A stretch of DNA of 64,000 nucleotides, from contig CANMXP010000008.1 of assembly GCA_947501845.1 (NCBI GenBank), positions 1 through 64,000 on the forward strand, read 5' to 3'. A program made the position numbers and the translations under genes. This document shows, one piece after another, positions 1 through 64,000 of this stretch. The DNA comes from an uncultured Flavobacteriaceae bacterium (GTDB taxonomy: Bacteria > Bacteroidota > Bacteroidia > Flavobacteriales > Flavobacteriaceae). The notes beneath the pieces are model-generated. The model saw only the letters and a list, made by a program, of their open reading frames with translations. It had not been told where the DNA came from and made no database searches. Every line of letters starts with the position of its first letter. Within the stretch, counting starts at the first letter, position 1.

Positions 1-238
1 AACCATAACTCTCAAACTTACGATGCGCATAGTAGCCACAGCATCCTGCCTCATAAGCCGTTGTTACTTCGTAATCTTTAAAATTCTTATCCACATAAGC
101 TTTTAAAAATTCTGGATTAGGGGGCATTGCAAATGATTTTCCCGAAAATAGATCGCTAGCACAATGGGTCTTCCAACTTCGTTTGTGAATGTCTATTCCA
201 ATGTATAACTTTGGGTGGGCAGTAATTTGAGTGTTCAT
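1..238 (-). mobile_element. IS110-family transposase, N-terminal part (cut by window edge)
   Basis: Reading the complement from the ATG at 238 gives a protein that starts MNTQITAHPKLYIGIDIHKR and continues to the window edge. The YIGIDIHK motif carries the first Asp of the DEDD catalytic tetrad of IS110-type transposases. A Glu follows in TAYEAGCCGYY, which is also typical of this family. About 79 residues are visible, so the catalytic C-terminal part lies outside the window and intactness cannot be judged. The non-coding stretch from 239 to about 500 may include one end of the element. IS110 elements often lack clear terminal inverted repeats and none was found. Confidence 0.85.
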
Positions 239-526
239 ATCTTTTATATTTTTTGGGATCTTTAAAAATACTCGACTTACTGCTTTTTCATGGATGCTAT
301 AAATAATTGCTTGGTCTCGCCTACTTTGGAAATTCCTGAAATAGATTGACTAAAAATTATATACTTAATTACAGTCACTAAAGAAATTACAAAAACTCCC
401 TCAACGAATACATGACAACACCTTGACTAATTAATGACGTAAAAAAGACGTGTTAAATTTTCACATTGGCGTTATTTGAAAAATATCTAAACCATATATT
501 TGAAAAATCAAAATACAAACTTTATT

Positions 527-976
527 ATGAGTAACTTAAAACTTTCAAGAGCAATAAAAAAAATAAGACTGGAAAAAGATTTCTCTCAAGAAAAATTAAG
601 TGAAAAATCAGGTTTAAGTCTAAGAACAGTTCAAAGATTAGAAAATGGAAAAACCGAACCACGAGGTGATACATTAAAAAGATTAGTGCAAGCTTTAGAA
701 TTGCCCGAGGATTATTTTGATAAAATGAAACAATCTAAAAATGACTTTCAAATCTCTACTATTATCAAACGAATAACAATTCCATGGTATATAGTGGGAT
801 TTACGAGTTTTGGAACTTCTTTAGGTTTTATTTTAGGAATAGCCTTCATTTTTTTGGGAATTATTCCAATGACATATGAATATCTTATTCCTGCTTTTAT
901 AATTTCAATTGCTTCTTTATTTGGATCAATAGGTATTATTATTGGAAATACTATTGAAAAGAAACATAACAAATAA
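527..976 (+). CDS. XRE-family helix-turn-helix regulator with C-terminal membrane segments
   Basis: This is a 149-residue protein. Its N-terminal half is a Cro/C1-type helix-turn-helix: FSQEKLSEKSGLSLRTVQRL is followed by ENGKTEP, the classic recognition helix and wing. The C-terminal half is hydrophobic, with two likely membrane helices (IVGFTSFGTSLGFILGIAFI and a second ending in IGIIIGNTIE), so it is probably a membrane-tethered DNA-binding protein. I prefer the ATG at 527 to the in-frame TTG at 500 because the helix-turn-helix begins only a few residues later. It lies 35 bases upstream of a secreted thioredoxin-like gene and may be its regulator. The target is unknown. Confidence 0.8.
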   Translation: MSNLKLSRAIKKIRLEKDFSQEKLSEKSGLSLRTVQRLENGKTEPRGDTLKRLVQALELPEDYFDKMKQSKNDFQISTIIKRITIPWYIVGFTSFGTSLGFILGIAFIFLGIIPMTYEYLIPAFIISIASLFGSIGIIIGNTIEKKHNK

Positions 977-1011
977 GAAACTCTAACAGTTTAATTTGTA
1001 AATTATATACT

Positions 1012-1860
1012 ATGAAAATAAAAAAAATCTTGGTTATGAACAAAACAACTTTAATTCTAATCGTAATAATTTTCACATCGATGCCTTTCCATAAAGCTTT
1101 TTCTCAAGAGATAACTGAAGAAAACTATAATAAGAAAATAAAGGAAATTGCAGAAGAATATTCATCAAGAATGGAAGAACTTGGCAGAATTTACGAGTTA
1201 CATTCCGAAAAAAAAGACAGTTTGTTGTTAGTAGCAAAACAAATAGAGGAAAACTCTAATAAAAAAAATTACCAAGCAGCACTGAAATATGCCTCTCTTC
1301 CTGATGGTTTGATTAATGTTTATATGGCTAGAATAGATATTCCTAAAGATACTCTCCTTCTCTTTTACAATAAATTACCTACCGATAAGCGAAAATCAGA
1401 TTATGGAAAATCTATAAAATTCCATATTGACTCAAAACAAATTGAAAAAGGAGATGGTTTTCATAATTTTTTAGCAACAGACTCAAATGGAAATCCGTTT
1501 CAATTATCTAATCTAAAAGAAAAAGATATTCTTCTATTATATGGCGGTTTGGGTTGTATTGGGGAAAATGGGAGAGTTATATTAAAAAATCTTTACAACA
1601 CAAGGAATAAAGATGATTTTAAAATAGTTATATTTAATTCTTGCTCTAATATTGAGGATTTAAAAGCTTTGAAAAACCAATATCAATTGGATTTCATCTT
1701 CATTGATGATTTTAAAAAAGACCATAGTCCGATGAAAATTATTTATGGAGCACAAGCTACTCCAACTTGTTTTGTAATAAATAAAAGTGGAATAATTACA
1801 AGTAAGTTTTTGGGGCTACCAGAAGCCCAATTAAATAAATTGAGAAAAGCCAGCAGGTAA
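1012..1860 (+). CDS. Exported thioredoxin-fold protein lacking the CxxC motif
   Basis: The protein has 282 residues, or 274 if translation starts at the second in-frame ATG (1036), which places the signal peptide (MNKTTLILIVIIFTSMPF...FSQ) at the very N-terminus. The first part of the mature protein is charged and helical. From about residue 150 it resembles TlpA/ResA or AhpC/TSA-type domains: FLATDSNGNPFQLSNLK, a central strand, and a TPT cis-proline loop in ATPTCFVINKSG near residue 250. The expected WCxxC active site is replaced by LGCIGE near residue 181, with a single Cys. It may therefore act as a binding or peroxiredoxin-like protein rather than a disulfide reductase. The periplasm is the likely location. 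Confidence 0.7.
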   Translation: MKIKKILVMNKTTLILIVIIFTSMPFHKAFSQEITEENYNKKIKEIAEEYSSRMEELGRIYELHSEKKDSLLLVAKQIEENSNKKNYQAALKYASLPDGLINVYMARIDIPKDTLLLFYNKLPTDKRKSDYGKSIKFHIDSKQIEKGDGFHNFLATDSNGNPFQLSNLKEKDILLLYGGLGCIGENGRVILKNLYNTRNKDDFKIVIFNSCSNIEDLKALKNQYQLDFIFIDDFKKDHSPMKIIYGAQATPTCFVINKSGIITSKFLGLPEAQLNKLRKASR

Positions 1861-1988
1861 CACCGTATATAATTTATTGCTTGCTTCTTGCCTACTTGCG
1901 AAAGTCCTCGCGGACTTTCTTGGTCGGTAATTATTTACTAAATTAGTCGCTTAAAACACGCAACAAACCATATACAAACACGTTAGGC
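1858..1988. repeat. Long imperfect palindrome, attC-like intergenic element
   Basis: The outer arms TAACACCGTATATAATTT... (from 1858) and ...CATATACAAACACGTTAGGC (ending at 1988) are imperfectly complementary. The centre is a perfect hairpin at 1900-1919 (GAAAGTCC, loop TCGC, GGACTTTC). The element begins with TAAC and ends with GTTAGGC, as integron attC sites do, and its length of about 130 bases lies within the attC range. No integrase is visible in the window, so this is a resemblance only. It could equally be a flavobacterial intergenic repeat of unknown function. Confidence 0.45.
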
Positions 1989-2155
1989 GCAAGTATGACC
2001 CATCCTGAATAAAGGCTACATAATTTTGTTTCTTTTCTTATTGGACATTTTCGAGTTGTTTCAAACGAAAATCGGATTTTTAAAAGCTATTATTTATTAT
2101 GGAATTTTGATTTTACCAATTCCTTTACTCATATTGGAATTTATCTGAACCAATT

Positions 2156-2464
2156 TTGAAAAAGGCAATCCCAATTTTGACTATCATTGGACTTATATAC
2201 TTAAACCCAATGAAATTACTCTTTAATACAGCAACTTGGAAAACTCAAACCGTTAGATTAATCAATGAAAACCATACAAATCATAAAGTAGAATTTCAAA
2301 TGAAGGATGTTGGAGCATTAGGATATGTAAAACGAAATGCTGAAGTTTATTACCTGACTGACTATTTCTATGTTGTGCTCGCCGAAAAATGGGGTGAAAG
2401 AAACTTTTTAGGAATTAAATGGAAATTAGTTAACCACAATAAAAATGAAAGTGGACTAAAATAA
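2156..2464 (+). CDS. Small hypothetical protein with N-terminal membrane segment
   Basis: This is an ORF of 102 codons starting at TTG, with no good ATG alternative near the N-terminus. Residues 1-24 are hydrophobic (AIPILTIIGLIYLNPMKLLF) and look like a signal anchor. The rest is a short polar domain with several aromatic residues (YYLTDYFYVVLAEKWGERNF). Just upstream, a different frame encodes a short hydrophobic stretch ending at a TGA near 2150, so the gene could be a fragment of a longer frameshifted ORF. I do not recognise a family. It sits between two palindromic elements, as cassette-type genes do. Confidence 0.45.
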   Translation: MKKAIPILTIIGLIYLNPMKLLFNTATWKTQTVRLINENHTNHKVEFQMKDVGALGYVKRNAEVYYLTDYFYVVLAEKWGERNFLGIKWKLVNHNKNESGLK

Positions 2465-2534
2465 AAAAGTTTAATGTAATGTGTGAACTAAAAAATAGAA
2501 ATGAATATAATAATAATAACACACTACAACATTA

Positions 2535-2642
2535 TATAACCGCAATTACGGCGGATTCGACTACGTCCGAATCCACTCGAAATTGCTAAAGTCCGTGCTT
2601 AACAGAAAGTCAGTAACTTTTAACCCGTAACTGACGGTTATA
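2535..2642. repeat. Second attC-like palindromic element with internal stem-loop
   Basis: The outer arms TATAACCG (2535-2542) and CGGTTATA (2635-2642) are perfect complements. Inside lies a stem-loop at about 2543-2587, with GCAATT pairing to AATTGC and GGATTCG pairing to CGAATCC around an 8-base loop. The design matches the element at 1858-1988, an outer pair of arms plus a strong inner hairpin, although the bases differ. It precedes the DUF1643 gene. Confidence 0.4.
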
Positions 2643-2680
2643 CGAAACCGTGTTTGTAATGCCCAAAAACCCGTGCTGAA

Positions 2681-3241
2681 ATGAAAAAACCGACATATAA
2701 ATATCCTGATTTCGTATCGAAAGTGGAATTGAAAAGCGAAAAGGGAAAACGATATTGGCTGAATTTGGAAATCGACAAAAACAAATCAGACGGAATAACA
2801 GTCATACTCAAAAATCCAAGTCGAGCAGACAAACTGATTTCGGACAAAACTGTTTTTAACGTTTCAAATTACATTTATAGAAATCGAGAAAAATATTCGG
2901 AATTGAAAGATGCTGGAAAAATTACAATTCTGAACTTAATACCTAATTATTTGACCGACTCAAGCGGACTTAAAGAATTTAGGGAAACAATAATCGACCG
3001 AGAAAATATTCGGACTTTAAACGAATATTGTGGGAAAAACAACAACGTAATAATTGCGTGGGGAAATCACCCAAGCGGACTTTACCACGAATACGAGCAA
3101 TTAAAAGCCGAAACGAAAAAAATCTTGACTGAAAATCAAAACCAAGTCTTTTACGTGGATAAAATGACTGTAGCAGGAAATCCAAAACACGGACAAGTTT
3201 GGGGCTATGATAACGTATTGAAAAAAATAACCGAATTATAA
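2681..3241 (+). CDS. DUF1643-family protein
   Basis: This 186-residue soluble protein has the features of the DUF1643 family. ITVILKNPSRAD lies near the N-terminus, IIAWGNHPSGL lies in the middle, and a C-terminal VAGNPKHGQVWGYDN segment is the most conserved part. The biochemical role of the family is not known to me. Members are often found in accessory or phage-like regions. There is no signal peptide or membrane segment, so it is cytoplasmic. The flanking palindromes and small hypothetical neighbour suggest a mobile cassette. Confidence 0.75.
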   Translation: MKKPTYKYPDFVSKVELKSEKGKRYWLNLEIDKNKSDGITVILKNPSRADKLISDKTVFNVSNYIYRNREKYSELKDAGKITILNLIPNYLTDSSGLKEFRETIIDRENIRTLNEYCGKNNNVIIAWGNHPSGLYHEYEQLKAETKKILTENQNQVFYVDKMTVAGNPKHGQVWGYDNVLKKITEL

Positions 3242-3391
3242 AAGCACTACACACAACAATGGTAACCGTTGCACAAGCCATTAAATCAAATGAGACAAAA
3301 TCGAATATTACATTTTACCTATTTTACAAATTGCTAATTAAATTTGTATCGGTTTCTTCTATTTTAACTTCAAGATTAAAATCCACTAAAA

Positions 3392-3409
3392 ACCCTTATT
3401 TTTAAGGGT
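3392..3409 (-). terminator. Rho-independent terminator after the patatin-like gene
   Basis: ACCCTTA (3392-3398) and TAAGGGT (3403-3409) form a 7-bp stem with a TTTT loop. On the minus strand the stem is followed by a T run (complement of 3387-3391), about 75 bases past the stop codon at 3483. A weaker T-rich tail on the plus strand could let it also stop the DUF1643 transcript. Confidence 0.65.
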
Positions 3410-3482
3410 GTTTCTCTTTTCAGCATAAAGCTAAAAGAAAACAGATAAAGTTATTCTTACTTTTTATCAAATACAGAATCCC

Positions 3483-5831
3483 TTACTTTGTCTTAAGCAA
3501 TAAACTATCCAATTTATTTGTAACCTTTTTATTTTTTAAACATTCTTCAAGTGATTTTATGGCACTCGAGCTCATATACCTTCCTAAAGGTAAAATTGGT
3601 CTGAATGTTTTTTCTTTATCAAAATTTAAAGTAGTCTCTTTTACAGGTATATATGTACGTCTAGACTCTATTTTAAAATCATCACCATAGGTATTTATAA
3701 TTTCGTTTGGATGCGCAAATGTGGCATTTAGAATCATTTTTGGAGGTGTAATTAATTGACTTGAGTAACTTATTTTTTTATGATCATCATTGTCATATGG
3801 ATTATTTACAATGAACAAATGCTTGATACGGTATTTATCTTTTAAATCTTCATGACTTGCTAATTCTTTTAATAAAGCGACCTCTAACCTCTTGGTAACA
3901 ACGCCTCCAATATTATCATAATAGCCCGCATCGCCATATTGACCTAAACCAGTTATACGAGCTGTGGGGCTGATATATGGAAATCTTGCATTGAGCAGCA
4001 TGGCAGTAGACCTTTTAACCATAGTATCTTTTTTAGGATAGTTTGTGATTATATCCTTAAAAATGGACATATTACCAACATCTTTTTCTGTTTTTACCGA
4101 GCTCATAATATTAAGGTTTCCAAATTGTACATCGGTCGTATTTGTGATAAGAATTGGTATTATGGAGCTCTGCTCTTTTTGGGGCATAATAGCTAAATAA
4201 GGTTCACTTAAAAGATCTTTACCAAAAGTCTTCTTAAATGATTTTTCCCATTCGATTTCTAATAACTTGCCGCGATCTTCAAAGTTTAGAAACCCAAGAA
4301 TGCTTTGCAACAAATCCCTACCTAAGAGGCTTGCTATAGATACAGATAAATAGTCTTCGCTATAAAACTCACTGGCTTTATATTTAAAACCGAGTGTTTT
4401 GGCTTTATTATCATTAAGTAGAAAATCAGTTTTGTTATACCGATCTCTTTTGTCAAATGCCTGAGTATAAAATATATTATTGCCTACATTACCCCCAGAA
4501 GCTCCTGTGATTGAAAACAAATATTTATTAAAATAATCTTCGCTTTTCTCGTACAAATAACTATGTACCATCAGCGACCATAAACCAGCTCTAGAACCTC
4601 CACCTTCGGCAGATACAAAAATAATTGGGAACTTAGCATCGGAATCACATTTTAAAATGTCATCTTTTCTATGTTCAACCCATAGTTTTACGTATGAATT
4701 AAGGTCCAATCTTGAACTTGGAGAAATAGCCGTTGGTACCTCACTCACTTCATAGTGTTGAAAATCATTTCTATTTGCAGTAACTATTGTTAATATAATC
4801 CCTACGATGATACAAAAAGTTAATACAGGCAATTTACTTTTATGGCCTATAAGCCTTAAAACATTAAATATTGAAAACATCCCTATTAAACAAATCATCG
4901 TTACCACCAATGGTGTTACATTTTTAAGTACTATAGGGTTAATATATAGAATGATATACATCATAAATATTGTGGGTATAATGATTAGAACCACAATAAC
5001 ACTGAGTATTTTTTTAATTTTTATTATATGTATATTATAAGAGACCGATAACTGGTAAAAAAGAACCCCTAAAAGACTTATTGAAACAAAGAACCGTGCA
5101 ATATCGCCATCTGTTCCCCCTTTATTCATACACCCAAGAATAATGATTACTAAAAGGCATAAAATCGCAATAATGGGAGGCATCAGAGTATAAGATATAT
5201 TTAACTTCGTTTTTATTCTTATCCACCTCATAATATCTGGATGTAAAAGCAAAAGAAAAGCGCCAAGTATGATCAATAACCACCAATTACCCAAAAAGAA
5301 AATGGGTTTCCCATGAATTTCTTCATAGGTATTATTTACCGAGAATGCAATAATCAGTATCAAGTATGTGCCCAGCAATTTAGGAAACATACGATGTATA
5401 TATCCTTTTTTGGACTCTAAAAAGCTAGTCCTCACTAATGTTTTGGATTCATTTTCTTCCTGAACGGCAAGTTCCTTTTCATCTTGGGGCACTACCCTTT
5501 GTACCACTGCATTGAATCTACTACTTTTTACGGTCGTATTTATATTATAAAACGGACTTATTGGTCGTTTTTTGTTAGGGTCTTTAAAATAAGATTGAAT
5601 ATTACTTACTATTAATGCGAATACAATTATTGAAGCAAAAAATAGAGTAATGACTACAAAATCATTGGGCACCTGTATAATCACTAAAATAAGGTCATTA
5701 ATTTGCGGTACATACCAAAATAAGAGGTATATAATAATTACAAAAGTTAATGATAACTTATGAATTTTAATAACCTCAAATAGGTCTGACAAATAATCTT
5801 TGATTGGTTTGATGATATTACTTTTTTCCAA
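3483..5831 (-). CDS. Polytopic membrane protein with patatin-like phospholipase domain
   Basis: The protein has 782 residues. The N-terminal ~380 residues are rich in membrane helices, about ten by eye, interrupted by a polar loop near residues 90-145. The C-terminal half has the patatin signature: the oxyanion-hole motif GGGSRAG near residue 408, the nucleophile elbow GASGG near 443 and the catalytic Asp in GDAGYYDNIGG near 633. This Ser-Asp dyad is intact, so lipid acyl hydrolase activity is likely. It overlaps the stop of the upstream secreted protein by 14 bases, indicating translational coupling. Within the tubulin/Hsp70/vWA locus it could be a membrane-acting effector, but that is inference. 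Both ends of the ORF look complete. Confidence 0.85.
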   Translation of the reverse strand: MEKSNIIKPIKDYLSDLFEVIKIHKLSLTFVIIIYLLFWYVPQINDLILVIIQVPNDFVVITLFFASIIVFALIVSNIQSYFKDPNKKRPISPFYNINTTVKSSRFNAVVQRVVPQDEKELAVQEENESKTLVRTSFLESKKGYIHRMFPKLLGTYLILIIAFSVNNTYEEIHGKPIFFLGNWWLLIILGAFLLLLHPDIMRWIRIKTKLNISYTLMPPIIAILCLLVIIILGCMNKGGTDGDIARFFVSISLLGVLFYQLSVSYNIHIIKIKKILSVIVVLIIIPTIFMMYIILYINPIVLKNVTPLVVTMICLIGMFSIFNVLRLIGHKSKLPVLTFCIIVGIILTIVTANRNDFQHYEVSEVPTAISPSSRLDLNSYVKLWVEHRKDDILKCDSDAKFPIIFVSAEGGGSRAGLWSLMVHSYLYEKSEDYFNKYLFSITGASGGNVGNNIFYTQAFDKRDRYNKTDFLLNDNKAKTLGFKYKASEFYSEDYLSVSIASLLGRDLLQSILGFLNFEDRGKLLEIEWEKSFKKTFGKDLLSEPYLAIMPQKEQSSIIPILITNTTDVQFGNLNIMSSVKTEKDVGNMSIFKDIITNYPKKDTMVKRSTAMLLNARFPYISPTARITGLGQYGDAGYYDNIGGVVTKRLEVALLKELASHEDLKDKYRIKHLFIVNNPYDNDDHKKISYSSQLITPPKMILNATFAHPNEIINTYGDDFKIESRRTYIPVKETTLNFDKEKTFRPILPLGRYMSSSAIKSLEECLKNKKVTNKLDSLLLKTK

Positions 5832-8106
5832 ACTTGTTTACAAACGAACTTAAATTAGTTGCATAGCCAACCATTAATTGAGGAAAGACTTTATAGTTCC
5901 CAAGATTGTAATGCCCACCTAGTCTTACGTAGATACCCGAGTTACTATCTTCACTATCTGTAAACGCATAAATATTTGTCATAAGTTTCAAATTAGGCGT
6001 ATTGTTAATAGTCGAAAAATTAACATCGTTTTTATTAGTCCCTGTAGCTCTAAACCAATTTAAACCTAAAGTAACATCTGCTCCAACACTTGATTGAGGT
6101 CGAATCTCAAAATTAAGCTCGGCTTCTTGCCCTATGGAGTAAACCTGAAAACTACGCTCCTCAAGAAGGTTTTCTTGAACTGTTGGCACACCATTTACAA
6201 CAGTATCCACTTGCTCTTTTAGGTTATATTCTACGCCTGTTCTTAAAAAACGTAAGCCATATCTTAGATGAATAAAAGTTGAAGCTCCTTTCCATTCAAA
6301 TGTATAAGGTGTTATACTAATTCCTGCATCAATATTATTATTGACCAACAAATTAAAGTTATTGGAATTAAAAAGTGCTGAATTTGCCACTGAAGTTTCA
6401 TCTGGGTCGATAGTATCATCCACCGTTATTTTTCTTGAGCTATCCTCCAGACCACTTACTAAATTCACAGATGCATAAGCCGTAATATTGTCTATAAAGG
6501 TAGATCTGCCCCAGTTTCTCAAGTGCCAAGGTATGCGAATTCTCCCTTCGGCAGTAATGAGACTATTACCATTATTACTATTTAGTCCCAAAATATCTGA
6601 AAAGAAAATTCCTGTAAAGTAATCACCAATTTTACGCTCAGCAACTTTAACAGTATCTTTAGCTTTAACTTTTATATCACCATTTCTAACGGCATTATTA
6701 TATTTATTGTAAGGGAGGTAATCCAACACATCATCATATCTATAGCGGTAAGTTTTTCCATTTTTGTCAATAAGAGAATTCGTTTCTTTTTTATTTCTAA
6801 ATTCTCTTAGAGGAAGGCTATATGTAGAATTTGTAAGTGTTAAAGTATTTTCTGGATCATTACTAAGCTTTCCAACAATTGTTAGATTATCTGCCCTATT
6901 ATTGAAAATACGAATATTTAAAGAGTCTATCAATAAGTATACAGATTCATTTAGTACGTTTCCTCTTTTGGTTTTTACGGTGCCATCCTTATTTTTTTTA
7001 ACATTTCCTTTTTTATCAATTTTATTAACCGTTCCAACTTCATAGAGATTGACCTTATTCTTTAATACAAACTGTCCGCTATAAGTTTTAGCACCACTTT
7101 CTAACTCTGCAATTTTGCCCTTAAAATCATCCTCAAAGGCTTTTTTGTCCTTAGCAACCGCTTTCGAGCTAATCTTACTTTTAATTAAAAGATAAATTTT
7201 ACCTAGAGCTGCCTTATTTAAATCATCGCCTTTTGCAAATAATTGATGTGCAGAAGTCATAGTATCTATAAATTCAGACTCTGATACGTTTGTGTTGAAG
7301 TCTGTAATTTTTTTACAGTCGGATTCATCGGTTTCTATACAAACTTTAATATGAAATGTACTATCTTCTAATAAGATATAAAAATTTAAAGATTCTTTTA
7401 CAACTGGAGTAGCTGCATTATTTAATAGCTCGGTAGCTAAAAAAACGTAATCGGTACCTTTAGTAATTGTTGTGTTGTATAAATCTTGGAGTAGCTCAAT
7501 AAATTCTTGCTTTACTTTAGATGCATAAAATGTAGCTATTTCATCTTTGTTGTTATCCAATTCACCCTGTATACTTTGAATAAAAGCTGGTGTTGTCGTT
7601 ACAATGTTCGCATTGTTAATAGGCTGTATAGGGGTCGTAATAACATCTTTATTAGATAATTCGTATACTCCTGCTGCTGTGGTTTTTAATTTAAATTCTG
7701 GAAAATCTTTTGGTGCATTATCCAGTTTAATAGTTACCTCATCATCAACATTTGCTAATTGAGATGGATCCAATGTAAAAGTCACACCATTATAATCAAT
7801 CGTATTAAAATTAGCAAGGGTTAGATCTTTTCCAAAAATTTTAAATTCGTAAGCATCAACTTGTTTTTCTAATGCTTTTTTTAGCTTTTCCTGAAAAACA
7901 AAAACATTATCATCTACTATCATTTTTTGAACACAATCTTTATTTAGCGGTGTAACCTTCTGACACATTGTAAATAAGTTACTTGCTTTATCATAATTTA
8001 AACTATAAGTTTGATCTAATATTTTAGCTGTTTTAGCTTTTTGTGCAAATAATGATGTATAAGACAATATTAAGATTGTAAAAATAAAAAGTTTTTTGAT
8101 ACTCAT
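5818..8106 (-). CDS. Large secreted protein of unknown function
   Basis: Starting at the ATG at 8106 the protein has 762 residues and a clear signal peptide (MSIKKLFIFTILILSYTSLF, then AQ). The longer reading from 8163 would put 19 non-signal residues in front and is unlikely. The first ~350 residues are mixed. The last ~280 have alternating polar/hydrophobic strands and many aromatic residues (GINVRLGG-type ends such as SGIYVRLGGHYNLGNYKVFP), suggesting an outer-membrane beta-barrel or beta-rich C-terminus. I do not recognise a family. It overlaps the patatin-like gene and is separated from the DUF4230 gene by 285 bases, so these two genes may have their own promoter. Confidence 0.75.
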   Translation of the reverse strand: MSIKKLFIFTILILSYTSLFAQKAKTAKILDQTYSLNYDKASNLFTMCQKVTPLNKDCVQKMIVDDNVFVFQEKLKKALEKQVDAYEFKIFGKDLTLANFNTIDYNGVTFTLDPSQLANVDDEVTIKLDNAPKDFPEFKLKTTAAGVYELSNKDVITTPIQPINNANIVTTTPAFIQSIQGELDNNKDEIATFYASKVKQEFIELLQDLYNTTITKGTDYVFLATELLNNAATPVVKESLNFYILLEDSTFHIKVCIETDESDCKKITDFNTNVSESEFIDTMTSAHQLFAKGDDLNKAALGKIYLLIKSKISSKAVAKDKKAFEDDFKGKIAELESGAKTYSGQFVLKNKVNLYEVGTVNKIDKKGNVKKNKDGTVKTKRGNVLNESVYLLIDSLNIRIFNNRADNLTIVGKLSNDPENTLTLTNSTYSLPLREFRNKKETNSLIDKNGKTYRYRYDDVLDYLPYNKYNNAVRNGDIKVKAKDTVKVAERKIGDYFTGIFFSDILGLNSNNGNSLITAEGRIRIPWHLRNWGRSTFIDNITAYASVNLVSGLEDSSRKITVDDTIDPDETSVANSALFNSNNFNLLVNNNIDAGISITPYTFEWKGASTFIHLRYGLRFLRTGVEYNLKEQVDTVVNGVPTVQENLLEERSFQVYSIGQEAELNFEIRPQSSVGADVTLGLNWFRATGTNKNDVNFSTINNTPNLKLMTNIYAFTDSEDSNSGIYVRLGGHYNLGNYKVFPQLMVGYATNLSSFVNKFGKK

Positions 8107-8391
8107 ATTTTGGACTGATTTAGTTAAAAATTTAAAATTACATATAGCTGTTTCCCATAGCAATACCAGTTATTGGGTATTTTGATGATCTATACATTAA
8201 TATTTCTCGTGCCAACCAAAAATCAACCAACTCCCAAAAGAAAGTAATTACATCACACAAAAGTAGGTTTAAATATATAAAATAATTTTTTAATACGTCT
8301 GCCTTTGATTATTACTTAGTCATTAAAAAATTATAAAGAATACTTTAATAGTTAGTATTGAAAGAATGCCCATATTCTACTACTTGAGCAT

Positions 8392-9009
8392 TCATTTTTT
8401 ATTGGCTTTAAACTCAAAATCTTCCAATTTATTGATCTCTCTATTATTGTAAACCAGCGTCCATTCCATACTATTGGTTAACACATAAAATCTAGCAAGT
8501 TCACTAATCAATCTATTTTTTGCATTCAATATTAAAGGCGAGTCCTTTATTTTTTCTAATAAAGACTCCGTTATATTATCTTGAATGTTGTTATAGTCTT
8601 CCGCAGTAAAAGCGTTAAAATAACCAGTGCTAACATCATGATATTCTAAATTTGGATTAATATTTATTTCTGGTTCTGGGATATTATGAATAAAAAGCGT
8701 TTTTATTTTATCATCAAGTTTATAATTAATGCCTCTTAAATTATATGAAATAGACACTTTTGCATTGGCTACGACTAAAGCTTTCTTTTCTGATTCAAAT
8801 AAAGATCCAAATATTTTTTTTGAGTCGGAAAACCTATAAACTTCAACAAAATTACCTTCGGTGACGATTAATTTAGATACTTTCTCTAATTCTTGTTGAA
8901 GAAGCATTGAATTTTCTATCAACATAGATTTTTCACTATTATGAATTGAAAAATTATAAATTAATACTGCCAATAGAGCCAATATGATTCCAAAAAGAAC
9001 CCTTTTCAT
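8392..9009 (-). CDS. DUF4230-family membrane-anchored protein
   Basis: The protein has 205 residues with an N-terminal signal anchor (VLFGIILALLAVLIYNFSIH). It then shows the DUF4230 pattern: SKLIVTEGNFVEVYRF, a central ANAKVSISYNLRGINY strand pair, and IPEPEININPNLEYHD followed by FNAFTAEDYN. Family members are exported or membrane-bound and of unknown function. The stop of the preceding protease gene lies 19 bases upstream, so it is co-transcribed as the last closely spaced gene of the tubulin/Hsp70 operon. Confidence 0.8.
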   Translation of the reverse strand: MKRVLFGIILALLAVLIYNFSIHNSEKSMLIENSMLLQQELEKVSKLIVTEGNFVEVYRFSDSKKIFGSLFESEKKALVVANAKVSISYNLRGINYKLDDKIKTLFIHNIPEPEININPNLEYHDVSTGYFNAFTAEDYNNIQDNITESLLEKIKDSPLILNAKNRLISELARFYVLTNSMEWTLVYNNREINKLEDFEFKANKK

Positions 9010-9028
9010 AATTTTAATAAATAGTTAC

Positions 9029-9790
9029 TTATTCATAAATATCAATCCCATTATCTTCCAATAAAGAGGTAATATTATCAATCTTATTGGCAAAATTAAT
9101 ACCTTGATATTCCTCATTAAGGCCAGCCACTAACATGCCAATGACTTCCTCTGTTTCTTCTAATATTAGTGGTCCGCCACTATTACCAGGCCAAGATTCG
9201 ACATCAAGTTGAAATAATTCGACACCTTTAATGTTATCATTACTAATAGCTCCTGATGTTGTTGACAATAACCCACCAGGGTAACCAATTAGAATAACCT
9301 CTGAGCGTGTCGTAACTCCTGCAGATTCCCCAATAGTTAAATACGGATAATCCTCAGGCACTGAAGATGGGCTTACCAGTTCTAAAACAGCCACATCTTT
9401 AAGATAATATTCTGGTTCGGGATCATTAGATGAATCGATCCAAACAACTTTGGCAGTTGCCGAAAATTGTGGTTCTGATTTTTCAAATATTAAATCGACC
9501 GTATCTCCTACATTCTTATTCTTTACAACATGTTTTGCTGTCAATAATTTAGAAGGGCTTATTAAAAAGGCTGTCCCAGTTCCTGTTCCTGTATTAACCA
9601 AGGCTACAGATTTCTCTAATGCCTGATTAAATTTAGATTGGCTCTCAACTAATCCAAAATGAAAGATTAGATATACAAGTATTGGCAAGACACTTATTAG
9701 TATAAAAGAGGTACTTACCAGCTTCCCTTTTTTATCAAGCTTCTTTTTATTTTCATTTTTTTCGGTTTCTGTATTTCCAAGAAGTATCAT
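9029..9790 (-). CDS. Membrane-anchored trypsin-like serine protease
   Basis: I chose the ATG at 9790, which follows the stop of the tubulin-like gene by one base. A start at 9814 would overlap that gene. The protein has 253 residues with a short cytoplasmic N-terminus, one membrane helix (FILISVLPILVYLIFHFGLV) and then an S1-type protease domain. The catalytic triad is visible: His in LLTAKHVV near 87, Asp in KDVAVLEL near 131, Ser in PGNSGGPL near 203. No PDZ domain follows, so this is not a full DegP/HtrA. The protease domain should be periplasmic, where it could process the exported domains of the neighbouring vWA proteins. That link is inferred from the operon. Confidence 0.85.
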   Translation of the reverse strand: MILLGNTETEKNENKKKLDKKGKLVSTSFILISVLPILVYLIFHFGLVESQSKFNQALEKSVALVNTGTGTGTAFLISPSKLLTAKHVVKNKNVGDTVDLIFEKSEPQFSATAKVVWIDSSNDPEPEYYLKDVAVLELVSPSSVPEDYPYLTIGESAGVTTRSEVILIGYPGGLLSTTSGAISNDNIKGVELFQLDVESWPGNSGGPLILEETEEVIGMLVAGLNEEYQGINFANKIDNITSLLEDNGIDIYE

Positions 9791-9791
9791 C

Positions 9792-12317
9792 TTATTTTTG
9801 TTTTTGGTTAGCACCCATAATTTTCATAAACTCTTCTTCTTTCATATAAGGGTTTCTTAAAATATTCCAGGTTTCATGTCCCATGCCCTTAGTTTTTGAA
9901 TAACGTTCTTTTTCTAATTCATATACATGCTTAATGTCCCCTATATTCTTAATATGTTTTAACGGATTAAAAGAGTCTCCATTAGACATGTAGCCCTGTT
10001 CAACATAGAATATGACAATATTGCTAATTTCTTCGTTTAGCCAAATACCATCTTCATCCTCTACATACGAGTTTAAATAAGAAATTTCAGTATCATTTTG
10101 CAGAGCATTAAATACTTTATCTATTTGGCTTTTATCTTTACCTATAACTAATCTTGGTATGCCTTTTCCTTCTACAAAATCTGTTTTATTATCATTATTA
10201 ACCATAATTAGTGGTGTTTTTGCAATGAGTGCCATTTTCCCACTTTCTTTAGGGTTGTTATTGATATACTCGGCAATATCCATATCTTCAAAACATGTTA
10301 ACCTGATAACATCTGATTCAAATTTTGTAATGCAGTCTCTAAATAAAGTCGTATGGAGTTTATCTGTAGATGTATTAATATAATCCCATAAAGAAGCTTC
10401 TTCAATAATGGTTTTCTTAGATGTTATATTTTTTCCCGTTTGTGTGAAATAACGCGTTTTTGCTGAGTTATATGTTCTATGAAATGCTTCTGGAGAACTA
10501 CCATCTTTATATACTCTAAGTATAGGTATGGTTGTATCTTTTAATTCTGATTCTATATCATTATACCTAGATTGTAATGTTTTGTTTTTCTTATTGGAAT
10601 TATTATTTCTATCCTGAGAATCTATGACATGGCTAATATTCTTAATTAGCTGATCTATTTTAGGTATTTTAGGAAGTGTTATATTTCCATCAAATGTTTT
10701 AAGCGGATCTGTCTCATCTGTAATGTTCTTTTTCAATCGCCATACTCTTTCTGCCATTAAATGGATTTTCATCAAATCGAAAGTTGTTTTTAAACGGTCA
10801 CGAACCACAGCGTTTTGTTCGCCAATTATTTTATACCTTGATTTAAGAATCCATTTTATTTGTTTTTCCAAGAGGTTTTCCCATTTTTCTGACTTGGGAT
10901 GTATCCCTAAGGTTTCCCAATACTCTCTATTATCTTTTATGGCATCGCTAATAGCTGTTAACTGAATTTTTGATATTTGTAAGTTCTCAGTACGATCAAT
11001 TGTTGTACTTATTAACTCATGTATCCTTTGTATCAATTCATCTTCGGCAAGCTGTAAATTATTTTTAACGGCTGTGTAATAATTATTATCACCATAAGAG
11101 CTAAACCATCGCTTAATAAAATGGTATGCAGATTGCTCTGTGTACTCTTTTTTATTGATCTGTTCGGCTTTTATCTTTAAATCTGAAAGGACTCTATTCT
11201 CGCCATCAACAATAGTAGCATCTAAAGTATCAAACGCATTTTTTAGTGTTCTTTCAAAATGGGTTATGGTATCGCTAACAATGCGTTGCCTTACAGCTTT
11301 TATTTGATTTTTATTACTCTTATTGTAATATGCTATGGGGTCTATCCATCTGTTAAGGAGATTGATACTTAAATCTACCCCCAATAACTCTTCCAATTGT
11401 CTTTTAGGATATTGAACCGCAGCAATACCAAAAGAGCCATACTTGTCTATAAAGGCACTTCCTTTACTATCCACTAATCTTCGGTCTCTTTTTTCTCTTA
11501 ATCCAAAAATGTTTAAAAACATCCATAAACCAGCAATTTTGTATAGCCCGCTTAAGCTTTTTACCTGTGCTATACCGTCATTTCGATCTTGCGAAATGAA
11601 ATGGGAAATCTCGAAAGGAAGGTCATTGATCTTGGTTGTGGTAGAGTCTGGCCAGCTCATATTATACTCTTGCTCAGGCTGATTAAATTTTTCTAATGAA
11701 CATAAGGAAGATAATGTATTGCAATACAAAATATTATCCTTGCCCATATAGTCTCTACCTGGTGTTAAAAATAAACCATAAACATCTTCCAATCCCTGAA
11801 TATGTTTCTTGATCATATAAGCAATATCAATAAACACCCCAGAGCCAGTACCTCCAGTTAATGAGCCCGTTATAAACACCGCAGGTCTCGTATTATCACT
11901 ATCTACTTGTGTATGGTTGTTAATTTTATTGAACGCATTGTTAATAGCCTCTTTTACAGTATTAAAATTAGGATAACTCCATAAAGCAACTCTTCCAAAA
12001 GCAGGCATACCGCCAGCGCCTTTTCCAGCATCTTTAATATAGTTTGGATCTGGTATCCAATGGCTTTCAGACTCTGGTAACTGGTCTTTTAGATTATTGA
12101 TTTTTGTTTCTTTATCACTTAAATCTAAATAAACACGTTTAATTTCATTCTTTAGAACCGTTGTGGAAGGGAAACTACTTTCATCGGTTTCTAAATATAA
12201 ATATTCTACATTCCCAGGCTTGTTTTTACCTGTATGCTCAAAATAAAATTTTTGGGTCTCTTCTAAAACACGCAATCCGCTTGTTCCTATACCTATTAAT
12301 AATGTTGGTTTTGCCAT
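9792..12317 (-). CDS. Tubulin/FtsZ-like GTPase family protein
   Basis: This is an 841-residue cytoplasmic protein. It opens with a Rossmann-like strand, PTLLIGIGTSGLRVLEET. The tubulin signature loop is GSLTGGTGSGVFIDIAYM near residues 151-168, matching the G-box (GGGTGSG) that contacts GTP phosphates in tubulin and FtsZ, with one Gly changed to Thr. KGAGGMPAFGR near residues 100-115 may be another nucleotide loop. The C-terminal ~450 residues are helical and charged. I place it in the tubulin-like (Tubulin_2 / FtsZl-1) group, which Makarova and Koonin proposed in 2010 to belong to a membrane-remodelling system with vWA proteins. The gene lies in an operon with several vWA genes, in agreement. 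Confidence 0.8.
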   Translation of the reverse strand: MAKPTLLIGIGTSGLRVLEETQKFYFEHTGKNKPGNVEYLYLETDESSFPSTTVLKNEIKRVYLDLSDKETKINNLKDQLPESESHWIPDPNYIKDAGKGAGGMPAFGRVALWSYPNFNTVKEAINNAFNKINNHTQVDSDNTRPAVFITGSLTGGTGSGVFIDIAYMIKKHIQGLEDVYGLFLTPGRDYMGKDNILYCNTLSSLCSLEKFNQPEQEYNMSWPDSTTTKINDLPFEISHFISQDRNDGIAQVKSLSGLYKIAGLWMFLNIFGLREKRDRRLVDSKGSAFIDKYGSFGIAAVQYPKRQLEELLGVDLSINLLNRWIDPIAYYNKSNKNQIKAVRQRIVSDTITHFERTLKNAFDTLDATIVDGENRVLSDLKIKAEQINKKEYTEQSAYHFIKRWFSSYGDNNYYTAVKNNLQLAEDELIQRIHELISTTIDRTENLQISKIQLTAISDAIKDNREYWETLGIHPKSEKWENLLEKQIKWILKSRYKIIGEQNAVVRDRLKTTFDLMKIHLMAERVWRLKKNITDETDPLKTFDGNITLPKIPKIDQLIKNISHVIDSQDRNNNSNKKNKTLQSRYNDIESELKDTTIPILRVYKDGSSPEAFHRTYNSAKTRYFTQTGKNITSKKTIIEEASLWDYINTSTDKLHTTLFRDCITKFESDVIRLTCFEDMDIAEYINNNPKESGKMALIAKTPLIMVNNDNKTDFVEGKGIPRLVIGKDKSQIDKVFNALQNDTEISYLNSYVEDEDGIWLNEEISNIVIFYVEQGYMSNGDSFNPLKHIKNIGDIKHVYELEKERYSKTKGMGHETWNILRNPYMKEEEFMKIMGANQKQK

Positions 12318-12320
12318 GTC

Positions 12321-12698
12321 CTATTTTTTTAAAAGTGAATAATATTTTGAATAACCATATATAAAAGCTATAACTATAAGTAAGTATACAAGTAGCTGCA
12401 CACTTATGTCTGCATAGAATGTTAAGATTCCCCATGTGAACTCATGGATTCCGTTTACTTTTATGAAGTAAAACCAGTAGACATTGAAAAGCATAAACAA
12501 AAGGAATAGTGCCCATAAAAACTGAAGACGCATAAAGATATCTTGGTGTAATTTGGTCTTATTCTGCGTGAATTTTACTAGAGCAAAAAAGATTGCCCAT
12601 AGAGCAAATGCTGTTATACCAACAAGCATTATAGATTTAATTAAAAAACCTATCCAATTATCTACACCTATTTCTAATAATGATTTAAATTGTTCCAT
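12321..12698 (-). CDS. Small polytopic membrane protein
   Basis: This is a 125-residue protein with at least three membrane helices: MLVGITAFALWAIFFALVKF near residues 20-40, FLWALFLLFMLFNVYWFYFI in the middle, and LLVYLLIVIAFIYGYSKYY near the C-terminus. I recognise no family. It starts 18 bases after the vWA-like gene and ends 3 bases before the tubulin-like gene, so it is an integral part of the operon. It could be the membrane receptor for the tubulin-like filament. That role is a guess from position only. Confidence 0.75.
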   Translation of the reverse strand: MEQFKSLLEIGVDNWIGFLIKSIMLVGITAFALWAIFFALVKFTQNKTKLHQDIFMRLQFLWALFLLFMLFNVYWFYFIKVNGIHEFTWGILTFYADISVQLLVYLLIVIAFIYGYSKYYSLLKK

Positions 12699-12716
12699 AC
12701 GATTATTTTTTATTTT

Positions 12717-13904
12717 TTACCAGTCTTCTTCTTGTGATGTATTATTTGTATTCGATGGAGACGATTTTTCTTCTCGTTCTGTCCAATCGCTTCTTTCTCT
12801 ATTCGTATTCTGTTTCTTTCCAGCAGCTAAATATTTATATCCAAAATACCCGCCTACTCCAAGTAAAAGCAATAATAAAATGATGCCAAAACCACCGCTT
12901 CCCTTATCTTCTCCTTTTATAGTTATGTACTGCGGTTTTGAGTTGGCTCCTTTTGTAGACACGTTAATTTTATAGGTTGCTGGTTCTAGTTTTAAAGATT
13001 GAAATGTTTTGTTTTTTACACTATAGTTTTTCGTTTTTTTGGTTTTAAGGTTATGTGCTCTCAGTGCATATTTTGGTAGGCTATCACACCCAATGCATGT
13101 CCATGAAACACGTATGTTCGATGAAGTCATTGTAAAAGGCGTTTTCCTAGTTCCTTTGGGAGAGATGATACGTAACGATTTCTTATCTGTATTTGTTGGC
13201 GTTATGGTAACCTTCTTGCCATTTTTAAAAATATCTATCTTACTTATATCTATCTTTTTTACTGTTACGGTAAACCTACTGGCTGTTGTATGTTTAAATC
13301 TGGCAACAACCTCACCTACCGAACCTGTTTCGTATTCATCGACCATACTCAGGTCTTCTTTGTCCAATAACCTTGAATTAGGGTCATCAGCCATGCCCTG
13401 AATCCTGATGATGTAATACTCCAGTATCTGATTATTATAGGCAATGTTGCAGACTTTCGCTTCGGCATAATCTCCCCAGGTATCATTATCATCATAAGAA
13501 AAAGGAAACTTATAGTATTTATTAAAATCTGAAGGATAATTACCAACTAGGTTAATTTGAAATTTGTTTGTACTACTAATTTCTCCAAAAGGCATAACCA
13601 TAAAAAAATCATCTACCCCAATTAAAGGCTTCCCTTTCCCTTTAATAATAGCCTCTATTTCTGGACTTGTAAAAACACCTGTTTTTTTCCAGTTAGGGAA
13701 TTTATTGGATGTATAAGACGCCGTAATTATAGATTTTGTAAAAGCTATGGCGTCCTGTCGTTGCGAAAGCGTAATAGGCGAATTATCTTTTTGCACATTT
13801 TTTGATAAGTCAACCATCACAAAAACACTTTGTGTTTTACTTTGACTATATATGCTTGAAAAACATAAAATAATAAGGGTAATACTTAAATATAATGTTC
13901 TCAT
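12717..13904 (-). CDS. Exported vWA-like protein with one C-terminal membrane helix
   Basis: The protein has 395 residues and a signal peptide (LYLSITLIILCFSSIYSQ). The mature part opens with a vWA-type first strand, QSVFVMVDLSKN near residue 29, in which the MIDAS DxSxS reads DLSKN, so the last Ser is replaced and metal binding is doubtful. A beta-rich middle section follows with two Cys in TCIGCDSLP. A glycine-rich membrane helix lies near 336-356 (FGIILLLLLLGVGGYFGYKY), then a short charged cytoplasmic tail rich in Ser, Asn and Glu. The vWA-like part should be periplasmic. It is two bases from the next vWA gene. Confidence 0.75.
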   Translation of the reverse strand: MRTLYLSITLIILCFSSIYSQSKTQSVFVMVDLSKNVQKDNSPITLSQRQDAIAFTKSIITASYTSNKFPNWKKTGVFTSPEIEAIIKGKGKPLIGVDDFFMVMPFGEISSTNKFQINLVGNYPSDFNKYYKFPFSYDDNDTWGDYAEAKVCNIAYNNQILEYYIIRIQGMADDPNSRLLDKEDLSMVDEYETGSVGEVVARFKHTTASRFTVTVKKIDISKIDIFKNGKKVTITPTNTDKKSLRIISPKGTRKTPFTMTSSNIRVSWTCIGCDSLPKYALRAHNLKTKKTKNYSVKNKTFQSLKLEPATYKINVSTKGANSKPQYITIKGEDKGSGGFGIILLLLLLGVGGYFGYKYLAAGKKQNTNRERSDWTEREEKSSPSNTNNTSQEEDW

Positions 13905-13906
13905 AT

Positions 13907-15088
13907 CTAATATTTTTTAGGTTTAATAAATAGCACGATAAGCATTCCCGATACACAAAAAACAGCAAGCCATACAGGGAAGTAATAATCTTTTGTTATT
14001 CCTGCTAAAATTTCTTGAACTGCAGCGGCATAGCTATCTATATCCATGCCTTCATAAACAGCATAGCTACATGCATTTGCCTTATCGAAAAAAGCGTTAT
14101 TGGCGCTTTGAAGATTAATAATGTTAATGTTGTCCTGATAGAAATTATTGAATTGAGGAATTTCACATAAAAAGGCACTTATTTCATTTTCAAAATAGCT
14201 ATCCTCACCATCTGTTACCAATACAAAAATGTTATTTGTGTAACGTTCATTTTGCACATGTTCTAAGGTAAAAAGGTAATTAGACCAAATGGTTTCCAAT
14301 AACGGCGTTCCTTCAGTAAACTCAATACCGTTCAATGCATTGATTGCTGCCTGTTTGTTTGTAAAGTATTGGTGCATACCATCTAGCTGCTGACTATTAC
14401 TAGTCCTTATAAGATTATTAAAATCTCCACTAGGATTATTTTCGGTAAACCAGCTTAGAATGATATCGGTATCATTATTTATATTCTGAAAAGACTTTCT
14501 TAAAATCTCCTGGCCATTACCAATATGCACATCCATACTAGAACTTGTATCTAGTAAAAAAGACACTAAATTTTTATCCATCTTAATTGGCAGAAGTAGT
14601 AATGAGAACCCAAAAGCAGGAATAAGAGACCATAACTTTATTTTTTTGAATCGTTGTAACGCTGCTTTATTTTTGCCTTTTAAATCCTGCCTTGTTGCTG
14701 GGCAGTTTATATTTTGCAGTATATTTTCTCTTTTAAATCCATTGGCTAATACTCTATAGCTTACTATTTGAATAATGATGCAAACAATTATACTAAATAG
14801 GTGCACCAATTTTTCTGTATCACTTTGATAAATATCTGTTTTTAACCAATGGTACATAAACCAAATTACCAATAGGAATTCTATGACAATACTGCATATG
14901 ATTATATGGATTAGTATTTTAAACGCTCTGGTTACTATAATACTTTCTTTTATAAATTTAGAAGCCACCATACTTAATAACCATATACCCACTAATACTG
15001 CTGGCACAAGCCACCATTGTTGAGATTGGGTCATAGTATCTATGTACTTGCCAAAGGCTTCAAATAATAAGATTAAGTACTCTTCCAT
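13907..15088 (-). CDS. Polytopic membrane protein with von Willebrand A domain
   Basis: The protein has 393 residues. About four membrane helices fill the first 165 residues, one vWA domain follows, and a last helix near the C-terminus (VWLAVFCVSGMLIVLFIKP) closes it. The MIDAS is complete: DTSSSMD near residue 175, the Thr in TEGTPLLE and the Asp in VLVTDGEDS. The TM-vWA-TM layout recalls BatA/BatB proteins of Bacteroidota, but there is no MoxR ATPase here. It is one base from the upstream gene and two from the downstream gene. It is the best candidate in the operon for a metal-dependent adhesion or scaffold domain. Confidence 0.85.
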   Translation of the reverse strand: MEEYLILLFEAFGKYIDTMTQSQQWWLVPAVLVGIWLLSMVASKFIKESIIVTRAFKILIHIIICSIVIEFLLVIWFMYHWLKTDIYQSDTEKLVHLFSIIVCIIIQIVSYRVLANGFKRENILQNINCPATRQDLKGKNKAALQRFKKIKLWSLIPAFGFSLLLLPIKMDKNLVSFLLDTSSSMDVHIGNGQEILRKSFQNINNDTDIILSWFTENNPSGDFNNLIRTSNSQQLDGMHQYFTNKQAAINALNGIEFTEGTPLLETIWSNYLFTLEHVQNERYTNNIFVLVTDGEDSYFENEISAFLCEIPQFNNFYQDNINIINLQSANNAFFDKANACSYAVYEGMDIDSYAAAVQEILAGITKDYYFPVWLAVFCVSGMLIVLFIKPKKY

Positions 15089-15089
15089 A

Positions 15090-17084
15090 CTATTTTTCTA
15101 TAACTAGTGTTTCTATTGTTTTTTCTTTTAGTTTCATTCCGTAGGTTATAATCTCCTTAATTTCACCCATTTGTAATGCTACTGAACTCAGGTCGTACGA
15201 CACTTCTTCTTGTGTGGCTTTTATATTCGAATACGTTTGAAAATTTGAAAACAAGGTCACATCGTCTATATAAATGCCAAATAACTGTTTCATTTTATTT
15301 ATTAAATCTGCCTTATACCTTGCAGCGGTATTCGTAGAAAAATCGTTTCCAGTTTCTGTAATTTTTGATGTATTACTGAGTTCTTCCAGTATAATTAAAA
15401 GCACATTTATTTTTGAAATGATAACCTCATTAACAACAATCCATTCCATACCCTTTAGCTTATCTTGATCTGATGCTTTATTTCCTATCTTACGAATCAG
15501 ATCTTTATCTACTATGAGTCCATCATTATTTTTAATAGTAGTTAAGATGGTGTCCCATTGGTTAAATGTGTTCCCTGTGTTATTTTTAAGGTATTTCGCC
15601 AAGACTATAGATTGAAACTTTTTTATTGCATAATTTGTTTCTGAACTTATGGCTTCAATAATTTGATTTTCAATATCTTTTATATAATTGAAAAAAGTCA
15701 ACAGCTTATCGACCTGAGCATGGTGATTTTCTATAAAGAGGGTTTGCTTTTCGAAACGTTCTATTTTTGGAATTAATAGTTCAAGCTTTTCTTGTTTTTT
15801 ATTATTTGTATCGTTCAGGCTTGAAACTTGCTGATTTAGCCCTTCTTTTTCTTTTATGAGGTTATTATTTTCTGATTTTGATAGTTGTAGCTGCTCTCTC
15901 AAAGATTGGGTTTCACGGTCACCATTAGAGTTTATATCTCTTCTAAGGCTTTTTATTTCATCTTTAATTTCCCTTTGACTTTCTTCTACTTTTTTGGTTA
16001 TTTTTTCGGTAACTTTTTTTAGTGATCTTGAAGATATTTCATCAACGCTATTTCTTGTTTCTTTAATAGTATTGAAATCATTATCTTTTTCTGATTCTGA
16101 TTCGCCTGCCCAAGAAGAATTCAAATTGGATTTATTATTCTTTGGTAAATCTTTTCTTTGAAGTTTATTAATAAGCGGTTTTCTAAACCATATTAAAAGT
16201 GCTACTAATACACCGACTCCTAATATAATGGCTACATATAAAGGGCTAAATAAATCTACAAAAGGTTTCTTCTCTTCTTTAACTGTTTCTTTATTAGCGA
16301 CTCCACCTATGATATTAAATTGAAGCTTCACACCATCTTTAGAAGATTTTATAGGATATATCCCATCCTCCAGTACAACACCTTCTACAGACTCCATATC
16401 CCATTTATATAAAACACCTTTATCTTTTCCATAAAGCACATCTATTGGTCCTTCCTCTATCAATACAGTGTGCTTCTCAAATGCTTTGGTATCGTAAGTA
16501 GGAAGAATATCTCCAATAATACTTTTATCGACATAGGCTGTAGCATAACCAGGTATAATAATACGTATATAGGGGTCAGGAAACTTTTTTATTGATGTTG
16601 ATTTATAGAAATAAACCAGCCCAGATGGATCATAAGGATAGCTCTTTACAGTTTTTTCACCCTTTTTCTTTAACCTAACTAGTTTTTCTAAATAGCTAGC
16701 TACTTTGATTTCTTTTTCTTCTTCTTCTATAGTAATTTCATCATGATTAAAATTAAATAGATATCCCTCATAAAGCTTCCCGTCACTCATAAAAACTTTC
16801 TGTTTCTTTATAAGTTTTTGAATGGTTGCATCTGAAAGTATTTTAGGGGGCAAATTAAATGCCTTCATATCATTACCGTTTCCAAGAAAAAGTTCTGAAT
16901 TGTTAGGTAATGTATGTTTAAGATCTTTTCGTTCTAAAATCTCTCCCTCGAATACTAGAAAACTTTTGTCAATGCCTTCCAGTTTCTTTAAGCTTTCACT
17001 TTGAACCTGAGTATATTTTTGTTGACCAATACTAAATTGGACAAAAAAAAGCGTTACAATTGTATATTTTATTGTATTTACCAT
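15090..17084 (-). CDS. Exported/cytoplasmic bitopic protein with long coiled coil
   Basis: The protein has 664 residues with a signal peptide (VNTIKYTIVTLFFVQFSIG). The exported part of ~260 residues is beta-rich. One membrane helix follows near 283-302 (LYVAIILGVGVLVALLIWF), then a cytoplasmic region of ~360 residues. That region begins with a Ser/Asn-rich linker and continues as a long coiled coil (about 345-440, with heptads such as LREQLQLSKSENNNLIKEKE), followed by a helical domain. I do not recognise a family. The layout suggests a periplasm-to-cytoplasm linker in an envelope-spanning complex. Its start overlaps the end of the upstream vWA gene by 7 bases. Confidence 0.75.
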   Translation of the reverse strand: MVNTIKYTIVTLFFVQFSIGQQKYTQVQSESLKKLEGIDKSFLVFEGEILERKDLKHTLPNNSELFLGNGNDMKAFNLPPKILSDATIQKLIKKQKVFMSDGKLYEGYLFNFNHDEITIEEEEKEIKVASYLEKLVRLKKKGEKTVKSYPYDPSGLVYFYKSTSIKKFPDPYIRIIIPGYATAYVDKSIIGDILPTYDTKAFEKHTVLIEEGPIDVLYGKDKGVLYKWDMESVEGVVLEDGIYPIKSSKDGVKLQFNIIGGVANKETVKEEKKPFVDLFSPLYVAIILGVGVLVALLIWFRKPLINKLQRKDLPKNNKSNLNSSWAGESESEKDNDFNTIKETRNSVDEISSRSLKKVTEKITKKVEESQREIKDEIKSLRRDINSNGDRETQSLREQLQLSKSENNNLIKEKEGLNQQVSSLNDTNNKKQEKLELLIPKIERFEKQTLFIENHHAQVDKLLTFFNYIKDIENQIIEAISSETNYAIKKFQSIVLAKYLKNNTGNTFNQWDTILTTIKNNDGLIVDKDLIRKIGNKASDQDKLKGMEWIVVNEVIISKINVLLIILEELSNTSKITETGNDFSTNTAARYKADLINKMKQLFGIYIDDVTLFSNFQTYSNIKATQEEVSYDLSSVALQMGEIKEIITYGMKLKEKTIETLVIEK

Positions 17085-18532
17085 TCTAAATTTGATTTAG
17101 AGTTACTAAATTCATTCTCCTTAATGATTTTTTGATTACTATCATTATAATTCTTGTCATTGTACATATCCAAAACACCAATAGAAACAAGCACTATTAA
17201 TACAACAAATAATGAGAGAATTAATATTTTGATCCAAAAAGGGATTGTTTTTTCGAATGTGATTGGAATGAAATATGATGCCCCTTTATCCCTATCAACT
17301 ATTCGAATAGTAGGGGGTACTGCGTGTTTAGGTATTCTTCCTTGGAATTTAAATTTTATAAAATCTCCATTTTCAATATCTATTTCAAAAAAACCCTGTC
17401 CTTGTTTAATTTTTCCTCTGTCTTTTTTCTCAATTCCTTTTGAATTAGATTTAATCAATTCAAGAGATATCTTTGGATATAATTTAAGAATAGGCGGTTC
17501 GAAAGGGATGCTAATACTATAATTACCATCAGGAATCTTAAGTAAAAAGTTACTTTTAGTGATATTATTTGCGTAATGATATTTAAATGCTAGTGCTTCA
17601 TCTACCTCAAAACTTGGGAAAATAAAATCAGTTACTAAAGGCTGTTGGTCACTTAATAGATTTAATATAGTGTGATCGGTTCTATTAACACCTAAATTAT
17701 CTTCAAAATAACACTCTTCAGATATATATATACTTCCTTTTTCATCATTTTCCTCAGCATTTTTCTCAAGTTCAACTCTATTTATATTAATTGGAAGGTT
17801 AGATAATTGCTGTAGTTTAACATTAATTATTTGTTTTAGGTATTCTCTATTTTGTTGAATCTCTGAAATTGAATAATCAAAATCACTAATTATCGTTACT
17901 ATGAAATGTGCCTTTTTTCTCTTATAATAGTTTTCCAGATATTCCATTAATTTCACAAAATCCGTCCAAGTACTTTCCTTTTCAAGTTCAAAAGAAGAAC
18001 TCTCTTGATTAAAATATTTTATTGTATTTTCAATATTTGGTCTTTCTATTTTTTTTGGACTACTTTCTGGAAAAATAATTTCAGCATTATTTCCAATTGT
18101 CCATATTGAAAAAACATTACTTATCTTTTCAGAAGGTTTTTCTAATTTTAATAATCCGTCCAATATATATAGCTTCGCTACATCTAATGAAGATACAGGT
18201 GTTTTATACTTACTTGGGCCAATAAAAGCTTCCTTTTCTAATTTTTCAATAGTGTTTTTACACAAACTCAAGACTCTTTTGTTAGGCTTTAGCTTTCTAT
18301 ATGAGCTACTTATATCAATAACAAAAATGTAGTGGTTACCTACTTCATCATGGATAGGTTTTACATTAGATTTAGATAGTTCATAGATATTGCTCGTATT
18401 AAAGTCTAATATTTTCGAAAGATCTGTCTCAGTAAATTGTATGATAACAGTAATTATTACTGTCAATAAACTAAACATAGAAAATGCCCCTTTTAAATAC
18501 CTGTTTGATAATATTTTATCGATTAAGTTCAT
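17078..18532 (-). CDS. Bitopic vWA-domain membrane protein
   Basis: I chose the ATG at 18532, 17 bases past the stop of the Hsp70 fusion. An earlier start at 18565 would overlap that gene. The protein has 484 residues: an N-terminal membrane helix (FSMFSLLTVIITVIIQF), a vWA domain with MIDAS DISSSYR near residue 71 and a likely second site in TIISDFDYS near residue 200, a beta-rich region, and a C-terminal helix (IPFWIKILILSLFVVLIVLV) with a short tail. The Ser residues of the DxSxS motif are intact. The domain between the helices should be periplasmic. It is probably a structural partner of the two neighbouring vWA proteins. Confidence 0.8.
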   Translation of the reverse strand: MNLIDKILSNRYLKGAFSMFSLLTVIITVIIQFTETDLSKILDFNTSNIYELSKSNVKPIHDEVGNHYIFVIDISSSYRKLKPNKRVLSLCKNTIEKLEKEAFIGPSKYKTPVSSLDVAKLYILDGLLKLEKPSEKISNVFSIWTIGNNAEIIFPESSPKKIERPNIENTIKYFNQESSSFELEKESTWTDFVKLMEYLENYYKRKKAHFIVTIISDFDYSISEIQQNREYLKQIINVKLQQLSNLPININRVELEKNAEENDEKGSIYISEECYFEDNLGVNRTDHTILNLLSDQQPLVTDFIFPSFEVDEALAFKYHYANNITKSNFLLKIPDGNYSISIPFEPPILKLYPKISLELIKSNSKGIEKKDRGKIKQGQGFFEIDIENGDFIKFKFQGRIPKHAVPPTIRIVDRDKGASYFIPITFEKTIPFWIKILILSLFVVLIVLVSIGVLDMYNDKNYNDSNQKIIKENEFSNSKSNLEW

Positions 18533-18549
18533 ATATCGGATAATACTAA

Positions 18550-21500
18550 TTACTTTACAATCCACGTATAATGTCTATCATTGGCATCACCTACCTCATG
18601 ATCTTCTACGAGGGTAGAAAACTTTTTTTCTTTTTTAGCACCTTTTTCTTTTACCTCACAAACAATATCATCGTTCTCCCATAATTCCAGACCTACGCCT
18701 TCTGTCTTTGAATCAATACGTACTTGTTTTAGTAAATTATATTTGTGCTTTTCTCCTTTTCTAAAAGAAGCTATAGGGTCTGTCCCCATAATCTGATAAA
18801 AATTCACCATACCGCCATCTAACCCGAAATCACTTTCTACCTTAGTTCTTTTTTTTATATGCTTTAGGCCTTCTCCATTTTCTGTAAATGAGGCCCCCAA
18901 CGGAATCAACTTTATAAGGTCAAAATCATGAGCACTTAAACTATGTTTGACGCCAAACCAACTATTTACCCTTACAGAATTTAATTCTACCCTACTTCTA
19001 TTCATTCCATACAGGCAAGCCCCTTTAGCTACAGCACTTTTTAACTCGTCAATGGACAGGCTATGGACTTCAGGAATGCTACTTTGCCCCAAGGCCTTAA
19101 GTACTGTTTTTTGAATTTCTGGAAAAACAACACTCCGACCAGAAAAAATTACTTGATGTATCTCTCCAGAACACAAACTCATAATATCTTTAACCACAGT
19201 TTGTACATTATCAAATAATAAAGCTTTAACCTCATCATCTTTTAAGAATGGATATGTACCATCTGACTGACGTGCAAAGGCTTGCATAATCTCTTCTTCA
19301 TCGCTAATTGAGACTGAGGTTCCAAAAGCCTTATTAATAAAACTTCCTAGTTTTATATTGTCTATCAGCACATCGCTACTTTCATTATAATGATCTATGA
19401 TTTCGCACTTGACGCTAAAAGCAAGATCTACTAATCGCTCTTTTAATTGTACATCGTGATTAAAATTGAATGGATCTACATATACACCCAAGCCGTTAAG
19501 ATATTTGCTTAAGAAATTGATGATGACATAATCTATAGTATCGCCCCCAATACCATACCCCAACTTTCCTATGATATCAATCTTATAAAATATGCCATCA
19601 CCAATATTCTGCCCCTTTATGGAGGCTATGGTTGCATTTATAGTAGCACCTCCCATATCAAATAGCAAAACAGTTGTATTTTTAGTAATCTTTTTTACAC
19701 CAAACAAATAGTACATCAAGTTTGCTTCGGCCTCATAGATACATCGAATTTCATCAAACTGATTTAGAACGCTTACACTATCAATAATATCTTGAGTTTT
19801 CTGTGCTGTAAAATTATTTGGAATAGCGACTATTGCTCTTTTAGGTTTAAATACCCCGTTTATTAACAGTTCTTTTTTACTTTCTTTGGCTACCGCTTTT
19901 TCTAGTTCTTTATAAATACCTTTTACCAGTAACGAACAGAGTTCTTTACCATCGAACTGGTATGAAACTACCGGATTCTTTGTAAAATCAAGTTGAATTT
20001 TATCTGCAAAACCAAGTAGTTTTTTAATAGACCTAAAGGTAGCTGGGGCATATTGTTCCCTACTACTATTTGTTTTAGCAAGTGCCCCGTAAAAATATTT
20101 TTTCTCCTTATGCGGCAATGCATCTCGCAGTTCGTTGTTATCTGCGCTTTTAAGAAAAGTAAGCATTGAAGGTATAATGAGGTCTTCTCCAGTTTCTGTT
20201 TTGGGAATAAATACTTCTGGATACCCATCTGCGCCAGCAGCAATACAAGACCCTGATGTCCCAGGATCGATCCCCACCCATGTATTTCCTATGTCTGGGC
20301 CTATATAAAAACTATACTTTAAAAAATCGCTTCTTAATGATTTAGAGAAGAACAAAATGGATTTTTCGTAAAAAGCCTCCAGTACAAACTCAAATTTAAT
20401 ACGCTTGTCTACTTGTAATAATGCATCTACTTTTTCAATATCAAGATTGAACTCAAAATCGCCATGTTTCGAGCAGCTCACCTTCAAAGCATCATTACTT
20501 CCAGAAATACTGTCGCTATCACTTCTTAAACGAATTTCATATCCTGGAGCACTTTTTTCTTGTATAATTTTAATATATACCTGATTTCTCCATAAACCTT
20601 TTAAAATTGAGTTCCCTAAATTCACGGCACCTTGAAGTACAAAGACCTGATTTTTCTTATTTTCACCCCATCTTAGATATGGTATTAATTGTCGCCCCCA
20701 ATTGGTACCCTCTACTCTGTTCTTATAATTAATTTCTTCAAAAGAATCGTTTAGAGCAGTACCCATTTTTAAAGTCAACTTCTTTGGTTTTCCTACAATT
20801 ATTAAAATGATTAATATAAGTAGTACTAAAGCTATTGGTAATAGATAAGTGATCATGATGATCGATAATTTAGATTTATATTCTATGTCTTGTAGTGCTA
20901 GATTTCTTGTTGTTTGAAAGGTGTAATTAATCTTTTGTTTCGAATTTTTTAATGGTTTATACCCTACATTGGCCATATAAGTCAATGCCACTTTTCCAAG
21001 ACTTTCTTTTTTTAGAGGTATTTCTTTTAGTACGGGTATCTCATAACTCATAGAGCTACTATCTAAGCTCATCAACGCATTGTTTCTGGTATATCTCGAC
21101 TCCCATTCTTGGCTAGTATTTACCGAACCTACTTGGAAATTAAAATCTAAAGGTTTTACAGAATCTGTATTTGTTTTAACAGAAAGTGATAATTCATCAA
21201 TATGTATTTTATCATTATGTATAAAACGAAGTTGTGATGGCGATAAATTAAAATCGCTTCCCTTATGGCTTATTTGCTTTAACCCAATATTCCCATCTAT
21301 GAACATACTCACATCTTCTGGCCGTTCTTTTCCTGCTTTAGGTTTTATTTTATAGGCTATTAAACCAACATTATTCTTTTTGGTTCCAAAAGCGTATTCA
21401 AAGTAATCTATAGGATAAAAAGCGCTTGATAAGTCATCGATATATTCTTTAATAATATTGGGAGCTGCTCTCTGGGAAAGTACATTATCATAAGAATAAC

Positions 21501-22203
21501 GATATATATCCTTAAGCCTTAAAAAATCATTCTTGTTACCAAATTGAGACCCCGTAAGAAAGTCACTAACAATAATCAATATATATTCAGTAGCATAATA
21601 TGGACTCTTTATATTATCTAAAATCAGCGGATACACATAATTGGAAAGGGTTACGCCTTCACCAAAACCCTGCTTAGGAATTTTATAAAATAAGGTGTTA
21701 AAATATTGCTTAGCATTAGCCCTTATACTGTATGCGCTTGTCCATTTAAACTGCTTATCTTTTATAAATTTTTTATTAAAATTATTAATAATCAAATCTT
21801 TGTTACCAGAATACTTATCTAGTTTAAGTAATTTCATGTCCTGCTCTGGGATTCCAAATTGGTAATATGATATCTCATCATAAACTGGGTCAAAAAAACG
21901 AATGCCGTTTTGTGTTTCTGAAACCAGATTTTTAGAGTTTTCATTTATTGATGAATGGGGGATTTTATTTTGAAATAATGAAATTAATGCCTCTTTAGAT
22001 TCTAAGATTGCTTTTGATTTTGAGACAAAAGCCCCTGAGATATCTACGGCTATCAAATAGTGTCTTCGTATATTATTTTTTGTTTTTACAGAGTCAAGTC
22101 TTTGAGTAAGATTTGCTTCTTTCAATACAGCATGATTTGCTTCTCCTTCATTATGAGGGACCAAAAACAATAAAATTGAAAAAAATGAAACCAATATTTT
22201 CAT
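18550..22203 (-). CDS. Fusion of exported vWA-like domain, membrane helix and Hsp70/actin-fold ATPase
   Basis: The protein has 1217 residues. A signal peptide (KILVSFFSILLFLV) is followed by a vWA-type start, HYLIAVDISGAFVSK near residue 53, where DISGA lacks the second Ser of the MIDAS. A beta-rich region continues to a membrane helix near 445-467 (YLLPIALVLLILIILIIV). Residues ~480-635 form a beta-rich cytoplasmic domain. From ~641 the chain is Hsp70-like: phosphate-1 loop GIDPGTSGSC, phosphate-2 loop LLFDMGGATINA near 849, and an adenosine-type motif VIFSGRSVVFPE near 1019. A substrate-binding domain typical of DnaK is not evident at the end. The ATPase is therefore tied to a periplasmic domain across the membrane. 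This layout is unusual, and I know of no characterised homologue. Confidence 0.85.
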   Translation of the reverse strand: MKILVSFFSILLFLVPHNEGEANHAVLKEANLTQRLDSVKTKNNIRRHYLIAVDISGAFVSKSKAILESKEALISLFQNKIPHSSINENSKNLVSETQNGIRFFDPVYDEISYYQFGIPEQDMKLLKLDKYSGNKDLIINNFNKKFIKDKQFKWTSAYSIRANAKQYFNTLFYKIPKQGFGEGVTLSNYVYPLILDNIKSPYYATEYILIIVSDFLTGSQFGNKNDFLRLKDIYRYSYDNVLSQRAAPNIIKEYIDDLSSAFYPIDYFEYAFGTKKNNVGLIAYKIKPKAGKERPEDVSMFIDGNIGLKQISHKGSDFNLSPSQLRFIHNDKIHIDELSLSVKTNTDSVKPLDFNFQVGSVNTSQEWESRYTRNNALMSLDSSSMSYEIPVLKEIPLKKESLGKVALTYMANVGYKPLKNSKQKINYTFQTTRNLALQDIEYKSKLSIIMITYLLPIALVLLILIILIIVGKPKKLTLKMGTALNDSFEEINYKNRVEGTNWGRQLIPYLRWGENKKNQVFVLQGAVNLGNSILKGLWRNQVYIKIIQEKSAPGYEIRLRSDSDSISGSNDALKVSCSKHGDFEFNLDIEKVDALLQVDKRIKFEFVLEAFYEKSILFFSKSLRSDFLKYSFYIGPDIGNTWVGIDPGTSGSCIAAGADGYPEVFIPKTETGEDLIIPSMLTFLKSADNNELRDALPHKEKKYFYGALAKTNSSREQYAPATFRSIKKLLGFADKIQLDFTKNPVVSYQFDGKELCSLLVKGIYKELEKAVAKESKKELLINGVFKPKRAIVAIPNNFTAQKTQDIIDSVSVLNQFDEIRCIYEAEANLMYYLFGVKKITKNTTVLLFDMGGATINATIASIKGQNIGDGIFYKIDIIGKLGYGIGGDTIDYVIINFLSKYLNGLGVYVDPFNFNHDVQLKERLVDLAFSVKCEIIDHYNESSDVLIDNIKLGSFINKAFGTSVSISDEEEIMQAFARQSDGTYPFLKDDEVKALLFDNVQTVVKDIMSLCSGEIHQVIFSGRSVVFPEIQKTVLKALGQSSIPEVHSLSIDELKSAVAKGACLYGMNRSRVELNSVRVNSWFGVKHSLSAHDFDLIKLIPLGASFTENGEGLKHIKKRTKVESDFGLDGGMVNFYQIMGTDPIASFRKGEKHKYNLLKQVRIDSKTEGVGLELWENDDIVCEVKEKGAKKEKKFSTLVEDHEVGDANDRHYTWIVK

Positions 22204-22221
22204 ACGATTTAACTCTAAGAT

Positions 22222-22671
22222 TTATATTTTGACTCCAACAATTTTTAATATCTCTTCGCGTTTACTTTTTGGAATCGGTAAAACAGTATGTTCTTTTAGA
22301 TACAATTGATTGTTTTCAATCTTGTGGGCCATATCAAGGTTTACGATATATGATCTGCTAAGGCGATAAAACATATCGTATTTTGATAGGTATTGCTTAT
22401 AAAAATCCTTAAGTGATGATTTAATTACATACAGCCGCTTTTCGCATAAATGAATTTTAAGATAATGGTCGGCTGCCTGTATATGTATGATATCTTCGAA
22501 TTCCAGGCTTTCGAAAACACCTCTTTTAACTGAAATCCAAATCTTTTGTGATTGGTATTCTTGATAAGATTTTTCAGAAATATTTAATTTTCTAAAAAAA
22601 TTAACAACCCAATTAATAAAATTATAATAGCTTATTGAGTCTTGATTAGAAACAAATAATTTTGTGGTCAT
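22222..22671 (-). CDS. Stand-alone LytTR DNA-binding protein
   Basis: The protein has 149 residues. About 45 residues of unassigned N-terminal sequence precede a LytTR domain: WISVKRGVFESLEFEDIIHI, then ADHYLKIHL, and the C-terminal FYRLSRSYIVNLDMAHKIEN. It has no receiver domain. It lies 18 bases in front of the vWA-Hsp70 gene and heads the operon, so it is the likely direct regulator of the membrane system. The 141-base gap to the response-regulator gene upstream probably holds a promoter. Three CTGTT boxes occur on the minus strand of that gap, but their spacing does not fit the usual LytTR repeat. Confidence 0.85.
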   Translation of the reverse strand: MTTKLFVSNQDSISYYNFINWVVNFFRKLNISEKSYQEYQSQKIWISVKRGVFESLEFEDIIHIQAADHYLKIHLCEKRLYVIKSSLKDFYKQYLSKYDMFYRLSRSYIVNLDMAHKIENNQLYLKEHTVLPIPKSKREEILKIVGVKI

Positions 22672-22812
22672 AAAATGTGTATCCTAGTGTGAAAATTCGC
22701 ATTTACGACCTAAATTTGACTTATAAAAAACAGCTACGCAAAATTAATCCGTCAAAACAGTGAACAGATTCGTGAAAAGGTAAATTGAGTACGTGAAGTT
22801 TTTTTGCGTTTT

Positions 22813-23580
22813 CTAGTTATGAAGACCAATGAGTTTGAATAACGTTTTTAATTGATCTTCAGGTATTTTTATGTAAATTTTTTTGTTTAACTCTGGATAG
22901 ACAATACGTCTGCCATCAATATTGTTTATATGATCTAAATTAACAATATAGCTTCTACTTAATTTATAAAAATTGGGGTAATAACGTAATGTTTCATCAA
23001 AAATCTGTTTTTCAAGTGTAGCCCTTTTTTTCAGGATGTCACCATTAATCATGTTGAACTCACAGATTTTATCTTTAGCTTCAACAAATACAATATCTTT
23101 GATCGTTATACCAGTATAATTAGATGTCCCCTCTTTAATCCAATAAGTATCTCTATGTCTAGGTTTATAAGATATTTTGTCTTTAAAAGTTTCTAATTCC
23201 TTAAAGTTTACTTGGTCTTTTATTTTAAGCAATGCTCTTTTTATTGCTTCACTATCAAATGGCTTACTTATATAATTACAATTTTGTATGGTTCTGGTTT
23301 GTTCAATTATTTTATCATCAGATATACCCGATACATATAAAATTGGAATATTATGTAATAATTCAATAGTTTCCCCAATATGTACGCCAGCATAACGATC
23401 GTCTTGTAGTTGAATATCAAGTATCGCCATATCGAAAGTTTCTTTTTTCACATGTCCAATAGCTTCTTTATAATAGGCGTTAGGGCCTAATATTTGTACT
23501 TGCTTTCCAAACACATCATATATATGATTTACAATGTTTTTAGCTTGAACTAAATCATCTTCGACTATAAGTACTTTCAT
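22813..23580 (-). CDS. LytTR-family response regulator
   Basis: The protein has 255 residues. The receiver domain (1-120) has the acidic pair in VEDD (residues 8-9), the phospho-acceptor Asp55 in MAILDIQL and the conserved Lys near 106 in YISKPF. The LytTR DNA-binding domain (about 145-250) contains WIKEG, IVFVEAKDKICEF and FYKLSRSYIVNLDHINNIDG. The DNA-recognition segment is very similar to that of the stand-alone LytTR protein next door, so both may bind related sites. It lies 107 bases downstream of the TPR sensor kinase gene, its likely partner. Confidence 0.92.
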   Translation of the reverse strand: MKVLIVEDDLVQAKNIVNHIYDVFGKQVQILGPNAYYKEAIGHVKKETFDMAILDIQLQDDRYAGVHIGETIELLHNIPILYVSGISDDKIIEQTRTIQNCNYISKPFDSEAIKRALLKIKDQVNFKELETFKDKISYKPRHRDTYWIKEGTSNYTGITIKDIVFVEAKDKICEFNMINGDILKKRATLEKQIFDETLRYYPNFYKLSRSYIVNLDHINNIDGRRIVYPELNKKIYIKIPEDQLKTLFKLIGLHN

Positions 23581-23687
23581 ACGTTTATATTTATTGATTT
23601 TTAGTTTTCATGAACCTTAATGATTAAAATAATAATTCCAATGTGCGTTACCGATGATTTTAACCTCGTTGGTTTCATTTTTAGAAA

Positions 23688-25550
23688 TTATAATTTAATA
23701 AAAAACTGAAATACGTTAAGATCTGCTTCTCTTTTTATATTTATGCAACTTCCAAGTTTTTTTATAAAACGTTTTATAATTTGCCACCCCAATCCATTTG
23801 AAGATTCTAATTGTTCTATAGAAAACTTATTTCCATTATCACTATAGGCAATGTCTAGCATATTAGCACCTTTAGTTTTTACTTTTAATTTTATCTTTAA
23901 TTTTCTATCGGTTTTAACAGCATGTTTCATTGAATTAGTCATTAATTCTCTAATAATAAAAGTAAGCTTAGAGGCAATTTCTCCATTTAGTATTACTGGT
24001 TCTAAATCCTTTTCTATCATCACACCATGCTTATTCATATTCATGGCTTGATATTTTTCTTCAAGTATTTTATTTAAATGACCTTTTATGTTTACCTTTT
24101 GTCCTGGTTGGTTATATAGCGTATCATCGACAGCAATAGATGCATAGAGCATATTTTCTATAGAATCTACACCATCAAATTCTAATTTTTGCAATTCTTG
24201 GATTACCTGTGTGTAATCATTTTGTTTTCCATGCCTGATATCTGTATTAAGCAAATCGAGGTCTTCATTCAGCTTGAGTATTCTTCTTCGCTGTCTATAT
24301 AAGAGTATCGATAAAATAGAAACAACTATAAAAAAGCACAACAATAACCATAATATTTTTAGCCAGTTTTTCGCCAATTTTTCCTGATGGTCTGCTCGTT
24401 CTTTTTGTTTTATATTTTCATTTTCTTTTTGGTTTAATTCAAACTGATTCCATGTTTCTAAAACACTTACTTTCTGCGTGTTAAACAAACTATCGTTCAA
24501 CACTGCCCAATTTTTTAATTCATTATAGGCCAATTTAAATGCCGACAGTTGATAGTAGTAATCTCCCCAATTTTTCAAATTATCAAGCTCGATGGTCTTA
24601 TCATGGTTTTGCTGAAAAAATGCCTTCGCCGTATTTAAATATGGTAAAGCCTCTTTTGTCTTATCCATATCAAGATACAATCTGGCTAAAGCATTAGCTG
24701 TTACGGCACTATTTCTTATATCTTTTATCTTAGTTCTTATTTTATAAGCTTCCTTAAAATTTTCTTCTGAAAGTAAATAGCGCTTCTGAAATTGATGAAT
24801 AACTCCAATATTATGAAGGCTGTAAGCTATATCTTCCTGATTTTTAAAATCTTTTTTTATTCCTAAAGAAGATTTATGGTAAAATAATGCCTTGCCATAA
24901 TCGCCAATGGCTGTATTTACATTTCCTATATTATTATACACCAAAGCTAATTTAGCAGGTTTACTTATTTGTAAATACAGTGCTAGGCTTTCCTCATAAT
25001 GCTTTAATGCCAATACATACCTTTCCTGATCATTATATAAGTTTCCAAGAGAGTTATGTATTGCAGCTACTGTTTCTTCAGATTCTGTGTATTGTGCCAA
25101 TTCTAAAGAACGGGTATAATACTTAATGCTCTGCACATGGTTTCCCTCATAATTATAAGTAATCCCAATATTTCTTAATCTACCAATTAAAGGGAGCGTA
25201 TCTTTTCTAATACTATCTAAAAAAAACGCTTTTTTGTAATAGATTCTAGCAGAGTCATACTTTCCCATTTTTCTATAAGACAAACCTGCATCATTAAAAG
25301 ATTTAGCAATACCCAATGTATCTGAAGCTATGCCAAAAGCATTGGCGGCAAGTTTATAAAAGTAAACAGCGTGATTAAATTTTTCCTTATAATAACAAGA
25401 ATCTCCTAATGTATATAGATTATCCCCATAAAAAGAATCCGAATGTACAGTATCCACTTCCAATCTATCTTGATGACTACACCGAATACATGTAAAAATC
25501 ACAATAAAAAGCACTGCATAATTGCATGCTTTTAAGTTTAATTTTATCAT
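23688..25550 (-). CDS. TPR-containing sensor histidine kinase
   Basis: The protein has 620 residues. A signal or anchor segment (YAVLFIVIFTCIRCS) with a possible lipobox is followed by about seven tetratricopeptide repeats (residues ~40-360, e.g. AAIHNSLGNLYNDQERYVLA), presumably in the periplasm. A membrane helix lies near 400-420 (ILWLLLCFFIVVSILSILLY). The phospho-acceptor region around DIRHGKQNDY resembles HisKA_2-type kinases. The ATP-binding domain has an N box (ELMTNSMKHA), a G1 box (YSDNGN) and a G2 box (GLGWQII). It is the probable partner of the LytTR response regulator downstream. Confidence 0.88.
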   Translation of the reverse strand: MIKLNLKACNYAVLFIVIFTCIRCSHQDRLEVDTVHSDSFYGDNLYTLGDSCYYKEKFNHAVYFYKLAANAFGIASDTLGIAKSFNDAGLSYRKMGKYDSARIYYKKAFFLDSIRKDTLPLIGRLRNIGITYNYEGNHVQSIKYYTRSLELAQYTESEETVAAIHNSLGNLYNDQERYVLALKHYEESLALYLQISKPAKLALVYNNIGNVNTAIGDYGKALFYHKSSLGIKKDFKNQEDIAYSLHNIGVIHQFQKRYLLSEENFKEAYKIRTKIKDIRNSAVTANALARLYLDMDKTKEALPYLNTAKAFFQQNHDKTIELDNLKNWGDYYYQLSAFKLAYNELKNWAVLNDSLFNTQKVSVLETWNQFELNQKENENIKQKERADHQEKLAKNWLKILWLLLCFFIVVSILSILLYRQRRRILKLNEDLDLLNTDIRHGKQNDYTQVIQELQKLEFDGVDSIENMLYASIAVDDTLYNQPGQKVNIKGHLNKILEEKYQAMNMNKHGVMIEKDLEPVILNGEIASKLTFIIRELMTNSMKHAVKTDRKLKIKLKVKTKGANMLDIAYSDNGNKFSIEQLESSNGLGWQIIKRFIKKLGSCINIKREADLNVFQFFIKL

Positions 25551-25642
25551 AAAATGGACCTCTTAATATAACAGACGACTAATCTATTAAAAAACAAACA
25601 CTTAACATATTCATTATACAATTATTCATTTAGAATCTAAAA

Positions 25643-25668
25643 AAAGATGCTTCTTTCGAAGCATCTTT
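25643..25668 (-). terminator. Strong rho-independent terminator after the small lipoprotein
   Basis: AAAGATGCTTC and GAAGCATCTTT form a perfect 11-bp stem with a 4-base loop. On the minus strand it is followed by a run of T residues, 15 bases past the stop codon of the small lipoprotein gene. It should separate that transcript from the kinase gene, at least in part. Confidence 0.85.
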
Positions 25669-25682
25669 GGTTTAATTAGGTT

Positions 25683-25844
25683 TTAGTTACAATTTCCTTT
25701 ACAGTCGTCTTCTTGATTATTACCATTTGTTGGCAAAGAATCGGTTGCTTCAATTGGCAAGATATCTAAATCGTCAACTTCTGTACAACTTGTGCAAAAA
25801 GAAATGCCTAATAAAATAAAACAATAAACTACAATATTTCTCAT
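25683..25844 (-). CDS. Small cysteine-containing lipoprotein (53 residues)
   Basis: Reading the complement from the ATG at 25844 gives a 53-residue ORF beginning MRNIVVYCFILLGISFCTSC. This is a short signal peptide with a lipobox (CTSC or FCTSC), followed by an acidic mature peptide of about 34 residues that ends DDCKGNCN with two Cys. It has a strong terminator directly behind it and therefore its own short transcript. It lies 132 bases in front of the sensor kinase. It might be the ligand or a cofactor of that kinase, or simply an unrelated small lipoprotein. I recognise no family. Confidence 0.65.
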   Translation of the reverse strand: MRNIVVYCFILLGISFCTSCTEVDDLDILPIEATDSLPTNGNNQEDDCKGNCN

Positions 25845-26542
25845 AAAAATAAATTTTTATGTATTGCGTTACAGTTTGGTATACCGTCCGCATCATCAAA
25901 CTATTGTGCACTTTCAATGAATTGGAAAACCGGCAGCTAATACGGGTTATATGTGGCGTATGCCACAAATTATTTATGTAAAGAAGTTTTTTATTATTAC
26001 CGATAGGAAGCATGTCAAATATGGTATGGGCTATACATCGCCTTAATAATGTTGGATCAGCATTTAAATTCTGCATTTTTCCCTCTTTAATGAATTCCAT
26101 TTTTTGCATTTTACGTATCTTTAATTTTTTAAAAACTTCGAATAAACGGTTATAATTGATCAGGTTATATGTGTTTATCTAAGCCAAAAGTATCATCAAA
26201 GATTTTTCGTTTGTGTCGACCGCTAATCGATTTCCACCGACAGATTTCAAAGCCACATAAAAACTCTTGAAACAGTTATTAAATAAAGGGTTTTGACATG
26301 AATACATTTTTTACAAATACTATTTATTTTTTTGGCTAGCTCGAGGTATAAATGAGATTTAAGGGGAGACTTTATCGTTTTTAATTCCGATAATCAAAGA
26401 TTTAATTAATTTTCAACAAATGTTTACGGTAAAGCATAAAATGGTGGTGTTCACGACCTTAAAAAGCGTTTTTACGTAATACTTTACTTATTTTTTAAAA
26501 TATTAATCTATTTTCGTTGAAATCTTTTCAATTAACCAATTA
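25845..26542. other. Divergent intergenic region, about 700 bases, no convincing gene
   Basis: This gap separates the minus-strand kinase/lipoprotein block from the plus-strand pair at 26543. A minus-strand ORF across 25774-26109 has a composition unlike a real protein and overlaps the lipoprotein gene, so it is not called. TGTGGC (25952-25957) and GCCACA (25962-25967) form a short inverted repeat that could be an operator. The region must hold promoters for both directions, but no clear match to the Bacteroidota consensus was found. Confidence 0.5.
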
Positions 26543-27394
26543 ATGAACATTACTGGAGAAACTAACCTTGAAGTTTTTTTGGAATTAATTCAACTTGTTA
26601 TTAGAGAAAGTGGTATCCCAAAGCCTTTAAATGAATTTAGGAGTAATGAACAAGTGGCATTAGCCAATAAAATTAAAGCACTATTAAATCCAAAGGGAGA
26701 TATTTATCCAATAAGTGCCAACACTATTAGGGACTATAGATTTATGTGCGACCCTAATAACTGGAAATACCCATTTAGTGCTTCAGAAGGAAAATTGGAC
26801 ATGCTTTGCCAATACATAGGTGAAGTAAGCTGGAAGCGTTTTGTGAGTAATCGTATAGAAGGAGTTACAGCAGAATTTTATGATTCGTTCTACAGATCCG
26901 ACAATATTTTTTCTCTTATTTATGAAAAAGCATCAGAAATTAATAATATGATTATTCAAGGAGAAAAACTCCTTAAACAAAACAATAATTCTGTTGAAAT
27001 ACTTTTTAATGTCGGGGTGAGTCTTTTGTTCAAAAGTCATTTTAAAAAAGCAGAGACTCTGTTTAATAGATGTTCCGATTTAGAATCTCACAATTCAAAG
27101 TTTTATTTTTTTAAATCCTTAAGCCTTTTAGATGGAAAAAGACCATATAGGCATAAAAAAATAAAAATTGATGGCATTATAGACCATCTTAATAAATCAA
27201 TTCAATTCAATGATGAAAACACATCTTATTATTCTCAACTACTTCATTTAATACATCAAGATTTTCACCAAAGAATTGGCTATTCATATCACAGAGTACG
27301 GTTAATAAAACAACCTTCTCAATTAGAATGGTTACGTTTTTTAGAAATATGTACAGGAATACCTTATAAAGAAATAGAAAATATACTAACATGA
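26543..27394 (+). CDS. Unrecognised protein with TPR-like helices
   Basis: This is a 283-residue soluble protein. The N-terminal ~115 residues contain PISANTIRDYRFMCDPNNW and KLDMLCQYIGEVSWKRFVSN, a pattern I have the impression of seeing in other Bacteroidota proteins but cannot name. It could be a small helical DNA- or protein-binding domain. Residues ~150-250 look like two or three tetratricopeptide-type helix pairs (SVEILFNVGVSLLFKSHFKK). There is no signal peptide. Its stop overlaps the start of the next gene by 4 bases, so the two are co-translated. It is divergent from the kinase locus and could belong functionally to it. Confidence 0.65.
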   Translation: MNITGETNLEVFLELIQLVIRESGIPKPLNEFRSNEQVALANKIKALLNPKGDIYPISANTIRDYRFMCDPNNWKYPFSASEGKLDMLCQYIGEVSWKRFVSNRIEGVTAEFYDSFYRSDNIFSLIYEKASEINNMIIQGEKLLKQNNNSVEILFNVGVSLLFKSHFKKAETLFNRCSDLESHNSKFYFFKSLSLLDGKRPYRHKKIKIDGIIDHLNKSIQFNDENTSYYSQLLHLIHQDFHQRIGYSYHRVRLIKQPSQLEWLRFLEICTGIPYKEIENILT

Positions 27395-28080
27395 AAAATC
27401 TAACACCTAACGGCAAAAAAATTCTTAACTACTATTCAAAATCTGTTCTTAAATCAAGAATAAAAGAAGAAGAATATGATGCCATTATTAGGGAGTCTTT
27501 ACAAGGTCTATTCGATATATCGTTAAAGATGGTCGACTTGCATCAGGATGATTGTATATCAACATCTGTAATGATAATGGGACCTCCCAATTTTAAAAGA
27601 CTTAATGGGCTAGAATTTAACATAAAAAAAGGTAAAGATAATTTATTAAGATTTTTTCCTCTAGGCGTAACCATATACAACTTCACAGATCATTCACTTG
27701 TCGCATATCAATGTATGTTCGACCCTACAACAAATAATGCGCTTAACGAAGGTACTTTTGAATATTTCTATAATGATATTGTTTCCTTTGAAACCATTAC
27801 AGAATCTGGTTCCTTGGTAGATAATGATTGGAAAGATAAAATCATAAAAAAGATACCTATTTTAAAATCGGTTGTAAATACAGGAAAAATAATTCAGTAT
27901 GACAATACTCAAAAGTTTGTTCTTACAACTAAGGGAGGCACAAGACTCCCAGTTACATTAACTGAAGGTGTTTTAAAAGAAGCTACAGACGGTGGTGTAT
28001 TTTCTCTCTCGGAGGCTCATAAATCCATTAGTATAGTAAGACGGATTGTTAGGGACAAAAAAAGCTATACCCACGAATAA
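27391..28080 (+). CDS. Unrecognised soluble protein co-translated with the TPR-like gene
   Basis: This 229-residue protein has no signal peptide or membrane helix. Its first ~50 residues are helical and the rest is a beta-rich domain: SVMIMGPPNFKRLNG, FFPLGVTIYNFTDHSLVAYQC, FEYFYNDIVSFETITESG. The C-terminal part carries strands with basic residues (VLTTKGGTRLPVTLTEG) and ends with a helix. I recognise no family. The ATGA overlap with the preceding gene indicates a two-gene operon. It may form a complex with the TPR-like protein. Confidence 0.65.
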   Translation: MKNLTPNGKKILNYYSKSVLKSRIKEEEYDAIIRESLQGLFDISLKMVDLHQDDCISTSVMIMGPPNFKRLNGLEFNIKKGKDNLLRFFPLGVTIYNFTDHSLVAYQCMFDPTTNNALNEGTFEYFYNDIVSFETITESGSLVDNDWKDKIIKKIPILKSVVNTGKIIQYDNTQKFVLTTKGGTRLPVTLTEGVLKEATDGGVFSLSEAHKSISIVRRIVRDKKSYTHE

Positions 28081-28131
28081 ATTGAGTTTTATTTGGATTA
28101 CATTTTTGAGATTTCTCATCATTCATTCCTC

Positions 28132-28242
28132 TTATTGAAATGACAAAATACCAGGATTTGGATATTTATAATTTGAACCGACACCTACTTGATAAATTTT
28201 TAGTATTGAAGGACTATTAAAATTATTTTCTGGATCAAAAAT
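28132..28242 (-). pseudogene. Possible C-terminal remnant of a lost gene
   Basis: A minus-strand reading of 36 codons between a TAG and a TAA gives a protein-like sequence including DPENNFNSPSILKIYQVG and SNYKYPNPGILSFQ. It has no start codon and is cut by a stop at 28243-28245. It may be the decayed end of a former gene. It is too short to assign. Confidence 0.2.
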
Positions 28243-28468
28243 CTATAACCCTTTTTACTACGTATATCCATACAGAAAATGAATCAAAGTTCCTCCTAAA
28301 TATATTAGAAAGTGTTCTAGTAAAAGTTATTAAAACCTAAACAGAGCTAATAACTAAACTTATTATTTGAATTAATTAATCCATTATTCAAACTCTTATA
28401 AATTAAAAAGACTCAAGTATCTTTTATATACCAGAGTCTTTTTAGTAGGAGGGGTTAAAGATCTTTAA
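28243..28468. other. Intergenic region between convergent genes
   Basis: Together with 28081-28242 this is a 388-base gap between the unrecognised plus-strand pair and the BNR_4 gene. Apart from a possible gene remnant (28132-28242) and the terminator at 28405-28443, I see nothing coding in it. Confidence 0.5.
28405..28443. terminator. Bidirectional terminator hairpin
   Basis: AAAAAGACTC (28405-28414) pairs perfectly with GAGTCTTTTT (28434-28443) across a 19-base loop. The A and T runs on both sides give a U tract in either direction. It lies between convergent genes ending at 28080 and 28469 and is 25 bases beyond the BNR_4 stop. Confidence 0.7.
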
Positions 28469-29800
28469 CTATTCCTTATACATTTTAATCGCTGTTTTAT
28501 AGTTTGTATAATGAATATATTTTTTATTTTCCATCCATAATACAACCTCTTCATCTCCTTTTTTCATATTTCTTGGAATAAATGGGCGTACATTATCTCT
28601 TTTAGAGTTAACAGTAATTGGATTTCTATCAACAATGTCCCCATTTGTATCCAATTTGTATTTTACGATTTCAAATACGCCGTTTACTTTTTCTGAAGTA
28701 TAAATAATATTCGTATTCAAGGGGTTAATAGTCATGCCTCCTGAATAGTTAGGTTCTTCTTCTATTTTCTTTTTCAAAGTCTGAGGAAACCACTTTCCCG
28801 AATCACATATTCTGGTGTCTATCCACTTATTTCCATCATATCTTGTGTAATGATAGATATGATGTTTGTCGTTGGGATACCTTGTATAGAGTATTACAGG
28901 ATAGCCCTTTTCATCAGACGCTATATCATATATCCAACTTTTTCCTTTTTCTTTATCCGCTTGATATACTACTGAAGCATCTTTGGGTTCAAAAGGCAAT
29001 GTATCTACTGTACAAATTTTAGAACCATCAACTCTCCAAAATGCACCCTTTTCATAATAGGCATAATATACCGAATTAGTAGGCTCATTTCTTGGATGCC
29101 CATCAGTAAAAAGAATATGTATTTTCGATTTTCCATCGGAATAATATTTTACGTATGGCCTATTCCCTTCATCAAAAGGGTAATTGGTTATTAATACTTT
29201 CGATTTTGAAAAGGTCTTACCATTATCTGTTGATGTCATGAAATTAGGTTTAAAACCTGTCCATCGTCCAAAACAAAAAAGCTTTCCCGCCTCTTCTTCT
29301 AAAACATACGGGTTGGCATAGGTGGTTCTTTTTAAAGGAAATTTTTTAAGCTCTTCAGCATCAAAAGGATCAAAAAGAACAGGAGCTCCAAACAGATCTT
29401 CTTCGCTATCTATACTATAGTGATATCGCACATAATGATCGAAGTGCTTTGTAAAAAAAACCATGTTATCTCCATTAGTAAATTCTACAAACGAAGGATT
29501 GGCATGATCGTCCTTATCTAATTTTCGAGACAAAACCTGCTCCTTGATCTCTCCGTTAGAGTTTATTTTCGCTGCAACTATACTCCCTTTAGCAGTTACC
29601 CATCCTGTTAAAATTCCAGGTTGCTCACCATGTGTATATATCGCTCTAGGATCTGAAAACCAGCACCAAGCACCATTTTTTGTAACACTAGTAATGGTTA
29701 CAGGCATTTGCTTTGATGTTTGTCCTATTAGCTTTTCTGATGACTTGCAAGCACACAAAATAAGGCATGCCCAAAATATAAAAACATAGTTGTGTTTCAT
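28469..29800 (-). CDS. BNR_4-family lipoprotein, putative polysaccharide-degrading beta-propeller
   Basis: The protein has 443 residues. A lipoprotein signal peptide ends in LILCACKSS. The mature protein opens with NGAWCWFSDPRAIYTHGEQ, the hallmark start of the BNR_4 beta-propeller family. Repeated blades follow (e.g. NPSFVEFTNGDNMVFFTKHF, WIYDIASDEKGYPVILYTRY). This family includes ulvan lyases of PL24/PL25 type and rhamnogalacturonan-active enzymes, all seven-bladed propellers using His and Tyr/Arg residues. Which reaction applies here cannot be told from the sequence. The gene follows the DUF5107-TPR gene by 52 bases on the same strand, so they form an operon. Confidence 0.75.
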   Translation of the reverse strand: MKHNYVFIFWACLILCACKSSEKLIGQTSKQMPVTITSVTKNGAWCWFSDPRAIYTHGEQPGILTGWVTAKGSIVAAKINSNGEIKEQVLSRKLDKDDHANPSFVEFTNGDNMVFFTKHFDHYVRYHYSIDSEEDLFGAPVLFDPFDAEELKKFPLKRTTYANPYVLEEEAGKLFCFGRWTGFKPNFMTSTDNGKTFSKSKVLITNYPFDEGNRPYVKYYSDGKSKIHILFTDGHPRNEPTNSVYYAYYEKGAFWRVDGSKICTVDTLPFEPKDASVVYQADKEKGKSWIYDIASDEKGYPVILYTRYPNDKHHIYHYTRYDGNKWIDTRICDSGKWFPQTLKKKIEEEPNYSGGMTINPLNTNIIYTSEKVNGVFEIVKYKLDTNGDIVDRNPITVNSKRDNVRPFIPRNMKKGDEEVVLWMENKKYIHYTNYKTAIKMYKE

Positions 29801-29852
29801 AAAACGATTGATTTTAATTATATTAATTTGGTTATATGATATTCAAAATTTA

Positions 29853-32800
29853 CTAATCTACAAGTTCTACAGATTCGTTCAAAGTTGCTCCCAGATAAGC
29901 TTGATCATAGGCTTTAACTTTTTCAATACATGTAGCAAATGCTTCATCATCATTTTTCCCCTTATGGCCTAATGCCATGAGATAATGACAATGACTTCTA
30001 TTTCTCATATTCAGGTCCTCCTCCCAAATTGTTAAATCTGGTAGTGAAACCGCAAAATAATCTATTACTATTTCATCCTGTAAATGAGCCATGCCATAAT
30101 CTACTAGTGTATCAAATCTAGCAACAGCTTGAGCCTCTTCTTTTAGTTTTAACAATGCCAAACCTTGATAAAAGATGGTATCAGGCTGCTGGTCATTATA
30201 AAACCATGCTATAGAAGGCTCACTAACCCCCATAGACGCCCTACTCCAATAATCATTGGCTTTTTCTAAATCACCTAGTCCTTCAAACACATTTCCTAAC
30301 CAATAATTAATTTCATTCTCTTGAGCACCATCTAACTTTCCTTCACCAAGATTATGAGGGTATATTTTTGTTTTTTCTAGAAGCGAAAGTGCTTCTTTAA
30401 AATCTGAGCGTCGAATAGATTCCTTAGCCAAACCAGTTAAACTAGCAACGTAAGCTGTAGTCACCTTACCTTCTCCTCCTTCCCAAGGGTGAAACTTTCT
30501 TTGCATAACCAAATTATAGGCTTTAGCGTAATCTTTATTCAAAATATACAGATAGATCCATTCTATATACAAATCATCACGGTTTTTTACCAAGTCTAAA
30601 TGTGCTTCAAATTGATTAAATCGAAAAGCAAGCGATTTATTTAATCTTCTGTATAACTGATCACGTTCCAAAAACACTCTGGAATCTTTTTTGTTAAGAT
30701 CGAATGCTTTTTCCATAGCCTCTAAAGCCTTTTCCGGTAATCCCATTTTATTGAAATATGCCAAAGCTAAATTTCTAAAAGCTGTAGAGAAGCTATCATC
30801 ATTACTAATTGATTTTTCCCAACAAACAACAGCTTCTTGATGTACTCTAGCATTATACCAAAAATTACCCAAATAATATGGAGTTTTAGCTCCTTCTGGA
30901 TTTATCTTCATTGCTAATTTCAGCGCCTCAACGGCTTCAATTCTATGTGGAAAACAATAATCTGGACTGCATATCTCTGCTAACTTGAAAGCTTTTAAAG
31001 CATCTGTTTCTTCTCCTTTTTTGGACAAAAAACACCCCTTAAAATAGTAAGTCATAGGGTAAACCTGGTCCACCTGATCTATATTTAAGTTTAATAATTG
31101 AATGGCCTCTTTATACATACCAGCACCAGCATAATCTAAAGCTATTTCAATATAATTATGGGCCGTATCGCGCATTAGTTCTTTCATCTGTAACTCTGCA
31201 TGACTATCTCCTAGTAAATATTTTTCAAAGTACATTCCAAAATTAAAATGATCTAATTCTAAAGATTCTTCAATTAAAGTTAGAGCCTGCTTATTTTGTC
31301 CTTTTTTACGAAGAATAGCAGCTTTTAAATGCCGTGCTTTATGGTTATTCCAATTTCGTACCAAAGACCTATGTACCGTGTCCAAGGCAGATTCCCAATT
31401 ACCTTTTATAGCATCTATTTGTGCAATATGGAAATAACCTGAGTCCATCCACGCCGCATTCCAAACAGATTTATAAAATGCCTCGTAAGCTTCATCGTAC
31501 TTACCTTGATGATATAAAGATAGACCTAAATTAAAAAGCGGCTCCCCATCATAAGGATTTGGATTACGATTTATTTGCCTTTGATAAGCCTTAGAGAAAT
31601 AAATTTCTGAGGCTTCAAATTTTCCTTTACGAAGTAACAAAAGCCCCATGGCATTATTGCAACGAATATCATTTGGGTCTCTTCGTAGTGCCTCTTCATA
31701 ATAATCCTGAGGATTAAACGTAGCATGTCTATATTGCTCTAAATGCAACCCATTTAAATACAATTCTTCATTTGTTTCTATATCTGCTGGTAATTTTGCA
31801 GGCTTTGCTGCATCTGGAATATCATCATTTTTTCCTTCGTCGAGTTTCCAATCAATTAAAACGCTTCCATCTTCCGATTCTATGGAAAGACAGCATCCCT
31901 CCTTAGAAAATTCTTGAGGCAGATTAATTTCTTTATAATAAGAAGCTCCTGGTCTAAAATTAAAATGCTCGGTATGTATCACCGTATTTTCATACTCCAG
32001 TTTTATAACGGCTTTTGGAAACACACCTGTTGCATACACTTTAACAATGGCCTTATTATCTTGAAATTCTAAATTTAGCATCGCATTTTTTGATGCGTTT
32101 TTAACAACACCTATGTCTTGATACGGCATGAAATACTGAGTAAACTCTTTTTCTTCATAAGGCATCAACCAAGAAAAATCAGGCTGATTATCTGTATAAA
32201 CGCCGCACATTAATTCAATATATGGCCCATTTTGGTCTGTCAGGTTTCTATCCCAGGCTCTTCCAAAATCTCCATTTCCCCATGTCCATTGTTTTTTTCC
32301 AGGAGATACATGGTGGTTGGCTACATGCAATAGGCCTCCACGAGTATCATTCTCATAACCTCCAACAAAATTATAATCGGACTTTATAGCCATATAAGAT
32401 GTAGGAACTGGGATATTTTTATAGCGAGAAATATCGGTTCCTGGTGAGTAATCAAATTTATAATAAATTCCTTTTGCAATAGGGAACTCTGAAACGTCTC
32501 GCTTACCATGATCGAATACCGCATTAACATCTGGCGGGAAAACGGATTGATAATCGTCATTTACAGCAACTGCTGGATTTGCCCACCATAAAAAACTTTG
32601 AGGTCTTGAAGTTCTGTTATACAATTTCACATTAATTTCCAAGTAAGCCTTATCTGGATAAATTTTAAAACCAGTCATACCTTTAGTGCCTGTCATACGT
32701 TCCATTTCACTGCACCAAACAGTTTTCCCTCCGTCTTCATGCTCTTCAATACAAAAATCAACTGGATCGTAGGTACTTGGCCTATGGTGCTGTGGCCAAT

Positions 32801-33149
32801 TAAATTCTATTCCTCCCGATATCCATGGACCTGCAAGTCCTACCAAAGCTGGTTTAATAACCTCATTATAATAGACAAAATGCCTTTTTTTCATCTTATC
32901 GTAAGCCATTTGCACACGACCACCTAATTCTGGTAATATCATTATTTTAATAAAATCATTCTCAAGATAACATGCCAACCATTCTTTATCTATTTTCTCA
33001 TCACTAATTTTTTCTATAACTGGAAAAGGATATACTTTTCCACTACTGCCTTGATATACTCTTTTCTCAAGAAATATAGGATTCTTTTCTGGTACTCCAA
33101 TTTCATAAGTTGGAATATTAACTTTCTCTGACCAAACTTTTACACGCAT
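29853..33149 (-). CDS. DUF5107-TPR protein
   Basis: The protein has 1098 residues without a signal peptide, so it is probably cytoplasmic. Residues ~1-330 form a DUF5107 domain that resembles the galactose-mutarotase fold: FIKIMILPELGGRVQMAYDK, AGPWISGGIEFNWPQHHRPS and MEAN-like aromatic clusters, with several His and Glu in the putative pocket. From ~460 to the end there are many tetratricopeptide repeats (e.g. NAMGLLLLRKGKFEASEIYF, NLALAYFNKMGLPEKALEAM). Proteins of this layout are common next to carbohydrate genes in Bacteroidota, but I know no confirmed activity. It is divergent from an AraC regulator and upstream of the BNR_4 gene. Confidence 0.8.
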   Translation of the reverse strand: MRVKVWSEKVNIPTYEIGVPEKNPIFLEKRVYQGSSGKVYPFPVIEKISDEKIDKEWLACYLENDFIKIMILPELGGRVQMAYDKMKKRHFVYYNEVIKPALVGLAGPWISGGIEFNWPQHHRPSTYDPVDFCIEEHEDGGKTVWCSEMERMTGTKGMTGFKIYPDKAYLEINVKLYNRTSRPQSFLWWANPAVAVNDDYQSVFPPDVNAVFDHGKRDVSEFPIAKGIYYKFDYSPGTDISRYKNIPVPTSYMAIKSDYNFVGGYENDTRGGLLHVANHHVSPGKKQWTWGNGDFGRAWDRNLTDQNGPYIELMCGVYTDNQPDFSWLMPYEEKEFTQYFMPYQDIGVVKNASKNAMLNLEFQDNKAIVKVYATGVFPKAVIKLEYENTVIHTEHFNFRPGASYYKEINLPQEFSKEGCCLSIESEDGSVLIDWKLDEGKNDDIPDAAKPAKLPADIETNEELYLNGLHLEQYRHATFNPQDYYEEALRRDPNDIRCNNAMGLLLLRKGKFEASEIYFSKAYQRQINRNPNPYDGEPLFNLGLSLYHQGKYDEAYEAFYKSVWNAAWMDSGYFHIAQIDAIKGNWESALDTVHRSLVRNWNNHKARHLKAAILRKKGQNKQALTLIEESLELDHFNFGMYFEKYLLGDSHAELQMKELMRDTAHNYIEIALDYAGAGMYKEAIQLLNLNIDQVDQVYPMTYYFKGCFLSKKGEETDALKAFKLAEICSPDYCFPHRIEAVEALKLAMKINPEGAKTPYYLGNFWYNARVHQEAVVCWEKSISNDDSFSTAFRNLALAYFNKMGLPEKALEAMEKAFDLNKKDSRVFLERDQLYRRLNKSLAFRFNQFEAHLDLVKNRDDLYIEWIYLYILNKDYAKAYNLVMQRKFHPWEGGEGKVTTAYVASLTGLAKESIRRSDFKEALSLLEKTKIYPHNLGEGKLDGAQENEINYWLGNVFEGLGDLEKANDYWSRASMGVSEPSIAWFYNDQQPDTIFYQGLALLKLKEEAQAVARFDTLVDYGMAHLQDEIVIDYFAVSLPDLTIWEEDLNMRNRSHCHYLMALGHKGKNDDEAFATCIEKVKAYDQAYLGATLNESVELVD

Positions 33150-33334
33150 CTCTTTTAAATGGTATTAAAATTATATTATAATAATCGAGGTTTTTCATCT
33201 TAATCTAACAACCTCATATTCACATTCAAATTAATTTTTGATATTAAACAAACATATAACAGTGCTTTAGAAAAAGAAATAGATTATTTATTTTAATTAA
33301 TGGATTATATTACTATTTTTAGTAAAATTTAAAA

Positions 33335-34210
33335 ATGAGAAAAAAGGACAGGTTTGAAGGACAAAAATTATTGGTACTTCCCAAAAAAGTCAAAAAAAAA
33401 TTAAAAAGTAATAGTTTGACCAATGACCTTTATATAACAGATATTGGATACTTCCCAAATGGAAAACATCACTACAGATCAAGAAAAAAAGGTTCTCGGG
33501 AACATATTCTTATTTACTGCGTCGACGGAAAAGGATGGATTGAAATTGATGGTACAAAACAGTTCCTTTCAAAGAACATGTATTCTATTATTCCAAAGGA
33601 CACGGCTCATACTTATGCAGCAGATCAAAATAACCCCTGGACAATCTATTGGACCCACTTTTTAGGGGATAAAGCCAACTCTTTCGTATACCCTTTAAAT
33701 TATCCCAGAGAACTAAAAGAAACTAATGTTTCCAGATTCAAAGATAGAATTGAATTATTTGAAGAAATTTATTTTAATCTTGACGCAGGATATTCCGATC
33801 AAAACATGGAGTATAGTAGTATTTTACTCATGCATCTTTTAGGCTCTTTTAAATACCTGTCTCAATTTCGAAAAATTAAAGAAATCCAACAACAGGACGT
33901 TATTTCTAAAGCTATTGTTTTTATAAAAGGTAACTTACATAGAAAACTTAGTCTATCTGAAATTGCCGATTATAGCAAAGTTTCGGTATCCCACTTATGT
34001 CTATTATTTAAAAAGAAAACTTCCTATTCTCCTGTTGAGTATCTTATTTTTATGCGTATGCAAAAGGCCTGTTCCTTATTAGAATTCACCTCTTTAAAAA
34101 TAAATACCATTGCTAATAATGTTGGCTATGAAGATGCTTTTTATTTTTCTAGATTATTTAAAAACGTGATTGGCAAATCGCCTTCCCAATACCGTATTTC
34201 TACACGATAA
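33335..34210 (+). CDS. AraC-family transcriptional regulator
   Basis: The protein has 291 residues. The N-terminal cupin-like sensing domain contains LIYCVDGKGWIEIDG and IIPKDTAHTYAADQNNPWTIYW. The C-terminal double helix-turn-helix contains LSLSEIADYSKVSVSHLCLL, then INTIANNVGYEDAFYFSRLF and GKSPSQYR. It is transcribed away from the DUF5107-TPR/BNR_4 operon with a 185-base gap, so it very likely controls that operon in response to a sugar. Confidence 0.92.
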   Translation: MRKKDRFEGQKLLVLPKKVKKKLKSNSLTNDLYITDIGYFPNGKHHYRSRKKGSREHILIYCVDGKGWIEIDGTKQFLSKNMYSIIPKDTAHTYAADQNNPWTIYWTHFLGDKANSFVYPLNYPRELKETNVSRFKDRIELFEEIYFNLDAGYSDQNMEYSSILLMHLLGSFKYLSQFRKIKEIQQQDVISKAIVFIKGNLHRKLSLSEIADYSKVSVSHLCLLFKKKTSYSPVEYLIFMRMQKACSLLEFTSLKINTIANNVGYEDAFYFSRLFKNVIGKSPSQYRISTR

Positions 34211-34300
34211 GGCATTCGATCAGAATTTGTATTCATGTCCCCATAAAATGTTTGAAAGCATAAAAGTTTTATTAATTTAGCTATTCATATAACAAAAACA

Positions 34301-34741
34301 ATGATTAAACAACTAACAACTTTTGCAATGATGCTTCCCTTAATAACATTACTAAGTTGTAAACAAGAAAATAATACAATGAATCTTGAAGCTACTAAAC
34401 TTTTTCAGGAAAATATAAATTACCCTTATATGGCATCTGAAAAAAGAAAAGCTGTCATACTTGATAACATGAACAAGCTTGAGAAACGTATGACTAAAAA
34501 TCAGGTAATTCAGTTAATGACTCACCCCGATGAGTTTAACTTGACTTACAAATTTAAGCGTTCTAAACCTGAAGATGTTATTGGGTTTTCGTTGGTGTAT
34601 TTATTGAGACGAAATGCAAAGTCAGGTAATGCTATTGAAAAGAATGAACAACTTTTACGAATTCATTTTGATAATTCTGAAAAACTCCTTTGGGCTTACT
34701 CATCTGGCATAAAAGGGTTTAATGTGATTAAAAAAGAATAG
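34301..34741 (+). CDS. Small lipoprotein of unknown function
   Basis: The protein has 146 residues. A signal peptide (MIKQLTTFAMMLPLITLL) ends in a lipobox, LLSCKQ. The mature part is helical and charged, then shows RMTKNQVIQLMTHPDEF and a C-terminal strand pair (LLRIHFDNSEKLLWAYSSG). This recalls SmpA/BamE-type small lipoproteins, where a short helix precedes a strand sheet, but the match is weak. No functional link to its neighbours is visible. Confidence 0.7.
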   Translation: MIKQLTTFAMMLPLITLLSCKQENNTMNLEATKLFQENINYPYMASEKRKAVILDNMNKLEKRMTKNQVIQLMTHPDEFNLTYKFKRSKPEDVIGFSLVYLLRRNAKSGNAIEKNEQLLRIHFDNSEKLLWAYSSGIKGFNVIKKE

Positions 34742-34765
34742 AACGTCGTATAACAAAAAAATGAG

Positions 34766-34811
34766 ACTATCTAAAAAGTAGCATTCACAACATCGTGATG
34801 AATCTCTTAAA
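34766..34811 (+). repeat. Degenerate REP-like repeat copy
   Basis: The stretch starting TATCTAAAAAGTAGCATTCA matches the one at 58990 (CATCTAAAAAGTACCGTTCA) and continues to align through a CGTGATGAATCTCT segment. It is followed by degenerate AT-rich sequence up to the next gene at 34906. It is a decayed copy of the element at 58986-59112. Confidence 0.45.
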
Positions 34812-34905
34812 AAAACTAAATGTTCGTCTATCAAAATATTGAGATTTTAGAATTTAGTTTTAAGATCTTATTCAAATCGCTATAACACATTTAAATACAG
34901 ATTTT

Positions 34906-35268
34906 ATGGAAACCGAATTATTAGAAATTTCGCCCGTAATGCCTAGTCAAAACATTAACCGTGATGTTGAATGGTATGAAAAATTTGTTGGATTTCAACT
35001 TGTTCACAAGGATAAAATGTATGCCGTACTGAGAAGGAAAAACCTTTTTATTCATTTGCAATGGCATGCAGATACTACAGATGATCCATTACTTGGAGGC
35101 TCTGTTATTAAAATATTTGTCAAGAATTTAGAACCGATTTTCAAAGAATTTGTAAAAAGAGGCACAATGAAACCTGAAAAGTTACGCTTAAATACGGATT
35201 GGAAAACAAATGAATTTGGCTTCTACGATTTAAATAACAATGCCATTTTTATAGTTGAGGATATATAA
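34906..35268 (+). CDS. Glyoxalase/bleomycin-resistance (VOC) superfamily protein
   Basis: This 120-residue cytoplasmic protein has the paired beta-alpha-beta-beta-beta pattern of vicinal oxygen chelate proteins: ISPVMPSQNINRDVEWYEKF, then VGFQLVHKDKMYAVL and LFIHLQW in the first module, and VKNLEPIFKEFVKRG, EFGFYDLNNNAIFIVED in the second. Candidate metal ligands are the His in HLQW and a C-terminal Glu. Small proteins of this kind range from glyoxalase I-like enzymes to drug-binding proteins. The substrate is not predictable here and no operon partner is evident. Confidence 0.8.
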   Translation: METELLEISPVMPSQNINRDVEWYEKFVGFQLVHKDKMYAVLRRKNLFIHLQWHADTTDDPLLGGSVIKIFVKNLEPIFKEFVKRGTMKPEKLRLNTDWKTNEFGFYDLNNNAIFIVEDI

Positions 35269-35307
35269 GAAAAATACACTACACCCCATAAAATACTACT
35301 ATAGATC

Positions 35308-36054
35308 ATGAAACTTAAAACAGAAATTTTACTAATTATATTTTCCCTACTACATATTCTTTGTATTTCTCAGGTAAAAGACACTATAAATACAGCTTAT
35401 GTTTCAGTTCAAAACGATGAAATAGATTATTCATCAATAAAAAAAGTCCAAAACCCTAAGATTTCCGATTACCAAGGAAGTTATCATTTTGGAGAATCTG
35501 AAGGAGAATCACAGTTGGAAATAATTTATAGTAATGGTAAGCTTTTTGCTCGTTCCAAGTATAATGAACGGGAACAAGATGATTGGATCTTAAAACATGA
35601 TAGGACACCAATTAAATATGTAAATGGTAAAATAAAAATTGGCAAATCTACTTATGAGTTATACATATGTACCCAAACAACATATTCAACACTTGTTAAA
35701 GGAAGAAAAGGTTTAGGCTCACACTTTTTTGAAAGTACGCAAGGCAAAATTCATCATTACATTCAATTCAATCCAAATAATAATATTGAAAAGTCAAGGG
35801 GGCGACACCCAGAAACAAGCTTTGTAAAGTTAACTCTTAAAGACTTATCAAGTTTTTCTAAATACGATTTAAAAATTATGCGGAATGAAATATTTGCTAG
35901 AAATGGACACATTTTTAAAGAAGGAGGTGAAATGAGAAAGTACTTTTCGAAAAAAGAATGGTACAGATCAATTAGAAAAACGAGTCATCTAAATCTAAGC
36001 CCTATTGAAAAATACAATATTGATTTGATTTTAAAATTAGAGAAATCACAATAA
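35308..36054 (+). CDS. Exported YARHG-domain protein
   Basis: The protein has 248 residues with a signal peptide (LKTEILLIIFSLLHILCIS, then Q). The middle is beta-rich. The C-terminal ~70 residues match the YARHG domain, with the core IMRNEIFARNGHIF followed by a helix bearing KEWYRS and a final NIDLILKLE. YARHG domains are extracellular and of unknown function. The gene stands alone, ending at a convergent terminator. Confidence 0.8.
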   Translation: MKLKTEILLIIFSLLHILCISQVKDTINTAYVSVQNDEIDYSSIKKVQNPKISDYQGSYHFGESEGESQLEIIYSNGKLFARSKYNEREQDDWILKHDRTPIKYVNGKIKIGKSTYELYICTQTTYSTLVKGRKGLGSHFFESTQGKIHHYIQFNPNNNIEKSRGRHPETSFVKLTLKDLSSFSKYDLKIMRNEIFARNGHIFKEGGEMRKYFSKKEWYRSIRKTSHLNLSPIEKYNIDLILKLEKSQ

Positions 36055-36056
36055 AA

Positions 36057-36088
36057 AAAAGCAACAATCTAAAAGAATGCTGCCTTTT
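36057..36088. terminator. Bidirectional terminator between convergent genes
   Basis: AAAAGCAACAATCT (36057-36070) and AGAATGCTGCCTTTT (36074-36088) form a stem with one bulge and two mismatches. A and T runs flank it. It lies between the stops of the YARHG gene (36054) and the DUF5060 gene (36117). Confidence 0.5.
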
Positions 36089-36116
36089 CCACATTAACAC
36101 AGTAAGCAAAATTAAA

Positions 36117-38996
36117 TTATTCTGGTATAAAGTTTTTATCTTTTACTAAGACCCATTTATCAAATTCAAATCCATCTTCTCGCATTGAGAAAGAAACAAC
36201 ATATTCGCCTGCTTCTTTAAAATCAAGCGTTATTTTTTGTGGAATCCCACAGTGATTTTCTGGTACACGTTGTGCCGAAGACCACGTCCATCTATGTTTT
36301 CCTTTGCACCACTGCATACGTGCTCCACTTTCTGGCCAATCTCCATTAACACCAACATGCAAACCGTTATCTTCACTTCCTGTAGAATAAGCCAGAGCCC
36401 AAACATAATACGTTCCTGGATTCGTAATTTTAACTTTGTAAGATACTATGCCTCCAGTACCTGAAACTGGAAAGAAATTTTCTCCTGCTATTAACTTATC
36501 ATCATGTGTTACCCTTGTATCTGGCAACGCTTCAATATAAGCACCTTTACTAGCAGTAGCGGAGTGATTCTCTATAGTATCTCCCGAAAAAGGAATATCA
36601 TCACTATTAGATCGAATATACCAATCTCTTTTTGTTCCATTATTGGTTTTATCATGGAAGTTTTCTGCTTCTACCTCTAAAATACCGTGCTTTTCTACAA
36701 AGGGTTCTGCTTCTTTAAGGGCTTTAGCTACTTGCAAATAAGTATCTGGGGTTAAAGTTAAAGCACTCCATCGCCCTCTAGACCACGCTGTTTCATCATT
36801 TTCGGGGATTTTACCATTGGTCACAGCTTTAGAAAGCACCTCAATAATATCATTTTTATGAAGGTATAAATCTAAATGGTGCCTTGTTGTAAAAAAAGAA
36901 GATTTTGTTGGAGGGTTTACCAATGTGCTTACTTCTTTTCCATTTATTTTTATTTTATAAACAGATTCTCCATCATTTTCAGCCATAGTAGTTAATACAG
37001 CTTTATATAACCCTGTTTCTCCTTTAAATAACGTTGTTGCACCAGCAAACTTATCTCGTTGCTCCTTATTTGATGCATCTATTGACAATACACCATTATT
37101 ACCCTGATCTACATAATAAACAGCCTTACTCGCTTTATTGATTTCGAAATCTGATAAGGCTTTTAAAGTTATGATGCTATTATTTTTATGTTTTTTAACA
37201 TGCGTTATTTTTTTTGTAGCAATTAGTAATGCAACCCAATCCTTATCATTATTTGGAGGTAAACCTATAGAAACAGCACGTCCCCCTTTTATTGTTTTTA
37301 CAGTGCCTTTTACTAAACTACCGCCTGTCCTCGGGTTATACCATTTTACGGCAAACTTAGAATTAAAACCATATAGATTAATTTTCGTTTCAACAACTTT
37401 CGGCAAGTAAACAACATAGGTACTACCATTTTCTGCAAACACGTAATCATCAGGATTATCTGTTAGACCATCGGCCGATTGCATTTTTGTAAATGGCACA
37501 TACTTTTGAAAAAAGTCTAAAGCATGCTTAGTTTGATCCCATAATAGATCTCTAGAGCGCCAATCTTCACATTTTAAATCGTTATGCGCAAATCTATATC
37601 CAAAATACCATTCAACTCCTGCACCTCCTGCCATTAAGTTACCCCACAAAACCTGAGATCTTATCTCGTTATGTTCTGGGTCGTCAGCATCAGGCTTCGC
37701 CCCAGTATCGGCTGGTCCTATTTCATCTTGGCAAATCACCCATCGTTTTCCTGATTTTTTGGAAACATCTACAAACCTAACAATTCTATCATGTACATTT
37801 TTTGGTTTACTTGTTTGCATAGAAGGCCCATCCAAATATTCAAATCCTAATAGAGGGTCAAGAAATACTTCTTGCGATTTACTACCAGCATGTGTATGTA
37901 AAACCACCAGATTCTTGTAAGGATCATGGGTTTTTATATATTTTGCCATAGCCTTTCTATCTTTATCATCTTGTCCTTTAGGCGTCCAATGTAACGGACC
38001 ATTCTCTTCTCCTAAATTCCAGGTTATTCCTAAATGATGAGAAAAACGTGCAATAAGTTCCTTATAATATAGTTTACGTTGCACTTTTAATTGGCCTATA
38101 TCTAATAACAATTCATTTTCTGTTTCCTGGGTTACAATATGAAGCATTAAGCCCAATGTATCCATATGATCGAAAACAACCTCCCACTGGTCTAATTTAC
38201 TACAGTCAAACCTGTAACGCTCATTAACATCGTTCCAAGGCCAGACATCCTTACCATCTCCCTGAACATTCATAGTAAGGAAGTAAACAGAATTCATATC
38301 TTCTGAACTTAAATAATTCAAGGCACCAATAATATTTTTTCCCTTCCCATTCTTCCATGTTGGATCTCCTGTTTTCCAATCTTTTGCGTGAGGCTCGTAT
38401 TTATGTGACGGTGGTGTTTGATCAAATTCGTAATAACCTAAAAAACTTTCTGGGCTATCTGCCCCTCCTTTAAGAAAGTAATCTTTAGTTTCCTGAAATT
38501 GAAGATACCCAGTATCCGTATAACTTAAGCGCCCTTTTCCTCTAAAATCACGACCTGTCTTATCGGATTTTTCAATTGAAAAGTTACCTTTTAGCCCATC
38601 AAACAGAACAGCTTCTCCTTTATTTGGATCATCATTTACAGCAATAGCCTTACCTTTTCTAAAAGAAACCTGGTAAGTCCATTCTCCAATGGCATCTGGT
38701 GTAAACCTAACCCGCCATACATTACCCCTATCCGCACTTGTTTCACCAGCATTACCATCAGCTGCATAAAACCCTGGTATCACATAGGTCTTATTATTAT
38801 TCGTAAACGTTACATTTAATCGATAATCTAAAAATGGGTTTTCATCACCATTTTCGGCTAATTCTTCGCCTGTAAAACTAAGCGTAACTTTGTGCCACTT
38901 CTTTAACTCGCCTTCAATGGACACCTTTGAATCTTGTGAATAAACAGGTTTAATAAATAAAAAAGATAAACCTATTAAAATAAATATGCTCTTCAT
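36117..38996 (-). CDS. DUF5060-containing putative glycoside hydrolase
   Basis: I start at the ATG at 38996, which puts a signal peptide (MKSIFILIGLSFLFIKPVYS) first. The protein has 959 residues. An N-terminal DUF5060 Ig-like domain (about 20-140) contains KWHKVTLSF and a DAIGEWTYQVSF segment. A TIM-barrel-like central part has candidate acids in WNLGEENGPLHW near residue 329 and VICQDEIGPAD near 424. The C-terminal ~150 residues resemble the GH115 C-terminal carbohydrate-binding domain (LEVEAENFHDKTNN, ASKGAYIEALPDT). It is exported. It follows the Gfo/Idh gene by 153 bases on the same strand and probably supplies sugars to that operon. Confidence 0.8.
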   Translation of the reverse strand: MKSIFILIGLSFLFIKPVYSQDSKVSIEGELKKWHKVTLSFTGEELAENGDENPFLDYRLNVTFTNNNKTYVIPGFYAADGNAGETSADRGNVWRVRFTPDAIGEWTYQVSFRKGKAIAVNDDPNKGEAVLFDGLKGNFSIEKSDKTGRDFRGKGRLSYTDTGYLQFQETKDYFLKGGADSPESFLGYYEFDQTPPSHKYEPHAKDWKTGDPTWKNGKGKNIIGALNYLSSEDMNSVYFLTMNVQGDGKDVWPWNDVNERYRFDCSKLDQWEVVFDHMDTLGLMLHIVTQETENELLLDIGQLKVQRKLYYKELIARFSHHLGITWNLGEENGPLHWTPKGQDDKDRKAMAKYIKTHDPYKNLVVLHTHAGSKSQEVFLDPLLGFEYLDGPSMQTSKPKNVHDRIVRFVDVSKKSGKRWVICQDEIGPADTGAKPDADDPEHNEIRSQVLWGNLMAGGAGVEWYFGYRFAHNDLKCEDWRSRDLLWDQTKHALDFFQKYVPFTKMQSADGLTDNPDDYVFAENGSTYVVYLPKVVETKINLYGFNSKFAVKWYNPRTGGSLVKGTVKTIKGGRAVSIGLPPNNDKDWVALLIATKKITHVKKHKNNSIITLKALSDFEINKASKAVYYVDQGNNGVLSIDASNKEQRDKFAGATTLFKGETGLYKAVLTTMAENDGESVYKIKINGKEVSTLVNPPTKSSFFTTRHHLDLYLHKNDIIEVLSKAVTNGKIPENDETAWSRGRWSALTLTPDTYLQVAKALKEAEPFVEKHGILEVEAENFHDKTNNGTKRDWYIRSNSDDIPFSGDTIENHSATASKGAYIEALPDTRVTHDDKLIAGENFFPVSGTGGIVSYKVKITNPGTYYVWALAYSTGSEDNGLHVGVNGDWPESGARMQWCKGKHRWTWSSAQRVPENHCGIPQKITLDFKEAGEYVVSFSMREDGFEFDKWVLVKDKNFIPE

Positions 38997-39149
38997 GTGG
39001 TTGTGTTTATTGATTTTTAATTGTGACATGTAACCTTAAAATAGTTATCAATTGTATGTTTAATGATCATTTTAATCATGTCGGTTTCATTTTATAATGA
39101 ATTCAATGTATGCTTAATTGCATTTTTTGTCGTAAAAACTTATATTATT

Positions 39150-40175
39150 TCATATAAATACGGGCTTATTTACTTTAGCCGATTTGTATACTGCTTCTTG
39201 AGCTTTTAATGTTTTTAGATAGTTTACGCCACTAGTTTCAAATACACCCGTAAAAATGAAATTATCTATAAAATCGCGTTGAAAAATATAACAACAGTCT
39301 CCTGCAAAACCTGTATCATTATGGACGTACGAATGATCTTTTTCATCCTCCCCCAATTTTTGAACAGTAATGCGCCCATCTGAATATAACCTAATACTTC
39401 CTTTAGAACCATCGATTAAATATTCACCAAATGTATATCTCGAATTTTTAAAATTGCTCTCGTTATACCTATTGGCATCCCAAATGGCATGGGCGTTATT
39501 TTTAAAATTTAGAATCATCAACCCTAAATCTTCTCCCTTAATAACAGGGTTCAATCTTTTTAGTATCGAGTAAACACTTTCTATCTCACCAACATGGTAA
39601 CGAAATGTATCTATATAATGAACACCTGTTTCGTAAATAATTAATTTCTCATAATCTCGGAAATAAGGCTGCCTTGACAAATATGCATCATCGCCCCAGC
39701 CATCACCCATACGGGATCTAAAGTTCAAGCTAAATAAATCTCCTACCTCCCCTTGATCAATAATCTTTTTTATTTCTCTATGCCAAGGTTGGAATCTAAA
39801 ATTTTCATGAACCACAAAATGCACGCCTTTTTTTAAGGCATAACTTACTATTTCCTCAGATTCTGCCAGGGTTGGAGCAAGGGGCTTTTGACAAATTATA
39901 TGTACCCCATGATCTGCTGCAAACTTGCACATTTCCAGATGTGTTTCTGGAGGCGTAATAATATCTACAAAATCTGGTTTTTCTTTTATAATCATCTCCC
40001 TATAATCGGAGTAATGATTTTTCACACCATAAGCATTCATAATGCCCATAGCTCTTTTTTCATTGGAATTACAAAGTGCTGTTATTTCTACTTCTGGAAT
40101 GCGATTCCATGCTTCATATTGAAACTTACTAAAATAACCCGCACCTATAGCAACCCCTTTTAATTTAGTCTTCAT
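39150..40175 (-). CDS. Gfo/Idh/MocA-family dehydrogenase
   Basis: The ATG at 40175 overlaps the MFS stop by 11 bases and places the Rossmann fold at the N-terminus. The longer reading adds an implausible leader. The protein has 341 residues: the NAD(P)-binding start KGVAIGAGYFSKFQYEAW, the EKP-type motif as CQKPLAPTL, and a C-terminal sheet with YETGVHYIDTFRYHVG, where the His is the usual catalytic residue. The substrate is a sugar or cyclitol derivative that cannot be specified. Its place after the transporter and DUF1537 kinase suggests oxidation of an imported acid sugar or its epimer. Confidence 0.85.
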   Translation of the reverse strand: MKTKLKGVAIGAGYFSKFQYEAWNRIPEVEITALCNSNEKRAMGIMNAYGVKNHYSDYREMIIKEKPDFVDIITPPETHLEMCKFAADHGVHIICQKPLAPTLAESEEIVSYALKKGVHFVVHENFRFQPWHREIKKIIDQGEVGDLFSLNFRSRMGDGWGDDAYLSRQPYFRDYEKLIIYETGVHYIDTFRYHVGEIESVYSILKRLNPVIKGEDLGLMILNFKNNAHAIWDANRYNESNFKNSRYTFGEYLIDGSKGSIRLYSDGRITVQKLGEDEKDHSYVHNDTGFAGDCCYIFQRDFIDNFIFTGVFETSGVNYLKTLKAQEAVYKSAKVNKPVFI

Positions 40176-41427
40176 AACGTATTTCTTTAGCAGAATCCAT
40201 AAACAACCAGCAAACAATAGCAACAACGCCTAAAAAAGCAGCAATAAAAAAGAACGGTTCGTTAGAACCTGTCCAAGCCATTAAATAAGGAAATGCCAAT
40301 GCTGTAGAAAAGGATCCTAAATTACCTGCCATATTCATCATACCAGAAACCTTTCCAGAGTTTTCTTTTCCAATATCCATACAGAATGCCCAAGAAGGGC
40401 TCAAGGTCATATCTGCTCCAAAAATGGCTACCGACAAGCATAAAACGGCTCCTAAGGCTGTTTCCATATACAAACTGGAAAGAATACCTATAACCACTAA
40501 ACAAAAACCTGTAATTGCTGGTACGCGTCTGGATAATTTCCATTTTCCTTTTTTATAAATGGCATCAACCGTGTAGCCCGACACCCAATTACCAACAGCT
40601 CCCGCAAGCAACGGTAACATGGCATAAAACCCAGTAGTGACTAAATTTAAGTTGTATTTTGCCTTGATATATGGAAACAACCACGTTAACATGAAAAAGA
40701 AAATAAAGTTACTTCCTATATATTGTATCATTGCCAAGATCACATTTTTAGACCCTAGAATACGGCTTAAGGGTAAAACACTTTTTGTCTTTTCTTCTTG
40801 TTGACGGTTTTCTATGATATATGTTTTCTCAGCGTCAGATATACCACCATGCTCTTCTGGTTTATTTCTAAATAAAAAATAGAATAGTACAGAACATACA
40901 ATTCCTACGGCCCCAAAAAAATAAAAAATGGCTCTCCAGCCCCAAGCATCTATCAAATAAGCAACTAAAGGCAACGCAAAAGCTGCTCCTAATCTTGATC
41001 CTGAAAAATTGATGCCTTGAAAAATACCACGCTCTTTTAATGGCACCCACGAAAATGCTGCTCTTGAAATATTAGGGAATGCCCCTGCTTCTCCAGCTCC
41101 AAAAATAAATCGGCATACAAGCATCGAGATATAATTCCAGGCAGCGCCAGTAAACGCAGTAAAAACAGACCATAATATCATGATATATGTCATAACTTTA
41201 CGCACGCCATATTTATCACCTAGCGCACCTCCTGGCACTTGAAATAAAGCATAACCTAATGCAAAAGCACTTAAAACCCATCCCATTTGAATATCGGTAA
41301 GATTTAAATCCCCGCTAATGGAATCTTTAGCTGATGAAATACACACACGATCTATATACAACAATAGAGTAATAAAAAAAGAACCTGCAAAGAACCCATA
41401 TCTTCTGGATGGTATTGGTTGACTCAT
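40165..41427 (-). CDS. MFS transporter, anion:cation symporter (ACS) family, probable acid-sugar importer
   Basis: This 420-residue protein has 12 predicted membrane helices. Family marks are LYIDRVCISSAKDSISGDLN in helix 1, GALGDKYGVRKVMT in loop 2-3, and RFIFGAGEAGAFPNISRAAF in helix 4 of ACS-family carriers such as ExuT and GudP. The RFIFGAGEAGAFPN stretch is typical of hexuronate, glucarate and galactonate permeases. Its gene partners (DUF1537 kinase, TtuC-like dehydrogenase, GntR regulator with a UxuR-like operator) fit import of a uronate or other acid sugar. Confidence 0.88.
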   Translation of the reverse strand: MSQPIPSRRYGFFAGSFFITLLLYIDRVCISSAKDSISGDLNLTDIQMGWVLSAFALGYALFQVPGGALGDKYGVRKVMTYIMILWSVFTAFTGAAWNYISMLVCRFIFGAGEAGAFPNISRAAFSWVPLKERGIFQGINFSGSRLGAAFALPLVAYLIDAWGWRAIFYFFGAVGIVCSVLFYFLFRNKPEEHGGISDAEKTYIIENRQQEEKTKSVLPLSRILGSKNVILAMIQYIGSNFIFFFMLTWLFPYIKAKYNLNLVTTGFYAMLPLLAGAVGNWVSGYTVDAIYKKGKWKLSRRVPAITGFCLVVIGILSSLYMETALGAVLCLSVAIFGADMTLSPSWAFCMDIGKENSGKVSGMMNMAGNLGSFSTALAFPYLMAWTGSNEPFFFIAAFLGVVAIVCWLFMDSAKEIRYED

Positions 41428-41429
41428 AT

Positions 41430-42830
41430 TTATGATAGTTTTTGAATTATTGTTAAAAGTGATTTCTCACTGCCTACATTACCAGGAAATACTATGTATC
41501 GTAATTTTGGAAACTTTGTTTCTTCACCCATTTCCCAAACAGGAATGCCTGATTCTATTTGACCTAGAACCTTAGAACGTTTCATTCCCAAACCTTTTAT
41601 GGCCAAATCATGTGATGTAATACCGCCCTTAGCTAATACATATTTAGGGCGCACACTTATACCTTTAATCAAAGTAACTAAAGCATAAGATACTTTAGAG
41701 GCTATATCTATATTAGAATTGGCGTTTGCCCCTGTTATTAATTTTCTACTGGTATAAATAATAACATCATGACCATTTGCTATATTTTTATCTACTTTAG
41801 AAATAACAGATGCTAAATATAAATCTGCTCCCGCTTTTAATATAGTATCAACATTCACTTCAATGATGTTGCTTTCATCATAATGTTTTAAAGCACAATT
41901 AAGTTGTTGGGACGATTTAGGGACATAAGACCCTACAATGGTTATACCTCCTGTTTGACGACCTGAATCAATGATTTTTTCTGAAGTCAACAAAGGTTTT
42001 GGTTCCAATCCAATATAGGAAGGCACAAACGAACTTGAGGTACGGTATACAAATTTTTTACCTGATTTTTCAGCTAATAACAGCGCTTGTACAACCTTAT
42101 CTAAATCATGATAATTTAAAGCATTTAAAATACAAAAGGTATCAGCACGCAAAGTCTTAATCTGCTCACAAAGCCATGCTTCATTTTTACTTCTAATAGT
42201 TTCAACCGATAATGAAAAAACATCTGAAGCCTTTACTTGCCCATCTGTTTTTTCTTGAATCCATTCTTTCAAATCTGCTTTAGAATATGAAAAAGTATGG
42301 TCTTGAGAAAACGGTGTTTCGTTAACTGGAACTAAATAATCACCATCAGCAATATAATGTACATCATTCACCGTAACACGGTTTCCTTCAAACATAACAG
42401 GAAGAAAAACAGTAATGGCATCATTTAATTTTATGGTGTTTTTTATAACATTAACTTCTGAAAAATGACCTCTTAATGTAGAATCACTTCTACTCACCAT
42501 AGTAAATTCTCTATTTGTAAGTTCTGATGCTTTTATAATATTTCTTGAAATTTGCTCATAAATTTCTGATGATTTTTTTTGTGATAAACTCCTGGAGTTT
42601 GTTAGCAAAAAGAAGATGGGAGTCTCATTTTTAAATTCATGAGTCAATGTTTCTAAATCCCATGTTGTTAAAAGCGGTATATCATATACCGTTTGGTTTC
42701 CAGTAGGGTCATCATCAACCACCACGCAGGTTCTATTCAAATCTTTAAAAAGCATTTTGTTTAAATGCCTATAATTGGAAGTATCCTCTAATGGTAATTG
42801 TTTTGATATGTCTGATAATAAAACGCTCAT
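41430..42830 (-). CDS. Four-carbon acid sugar kinase family protein (DUF1537; OtnK/DtnK-like)
   Basis: The protein has 466 residues. The N-terminal domain begins CVVVDDDPTGNQTVYDIPLL, the DDDxTG substrate motif of the family, followed by FFLLTNSRSLS and SRSDSTLRGHF. The C-terminal nucleotide-binding domain contains GGITIVGSYVPKSSQQL and LAKGGITSHDLAIKGL, whose KGGxTxxD motif contacts ATP. Characterised members phosphorylate D-threonate, D-erythronate or 3-oxo-tetronates at O4. It overlaps the cyclase gene upstream by 4 bases and lies 2 bases from the transporter gene. Confidence 0.88.
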   Translation of the reverse strand: MSVLLSDISKQLPLEDTSNYRHLNKMLFKDLNRTCVVVDDDPTGNQTVYDIPLLTTWDLETLTHEFKNETPIFFLLTNSRSLSQKKSSEIYEQISRNIIKASELTNREFTMVSRSDSTLRGHFSEVNVIKNTIKLNDAITVFLPVMFEGNRVTVNDVHYIADGDYLVPVNETPFSQDHTFSYSKADLKEWIQEKTDGQVKASDVFSLSVETIRSKNEAWLCEQIKTLRADTFCILNALNYHDLDKVVQALLLAEKSGKKFVYRTSSSFVPSYIGLEPKPLLTSEKIIDSGRQTGGITIVGSYVPKSSQQLNCALKHYDESNIIEVNVDTILKAGADLYLASVISKVDKNIANGHDVIIYTSRKLITGANANSNIDIASKVSYALVTLIKGISVRPKYVLAKGGITSHDLAIKGLGMKRSKVLGQIESGIPVWEMGEETKFPKLRYIVFPGNVGSEKSLLTIIQKLS

Positions 42831-43465
42831 AAATATTTCTCAATGGCTATTACCCGCGCTGGAGCACCATCTCCAGATCCCACTTTTAAAGGCAATGCAA
42901 TTAATTCAACGCAATTCGTTTGCAAGGCATCTATATTAGTAAGCCCCTCAATAATAACGACGCTTTTTAATAAGATTTGGTGTATTTTGGTAACCTCATC
43001 CAAATTATTAACATCTGCTATAGAAGGTGGTTCTACACCTATCATCTTCACTTTTTTATCGATACACCACAAAGCAAGGCTTTCACTTATTCTAGGTAGT
43101 TCGTCTCTATATTTTGGGGTATTTGCATATTCCGACCAGCCTGTCCAAAAAATAAGGCTATCGCCAGCCACAAACTTATCTTTAATATCTTGATGAATGT
43201 GCTCTGGTTTTATTAGCCCTTTAGAACCTAGGTGACGTACATCTATAACCCAAGCTTTTCCAACAAAGCTTGATACTGGAATTTCATCAATAGTTTGATG
43301 GCTTACATTAAAATGAATGGGGGCATCCATATGAGTACCGCAATGCGAGTAAAATGTAAGAGTACTAGCATTCCACCCATCAACATCGAGTATTTTACTA
43401 GTTTCTTTTGAAAAACCAGCAACATCATTTGTATATGTTAATGTAAGATCAACCATGCCATTCAT
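42827..43465 (-). CDS. Cyclase-family (kynurenine formamidase-like) metal-dependent hydrolase
   Basis: The protein has 212 residues. It carries the family signature SHCGTHMDAPIHF (HxGTHxDxPxHF), which binds divalent metal, plus VIDVRHLG, FWTGWSEYAN and the C-terminal LPLKVGSGDGAPARVIA. Family members hydrolyse formylkynurenine, isatin or lactone-type substrates. In this operon a sugar-acid lactone is a reasonable substrate, but this is inference. The stop of the TtuC-like gene is 6 bases upstream and its own stop overlaps the kinase gene by 4 bases. Confidence 0.85.
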   Translation of the reverse strand: MNGMVDLTLTYTNDVAGFSKETSKILDVDGWNASTLTFYSHCGTHMDAPIHFNVSHQTIDEIPVSSFVGKAWVIDVRHLGSKGLIKPEHIHQDIKDKFVAGDSLIFWTGWSEYANTPKYRDELPRISESLALWCIDKKVKMIGVEPPSIADVNNLDEVTKIHQILLKSVVIIEGLTNIDALQTNCVELIALPLKVGSGDGAPARVIAIEKYL

Positions 43466-43471
43466 TGTCTG

Positions 43472-44518
43472 TTACAGGTTTTTTATTACGGCGTCTGCCA
43501 CATCAGAAGTACTTGCGCTACCACCTAAATCTTTGGTAAGCACACCTTCTGCAGTACTTTTATCTATAGCTTCCATAATATTATTAGCTGCTTCAACTTC
43601 TCCTAAATGCTCCAACATAATAGCCGCAGACCATATTTGCCCATAAGGATTTGCTATATTTTGACCAGCAATATCGGGAGCCGAGCCATGAATAGGTTCA
43701 AACATAGATGGAAAATCCTTTTCTGGGTTAATATTACCACTACCTCCTAGACCTAAGCTTCCCATAACAGCACCACCTAAATCACTTAAAATATCTCCAA
43801 AAAGATTGGTTGTTAGAACAACATCAAACACCTCTGGCTTTAAAACAAAACTAGCTGTAGAATTATCAATATACATTTGGTCATGTTCTACATCTGGATA
43901 TTGTGCTGCGATTTCTGTAATAACACGATCCCAGTAAGACAAGCTATTAATCAATGTATTTGACTTTGTAATATGAGTCACTTTGTTTCTCCTTTTTCTG
44001 GCCAATTTAAATGCATAATGTGCTACACGCTCAATACCTTTTCTTGTAAAAATACTTGTATCTATGCCCATACCGTTTTCAGAATCTGGAAGGTATTGAC
44101 TCCCCACTTGCACAAATTCGCCTTCTGTATTTTCTCTAACAATTACAAAATCTATATGCTTTTCTGTTCTTAAAGGACGTTGTACACCAGGATACGTTCT
44201 TACTGGTCTGTAATTGACATACTGGTCGAAATTTGTTCGTACTTTGAATGTATAGTCTTTGGCTGGCAACGTGTCATCAACCTCTGGAAGTCCAACCGAT
44301 CCAAAGTAAACAGCATCATAGCCTTTAAGTGTCTCTAAACCATCTTCTGGTAGAAACTTTCCGTTTTTTAAATAATAACCTGCTCCCCAATCAAACGTTT
44401 CTGAAGTAATGTTAAAACTATGTTTTTCGGCTACTGCTTCTAAAACTCTATACCCTTCTGGTACTATTTCATTTCCTATACCATCACCTGGTACTACTGC
44501 AATATTGTAATTTTTCAC
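43472..44518 (-). CDS. Isopropylmalate/tartrate dehydrogenase family beta-decarboxylating dehydrogenase
   Basis: The protein has 348 residues and all the family marks: VVPGDGIGNEIVPEGYRVLE at the N-terminus, VIVRENTEGEFVQVG, KSNTLINSLSYWD with the catalytic Lys, NLFGDILSDLGG with metal-binding Asp residues, and MFEPIHGSAPDIAGQNIANP. It is closer in pattern to TtuC/DmlA (tartrate and D-malate dehydrogenases) than to LeuB. No leucine genes are nearby. Next to a DUF1537 kinase it may oxidise and decarboxylate a phosphorylated C4 acid sugar, taking the place of PdxA2, which is inference. Confidence 0.85.
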   Translation of the reverse strand: MKNYNIAVVPGDGIGNEIVPEGYRVLEAVAEKHSFNITSETFDWGAGYYLKNGKFLPEDGLETLKGYDAVYFGSVGLPEVDDTLPAKDYTFKVRTNFDQYVNYRPVRTYPGVQRPLRTEKHIDFVIVRENTEGEFVQVGSQYLPDSENGMGIDTSIFTRKGIERVAHYAFKLARKRRNKVTHITKSNTLINSLSYWDRVITEIAAQYPDVEHDQMYIDNSTASFVLKPEVFDVVLTTNLFGDILSDLGGAVMGSLGLGGSGNINPEKDFPSMFEPIHGSAPDIAGQNIANPYGQIWSAAIMLEHLGEVEAANNIMEAIDKSTAEGVLTKDLGGSASTSDVADAVIKNL

Positions 44519-44530
44519 TTTTTATAATTT

Positions 44531-45154
44531 TTATTGGTCGAATAATAAATCTCTTGATTTTTTAATATGTTCTCTGGCGAATTTTTCTGCTGCGTCTTCG
44601 TCTCCTTTTTCTATAGCGTTAATAATTTTAAAATGCTCGTCTAACGTTTCTTCTGGTGGCCGTATTAACCCGTGACCAATCACCTTCTCATGAATATTCC
44701 CGAAAAAATAAATCTTATCTAGGGGAGCATTATCCGTAAGTTTGATTAATAATGAATGAAAAGCTTCATCTGCTTCTGTATAAGCATTAAGGTCAATATC
44801 TTTACTATTAAAAAAAGGACTAAAGCAGTCTTTAAGTTGTTTTATAACATTTTCATCTTTTGATTGCGCCAATAAGCGTGCAGCCATACCTTCTATAGCT
44901 TCTCTACATACATAAATATCTATAATTTCTTTTTTATCCCATGAACGGATATACATACCCCTTCTTGGGATACTTTCAACTAAATATTCATTCTCTAATG
45001 CCAACAAAGCCTTCATTAATGGTGTTCTACTTACACCTAGTAGCTCTGCTATTTTTTCTTGAACTATTTTCTCTCCTGGTTTTAAATCTCCATTTAGGAT
45101 CATCTCTTTCAGTTTTAAGTAAATAGGTTCACTTATACTCGCATGTTCAATCAT
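44531..45154 (-). CDS. GntR-family regulator, FCD (FadR/UxuR) subgroup
   Basis: The ATG at 45154 is chosen because the extra 21 residues of the longer reading are just the translated operator palindrome. The protein has 207 residues: winged helix (KPGEKIVQEKIAELLGVSRT, then PLMKALLALENE and ESIPRRGMYIR), followed by the FCD effector domain (CREAIEGMAARLLA; EADEAFHSLLIKLTDNAPL; HEKVIGHGLI) with the His and Asp residues that usually bind metal. The first gene of the acid-sugar operon, it should bind the palindrome over its own start codon and be released by a pathway intermediate. Confidence 0.9.
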   Translation of the reverse strand: MIEHASISEPIYLKLKEMILNGDLKPGEKIVQEKIAELLGVSRTPLMKALLALENEYLVESIPRRGMYIRSWDKKEIIDIYVCREAIEGMAARLLAQSKDENVIKQLKDCFSPFFNSKDIDLNAYTEADEAFHSLLIKLTDNAPLDKIYFFGNIHEKVIGHGLIRPPEETLDEHFKIINAIEKGDEDAAEKFAREHIKKSRDLLFDQ

Positions 45155-45203
45155 AAAACCGTAATATTGTATTTTGTATACAAAATACAATATTACGGTT
45201 TTA
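45154..45203. promoter_or_regulatory. 50-bp perfect palindrome, probable GntR operator
   Basis: The two 25-base halves are exact reverse complements, centred on TTGTATACAA at 45174-45183. The left half begins inside the GntR start codon and continues ACCGTAATATTGTATTTTG. The core resembles the E. coli UxuR/ExuR operator (TTGGTATACCAA). A GntR dimer would cover about 16 to 20 bases, so 50 bases could take two dimers or form a cruciform or mRNA hairpin over the start codon. Confidence 0.8.
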
Positions 45204-45536
45204 ATCATAGAAAACAAACTATATTTTTGAATTATATAACCACTCTCTTAAAATTAGAGGCCAACAAATTGTTTAACGTTGATCTGAGAAGGGTTGTGAG
45301 TAAACTAAACAAGTACTTAATATGGTATATTGAACATTATCACCACCTAATAAAACGAATAGTATGACTTCCTGTTTACATATATACAATAGCTTTGTTT
45401 ATTGGTCATAAAAAATAATGAGCATGCTTAAAGCAATGTTTAAATATCAATTTTAAACTTTTTTATTTCCTACAGATATTTTATTAATGAACACATAGCA
45501 TAATAATCTTTAAACATTAACATTTTTACTAAAAAT
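45204..45536. other. Divergent intergenic region between GntR gene and sugar porter
   Basis: This 333-base region separates the two catabolic operons. Beyond the palindrome at its left edge I see AT-rich sequence without a coding ORF. It must hold both promoters, but no close match to TTTG-N19..21-TAnnTTTG was found. Confidence 0.5.
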
Positions 45537-46928
45537 ATGTCAAGATCTAAGCAACTAAATTTCAAGTATATTCTTTCTATTTCTATGATTTCTGCACTCG
45601 GCGGACTTCTTTTCGGTTACGATTGGGTGGTTATTGGAGGTGCTAAACCTTTTTATGAACGCTTCTTTGAAATTACAGATATACCAACTCTGCAAGGTTG
45701 GGCTATGGGAAGTGCGTTGATTGGGTGTATCGTTGGAGCTGCAATAGCAGGAAAAGTAACTGAGCGTTTTGGCCGTAAAAAACCTTTGGGTTTAGCTGCT
45801 TTGCTATTTGTAATTTCGGCTGCTGGTACTGGAGGTTTTAATGACTTCAATATATTTATTGTATTTAGAATTTTAGGAGGTTTAGGTATTGGCTTGGCTT
45901 CTACGATTTCCCCCATGTATATTGCCGAAGTTTCTCCTTCTATATACAGAGGAAGGTTGGTTTCTTTAAATCAATTAGCTATAGTTATAGGCATTCTTGC
46001 TGCTCAAATTTTTAATTATGTTATTGCAGATCCTGTTCCTGAAAACATGACAGACTTGGAAATCATGAATTCTTGGAATGGACAAATAGGTTGGCGATGG
46101 ATGTTTTGGGCTGAATTGGCTCCTGCCACTTTATTTTTTGTATTAATTTTTGTCATTCCTGAAAGTCCAAGATGGCTGTCCAAGAATAAGAGGTGGGATG
46201 AATCCTTAAAAGTTTTGGATAGTATTGGAGGAAAAGTTTATGCAGATGACATTCAAGAGCAAATTAAAGAAACTCTTAAAGAGGACAATGAAGAGGTTAT
46301 TAAAATAAAAGAGCTCTTTAAAGGCAAAAATAAAAAATTGATTATCACAGGTATCATCCTTGCTTTTTTACAACAATGGTGCGGCATAAATGTTGTTTTT
46401 AATTACGCAGAAGAAGTTTTCACCAGTGCTGGATATGGTGTTAGTGATGCCTTATTTAATATCATCTTAACTGGTGTGGTCAACCTGGTGTTTACAGTTA
46501 TTGCCATGCAGGTTATTGACCGTTGGGGCAGAAAAAAACTGTGGTTGTTTGGATCTGTAGGGTTAGGTCTGTCTTACCTACTTATAGGCTTGTTCTATTT
46601 TTTCGGACTCCAAGGTTTTTCTTTGGTCGTACTGGTCGTTATTGCTATTGCTATTTATGCACTTACTTTAGCACCTGTATTTTGGGTATTGGCCTCAGAA
46701 ATATTCCCAAACAGAATTAGAGGAGCAGCCATGTCACTAACCGTAACAGCATTATGGATTGCTTGTTTTCTTCTAACCTATAGCTTCCCTATTTTAAACA
46801 GTGCATTAGGTCCTTATGGTACATTTTGGTCTTATGGTGTTATCTGTATATTATGCTTCTTGTTCGTAAAATATAAAATACCAGAGACTAAAAATAAAAC
46901 CCTAGAAGAGATTGAGGAAATTTTCTAA
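45537..46928 (+). CDS. Sugar porter family MFS transporter (XylE/GalP-like)
   Basis: This 463-residue protein has 12 membrane helices and all sugar porter signatures: LLFGYDWVVIGGAKPFYERF in helix 1, GKVTERFGRKKPLG in loop 2-3, PESPRWLSKNKRWDES at the end of helix 6, DRWGRKKLWLFG in loop 8-9 and the C-terminal PETKNKTLEEIEEIF. It most likely imports a neutral monosaccharide with protons or sodium. The GntR/UTRA operon lies 298 bases downstream on the same strand, and it probably feeds that pathway. Confidence 0.92.
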   Translation: MSRSKQLNFKYILSISMISALGGLLFGYDWVVIGGAKPFYERFFEITDIPTLQGWAMGSALIGCIVGAAIAGKVTERFGRKKPLGLAALLFVISAAGTGGFNDFNIFIVFRILGGLGIGLASTISPMYIAEVSPSIYRGRLVSLNQLAIVIGILAAQIFNYVIADPVPENMTDLEIMNSWNGQIGWRWMFWAELAPATLFFVLIFVIPESPRWLSKNKRWDESLKVLDSIGGKVYADDIQEQIKETLKEDNEEVIKIKELFKGKNKKLIITGIILAFLQQWCGINVVFNYAEEVFTSAGYGVSDALFNIILTGVVNLVFTVIAMQVIDRWGRKKLWLFGSVGLGLSYLLIGLFYFFGLQGFSLVVLVVIAIAIYALTLAPVFWVLASEIFPNRIRGAAMSLTVTALWIACFLLTYSFPILNSALGPYGTFWSYGVICILCFLFVKYKIPETKNKTLEEIEEIF

Positions 46929-47022
46929 CCCTATAATAACAGACACATAGAATTTAGCTTCTTTGAAGCTTCAAGCTAGACTTTACATTTAATATAGTTT
47001 TGTACAAAGTCTAAATTTTTCA

Positions 47023-47056
47023 CACTCTAAACTAGGTTTTTTCACCTATCAGAGTG
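47023..47056 (+). terminator. Stem-loop after the sugar porter, possible terminator
   Basis: CACTCT (47023-47028) pairs with AGAGTG (47051-47056), and inside it TAGGT (47033-47037) pairs with ACCTA (47044-47048) around a T-rich loop. A second possible stem (AGACTTT with AAAGTCT, then AATTTTT) ends near 47020. Either could stop transcription between the porter and the GntR gene. Confidence 0.35.
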
Positions 47057-47142
47057 ATTGAATTCCCATGTAAAACAAAAACTTACCTTAGGATTTTTTC
47101 ACATGCCCAAACAGCCTACTTATCTATAAAGTATGTTTTTTA

Positions 47143-47174
47143 TTTGCATAAATAATATATTATTATAATATTTG
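47143..47174 (+). promoter_or_regulatory. Probable Bacteroidota-type promoter for the GntR/UTRA operon
   Basis: TTTG at 47143-47146 and AATATTTG at 47167-47174 are separated by 20 bases. This fits the Bacteroidota consensus (TTTG about 33 bases upstream, TAnnTTTG about 7 bases upstream of the start) with one mismatch. Transcription would begin near 47180, 47 bases before the gene. Confidence 0.45.
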
Positions 47175-47226
47175 TGTAACTTATATATTATAAACTTTAA
47201 ACATTATTTAATTCATTATTAAGACT

Positions 47227-47991
47227 TTGGAAGTAAAAACACCTCTATATCACAAGGTTTACACTTATCTGTTAGATAAAATCAAAAAAGATTATCAACC
47301 AGGTGACTTGCTACCTACACAATCTGAAATAGCAACAGTAACAGAAACCAGCTTGATTACCGTAAAAAGAGCCATTAAAGAATTAGAAACTGATGGATAT
47401 TTAGAATCCAAGCCAGGAAAAGGTACTATTATTAAGCGACCACAGATTATAGACAATCATATTGGTGTGTCAAGTTGGACAGATTCTATTACTAGTCAAG
47501 GTAGTGTGCCAAGTACTAAATGGACCAAAATAAAACAAAAAGCTCCTATAGCAACCATTGCTAATTCCCTAGAACTAAAAGCCCGTGAAAAAGCAGTAAC
47601 TGTAGAACGTTTAAGGCTCATTGAAAACAAACCTATTTGCCTAATGACAAACCATATAGCAGCTGGTTTGGTACCAGGCTTAAACAAAGACACCACTATT
47701 GGAGAGTCTCTTTATACCTACTTAAAAGATCAATACAATCTAATAGGCATATTAGCAGAAGAACAAGTATATGCAAGGGAAGCTACCATTTATGAAAAAA
47801 AGACACTTCAATTAAAAACGCCTATTGTTTTAGTTATTGAACGTTTGTCTTTTTTAACAAACAAATCTCCTTTTGAATTCTCTTCTATTATTGCAGCTGC
47901 AGATTCTTATGTCTATCGATCCAAACAAATAAATAAAACGGTGGATTCAAAAACCTTAAATGACCTGTTAAAAACAGAAAATAAATATTAA
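47227..47991 (+). CDS. GntR-family regulator, HutC/UTRA subgroup
   Basis: The protein has 254 residues and uses a TTG start. No ATG lies before the helix-turn-helix. The winged helix is KVYTYLLDKIKKDYQPGDLL, then PTQSEIATVTETSLITVKRA and ETDGYLESKPGKGTIIKRP. The C-terminal UTRA domain contains VTVERLRLIENKPICLMTNH and a final PFEFSSIIAAADSYVYRSKQ. It is the first gene of a long plus-strand catabolic operon, followed by the SIS gene after 21 bases. Regulators of this subgroup bind a sugar phosphate or similar ligand. Confidence 0.9.
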   Translation: MEVKTPLYHKVYTYLLDKIKKDYQPGDLLPTQSEIATVTETSLITVKRAIKELETDGYLESKPGKGTIIKRPQIIDNHIGVSSWTDSITSQGSVPSTKWTKIKQKAPIATIANSLELKAREKAVTVERLRLIENKPICLMTNHIAAGLVPGLNKDTTIGESLYTYLKDQYNLIGILAEEQVYAREATIYEKKTLQLKTPIVLVIERLSFLTNKSPFEFSSIIAAADSYVYRSKQINKTVDSKTLNDLLKTENKY

Positions 47992-48012
47992 GCAAATTAT
48001 TATTCAAAACCT

Positions 48013-48822
48013 ATGAATTTAGCGTTCCCAGACCAACTGGACAAAATTAAAGAAGGCTTAAGAGCTCAAGAAAACGAATTAAAAGAAGTCGCACGCATTT
48101 ATGCAGATGCTATTGCATCTGGAGGCATGGTGCATGTTTATGCTAATGGCCATTCAAGACAGTCTGTAGAAGAAACTGTTATTAGAATGGGGGCACTAAC
48201 AGGATTCAACCCTATTTTAACAGATGCGATCATCACTTTTAATGATGTCACAGGACCAAATGGTATTCGTGTTGATCAATTCTACGAAAAAGTAGAAGGC
48301 ATTGGTAAAATATTATTAAAAGAAGTGCAATTTGGACCTAAAGATGTTTTAGTAGTAGTTACAGCTACAGGTACCACTGCTGCTGCCGTAGATATGGCAT
48401 TAGAATTTAGTAAACAGTATCCAGGCTTGAAAATTGTTGGAATTGCTTCCAAAGTACAGTCTGCTGGTGCAGCCGTAAAGCATAGTTGCGGCAAAAACCT
48501 AATTCATATTATAGAAGAGAATCCTAATGGCTATTTTATTGATAATTCTATGCCTTATGGTGATTTGTCTGTAAAAATAGAAGGCAAAACGGATACTTAC
48601 CATGTATGCCCACTATCAACCGTTGGAGCTATTTCTGTAGCGCAATGTTTAAACGAGCTAACAGTTAGAGAATTAGATCATAGAGGCATTAAGCACCACG
48701 TCTTGCGCAATATGCATATTGCAGATACAACAGATAACTACGATGAGTGGTTAGACGACCAAAGAAAACGTTATGCACTGGGAACTTACAATCCAAACAG
48801 AGTGATGCCAATAACGGAATAA
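48013..48822 (+). CDS. SIS-domain phosphosugar-binding protein, UPF0309-like
   Basis: This 269-residue cytoplasmic protein has SIS motifs HVYANGHSRQSVEETVIRMG near the N-terminus, followed by FNPILTD, and DVLVVVTATGTTAAAVDMAL in the middle. The HVxxxGHS...NPIL pattern matches UPF0309 proteins and distinguishes it from GlmS or AgaS. The C-terminal extension after LNELTVREL (about 55 residues) is longer than in simple SIS proteins. Likely roles are an isomerase or an etherase acting on a sugar phosphate. It sits between the regulator and the SDR gene with 2 bases to the latter. Confidence 0.75.
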   Translation: MNLAFPDQLDKIKEGLRAQENELKEVARIYADAIASGGMVHVYANGHSRQSVEETVIRMGALTGFNPILTDAIITFNDVTGPNGIRVDQFYEKVEGIGKILLKEVQFGPKDVLVVVTATGTTAAAVDMALEFSKQYPGLKIVGIASKVQSAGAAVKHSCGKNLIHIIEENPNGYFIDNSMPYGDLSVKIEGKTDTYHVCPLSTVGAISVAQCLNELTVRELDHRGIKHHVLRNMHIADTTDNYDEWLDDQRKRYALGTYNPNRVMPITE

Positions 48823-48824
48823 AG

Positions 48825-49610
48825 ATGAAAGATAAAGTTTTTATCATAACAGGATCTTCAGGTATTGCCGCCGAAACTATAAAAATGGTTTTGATGCAGG
48901 AAGCCAAGGTCTTTTTTATAGGTAGGGAAGCAAATCGCTGTAAAGAATTTCAGGAAAGTCTGCAGAATGCAGGCTTATATGCCGATTATATTGTAGGCGA
49001 TCTGGTAGATCCAACTACCGCACCTAAATTAGTGCATACTTGTGTTGAAAAATACGGACGTATTGACGGCTTATACAATGTGGCAGGTATTAGCGGACGT
49101 CGATTTGGAGATGGCCCCATTCACGAGTGCACAGAAGAAGGTTGGGAACTAACAATGACAACTAATGTAACGACACAATACCGTATGTGTAGAGAAGTTG
49201 TAAAACAAATGTTAACTCAGGAGTGTGATGAAAACGGTTTACGCGGTACCATTTTAAATATGTCAAGCATCCTGGGCATCTCACCAGAACCTAAATTTTT
49301 TAGCACCATTGGATATGCTGCAGCTAAAGGAGCTATTATAAGCATGAGCACATCTATGGCATCAAAATATGCGCTGGATAAAATTCGAGTAAACGTTATC
49401 GCACCTGGCCTGGCATTAACCCGAATGAGTGAAAGAGCTTCAAAGAATGATGAGATTGTAAATTTTATGAAAACAAAACAACCTTTAATTGAGGGGGTCA
49501 TGGACGCTACAGACGTTGCAGAAGCTTCTGTTTTCTTACTGAGTAACAAAAGTAAATCCATTACAGGTGAGGTCTTAAAAGTAGATGCTGGATGGAGTAT
49601 TTCAAGTTAA
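48825..49610 (+). CDS. Short-chain dehydrogenase/reductase
   Basis: The ATG at 48825 follows the SIS stop by 2 bases. An earlier reading would overlap it by 76 bases. The protein has 261 residues: cofactor loop VFIITGSSGIAAETIK (TGxxxGIA), NVAGISGRRFGDGP in place of the usual NNAG, catalytic Ser in LNMSSILGIS and the YxxxK pair in GYAAAKGAII, then NVIAPGLALTRMSER. All catalytic residues are present. It is probably an NAD(P)-dependent sugar or cyclitol dehydrogenase of the pathway encoded in this operon. Confidence 0.9.
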   Translation: MKDKVFIITGSSGIAAETIKMVLMQEAKVFFIGREANRCKEFQESLQNAGLYADYIVGDLVDPTTAPKLVHTCVEKYGRIDGLYNVAGISGRRFGDGPIHECTEEGWELTMTTNVTTQYRMCREVVKQMLTQECDENGLRGTILNMSSILGISPEPKFFSTIGYAAAKGAIISMSTSMASKYALDKIRVNVIAPGLALTRMSERASKNDEIVNFMKTKQPLIEGVMDATDVAEASVFLLSNKSKSITGEVLKVDAGWSISS

Positions 49611-49623
49611 ATAATTAAAAAAA

Positions 49624-50964
49624 ATGCAAACATATAATAAAGAATTACAAGTTGCGAATAGTTATGATATCATTGTGGTTGGATCTGGCTCCGCGGGATC
49701 TTCAGCAGCTATTGCAGCAGCCAGAAAAGGAGCTAAAGTGCTTCTTTTAGAACGCTTAGGCTTTTTAGGTGGTACAAGTACCGCAGTATTAGATACTTTT
49801 TACGGGTATTACACGCCAGGCGAAAGATCTACAAAGGTAGTTGGAGGTATTGCAGATGATGTCGTAAAAGGATTAGGGATTTATAAAGCTTATTTAGAAC
49901 GTCCAAATTCCTTCGGGGCTGGAACAGGTGTTACTTATCACCCAGAATACTTAAAAGTAGTTTGGGAACAATTAGCAAGACAAGCTGGGTGCGATATTTT
50001 ATTAAATGCCTGGGTGCAAGATACAATTACAGAAGGTGCAACTATTAAAGGCTTGGTTGTAGCCACTAAAAGTGGGCTACAATACATAACATGTAACCGA
50101 GTCATCGATGCCACTGGTGATGCAGATATTTGTCATCAGGCAGGAATTCCATATGAATTGGCAGGTTTGGTAGATCCAGCGCAAACACTTACTACGACAT
50201 TTAAGATGGTTAATGTTGATATGGCTAAACGTAAAACAATTTCTAAACCAGAAATTAATGCCTTAATGGAAAAAGCCGCCGCTACAGGAAAATTTAAATT
50301 ACCGCGTAAAGAAGGGAGCGATCATATTACACCCGTGGACCATATGACGGCTACTATCATGACCCGTTTAACGTCTTTTGAAAAAGATTCATTGGGAAAT
50401 GTTATTAATGCAACAGACCCGAAACTGTGGAGTGAGGCCGAAATGAAAGGACGATTACAAGCCATTGAATACATTCGTTTTTTAAAAGAATACGTTCCAG
50501 GTTATGAAAAATCTGAACTATCAACATTTGGAGTGCAAATTGGAGTTCGTGAAACACGTAGAATTGAAGGGTACTATAGAATGACCGCGGATGATGTATT
50601 AGGAGCTAAAAAATTTGAAGACCAAATTGGATTGTGTGGTGCGCCCATGGAGGATCATCATGATGGTGAAGGTGTAAAATGGCAATACATTCCTAATAGT
50701 GAAGTTGTTGGAATTCCTTATAGAACTTTAGTTCCACAAGAAAGCAGTAACCTCTTAGTCGCTGGTCGTTGTTTCTCGGCAAACCATGTCGCTCATAGCA
50801 GTGTAAGGTCCATGGCACAATGCATGGTCATGGGAGAAGCAGCTGGTGTAGCCGCCACCATGTCAATTAAGAATAATTGTGCGCCTATTGATGTAGATAC
50901 AGATATTTTGAGAGAAACTTTAAAAAATCAAGGGGCTATCATAGATTCTCCTTACAACAATTAA
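49624..50964 (+). CDS. FAD-dependent oxidoreductase (FAD_oxidored family)
   Basis: This 446-residue cytoplasmic protein starts with a dinucleotide-binding fold, YDIIVVGSGSAGSSAAIAAA, with a Gly-rich loop and the acidic end LLLLERLGFLGGTSTA. A second FAD contact is visible in CNRVIDATGDADICHQAG and the C-terminal NLLVAGRCFSANHVAHSSVR plus MAQCMVMGEAAGVAATM. FVQIGVRETRRIEG-type sequence (GVRETRRIEGYYRM) is a mark of the family. The substrate is unknown. Paired with an SDR it suggests two oxidation steps on one sugar ring. Confidence 0.85.
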   Translation: MQTYNKELQVANSYDIIVVGSGSAGSSAAIAAARKGAKVLLLERLGFLGGTSTAVLDTFYGYYTPGERSTKVVGGIADDVVKGLGIYKAYLERPNSFGAGTGVTYHPEYLKVVWEQLARQAGCDILLNAWVQDTITEGATIKGLVVATKSGLQYITCNRVIDATGDADICHQAGIPYELAGLVDPAQTLTTTFKMVNVDMAKRKTISKPEINALMEKAAATGKFKLPRKEGSDHITPVDHMTATIMTRLTSFEKDSLGNVINATDPKLWSEAEMKGRLQAIEYIRFLKEYVPGYEKSELSTFGVQIGVRETRRIEGYYRMTADDVLGAKKFEDQIGLCGAPMEDHHDGEGVKWQYIPNSEVVGIPYRTLVPQESSNLLVAGRCFSANHVAHSSVRSMAQCMVMGEAAGVAATMSIKNNCAPIDVDTDILRETLKNQGAIIDSPYNN

Positions 50965-50976
50965 AACCCACATATT

Positions 50977-51954
50977 ATGAACGATTATATCATAGCATGC
51001 GATGTTGGGGGCACCCGAATTAAAGCAGGTATTATTGACACTAACGGAAATTTATCTCACTCCGAAGAAGTGAGCTCTCAAGCACACCTGGGAACCGATG
51101 CGTTATTGGAAGTCATAAAAACCCTTATAAAAAAACGTTTACCTCATTCACTCGGAGAAGGCAATTGTTTGGGAATAGGCCTAGGACTAACAGGACCTGT
51201 AGATTCTAATTTAGGCGTGATTTTATTACCAGGCAAATTTAAAGGCTTAGAAGGTTTTCCTATAGTACCATTACTTAGAGAAGAATTTAAGCTTCCTGTA
51301 TATGCCGAAAACGATGGTCGTCTGGCCGCCTATGCTGCAAAATATTACGGAAACGCAAAAGATGTAGATTGGGCAGTCGTAATAACATTAGGAACAGGTG
51401 TTGGCTCTGGTGTTATTATTAATGGCGATATTCTTGTAGACCCTCATTTTAATTTTGGAATTCAAATTGGTCATTTAGTTATTGACCACTCAAACAAAAA
51501 CTACTGCCTTACTGGAAATTATGGTACCGCAGAAACATTATGTTCTGCCACGGCCTTAGTAAACCAAGTAAAAACAGCCATTCAAAGAGGAATCCCCTCA
51601 TCTCTTTCAGGGCTTTATTTTAAAAACCCTTTTAAGATAGGGTTTAAAGAAGTCATTAATGCTTGTAGAGAAGGAGATACATTATGCTTACGTGAATTGG
51701 AGACATGGAAAGAACATTTAGCTGTGCTATTAATTAATGCTACACACGCTTATGGCCCTCAAAAAATCATACTAAGTGGTGGTGCATCTTTGGCCTCAGA
51801 CCTCTTTTTAGAAGATGTGCAAAAAAAAGTAAACGAAGGTGTATTTAGATTTCCTAAAAATGAAGGCGTACCTATAGAAATATCGATTATTCAAGAATAT
51901 GCGGGGGTATATGGCGCCGCAGCCATGTTAAACGCAAAACTTAATGAACAATGA
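50977..51954 (+). CDS. ROK-family sugar kinase with degenerate zinc motif
   Basis: This 325-residue protein has the ROK phosphate loop IACDVGGTRIKAGIID, GIGLGLTGPVDSNLG, the catalytic Asp in VYAENDGRLAAYA and ALGTGVGSG-type VITLGTGVGSGVIIN. The zinc site usually reads GHxxx...CxCGxxGCxE. Here it is GHLVIDHSNKNYCLTG, then NYGTAETL near residues 165-185, so two of three Cys are Thr. Kinase activity on a hexose or a keto-acid sugar is likely. Its stop overlaps the creatininase start by 4 bases. Confidence 0.85.
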   Translation: MNDYIIACDVGGTRIKAGIIDTNGNLSHSEEVSSQAHLGTDALLEVIKTLIKKRLPHSLGEGNCLGIGLGLTGPVDSNLGVILLPGKFKGLEGFPIVPLLREEFKLPVYAENDGRLAAYAAKYYGNAKDVDWAVVITLGTGVGSGVIINGDILVDPHFNFGIQIGHLVIDHSNKNYCLTGNYGTAETLCSATALVNQVKTAIQRGIPSSLSGLYFKNPFKIGFKEVINACREGDTLCLRELETWKEHLAVLLINATHAYGPQKIILSGGASLASDLFLEDVQKKVNEGVFRFPKNEGVPIEISIIQEYAGVYGAAAMLNAKLNEQ

Positions 51955-52634
51955 AAGAATGGATTAAATTAACTTCTACAGAAATAAATGCGTTAGACAG
52001 AAATATTCCTGTCATTATACCTGTTGGCCTGGTAGAAGCACATGGTCCACATTTGGCAGTAAGTGTAGATATAGATACAGCAGAATATTTTAGCAAAAAA
52101 GTTGCCGAAAATACAGGAGCGATTTTAGCTCCCTGTATTCCTTATGGCTTTGCAGATGAAATGAGAGAATACCCTGGAACCTTAGGTTTAACAGTAGAAA
52201 CTTTTATGGCTACAATCCAGGATATCTGTGGTTTATTTTGCAAACAAGGCTTCAAAAAAGTCATCTTCATCACTGGACATGGAGCCAATAAAACAGCTTG
52301 TGAATTAGCCTTTTTTAAAATTTGGGAAAAACACCCAGACTTTAAAGGTGTTTGTTGGAATTGGTGGAGTGACTGTGGTATTACAGGGATTCATCATGCT
52401 GATAAAGGCGAAACCGAAGTAGCTATTGCTGTAGGTACCCCATCAAAGATGGAAAAGGTCAAAGATTTTAAAGTTGAAAAGCCTTGGTACAAGATTCGCT
52501 CACGTTATGAACTAGATCCAACATCTGGAGGTATCAATGGAAAACCATCTGAAACTGATCTGGAGAACGGAAAGTTGATAAGAGATAAAGCGGTTGCAGA
52601 ATTAACCAAAAAGGTAGGAGGAGCATTTAATTAA
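51951..52634 (+). CDS. Creatininase-family hydrolase
   Basis: This 227-residue protein carries the family metal-binding motifs: PVIIPVGLVEAHGPHLAVSV followed by DIDTAEYF (Glu, His and Asp ligands), FITGHGANKTAC with another His, and HHADKGETEVAIA with a Glu. The family includes creatinine amidohydrolase, but no creatine genes are nearby. To my recollection the 3-dehydro-scyllo-inosose hydrolase IolN of Thermotoga is also a member, and it opens a keto-cyclitol ring. A ring-opening or lactone-hydrolysing step on an oxidised sugar is therefore a sensible reading in this operon. Confidence 0.85.
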   Translation: MKEWIKLTSTEINALDRNIPVIIPVGLVEAHGPHLAVSVDIDTAEYFSKKVAENTGAILAPCIPYGFADEMREYPGTLGLTVETFMATIQDICGLFCKQGFKKVIFITGHGANKTACELAFFKIWEKHPDFKGVCWNWWSDCGITGIHHADKGETEVAIAVGTPSKMEKVKDFKVEKPWYKIRSRYELDPTSGGINGKPSETDLENGKLIRDKAVAELTKKVGGAFN

Positions 52635-52639
52635 GACTC

Positions 52640-53269
52640 ATGGAACATTTTTTTGAACAAAAGATCATGCCCGCCATCACGATTGAAGATGAAAACAAAG
52701 CTATAAAAGTAGCACAAGCTGTTATAGATGGAGGCTTGAACATTATGGAAGTTCCTTTTCGAACAGAATCTGCTGCACAATGCATTAGTAAAATCACAAA
52801 GATCTTTCCAAACTTATATGTTGGGGCAGGGACTCTAATAACAGCAGAACAAGTTATTCTAGCAAAGGCAAGTGGCGCTGCATTTGGGCTATCACCAGGT
52901 TTTAATAAATCCGTAGTGCAACAAGCTATAGATCTAGATTTCCCTTTTATTCCAGGAGTTATGACGCCATCTGAATTAGAATTGGCATTGGAAATGGGTT
53001 GCAAAATTCAAAAATTGTTTCCAGCCTCTCAGGTTGGCGGTATAAAAATGTTAAAGGCATTGACTGGGCCTTATGGACATACTGGGGTTGCTTTTATACC
53101 CATGGGAGGCGTATCTCTTGATAATATGAGTAAATTTTTAGCAATGGATCATGTTATTGCCATTGGAGGCTCCTGGTTAGCCACAAAACAATTAATTGCA
53201 GACAACAATTACAGTACTATCACAGAAAATATCACCAAAGCCTTACTTAGGGTTCAACACAACAATTAA
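52640..53269 (+). CDS. KDPG/KHG-type 2-keto-acid aldolase
   Basis: This 209-residue protein follows the class I KDPG aldolase pattern: GGLNIMEVPFRTESAAQCI with the catalytic Glu and Arg, VGAGTLITAEQVILAKASGA, FGLSPGFNKSV, and the Schiff-base Lys in CKIQKLFPASQVGG near residue 124. The C-terminal phosphate-binding part is FIPMGGVSLDNMSKFL. It should cleave a 2-keto-3-deoxy acid phosphate to pyruvate and an aldehyde phosphate. It is the terminal step of the cytoplasmic pathway, 5 bases after the creatininase gene. No dehydratase to form its substrate is encoded in the operon. Confidence 0.92.
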   Translation: MEHFFEQKIMPAITIEDENKAIKVAQAVIDGGLNIMEVPFRTESAAQCISKITKIFPNLYVGAGTLITAEQVILAKASGAAFGLSPGFNKSVVQQAIDLDFPFIPGVMTPSELELALEMGCKIQKLFPASQVGGIKMLKALTGPYGHTGVAFIPMGGVSLDNMSKFLAMDHVIAIGGSWLATKQLIADNNYSTITENITKALLRVQHNN

Positions 53270-53293
53270 TTTAAAAATATAAACATTAATTAA

Positions 53294-56200
53294 ATGAAAA
53301 AACAATTATTACTATTTGCCCTTTCTTTATTCCTAATCTTTGGGATTAAAGGGTTTTCTCAAAATCAATTGGGAAAAGTCGTTTCGTATAAAAAAGACCA
53401 AAAGGCTGTTCTTTTTCAGTGCGAACATGGTAAAAAGGTTAAATTAAGTATTATTACCGATGCTATTTTTAGAGTGCAAGTCGCTCCTAACGGAACGTTT
53501 AAAAAATCTAAAACCATCGAATTCGGGTTCGTGAAAGATGATTTTTCTGCAACAAATTTCAGTATAAACGAAACTGAAAAACACTACCAAATAGCAACCT
53601 CAAAATTAGACATTTCTGTAGGTAAAGAAGCCTTTCGTATTGAAGTCAAAGACAAAGAAGGAAATATTATTCTAAGAGAAAACAAAAAACTGGGAACGCA
53701 AGCAGGCAGTAAAAATGCATTAAATTTTGATATGCCTGCCGATGAGCACTTTTTTGGTTTTGGGTTCATGCGAGAAACTTTAGATGCCAGAGGACATAAA
53801 TTAACATTTAAAAGAGCTTACCGCTGGAAAGGCGCAACACTTCCCTACTTTATGAGCACCAGAGGTTATGCTTTTTATTCAAACAGTGTATACAACCAAG
53901 ATTTTGACTTTAGGTCAAAATCAGACAATGTATCAAACGATTACTATTCTATTACTTCTAATGGAGGGGCTATTGATTATTACATTATATATGGTCCAGA
54001 CTTCTCTAATCTATTAAATAGGTATACAGACTTAACAGGAAAAAGTATGATGGTACCCAAATGGGCTTTTGGTTTAGAATACCGCTTACGATACTACGGA
54101 GATCAAAAAGAATTGCTTGATATCGCTAAAGAATTTAGAAAAAAAGAAATTCCTGCCGACATTGTAGCTTTAGAACCTGGGTGGGAAGATGTAGCATACT
54201 CCATGAAATGGAAATGGAGCCCAGAACGGTTTCCTAATCCTGAAAAAATGATTACGGAATTAGGAGATATGGGTTTTAAAATGGATTTATGGGAATCTGG
54301 AGTTGCTCCAGTTGTAAATATCTCTAGCTCTAAAACACGTAAAAACTGGTATAAAAAACGTAAACATATTGTCGATATGGGCGTACGCATGTTTAAGCAA
54401 GATGACCCGTACCCACGATCAATTACAAGTTCAGAATTATTAGATCCTACTTATGGGGTAAAACCACATACCGATAAAAATTTCAATGAAGAGGAAATGA
54501 ATAATATCTCTAACTCTTTATACTCTGAAACTTTATTCGAAGAATTTAGAAAACAAACCAAAGAGCGTGCTGTTGTCATGTTTCATGCATATAACGCATC
54601 TGTAGCCTCGCACCGTTGGCCTTTTCAATGGGCTGGTGATTTCCAAGCAGAGAATGGTATGCTTAATGCAAGTTTGTCGGGGCACGCTATGGTAAGTTAC
54701 GATATTCGTAATCCATATGCTGCTGGATGGCATCAAGGGTTCTTCACACCATTTACTGTAGTTGATGCTTGGGCTTATTACCGCGAACCATGGTTGTATT
54801 CAGAATCCATTGAACAGAGTCATAGGGTCTACGCTTGCTTGAGATCCCGATTAGTTCCTTATTTATATTCTTCACTATGGCAATCTTGTAAAGTAGGACT
54901 GCCCATTGAAAGACCTATGGTATTGAATTATCACGACGATCCAATTACGCACCACATGAAATCACAATTCATGGTTGGAGATTGGTTCTTATTAGCACTT
55001 TCTGATGTTGATGATTCGCCAGCTGGTGAAAAAATAGATTTCTGGACTGGTGTACAAAAGGGCAATCACGGACGTGCTTACCTTCCTAAAGGAAAATGGA
55101 TCAATTATTGGAACGGCAATGTCGAAAATATAGAAAAGTCTCAATGGGTAAATGGTGATTGGCCAGAGTATTTAGGTGGATTACTTTTTGTTAAAGCAGG
55201 AGCTATTATTCCTATGGGTCAAACGAAGAACTATATTGGTGAAACAAAAGATGAAGTTGTCCTTTTAGATATATATCCTCATGAAAAATCATCTTTTCAA
55301 TTATATGAAGATGATGGCTTGTCTTATGATTATGAAAAAGGAACCTTCGCACTAACAGATATTACCTCAGACGCTTTAGAAAATGAAGTGAAAATTTCTA
55401 TTTCAAAAAGAAAAGGCTCTTACAATAATATGCCTGAAAAAAGGACTTACTTGGTAAAAATGCACAGTCTTTTAAAACCTAAGAGTATTTCTGTTGATGG
55501 TTATGAATTAGCCTATTTTGACAACCAAAAGGATTTGATTCATGATATCAAACAAAATGGATGGTTTTATGATGCCATAGCCAAAAAAGCAGTTATCAAA
55601 TTAGATAAAGGATGGCAATATACTAAAACAACAGATGGAAGCAACCCTATAGCAACCATTCCTTTAACTGCCAAAAATGAAAGAATAGTATTTTCTGATG
55701 CCTATAAAAATCAATCTGGAAGTCGTAACATTCTTGTAAAACTGCCTAAATTGGCTGTTGTAGAATTAAATTCCAATATAAAATCATTACCATCAGATGG
55801 CTATAGTTTAGCGAAAATTAAAGTTCATCTTTTAAATGAAAAATCAAAAGTTCAAAAAATTGATTTTAAAATTGAAGGTCCAGCCAGTTTCCAAAATGGG
55901 ACATCAAGTATGTCCTTTAACCCAACCGAGCAAGATTATTTCAATATTTTAGCAGGTAAGGTTTCTGAGACAGCTAAAATTTCCTTTTCTGGAACAAACA
56001 TAGAAAAGGGCTCCTTTTCGTTGCCAATTTATGGAAATCCCGTGCGCTTAGAAGTCGAAAAGGCTAATACCGTTTTGGTTGCTGATAACGAAAATACAAT
56101 TGAATTCACTGCAAAATTATTCGATGATGGAGATCGTGAAGTTTTAACAACTGGTTCTCCAATTATTGTTTATGTTGAAGGAGAAGCATTATGTGAAAAT

Positions 56201-56701
56201 GAATCAAAAAAGCAATCAATTTATTTTAAAGATGGCTCAGCAAAATTCTCATTAAAATCGACCAATACCCCAGGGAATATTAAAGTTTCAGTAACCTTTG
56301 CCAATCTAAAAGAAAAAACGATTCGTATCGCTTCTAAGAAAGGGGCTTTGCAAGTTCGCATTAATCCGCCAGAAAAAGTAAAATTAGATTCTGATGGCGG
56401 ATGGATTCCAGACGATGTAGATGTTTTTGTGAACTTTAGAGCAGATGAGGAATTGATAAGAAATATTGAAAAAGAAGTTATCCTTAATGTGTATAACAAG
56501 CATGGTAAATTGCTACAAACTTACACTCAGAATGCCAAAAAGGGCGAAGTTATCTTTAAAGATATTTCTTATTATAAGCGACCAGCACAATGCCTATTCG
56601 AAATTAAATGCGAAGGTTATGAAACGGTTACAAGGAAAGTATTTGAAAACACGTGGGATGCCCAAGCAACTAATTCGAAAAAGAAAAAGGGAGGACATTA
56701 A
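53294..56701 (+). CDS. GH31-family glycoside hydrolase with extended C-terminal region
   Basis: The protein has 1135 residues, longer than typical GH31 enzymes. A signal peptide (QLLLFALSLFLIFGIKGFS, then Q) shows export. After a beta-sandwich N-domain the (beta/alpha)8 barrel has FKMDLWESGVAPVVN, the likely nucleophile Asp in VRMFKQDDPYPRS near residue 367, and the likely acid/base Asp in RWPFQWAGDFQAENGML near 446. From about 800 there are Ig-like beta domains of uncertain type (PSDGYSLAKIKVHLLNE and VADNENTIEFTAKLFDDG), as in some multi-modular GH2 enzymes. The specificity, alpha-glucosidase or alpha-xylosidase-like, is not certain. Confidence 0.88.
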   Translation: MKKQLLLFALSLFLIFGIKGFSQNQLGKVVSYKKDQKAVLFQCEHGKKVKLSIITDAIFRVQVAPNGTFKKSKTIEFGFVKDDFSATNFSINETEKHYQIATSKLDISVGKEAFRIEVKDKEGNIILRENKKLGTQAGSKNALNFDMPADEHFFGFGFMRETLDARGHKLTFKRAYRWKGATLPYFMSTRGYAFYSNSVYNQDFDFRSKSDNVSNDYYSITSNGGAIDYYIIYGPDFSNLLNRYTDLTGKSMMVPKWAFGLEYRLRYYGDQKELLDIAKEFRKKEIPADIVALEPGWEDVAYSMKWKWSPERFPNPEKMITELGDMGFKMDLWESGVAPVVNISSSKTRKNWYKKRKHIVDMGVRMFKQDDPYPRSITSSELLDPTYGVKPHTDKNFNEEEMNNISNSLYSETLFEEFRKQTKERAVVMFHAYNASVASHRWPFQWAGDFQAENGMLNASLSGHAMVSYDIRNPYAAGWHQGFFTPFTVVDAWAYYREPWLYSESIEQSHRVYACLRSRLVPYLYSSLWQSCKVGLPIERPMVLNYHDDPITHHMKSQFMVGDWFLLALSDVDDSPAGEKIDFWTGVQKGNHGRAYLPKGKWINYWNGNVENIEKSQWVNGDWPEYLGGLLFVKAGAIIPMGQTKNYIGETKDEVVLLDIYPHEKSSFQLYEDDGLSYDYEKGTFALTDITSDALENEVKISISKRKGSYNNMPEKRTYLVKMHSLLKPKSISVDGYELAYFDNQKDLIHDIKQNGWFYDAIAKKAVIKLDKGWQYTKTTDGSNPIATIPLTAKNERIVFSDAYKNQSGSRNILVKLPKLAVVELNSNIKSLPSDGYSLAKIKVHLLNEKSKVQKIDFKIEGPASFQNGTSSMSFNPTEQDYFNILAGKVSETAKISFSGTNIEKGSFSLPIYGNPVRLEVEKANTVLVADNENTIEFTAKLFDDGDREVLTTGSPIIVYVEGEALCENESKKQSIYFKDGSAKFSLKSTNTPGNIKVSVTFANLKEKTIRIASKKGALQVRINPPEKVKLDSDGGWIPDDVDVFVNFRADEELIRNIEKEVILNVYNKHGKLLQTYTQNAKKGEVIFKDISYYKRPAQCLFEIKCEGYETVTRKVFENTWDAQATNSKKKKGGH

Positions 56702-56740
56702 ACCCTAATTTTATATAAACTTCGCAAATGATAAATCATT

Positions 56741-58855
56741 ATGTATTCAATAAAAATCAATCTTAAGAGCTTAATAGTCTTTATTCTTTTGATGTTTTTT
56801 TATGGCCTCATTGGGTTTCAAAAAATATCAGCAGATACTAAAAAGGATGTTTTTTATACTTTAGGACATGCTAAGGTTATTTTTAAAAATAATGAATTAT
56901 TTGTTGAAACGGGTGAGGTTGAAAGAAAATGGCGTTGGACAGGTTTTGGTTTTATAACCACCAGTTACAAGCATACTATATCTGGAAAAGAATGGGCCGA
57001 ATCCAATCATACTTTTACATGCGATTGGGATTTACCCACTAAAATTACTTCAGCAATTAAAGCCGAATTAGTGTCTTTGGAAGTTTTAGAAAGTAATGAT
57101 GAAAAATTTACTTCACCTCATTTGTTGGTAACCGCATATATACATTATCAAATTGGTATTGATTTAAAGTTCTTAATTCGTATTTATCCTGATTCTCCTG
57201 GTATATGGACCGCCCTTGAAGTGAAATCGGATCATACTTTTTCTACAGAAGGTATTCCAGAGGATTTAGCTTATAAAAAATCTTATGGTTCCAACCAACC
57301 TGTTAAAATAGCGCGTAACGAATTTATTCCTATCGATTTTTCGAAAAAAAATCAACGCAGGTATTGGGGCATTTATAACAATCCAGGAAATCGTGTCAAT
57401 ACAGAAAATATGGTTAAGGAAAGAATTGTAACTGGATACCCAATTTTTCAAGATGAAGAAAACACATGGGCGAATGGTATTGTCATACAAAAAGATAACG
57501 AGGGCTTAATCGTTTTAAAGGAATCGAATAAAACAGTCAATAAATACGGTATTCAAACAGGGGCTTTTTACTGTACTTCAACAGGCATAGAAGTTACTGG
57601 TTGGGGGTTGAAACCAAGCGAAATCTCATCAGAATTTAAACGAACATGGGCTACTTGGAGTATATTGTACACTGGCGGTGACGCTGCTTCACAACTAGCT
57701 TTTAAAAGGTTTGACCGCATTCGTTACCCAGTGAATCTTGACTTAGACATGCACATTTTAATTGATACTTGGGGTAGTGACTGGCAGGAAGGGAACTTTG
57801 ACAAGATTTATGGGAGAGAGAATTCAGAGTTTTCAATAATAGAAAAAGAAATAAAATCAGCATCAGATTTAGGTATTGATATTGTACGAATTGATGATGG
57901 TTGGCAAGAGGGATCCACCAAAAGTAAAAACTCATGGCATCCCAATACTAATGTAGGATACGATGCAAATTGGTCCAAAATAAAAAAACTATCAACCAAG
58001 TATAATGTAGACATAGGATTGTGGGCAGCTGCTTTGTACATAACCCCTGAAGAATTATTGGATAACCAGAAAAAATTGGGCGTGGCCACATGGAAATTTG
58101 ATTTCGATAAACTTAATAATCATGAGGCTTTTGCAAGCAGATTGAAAAAAACAAGAGATTTTATAAAAGAAACGGGGTATAGCACTCAAATTTCATGGTG
58201 CCCTGAGTATGATGACCAGCGTTATGGGTGGTATAGTCCCGTTAGGGAAGTAGGACCTATGTATTTTCAAAACATCCAAAATAATTTACCAAATCATTTG
58301 GTATACGTTCCATATATTACGTTAAGGCATCACTGGATGATGTCTAAATATTATAATATGAACGATTTACAGACACATTGGCAGAATACATCTCGTACAA
58401 ACCCAAAGTTTTCTGATGCCCATTTACACAGCCAATCGTATGCAGCAATGAGCGCTTTTATAGCAGCACCTTCTTGTTTTATGCTTACTCAACTATTAAA
58501 AACCAAAGAACGCGACGAATTAAGGCAGCTTATTTCAATTTACAAAGAACATCGCAAAGATATTTTTCAAAGCTACGTTTTTCCTATAGGAGAAGAGCCT
58601 AATAATCATTCCTGGTCAGGTTTTCAAATATATAACCCTGATAAAAACTCTGGATTTTTGATGATTTTCAGAGAACTTCACAACAATGAAAATAGCAAAG
58701 AAATTGAGCTTAAGTTTTTGAAGAACAAAAAAATAAAATTGATTAATTTAGAAAAGAACAATACTATTAAGCAAGTACGGGCTGGATTGAATGGAAATGT
58801 AAAATTTTTCATTGAAAAACCCGCACAATATTTGTTTCTAAAATACGAATTGTAA
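56741..58855 (+). CDS. GH36-like exported glycoside hydrolase, alpha-galactosidase type
   Basis: This 704-residue protein starts with a signal anchor (SLIVFILLMFFYGLIGFQ). A beta-rich N-terminal domain precedes a barrel with clan GH-D features: DLGIDIVRIDDGWQEG near residue 384, IGLWAAALYITPEE, the likely nucleophile Asp in VATWKFDFDKLNNHE near 451, and a candidate acid/base Asp in FSDAHLHSQSY near 558. Alpha-galactosidase is the most common activity of this clan, but others exist. It lies 39 bases after the GH31 gene and is probably its operon partner, the last gene before convergent transcription. Confidence 0.75.
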   Translation: MYSIKINLKSLIVFILLMFFYGLIGFQKISADTKKDVFYTLGHAKVIFKNNELFVETGEVERKWRWTGFGFITTSYKHTISGKEWAESNHTFTCDWDLPTKITSAIKAELVSLEVLESNDEKFTSPHLLVTAYIHYQIGIDLKFLIRIYPDSPGIWTALEVKSDHTFSTEGIPEDLAYKKSYGSNQPVKIARNEFIPIDFSKKNQRRYWGIYNNPGNRVNTENMVKERIVTGYPIFQDEENTWANGIVIQKDNEGLIVLKESNKTVNKYGIQTGAFYCTSTGIEVTGWGLKPSEISSEFKRTWATWSILYTGGDAASQLAFKRFDRIRYPVNLDLDMHILIDTWGSDWQEGNFDKIYGRENSEFSIIEKEIKSASDLGIDIVRIDDGWQEGSTKSKNSWHPNTNVGYDANWSKIKKLSTKYNVDIGLWAAALYITPEELLDNQKKLGVATWKFDFDKLNNHEAFASRLKKTRDFIKETGYSTQISWCPEYDDQRYGWYSPVREVGPMYFQNIQNNLPNHLVYVPYITLRHHWMMSKYYNMNDLQTHWQNTSRTNPKFSDAHLHSQSYAAMSAFIAAPSCFMLTQLLKTKERDELRQLISIYKEHRKDIFQSYVFPIGEEPNNHSWSGFQIYNPDKNSGFLMIFRELHNNENSKEIELKFLKNKKIKLINLEKNNTIKQVRAGLNGNVKFFIEKPAQYLFLKYEL

Positions 58856-59163
58856 AATTTTTGTAATACTATATAATCAGTCTTGTACTTATTCGAGATT
58901 ATACCTTTCCTTATTTAAAATGACTGTATAGAAGAAAAAAAATGGTGTATTTACCAAGTATCAATTTTTCTTAAAGAAATTAAAGAGGCATCTAAAAAGT
59001 ACCGTTCAGAACGTAGTGAAGAACCTCTAAAAATCAAACGTTTATTTGCCTTAATGTTAAGATTTTTCGACTGCACTCAAAATAACAATTTGTGAACTTT
59101 TTAGGTGCCTCATTAATTTTTTATATTATTCAACCAAATACCTACCTACTCTCATATTTAATA
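58856..59163. other. Intergenic region between convergent GH36-like and GH2 genes
   Basis: This 308-base gap contains a REP-like palindromic element at 58986-59112 and otherwise AT-rich sequence with no ORF. The element may act as the transcription boundary. Confidence 0.6.
58986..59112. repeat. REP-like palindromic element with inverted ends
   Basis: The ends GAGGCATCTAAAAAGT (58986) and ACTTTTTAGGTGCCTC (to about 59112) are inverted repeats with one mismatch over 16 bases. Inside are TTCAGAACGTAGTGAAGAAC and TTCGACTGCACTCAAAATAA, motifs typical of short interspersed repeats of Bacteroidota. The sequence between is about 95 bases and non-coding. A degenerate relative lies near 34766. Confidence 0.7.
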
Positions 59164-62463
<3,300 letters not shown>

Positions 62464-62473
62464 TTACTGAAAT

Positions 62474-64000
62474 TTATAATAGTTTGTAAATATTGCTTAA
62501 ATCAACTGGGTCATCCATGTCTTTTTGCAACTGCATTAAATCTTTAAATAACGACTTCACTTTTTCTTTATTAGCTGGAACTCCAGCAATATCGTTCATC
62601 TCTTCTGGGTCTTTATTTAAATCGAATAAAAGTGTTTTTTCAATTTCAGGATACACTAATAACTTAAAGTTATCTTTTCTTATCATACGCTGTACATTTA
62701 AATAGGCACCATATATTGATTTATAATTACTTTTATTAGTTTTGCCTTTAGCGATATCTAAGAAACTATTAAACTCGACATAATTTGGTTTTTTAACACC
62801 TGCTATTTCAAGAGAAGTAGCCATAACATCCTGTAAATAAACATCTGAATCTACTTTTTTATCTTTAGGAATATCTGGACCAATTATAACAAGTGGTGGG
62901 CGAATGCTATGATCAAACAAACTCTGTTTTCCTAACAAACCATGTCTACCCATAGCCAATCCATGATCTGAAGTTAAAAAGATATATGTATTATCTGCTT
63001 TGCCAGATTTCTTTAAAGCATCTATAATCAGACCTATTTGCTTATCTAAGTGCGTAATACTAGCATAATATTCTTGTTTATGAACTTTTATTGCATATTC
63101 TGTTCTAGGAAATGGCGCTAAAGCTTCGTCTCTTAAATTATTACCATTTGCGATATTGTTTCTAAATGGATATTCTGGTAAAAAACTTTCAGGAATTGAA
63201 ATATTCTCTAATGGATACATATCTACAAACTCTTGGGGTGCTTGTCTAGGGTCATGAGGTGCATTAAATGCTAAATACATAAAAAATGGGTCTTCGTTAT
63301 TTTTTGCATCCGCAATAAAGTTTAAAGCATCATCTTTTACAACTTCACTCCAATGTTTTCCGCCTTTCCAAAAACCGCCTTTTGAGGTATCTGTAGGAGA
63401 CCATGATGTATCGTTCACACTCTGCGGCCGATTGTAACCATTCGGCATAATAACTTCTGTATTTGCTTGCTTTATTTTTGATAAAGAATCAAATTTTGCG
63501 ACCATCTTAGCATGATCCCATGCATCGCCTGGCATTCCTGGACGGATATGAATTGTATTATTAAACAACTTATTTGCAGGAGCATCTACGTGCCATTTAC
63601 CTGTCATGTATGTTTTATAACCTTGAGATTCTAATAATTTAGGCCAACTTTTTTGAAAACTACTCGAATCGTGCTTCACCCAATTTTGTCTAAATTCATT
63701 TGCACGCCACACAAATCTACCTGAAACCATCATAGCTCTAGATGCTGCACAAACTGCACCACTCCAAGACCCCATATTGTAAGCATGGGTAAATGTCGTG
63801 CCTTCATGTACTAATTTATCTAAAGAAGGTGTTATAATCTCATCATTACCCAAAGCATTTATAGATGTGTATGTTTGATCGTCTGTAAAAATAAAGACAA
63901 TGTTGGGTTTTGCCTCATCAGATTTTGCTATTTTGCTTTCTTCTTTTTTAGTATTACATGAACAAAACAAAAATGCTAGGATAATCGTATAAAATTTACT
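62474..64000 (-). CDS. Sulfatase lipoprotein (5' end outside the window)
   Basis: The ORF runs from the stop at 62474 to the window edge. The last ten codons before 63970 (SKFYTIILAF) plus LFCSCNTKK form a lipoprotein signal with lipobox LFCSC, so the real start lies just outside. The visible mature protein has the sulfatase metal site IVFIFTDDQ, the active-site Cys in VCAASRAMMVSG that is converted to formylglycine (C-x-A-x-R), TGKWHVDAP, and TSDHGLAMGRHG with the C-terminal DxN-type metal ligands. It should remove sulfate esters from polysaccharide oligomers in the periplasm or on the cell surface. It depends on an anaerobic or aerobic formylglycine-generating enzyme not seen here. Confidence 0.9.
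   Translation of the reverse strand, partial: SKFYTIILAFLFCSCNTKKEESKIAKSDEAKPNIVFIFTDDQTYTSINALGNDEIITPSLDKLVHEGTTFTHAYNMGSWSGAVCAASRAMMVSGRFVWRANEFRQNWVKHDSSSFQKSWPKLLESQGYKTYMTGKWHVDAPANKLFNNTIHIRPGMPGDAWDHAKMVAKFDSLSKIKQANTEVIMPNGYNRPQSVNDTSWSPTDTSKGGFWKGGKHWSEVVKDDALNFIADAKNNEDPFFMYLAFNAPHDPRQAPQEFVDMYPLENISIPESFLPEYPFRNNIANGNNLRDEALAPFPRTEYAIKVHKQEYYASITHLDKQIGLIIDALKKSGKADNTYIFLTSDHGLAMGRHGLLGKQSLFDHSIRPPLVIIGPDIPKDKKVDSDVYLQDVMATSLEIAGVKKPNYVEFNSFLDIAKGKTNKSNYKSIYGAYLNVQRMIRKDNFKLLVYPEIEKTLLFDLNKDPEEMNDIAGVPANKEKVKSLFKDLMQLQKDMDDPVDLSNIYKLL

Follow-up and report, generated by a model that had tools for sequence, protein, structure and literature searches.

A predicted membrane-spanning Hsp70 fusion in a tubulin-like/vWA operon of a marine Flavobacteriaceae bacterium

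Closest described systems

Operons that combine an FtsZl1 gene with genes for vWA and membrane proteins were assigned a role in membrane remodelling in 2010, a prediction made from genome context (Makarova and Koonin 2010, PMC2875224). As that work outlines them, P-loop GTPase and OmpA genes are frequent in these operons without being universal; the words Hsp70, DnaK and trypsin are absent from its main text. The GAP1-N2 GTPase-centric systems predicted in 2020 include tubulin, HSP70, membrane vWA proteins and trypsin among their components (Kaur et al. 2020, PMC7159879). In that paper's outline of component themes, tubulin and HSP70 are non-overlapping, HSP70 accompanies GrpE/DnaJ, and the GTPase forms the core.

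The window, i.e., the whole 64,000-nucleotide stretch of DNA that was analysed, holds an operon that shares a tubulin-like gene and genes for vWA-like and membrane proteins with the 2010 class as outlined there. Its membrane-spanning Hsp70 and trypsin-like protease are additions to that outline, and Pfam recognises neither a P-loop GTPase nor OmpA. Set against the outline of the 2020 systems, it has tubulin and Hsp70 together, its Hsp70 is fused through the membrane, and no GTPase of the core type is recognised. The DnaK-type general chaperone is a soluble cytoplasmic protein, whereas the fusion has a strong membrane helix by hydropathy in all six homologues. The first-pass annotation knew of no described chaperone of this layout, and a search of the open-licence literature likewise found no membrane-spanning Hsp70 of this architecture.

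A fusion conserved in layout

The fusion gene occupies positions 18550-22203 on the minus strand and encodes 1217 amino acids from an ATG start, with the frame open throughout. It had been read from the sequence as an exported start, one helix and then Hsp70, and this order is confirmed by the open frame, hydropathy, Pfam and five homologues. The protein begins with a signal-peptide-like N terminus (residues 1-22; 22138..22203), with its h-region within the first 15 residues; in the L007, L026 and L027 homologues the corresponding hydrophobic stretch stops just short of the ectodomain. A tentatively vWA-like ectodomain with an altered MIDAS motif (DISGA) follows (residues 44-297; 21313..22074), and then an Ig-like beta sandwich adjoining the membrane (residues 298-440; 20884..21312; model block pLDDT 53-82). 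Behind the single membrane helix (residues 443-470; 20794..20877), a beta-rich domain that is predicted to be cytoplasmic (residues 473-638; 20290..20787) leads in the model to the Hsp70 nucleotide-binding domain (NBD; residues 641-1068; 19000..20283). The last part, residues 1080-1200 (18604..18966), resembles an Hsp70 substrate-binding beta domain (SBD-beta) in its predicted fold.

Five homologues with 29-89% identity share the entire layout of signal peptide, vWA-like start, Ig-like sandwich, one helix, beta-rich domain and Hsp70. Two are close relatives (89 and 85%), and the others show about 33% (from G003), 37% (L026, incomplete because it runs off a contig end) and 29% (L027). The fusion gene has a dN/dS of 0.088 between the window and L005. 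Because the layout is kept in five homologues and selection is purifying, an artefact, a chance joining or a mis-assembly can be ruled out. The identity of the protein is well supported, as far as sequence and modelling reach, in its Hsp70 NBD, SBD-beta-like fold, single helix, signal-peptide-like start and conserved operon.

The Hsp70 half

The placement of Hsp70 motifs after about residue 641 in the first-pass annotation holds by several routes. Pfam HSP70 (PF00012) matches residues 643-1065 with 39.3 bits against a cut-off of 20.6 (E 3.3e-10), and profile-profile comparison by hhalign with 17 Bacteroidota DnaKs covers residues 643-1066 (E 9.9e-19). An AF2 model of residues 473-1217 (pLDDT 72.2, pTM 0.75) finds DnaK 4b9q as its best Foldseek row (E 8.7e-20). 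In VIA comparisons, the model matches the NBD-only DnaK 4rtf (Z 27.2, rmsd 4.0, 337 aligned), DnaK 7kru with NBD and SBD-beta (DnaK 2-504; Z 26.1, rmsd 7.6, 436 aligned) and BiP 6asy (24-527; Z 25.5, rmsd 6.4, 451 aligned). Structure prediction had been proposed as a way to choose between Hsp70 and MreB/FtsA, and the fold obtained is that of Hsp70: the best 50 of 1348 Foldseek matches are, by title, all Hsp70- or Hsp110-type proteins or complexes containing one, so MreB/FtsA and other ASKHA folds were rejected. In the same genomes, PF00012 also matches some ORFs of about 340-360 aa weakly; these probably encode MreB. Since the C-terminal part is Hsp70 in both sequence and predicted fold, the refutation that another fold would have brought did not occur, and its membership in the Hsp70 superfamily is firm at the level of sequence and model.

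The half differs from DnaK in several ways. It shares the NBD (in sequence and fold), SBD-beta (in the predicted fold) and the catalytic residues except D201; it departs in spanning the membrane, carrying a large exported N-terminal part and an extra beta domain, and lacking a lid. On the DnaK numbering and residue roles that we assume here, the positions equivalent to D8, T11, K70, R167, E171, D194 and T199 are invariant in 6/6 fusions, and the D201 position is Asn in 6/6 (7 of the 8 functional positions inspected are kept), which leaves the ATPase rate uncertain. Residues 1077-1200 model as SBD-beta, a call in which AlphaFold may be drawn towards Hsp70; by sequence there is no significant match (E 0.66), and the domain is seen in the predicted fold alone. 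The helical lid is absent from the model, with no helix past model residue 676 (residue 1148 of the protein) and the chain ending at 1217, and by eye no DnaK-type hydrophobic interdomain linker is recognisable. The score against the DnaK equivalog TIGR02350 is far below threshold (48.3 bits versus 822.55). An ordinary DnaK is also encoded in the genome.

Selection within the Hsp70 half falls unevenly, a pattern measured within one clade only. The SBD-beta part (residues 1080-1217; dN/dS 0.010) and the tubulin (0.008) evolve slowest among the parts measured, with the NBD at 0.07, and of the 47 differences in the 577-residue Hsp70 half, only 2 lie within the final 138 residues (P 2e-4). In comparisons of distant homologues, conservation of SBD-beta (29-32%) does not exceed that of the NBD (34-36%).

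Membrane helix, topology and ectodomain

A single helix had been placed near residues 445-467, and hydropathy bears this out, with one strong hydrophobic block at residues 443-479 (19-residue mean up to 3.18) besides the short N-terminal h-region, and a single strong helix in 6/6 homologues. An N-out/C-in topology appears to fit the domain order and the distribution of cysteines, which number, before and after the helix, 0/8 in the window, 0/7 in L005, 1/7 in L006, 0/6 in L007, 2/5 in L026 and 1/8 in L027. The count of Lys and Arg flanking the block favours neither orientation. For one helix to pass on allostery the protein would have to oligomerise, a point that counts against coupling across the membrane.

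The exported vWA-like start of the first-pass annotation stood in part: a signal-peptide-like start is present, and the vWA assignment found little backing. The vWA model in Pfam matches 0/6 ectodomains, TMEM131_like_N matches 1/6 (E 0.0045), and hhalign comparison with the vWA-like proteins of the operon is not significant. The MIDAS motif DxSxS reads DxSx(A/P) in all six ectodomains, with D54 and S56 retained and Ala or Pro at the last position in each; the Ser of L027 seems lost in one alignment and is retained in the alignment used. Other MIDAS-type positions are D214 (5/6) and Thr or Ser at 185 (6/6). The part is poorly modelled (block pLDDT 24-39), and its vWA label, drawn from a short motif and strand order, is only suggestive. 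The adjoining Ig-like sandwich gives middling VIA scores, best with a zona-pellucida module (Z 8.6) and with many antibody V domains at Z 7.3-7.9.

The operon

The fusion gene opens a tight operon, with intergenic gaps of at most 19 bp from the LytTR gene through DUF4230, that encodes three further vWA-like membrane proteins, a Tubulin_2 protein and a membrane-anchored trypsin-like protease, all on the minus strand. A LytTR DNA-binding regulator recognised by Pfam lies 18 bp upstream of the fusion (22222..22671), a position kept in the two close relatives. Next to the fusion, 17078..18565 encodes a membrane protein with a start that is vWA-like by eye (VIDISSS), N- and C-terminal helices and the tail ...NLEW; Pfam gives no vWA match for it. 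The gene at 15090..17084, the fastest evolving among the genes measured, encodes a signal peptide, an exported part, a membrane helix and a cytoplasmic part that looks like a coiled coil by eye and from weak ATP-synthase-b-type matches. It is followed by a polytopic membrane protein with a vWA domain (DTSSSM; 13907..15088; Pfam VWA E 9.7e-4, 19.8 bits, below the cut-off of 23.8) and a protein with a signal peptide, vWA-like start, C-terminal helix and tail ...EEDW (12717..13904), which has no Pfam match of its own and a homologue in L035 that matches Pfam VWA below cut-off (E 1.1e-3). A small protein with about three membrane helices (12321..12698) precedes the FtsZ/tubulin-like protein with its GGTGSG loop (TGGTGSG, of the GGGTG(S/T)G type; 9792..12317; Tubulin_2, PF13809, E 4.7e-40), a family that we take to correspond to FtsZl1. 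The protease (9029..9814; Trypsin_2 E 3e-19) has its triad motifs and is predicted to lie outside the inner membrane.

A polytopic protein with a patatin-like motif, seen by eye, ends the cluster. The HPD motif is absent from 9 of the 10 cluster proteins checked and occurs once, at 197 in the patatin-like protein; Pfam finds no GrpE or DnaJ in the cluster. Among the 14 cluster and regulator proteins, Pfam recognises no P-loop GTPase, OmpA-like gene, GTPase/GAP1 core or DO-GTPase, a search that diverged GTPase/GAP1 members could escape. A promoter scan gave no excess (84 sites versus 89.1 in shuffles). Terminator-like sites number 15 against 7.0 in shuffles. GC is 0.30-0.32 over 1-28 kb and 0.31-0.39 beyond, and no island is claimed.

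Relatives and distribution

The fusion and the tubulin are found in the same 4 of 60 genomes, the window's own included. Since the scan of genome contigs searched with no more than two peptide patterns, both taken from the ectodomain, it would overlook relatives in which this part has diverged. In L027 (Bacteroidales) and L035 (G003), the fusion, vWA-like, small membrane, tubulin and trypsin genes stand in the same order at 21-34% identity, with the small membrane gene matched weakly (E 2e-4 and 0.004) and the coiled-coil gene, placed between the others, assigned by position and layout. L036 (G449) shares Tubulin_2, trypsin, an Hsp70 domain and, both by eye, a coiled-coil membrane protein and a signal-peptide/vWA-like/membrane protein that has no Pfam vWA match. 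The difference is that a kinase-like domain, in place of the membrane protein, is the fusion partner of its Hsp70. Because the membrane vWA-like protein and the Hsp70 are, in this distant locus, products of two genes that both lie beside Tubulin_2 and trypsin, the fusion would seem to unite a pair of components from a single system.

A profile search of sampled Bacteroidota genomes (E limit 1e-20) matched 1 of 395, the window's own. A search with another query in the order of G449 matched 0 of 164, an empty answer that is itself uninformative. With a DnaK profile, no Hsp70 was seen near Tubulin_2 at 8 of 10 loci of the phylum sample, 4 of those 8 stretches being limited by contig ends. Run on the six fusions as a control, this profile detects 4 with the limit relaxed to E 10 and misses L007 and the truncated L026; its failure to find Hsp70 at other tubulin loci therefore carries little weight. 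The DnaK profile did detect the L036 Hsp70, to which one HMMER profile was blind. A plasmid origin was considered and rejected: 10 plasmid records match, all within residues 629-1066 at 24-26% identity and none over more than 80% of the query; 7 are annotated dnaK and 3 carry no feature.

Possible function

We know of no phenotype for such tubulin/vWA operons. The SBD-beta-like domain, taken with the tubulin-like, vWA-like and trypsin genes, moves the reading from an odd chaperone to a subunit of an envelope machine, and the operon suggests that this machine relays signals or force through the cell envelope. Whether the fusion is an ATP-gated transmembrane switch or clamp in a tubulin/vWA envelope system, and not a general chaperone, is in our judgement an even call. 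It would be a bitopic inner-membrane subunit of a complex that also includes the tubulin-like GTPase, a number of vWA-like membrane proteins and, beyond the membrane, the trypsin-like protease. Its cytoplasmic half would be an Hsp70 without a lid, made up of an ATPase domain and then the beta domain, in which ATP binding and hydrolysis would switch the grip on a cytoplasmic partner peptide or surface; candidates are the tubulin-like protein and the cytoplasmic tails of other membrane subunits. The one helix would couple this change in grip to the exported vWA-like ectodomain, and the ectodomain may gate assembly of periplasmic partners and the protease. The ATPase activity, partner and physiological output of the fusion are presumed in this scheme. 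A bolder form is less likely than not: a first transmembrane Hsp70, an ATP-driven allosteric machine whose lidless cytoplasmic clamp would act on the tubulin-like GTPase and so control or read the state of vWA-like receptors and the protease in the ATP-free periplasm.

Other readings share much of the same evidence. Membrane remodelling or cell-shape machinery, with Hsp70 as a nucleotide-dependent assembly switch, is an unlikely account that draws on Tubulin_2, vWA-like and membrane proteins fitting the published outline of FtsZl1/vWA operons (PMC2875224), although neither of the GTPase and OmpA genes is recognised by Pfam. A conflict or defence role is doubtful to a like degree; in this reading an Hsp70-tubulin assembly would trigger a protease or lipase effector upon infection, after the type outlined by Kaur et al. 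2020 (PMC7159879). The patchy distribution (4/60 genomes; 1/395 Bacteroidota), the occurrence of tubulin, HSP70, vWA and trypsin in the systems outlined there, and the patatin-like protein at the cluster end suit it. The protease matches the trypsin-containing PADLOC models RT-Protease_XI (E 1.6e-16), LmuA (E 8.2e-11) and Avs1b (E 3.8e-7), but these matches may reflect the trypsin fold alone, 8 of 9 proteins have no PADLOC match (the small and DUF4230 proteins left out), and the cluster has no GAP1 or DO-GTPase by Pfam.

Somewhat more doubtful still is that the helix and ectodomain just tether an Hsp70-type assembly factor near the tubulin-like protein, with independent halves and no signal crossing. 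The diverged sequence of the single helix (15-36% identity among distant homologues) and the unfused Hsp70 of L036 would be expected of a tether; against this, purifying selection acts on the ectodomain (dN/dS 0.09), which stays paired with Hsp70 down to 29% identity, a count biased towards pairing by the ectodomain patterns of the contig scan. A chaperone motor tethered to the inner membrane and pulling or folding polypeptides there, much as Hsp70 is used at protein import pores, would suit the predicted NBD and SBD-beta fold and the membrane location but is improbable given the missing lid, a cluster without a recognised translocon, J-protein or GrpE gene, the ordinary DnaK retained in the genome, and operon partners that are tubulin, vWA-like proteins and a protease.

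Implications

On the preferred reading, a switch or clamp in an envelope system, the protein found in this marine bacterium and in a few relatives would connect a lidless, ATP-driven clamp of the Hsp70 type in the cell with a sensor-like domain beyond the inner membrane. The fusion links Hsp70 directly to tubulin-like/vWA operons, a class predicted from genome context in 2010 and 2020, and offers a concrete, testable handle on them. The periplasm is considered free of ATP, and work done there must therefore be powered from the cytoplasm. If the reading is true, a single chain with an Hsp70 clamp and an exported ectodomain would be a new route for powering periplasmic work, and the range of Hsp70 would widen from soluble chaperone to transmembrane switch.

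A Rare Hsp70 Fusion Protein

The minus-strand ORF 18550-22203 codes for a protein of 1217 residues with a short hydrophobic stretch at its N terminus and a single strong membrane helix at residues 443-470, inside a hydrophobic block spanning 443-479. A hydrophobic N terminus and a membrane helix are found in all six fusion proteins compared. Pfam HSP70 matches residues 643-1065, exceeding the curated cut-off. The same genome encodes an ordinary DnaK of 636 aa on a different contig, so the fusion is an additional Hsp70. The first-pass annotation, which proposed that an ectodomain and an Hsp70 are joined across one helix near 445-467, holds up, and the case for the Hsp70 is stronger than first stated.

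The fusion is present in four of 60 genomes, the window's own included (G000, G002, G011, and G003). The G003 copy is ~33% identical to the window protein, and everything else matched in this search is a DnaK-sized ORF (633-681 aa). Scanning species-representative contigs yielded four loci, in Flavivirga algicola, an uncultured Flavobacteriaceae, and two Bacteroidales MAGs; both Flavobacteriaceae loci were already counted among the four genomes. Of the Bacteroidales copies, one is truncated by its contig end and 37% identical, and the full-length one is 29% identical. Across a phylum sample, only the window's own genome among 395 carries the fusion (E 1e-20). Homologs with the same layout, a dN/dS of 0.088 for the whole gene between the window and its close relative L005, and the count of 1 in 395 establish the fusion as a real and conserved, yet rare and patchily distributed, protein.

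The Probable Cytoplasmic Half

Hsp70 homology spans the entire nucleotide-binding domain (NBD): hhalign aligns window residues 643-1066 with 17 DnaKs of related genomes (E 9.9e-19). Searched by HMM, the PDB sequences gave 113 matches, and the 60 listed are DnaK, Ssb, BiP, Hsc70, and similar proteins. Structure prediction of residues 473-1217 likewise matched DnaK and BiP rather than another fold, as the annotation had anticipated. The AlphaFold model, built from a six-sequence alignment (pLDDT 72.2, pTM 0.75), aligns with the NBD-only DnaK structure 4rtf (Z 27.2, rmsd 4.0, 337 aligned) and with two structures that include the substrate-binding beta domain (SBD-beta), DnaK 7kru (Z 26.1, rmsd 7.6, 436 aligned, DnaK 2-504) and BiP 6asy (Z 25.5, rmsd 6.4, 451 aligned). 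The higher rmsd in the two-domain matches reflects domain placement. The SBD-beta is assigned from the model, with none detected by sequence comparison, and no helical lid comes after it. The region at 473-638 is beta-rich in the model. Positions aligned to DnaK D8, T11, K70, R167, E171, D194, and T199 are invariant in all six proteins, and the position aligned to D201 is Asn in every one; these eight are functional sites in DnaK.

The Probable Exported Half and Topology

Before the helix the six proteins have 0-2 cysteines each, versus 5-8 after it, and ATP is found only in the cytoplasm. Together with the signal peptide-like N terminus and the one helix, this argues for an N-out, C-in topology. 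A count of Lys and Arg flanking the hydrophobic block, as computed, gave no clear orientation. Export of residues 1-440, as originally proposed, fits this topology, which is itself inferred.

Beside the membrane, residues 298-440 are modeled as an Ig-like sandwich, for which the structural matches are modest (Z 7.3-8.6). The stretch 44-297 opens with a strand followed by DISGA and has YILIIVSD further on, an order reminiscent of vWA. All six proteins retain D54, S56, and a Thr or Ser at 185, and five retain D214, but the final position of the MIDAS is Ala or Pro throughout. With no Pfam vWA match in the six members, insignificant profile comparisons, and a block pLDDT of 24-39, the vWA assignment is tentative and weaker than first stated; the label "vWA-like" is retained.

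A Tubulin-Linked Operon

The operon is the most interesting aspect of the finding. Genes from LytTR (22222) through DUF4230 (8392) lie on one strand, with gaps of at most 19 bp or small overlaps. The fusion gene is followed by one for a second vWA-like membrane protein and one for a protein with a signal peptide, a TM helix, and a coiled-coil-like part. Next come a polytopic protein whose vWA domain scores below the Pfam cut-off (VWA E 9.7e-4), a vWA-like protein with a helix at its C terminus, and a small membrane protein. After these lie the Tubulin_2 protein (9792-12317, E 4.7e-40) and a trypsin-like protease that is anchored in the membrane and carries His, Asp, and Ser motifs.

This gene order, minus some members, is found again at the G003 locus (L035) and on a Bacteroidales contig (L027). 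By BLAST, the tubulin, the vWA-like protein, and the trypsin have matches at both loci, the small protein matches weakly at both, and the polytopic vWA protein matches in L035. Position and layout were the basis for assigning the coiled-coil gene at both loci and, in L035, a second vWA-like gene relocated downstream of trypsin. Tubulin (searched at E 1e-10) and the fusion occur in the identical four of 60 genomes. Upstream, at 22813-25550, lie genes for a TPR histidine kinase and a response regulator of the LytTR type. The histidine kinase and LytTR genes on this side are common to the two close relatives; around the L027 and G003 copies no match to them was found.

Two operon membrane proteins (12717-13904 and 17078-18565, minus strand) end in acidic-Trp tails, EEDW and NLEW, which are possible docking peptides. 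Locus L024 keeps both, as DEDW and NLEW, and the one protein checked in L025 ends in GEDW. The counterpart of the EEDW protein ends in PSDW in L027 and PEGF in L035, and that of the NLEW protein in L035 has a different end, NKRVA. At the cluster end, a polytopic membrane protein (3483-5831) shows by eye a patatin-like GGGSRAG/GASGG pattern. An exported-looking protein of 781 aa (5818-8163), possibly an outer-membrane barrel, is 77% identical to its L025 relative over residues 19-504, the portion present there. Neither protein has a Pfam match at E 0.1.

A Separated Version

Tubulin_2 was found at E 1e-5 in 10 of 395 Bacteroidota, and one of the nine non-window loci, L036 of genome G449, has an Hsp70 gene nearby by the DnaK profile. 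The other eight are weak negatives, given that contig ends bound four of the stretches (L048, L051, L054, L055) and that the profile detects only four of the six fusion proteins. The vWA-like protein of L036, which has a signal peptide and a TM helix and no Pfam match, is encoded by its own gene beside Tubulin_2 and trypsin, and a protein at 6922-10485, also beside Tubulin_2, combines a protein kinase-like domain (Pfam Pkinase E 1.9e-13) with Hsp70 (E 1.3e-9). The kinase motifs look degenerate by eye, and this fusion occurs in one of 164 genomes of the order, G449 itself. It seems, then, that the window protein joins in one chain two components that a similar system encodes apart.

A further tubulin-linked system may lie at L055:368-8455 (G340), where genes for large proteins, and for a small one resembling TerD by eye, come after a Tubulin_2 gene. 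Genomes G034, G021, and G005 have Hsp70-family ORFs of 841-850 aa that are neither DnaK nor the fusion.

Evolutionary Rates

Between the window and L005, dN/dS is lowest, among the parts measured, for tubulin (0.008) and SBD-beta (0.010), followed by trypsin (0.04), NBD (0.07), the vWA-like proteins (0.08), the ectodomain (0.09), region 473-638 (0.14), and the coiled-coil protein (0.26). In three close pairs, which are non-independent, the last 138 of the 577 residues of the Hsp70 half hold 2 of 47, 6 of 62, and 6 of 56 differences (P 2e-4, 0.002, and 0.008 for the shortage). Distant pairs lack this extra conservation. These rates are at most a hint that SBD-beta and tubulin are under common constraint within this clade.

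Mechanism and Relation to Known Systems

An ATP-gated clamp is the likeliest reading of the fusion. In it, the Hsp70 half would hold or let go of a cytoplasmic partner, with the state of its grip coupled to the condition of the ectodomain and its outside partners. Sequence and model show the parts and their linkage; the activity, the partner, the direction of the signal, and the physiological output are inferred. Membrane remodeling and defense are rival proposals about purpose that are compatible with a clamp. Defense would fit the patchy distribution of the operon and the protease, which matches several defense-model proteases, but none of the other eight proteins given to PADLOC matches. 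A plain tether or a translocation motor is less likely than the clamp.

Operons of FtsZl1 and vWA were described by Makarova and Koonin (2010; PMC2875224), whose main text has no mention of Hsp70. In the GTPase-centered systems of Kaur et al. (2020; PMC7159879), tubulin and HSP70 are described as non-overlapping themes. As the annotation had supposed, no description of a membrane-spanning Hsp70 or a chaperone of this layout was found, within the open-licence literature covered.
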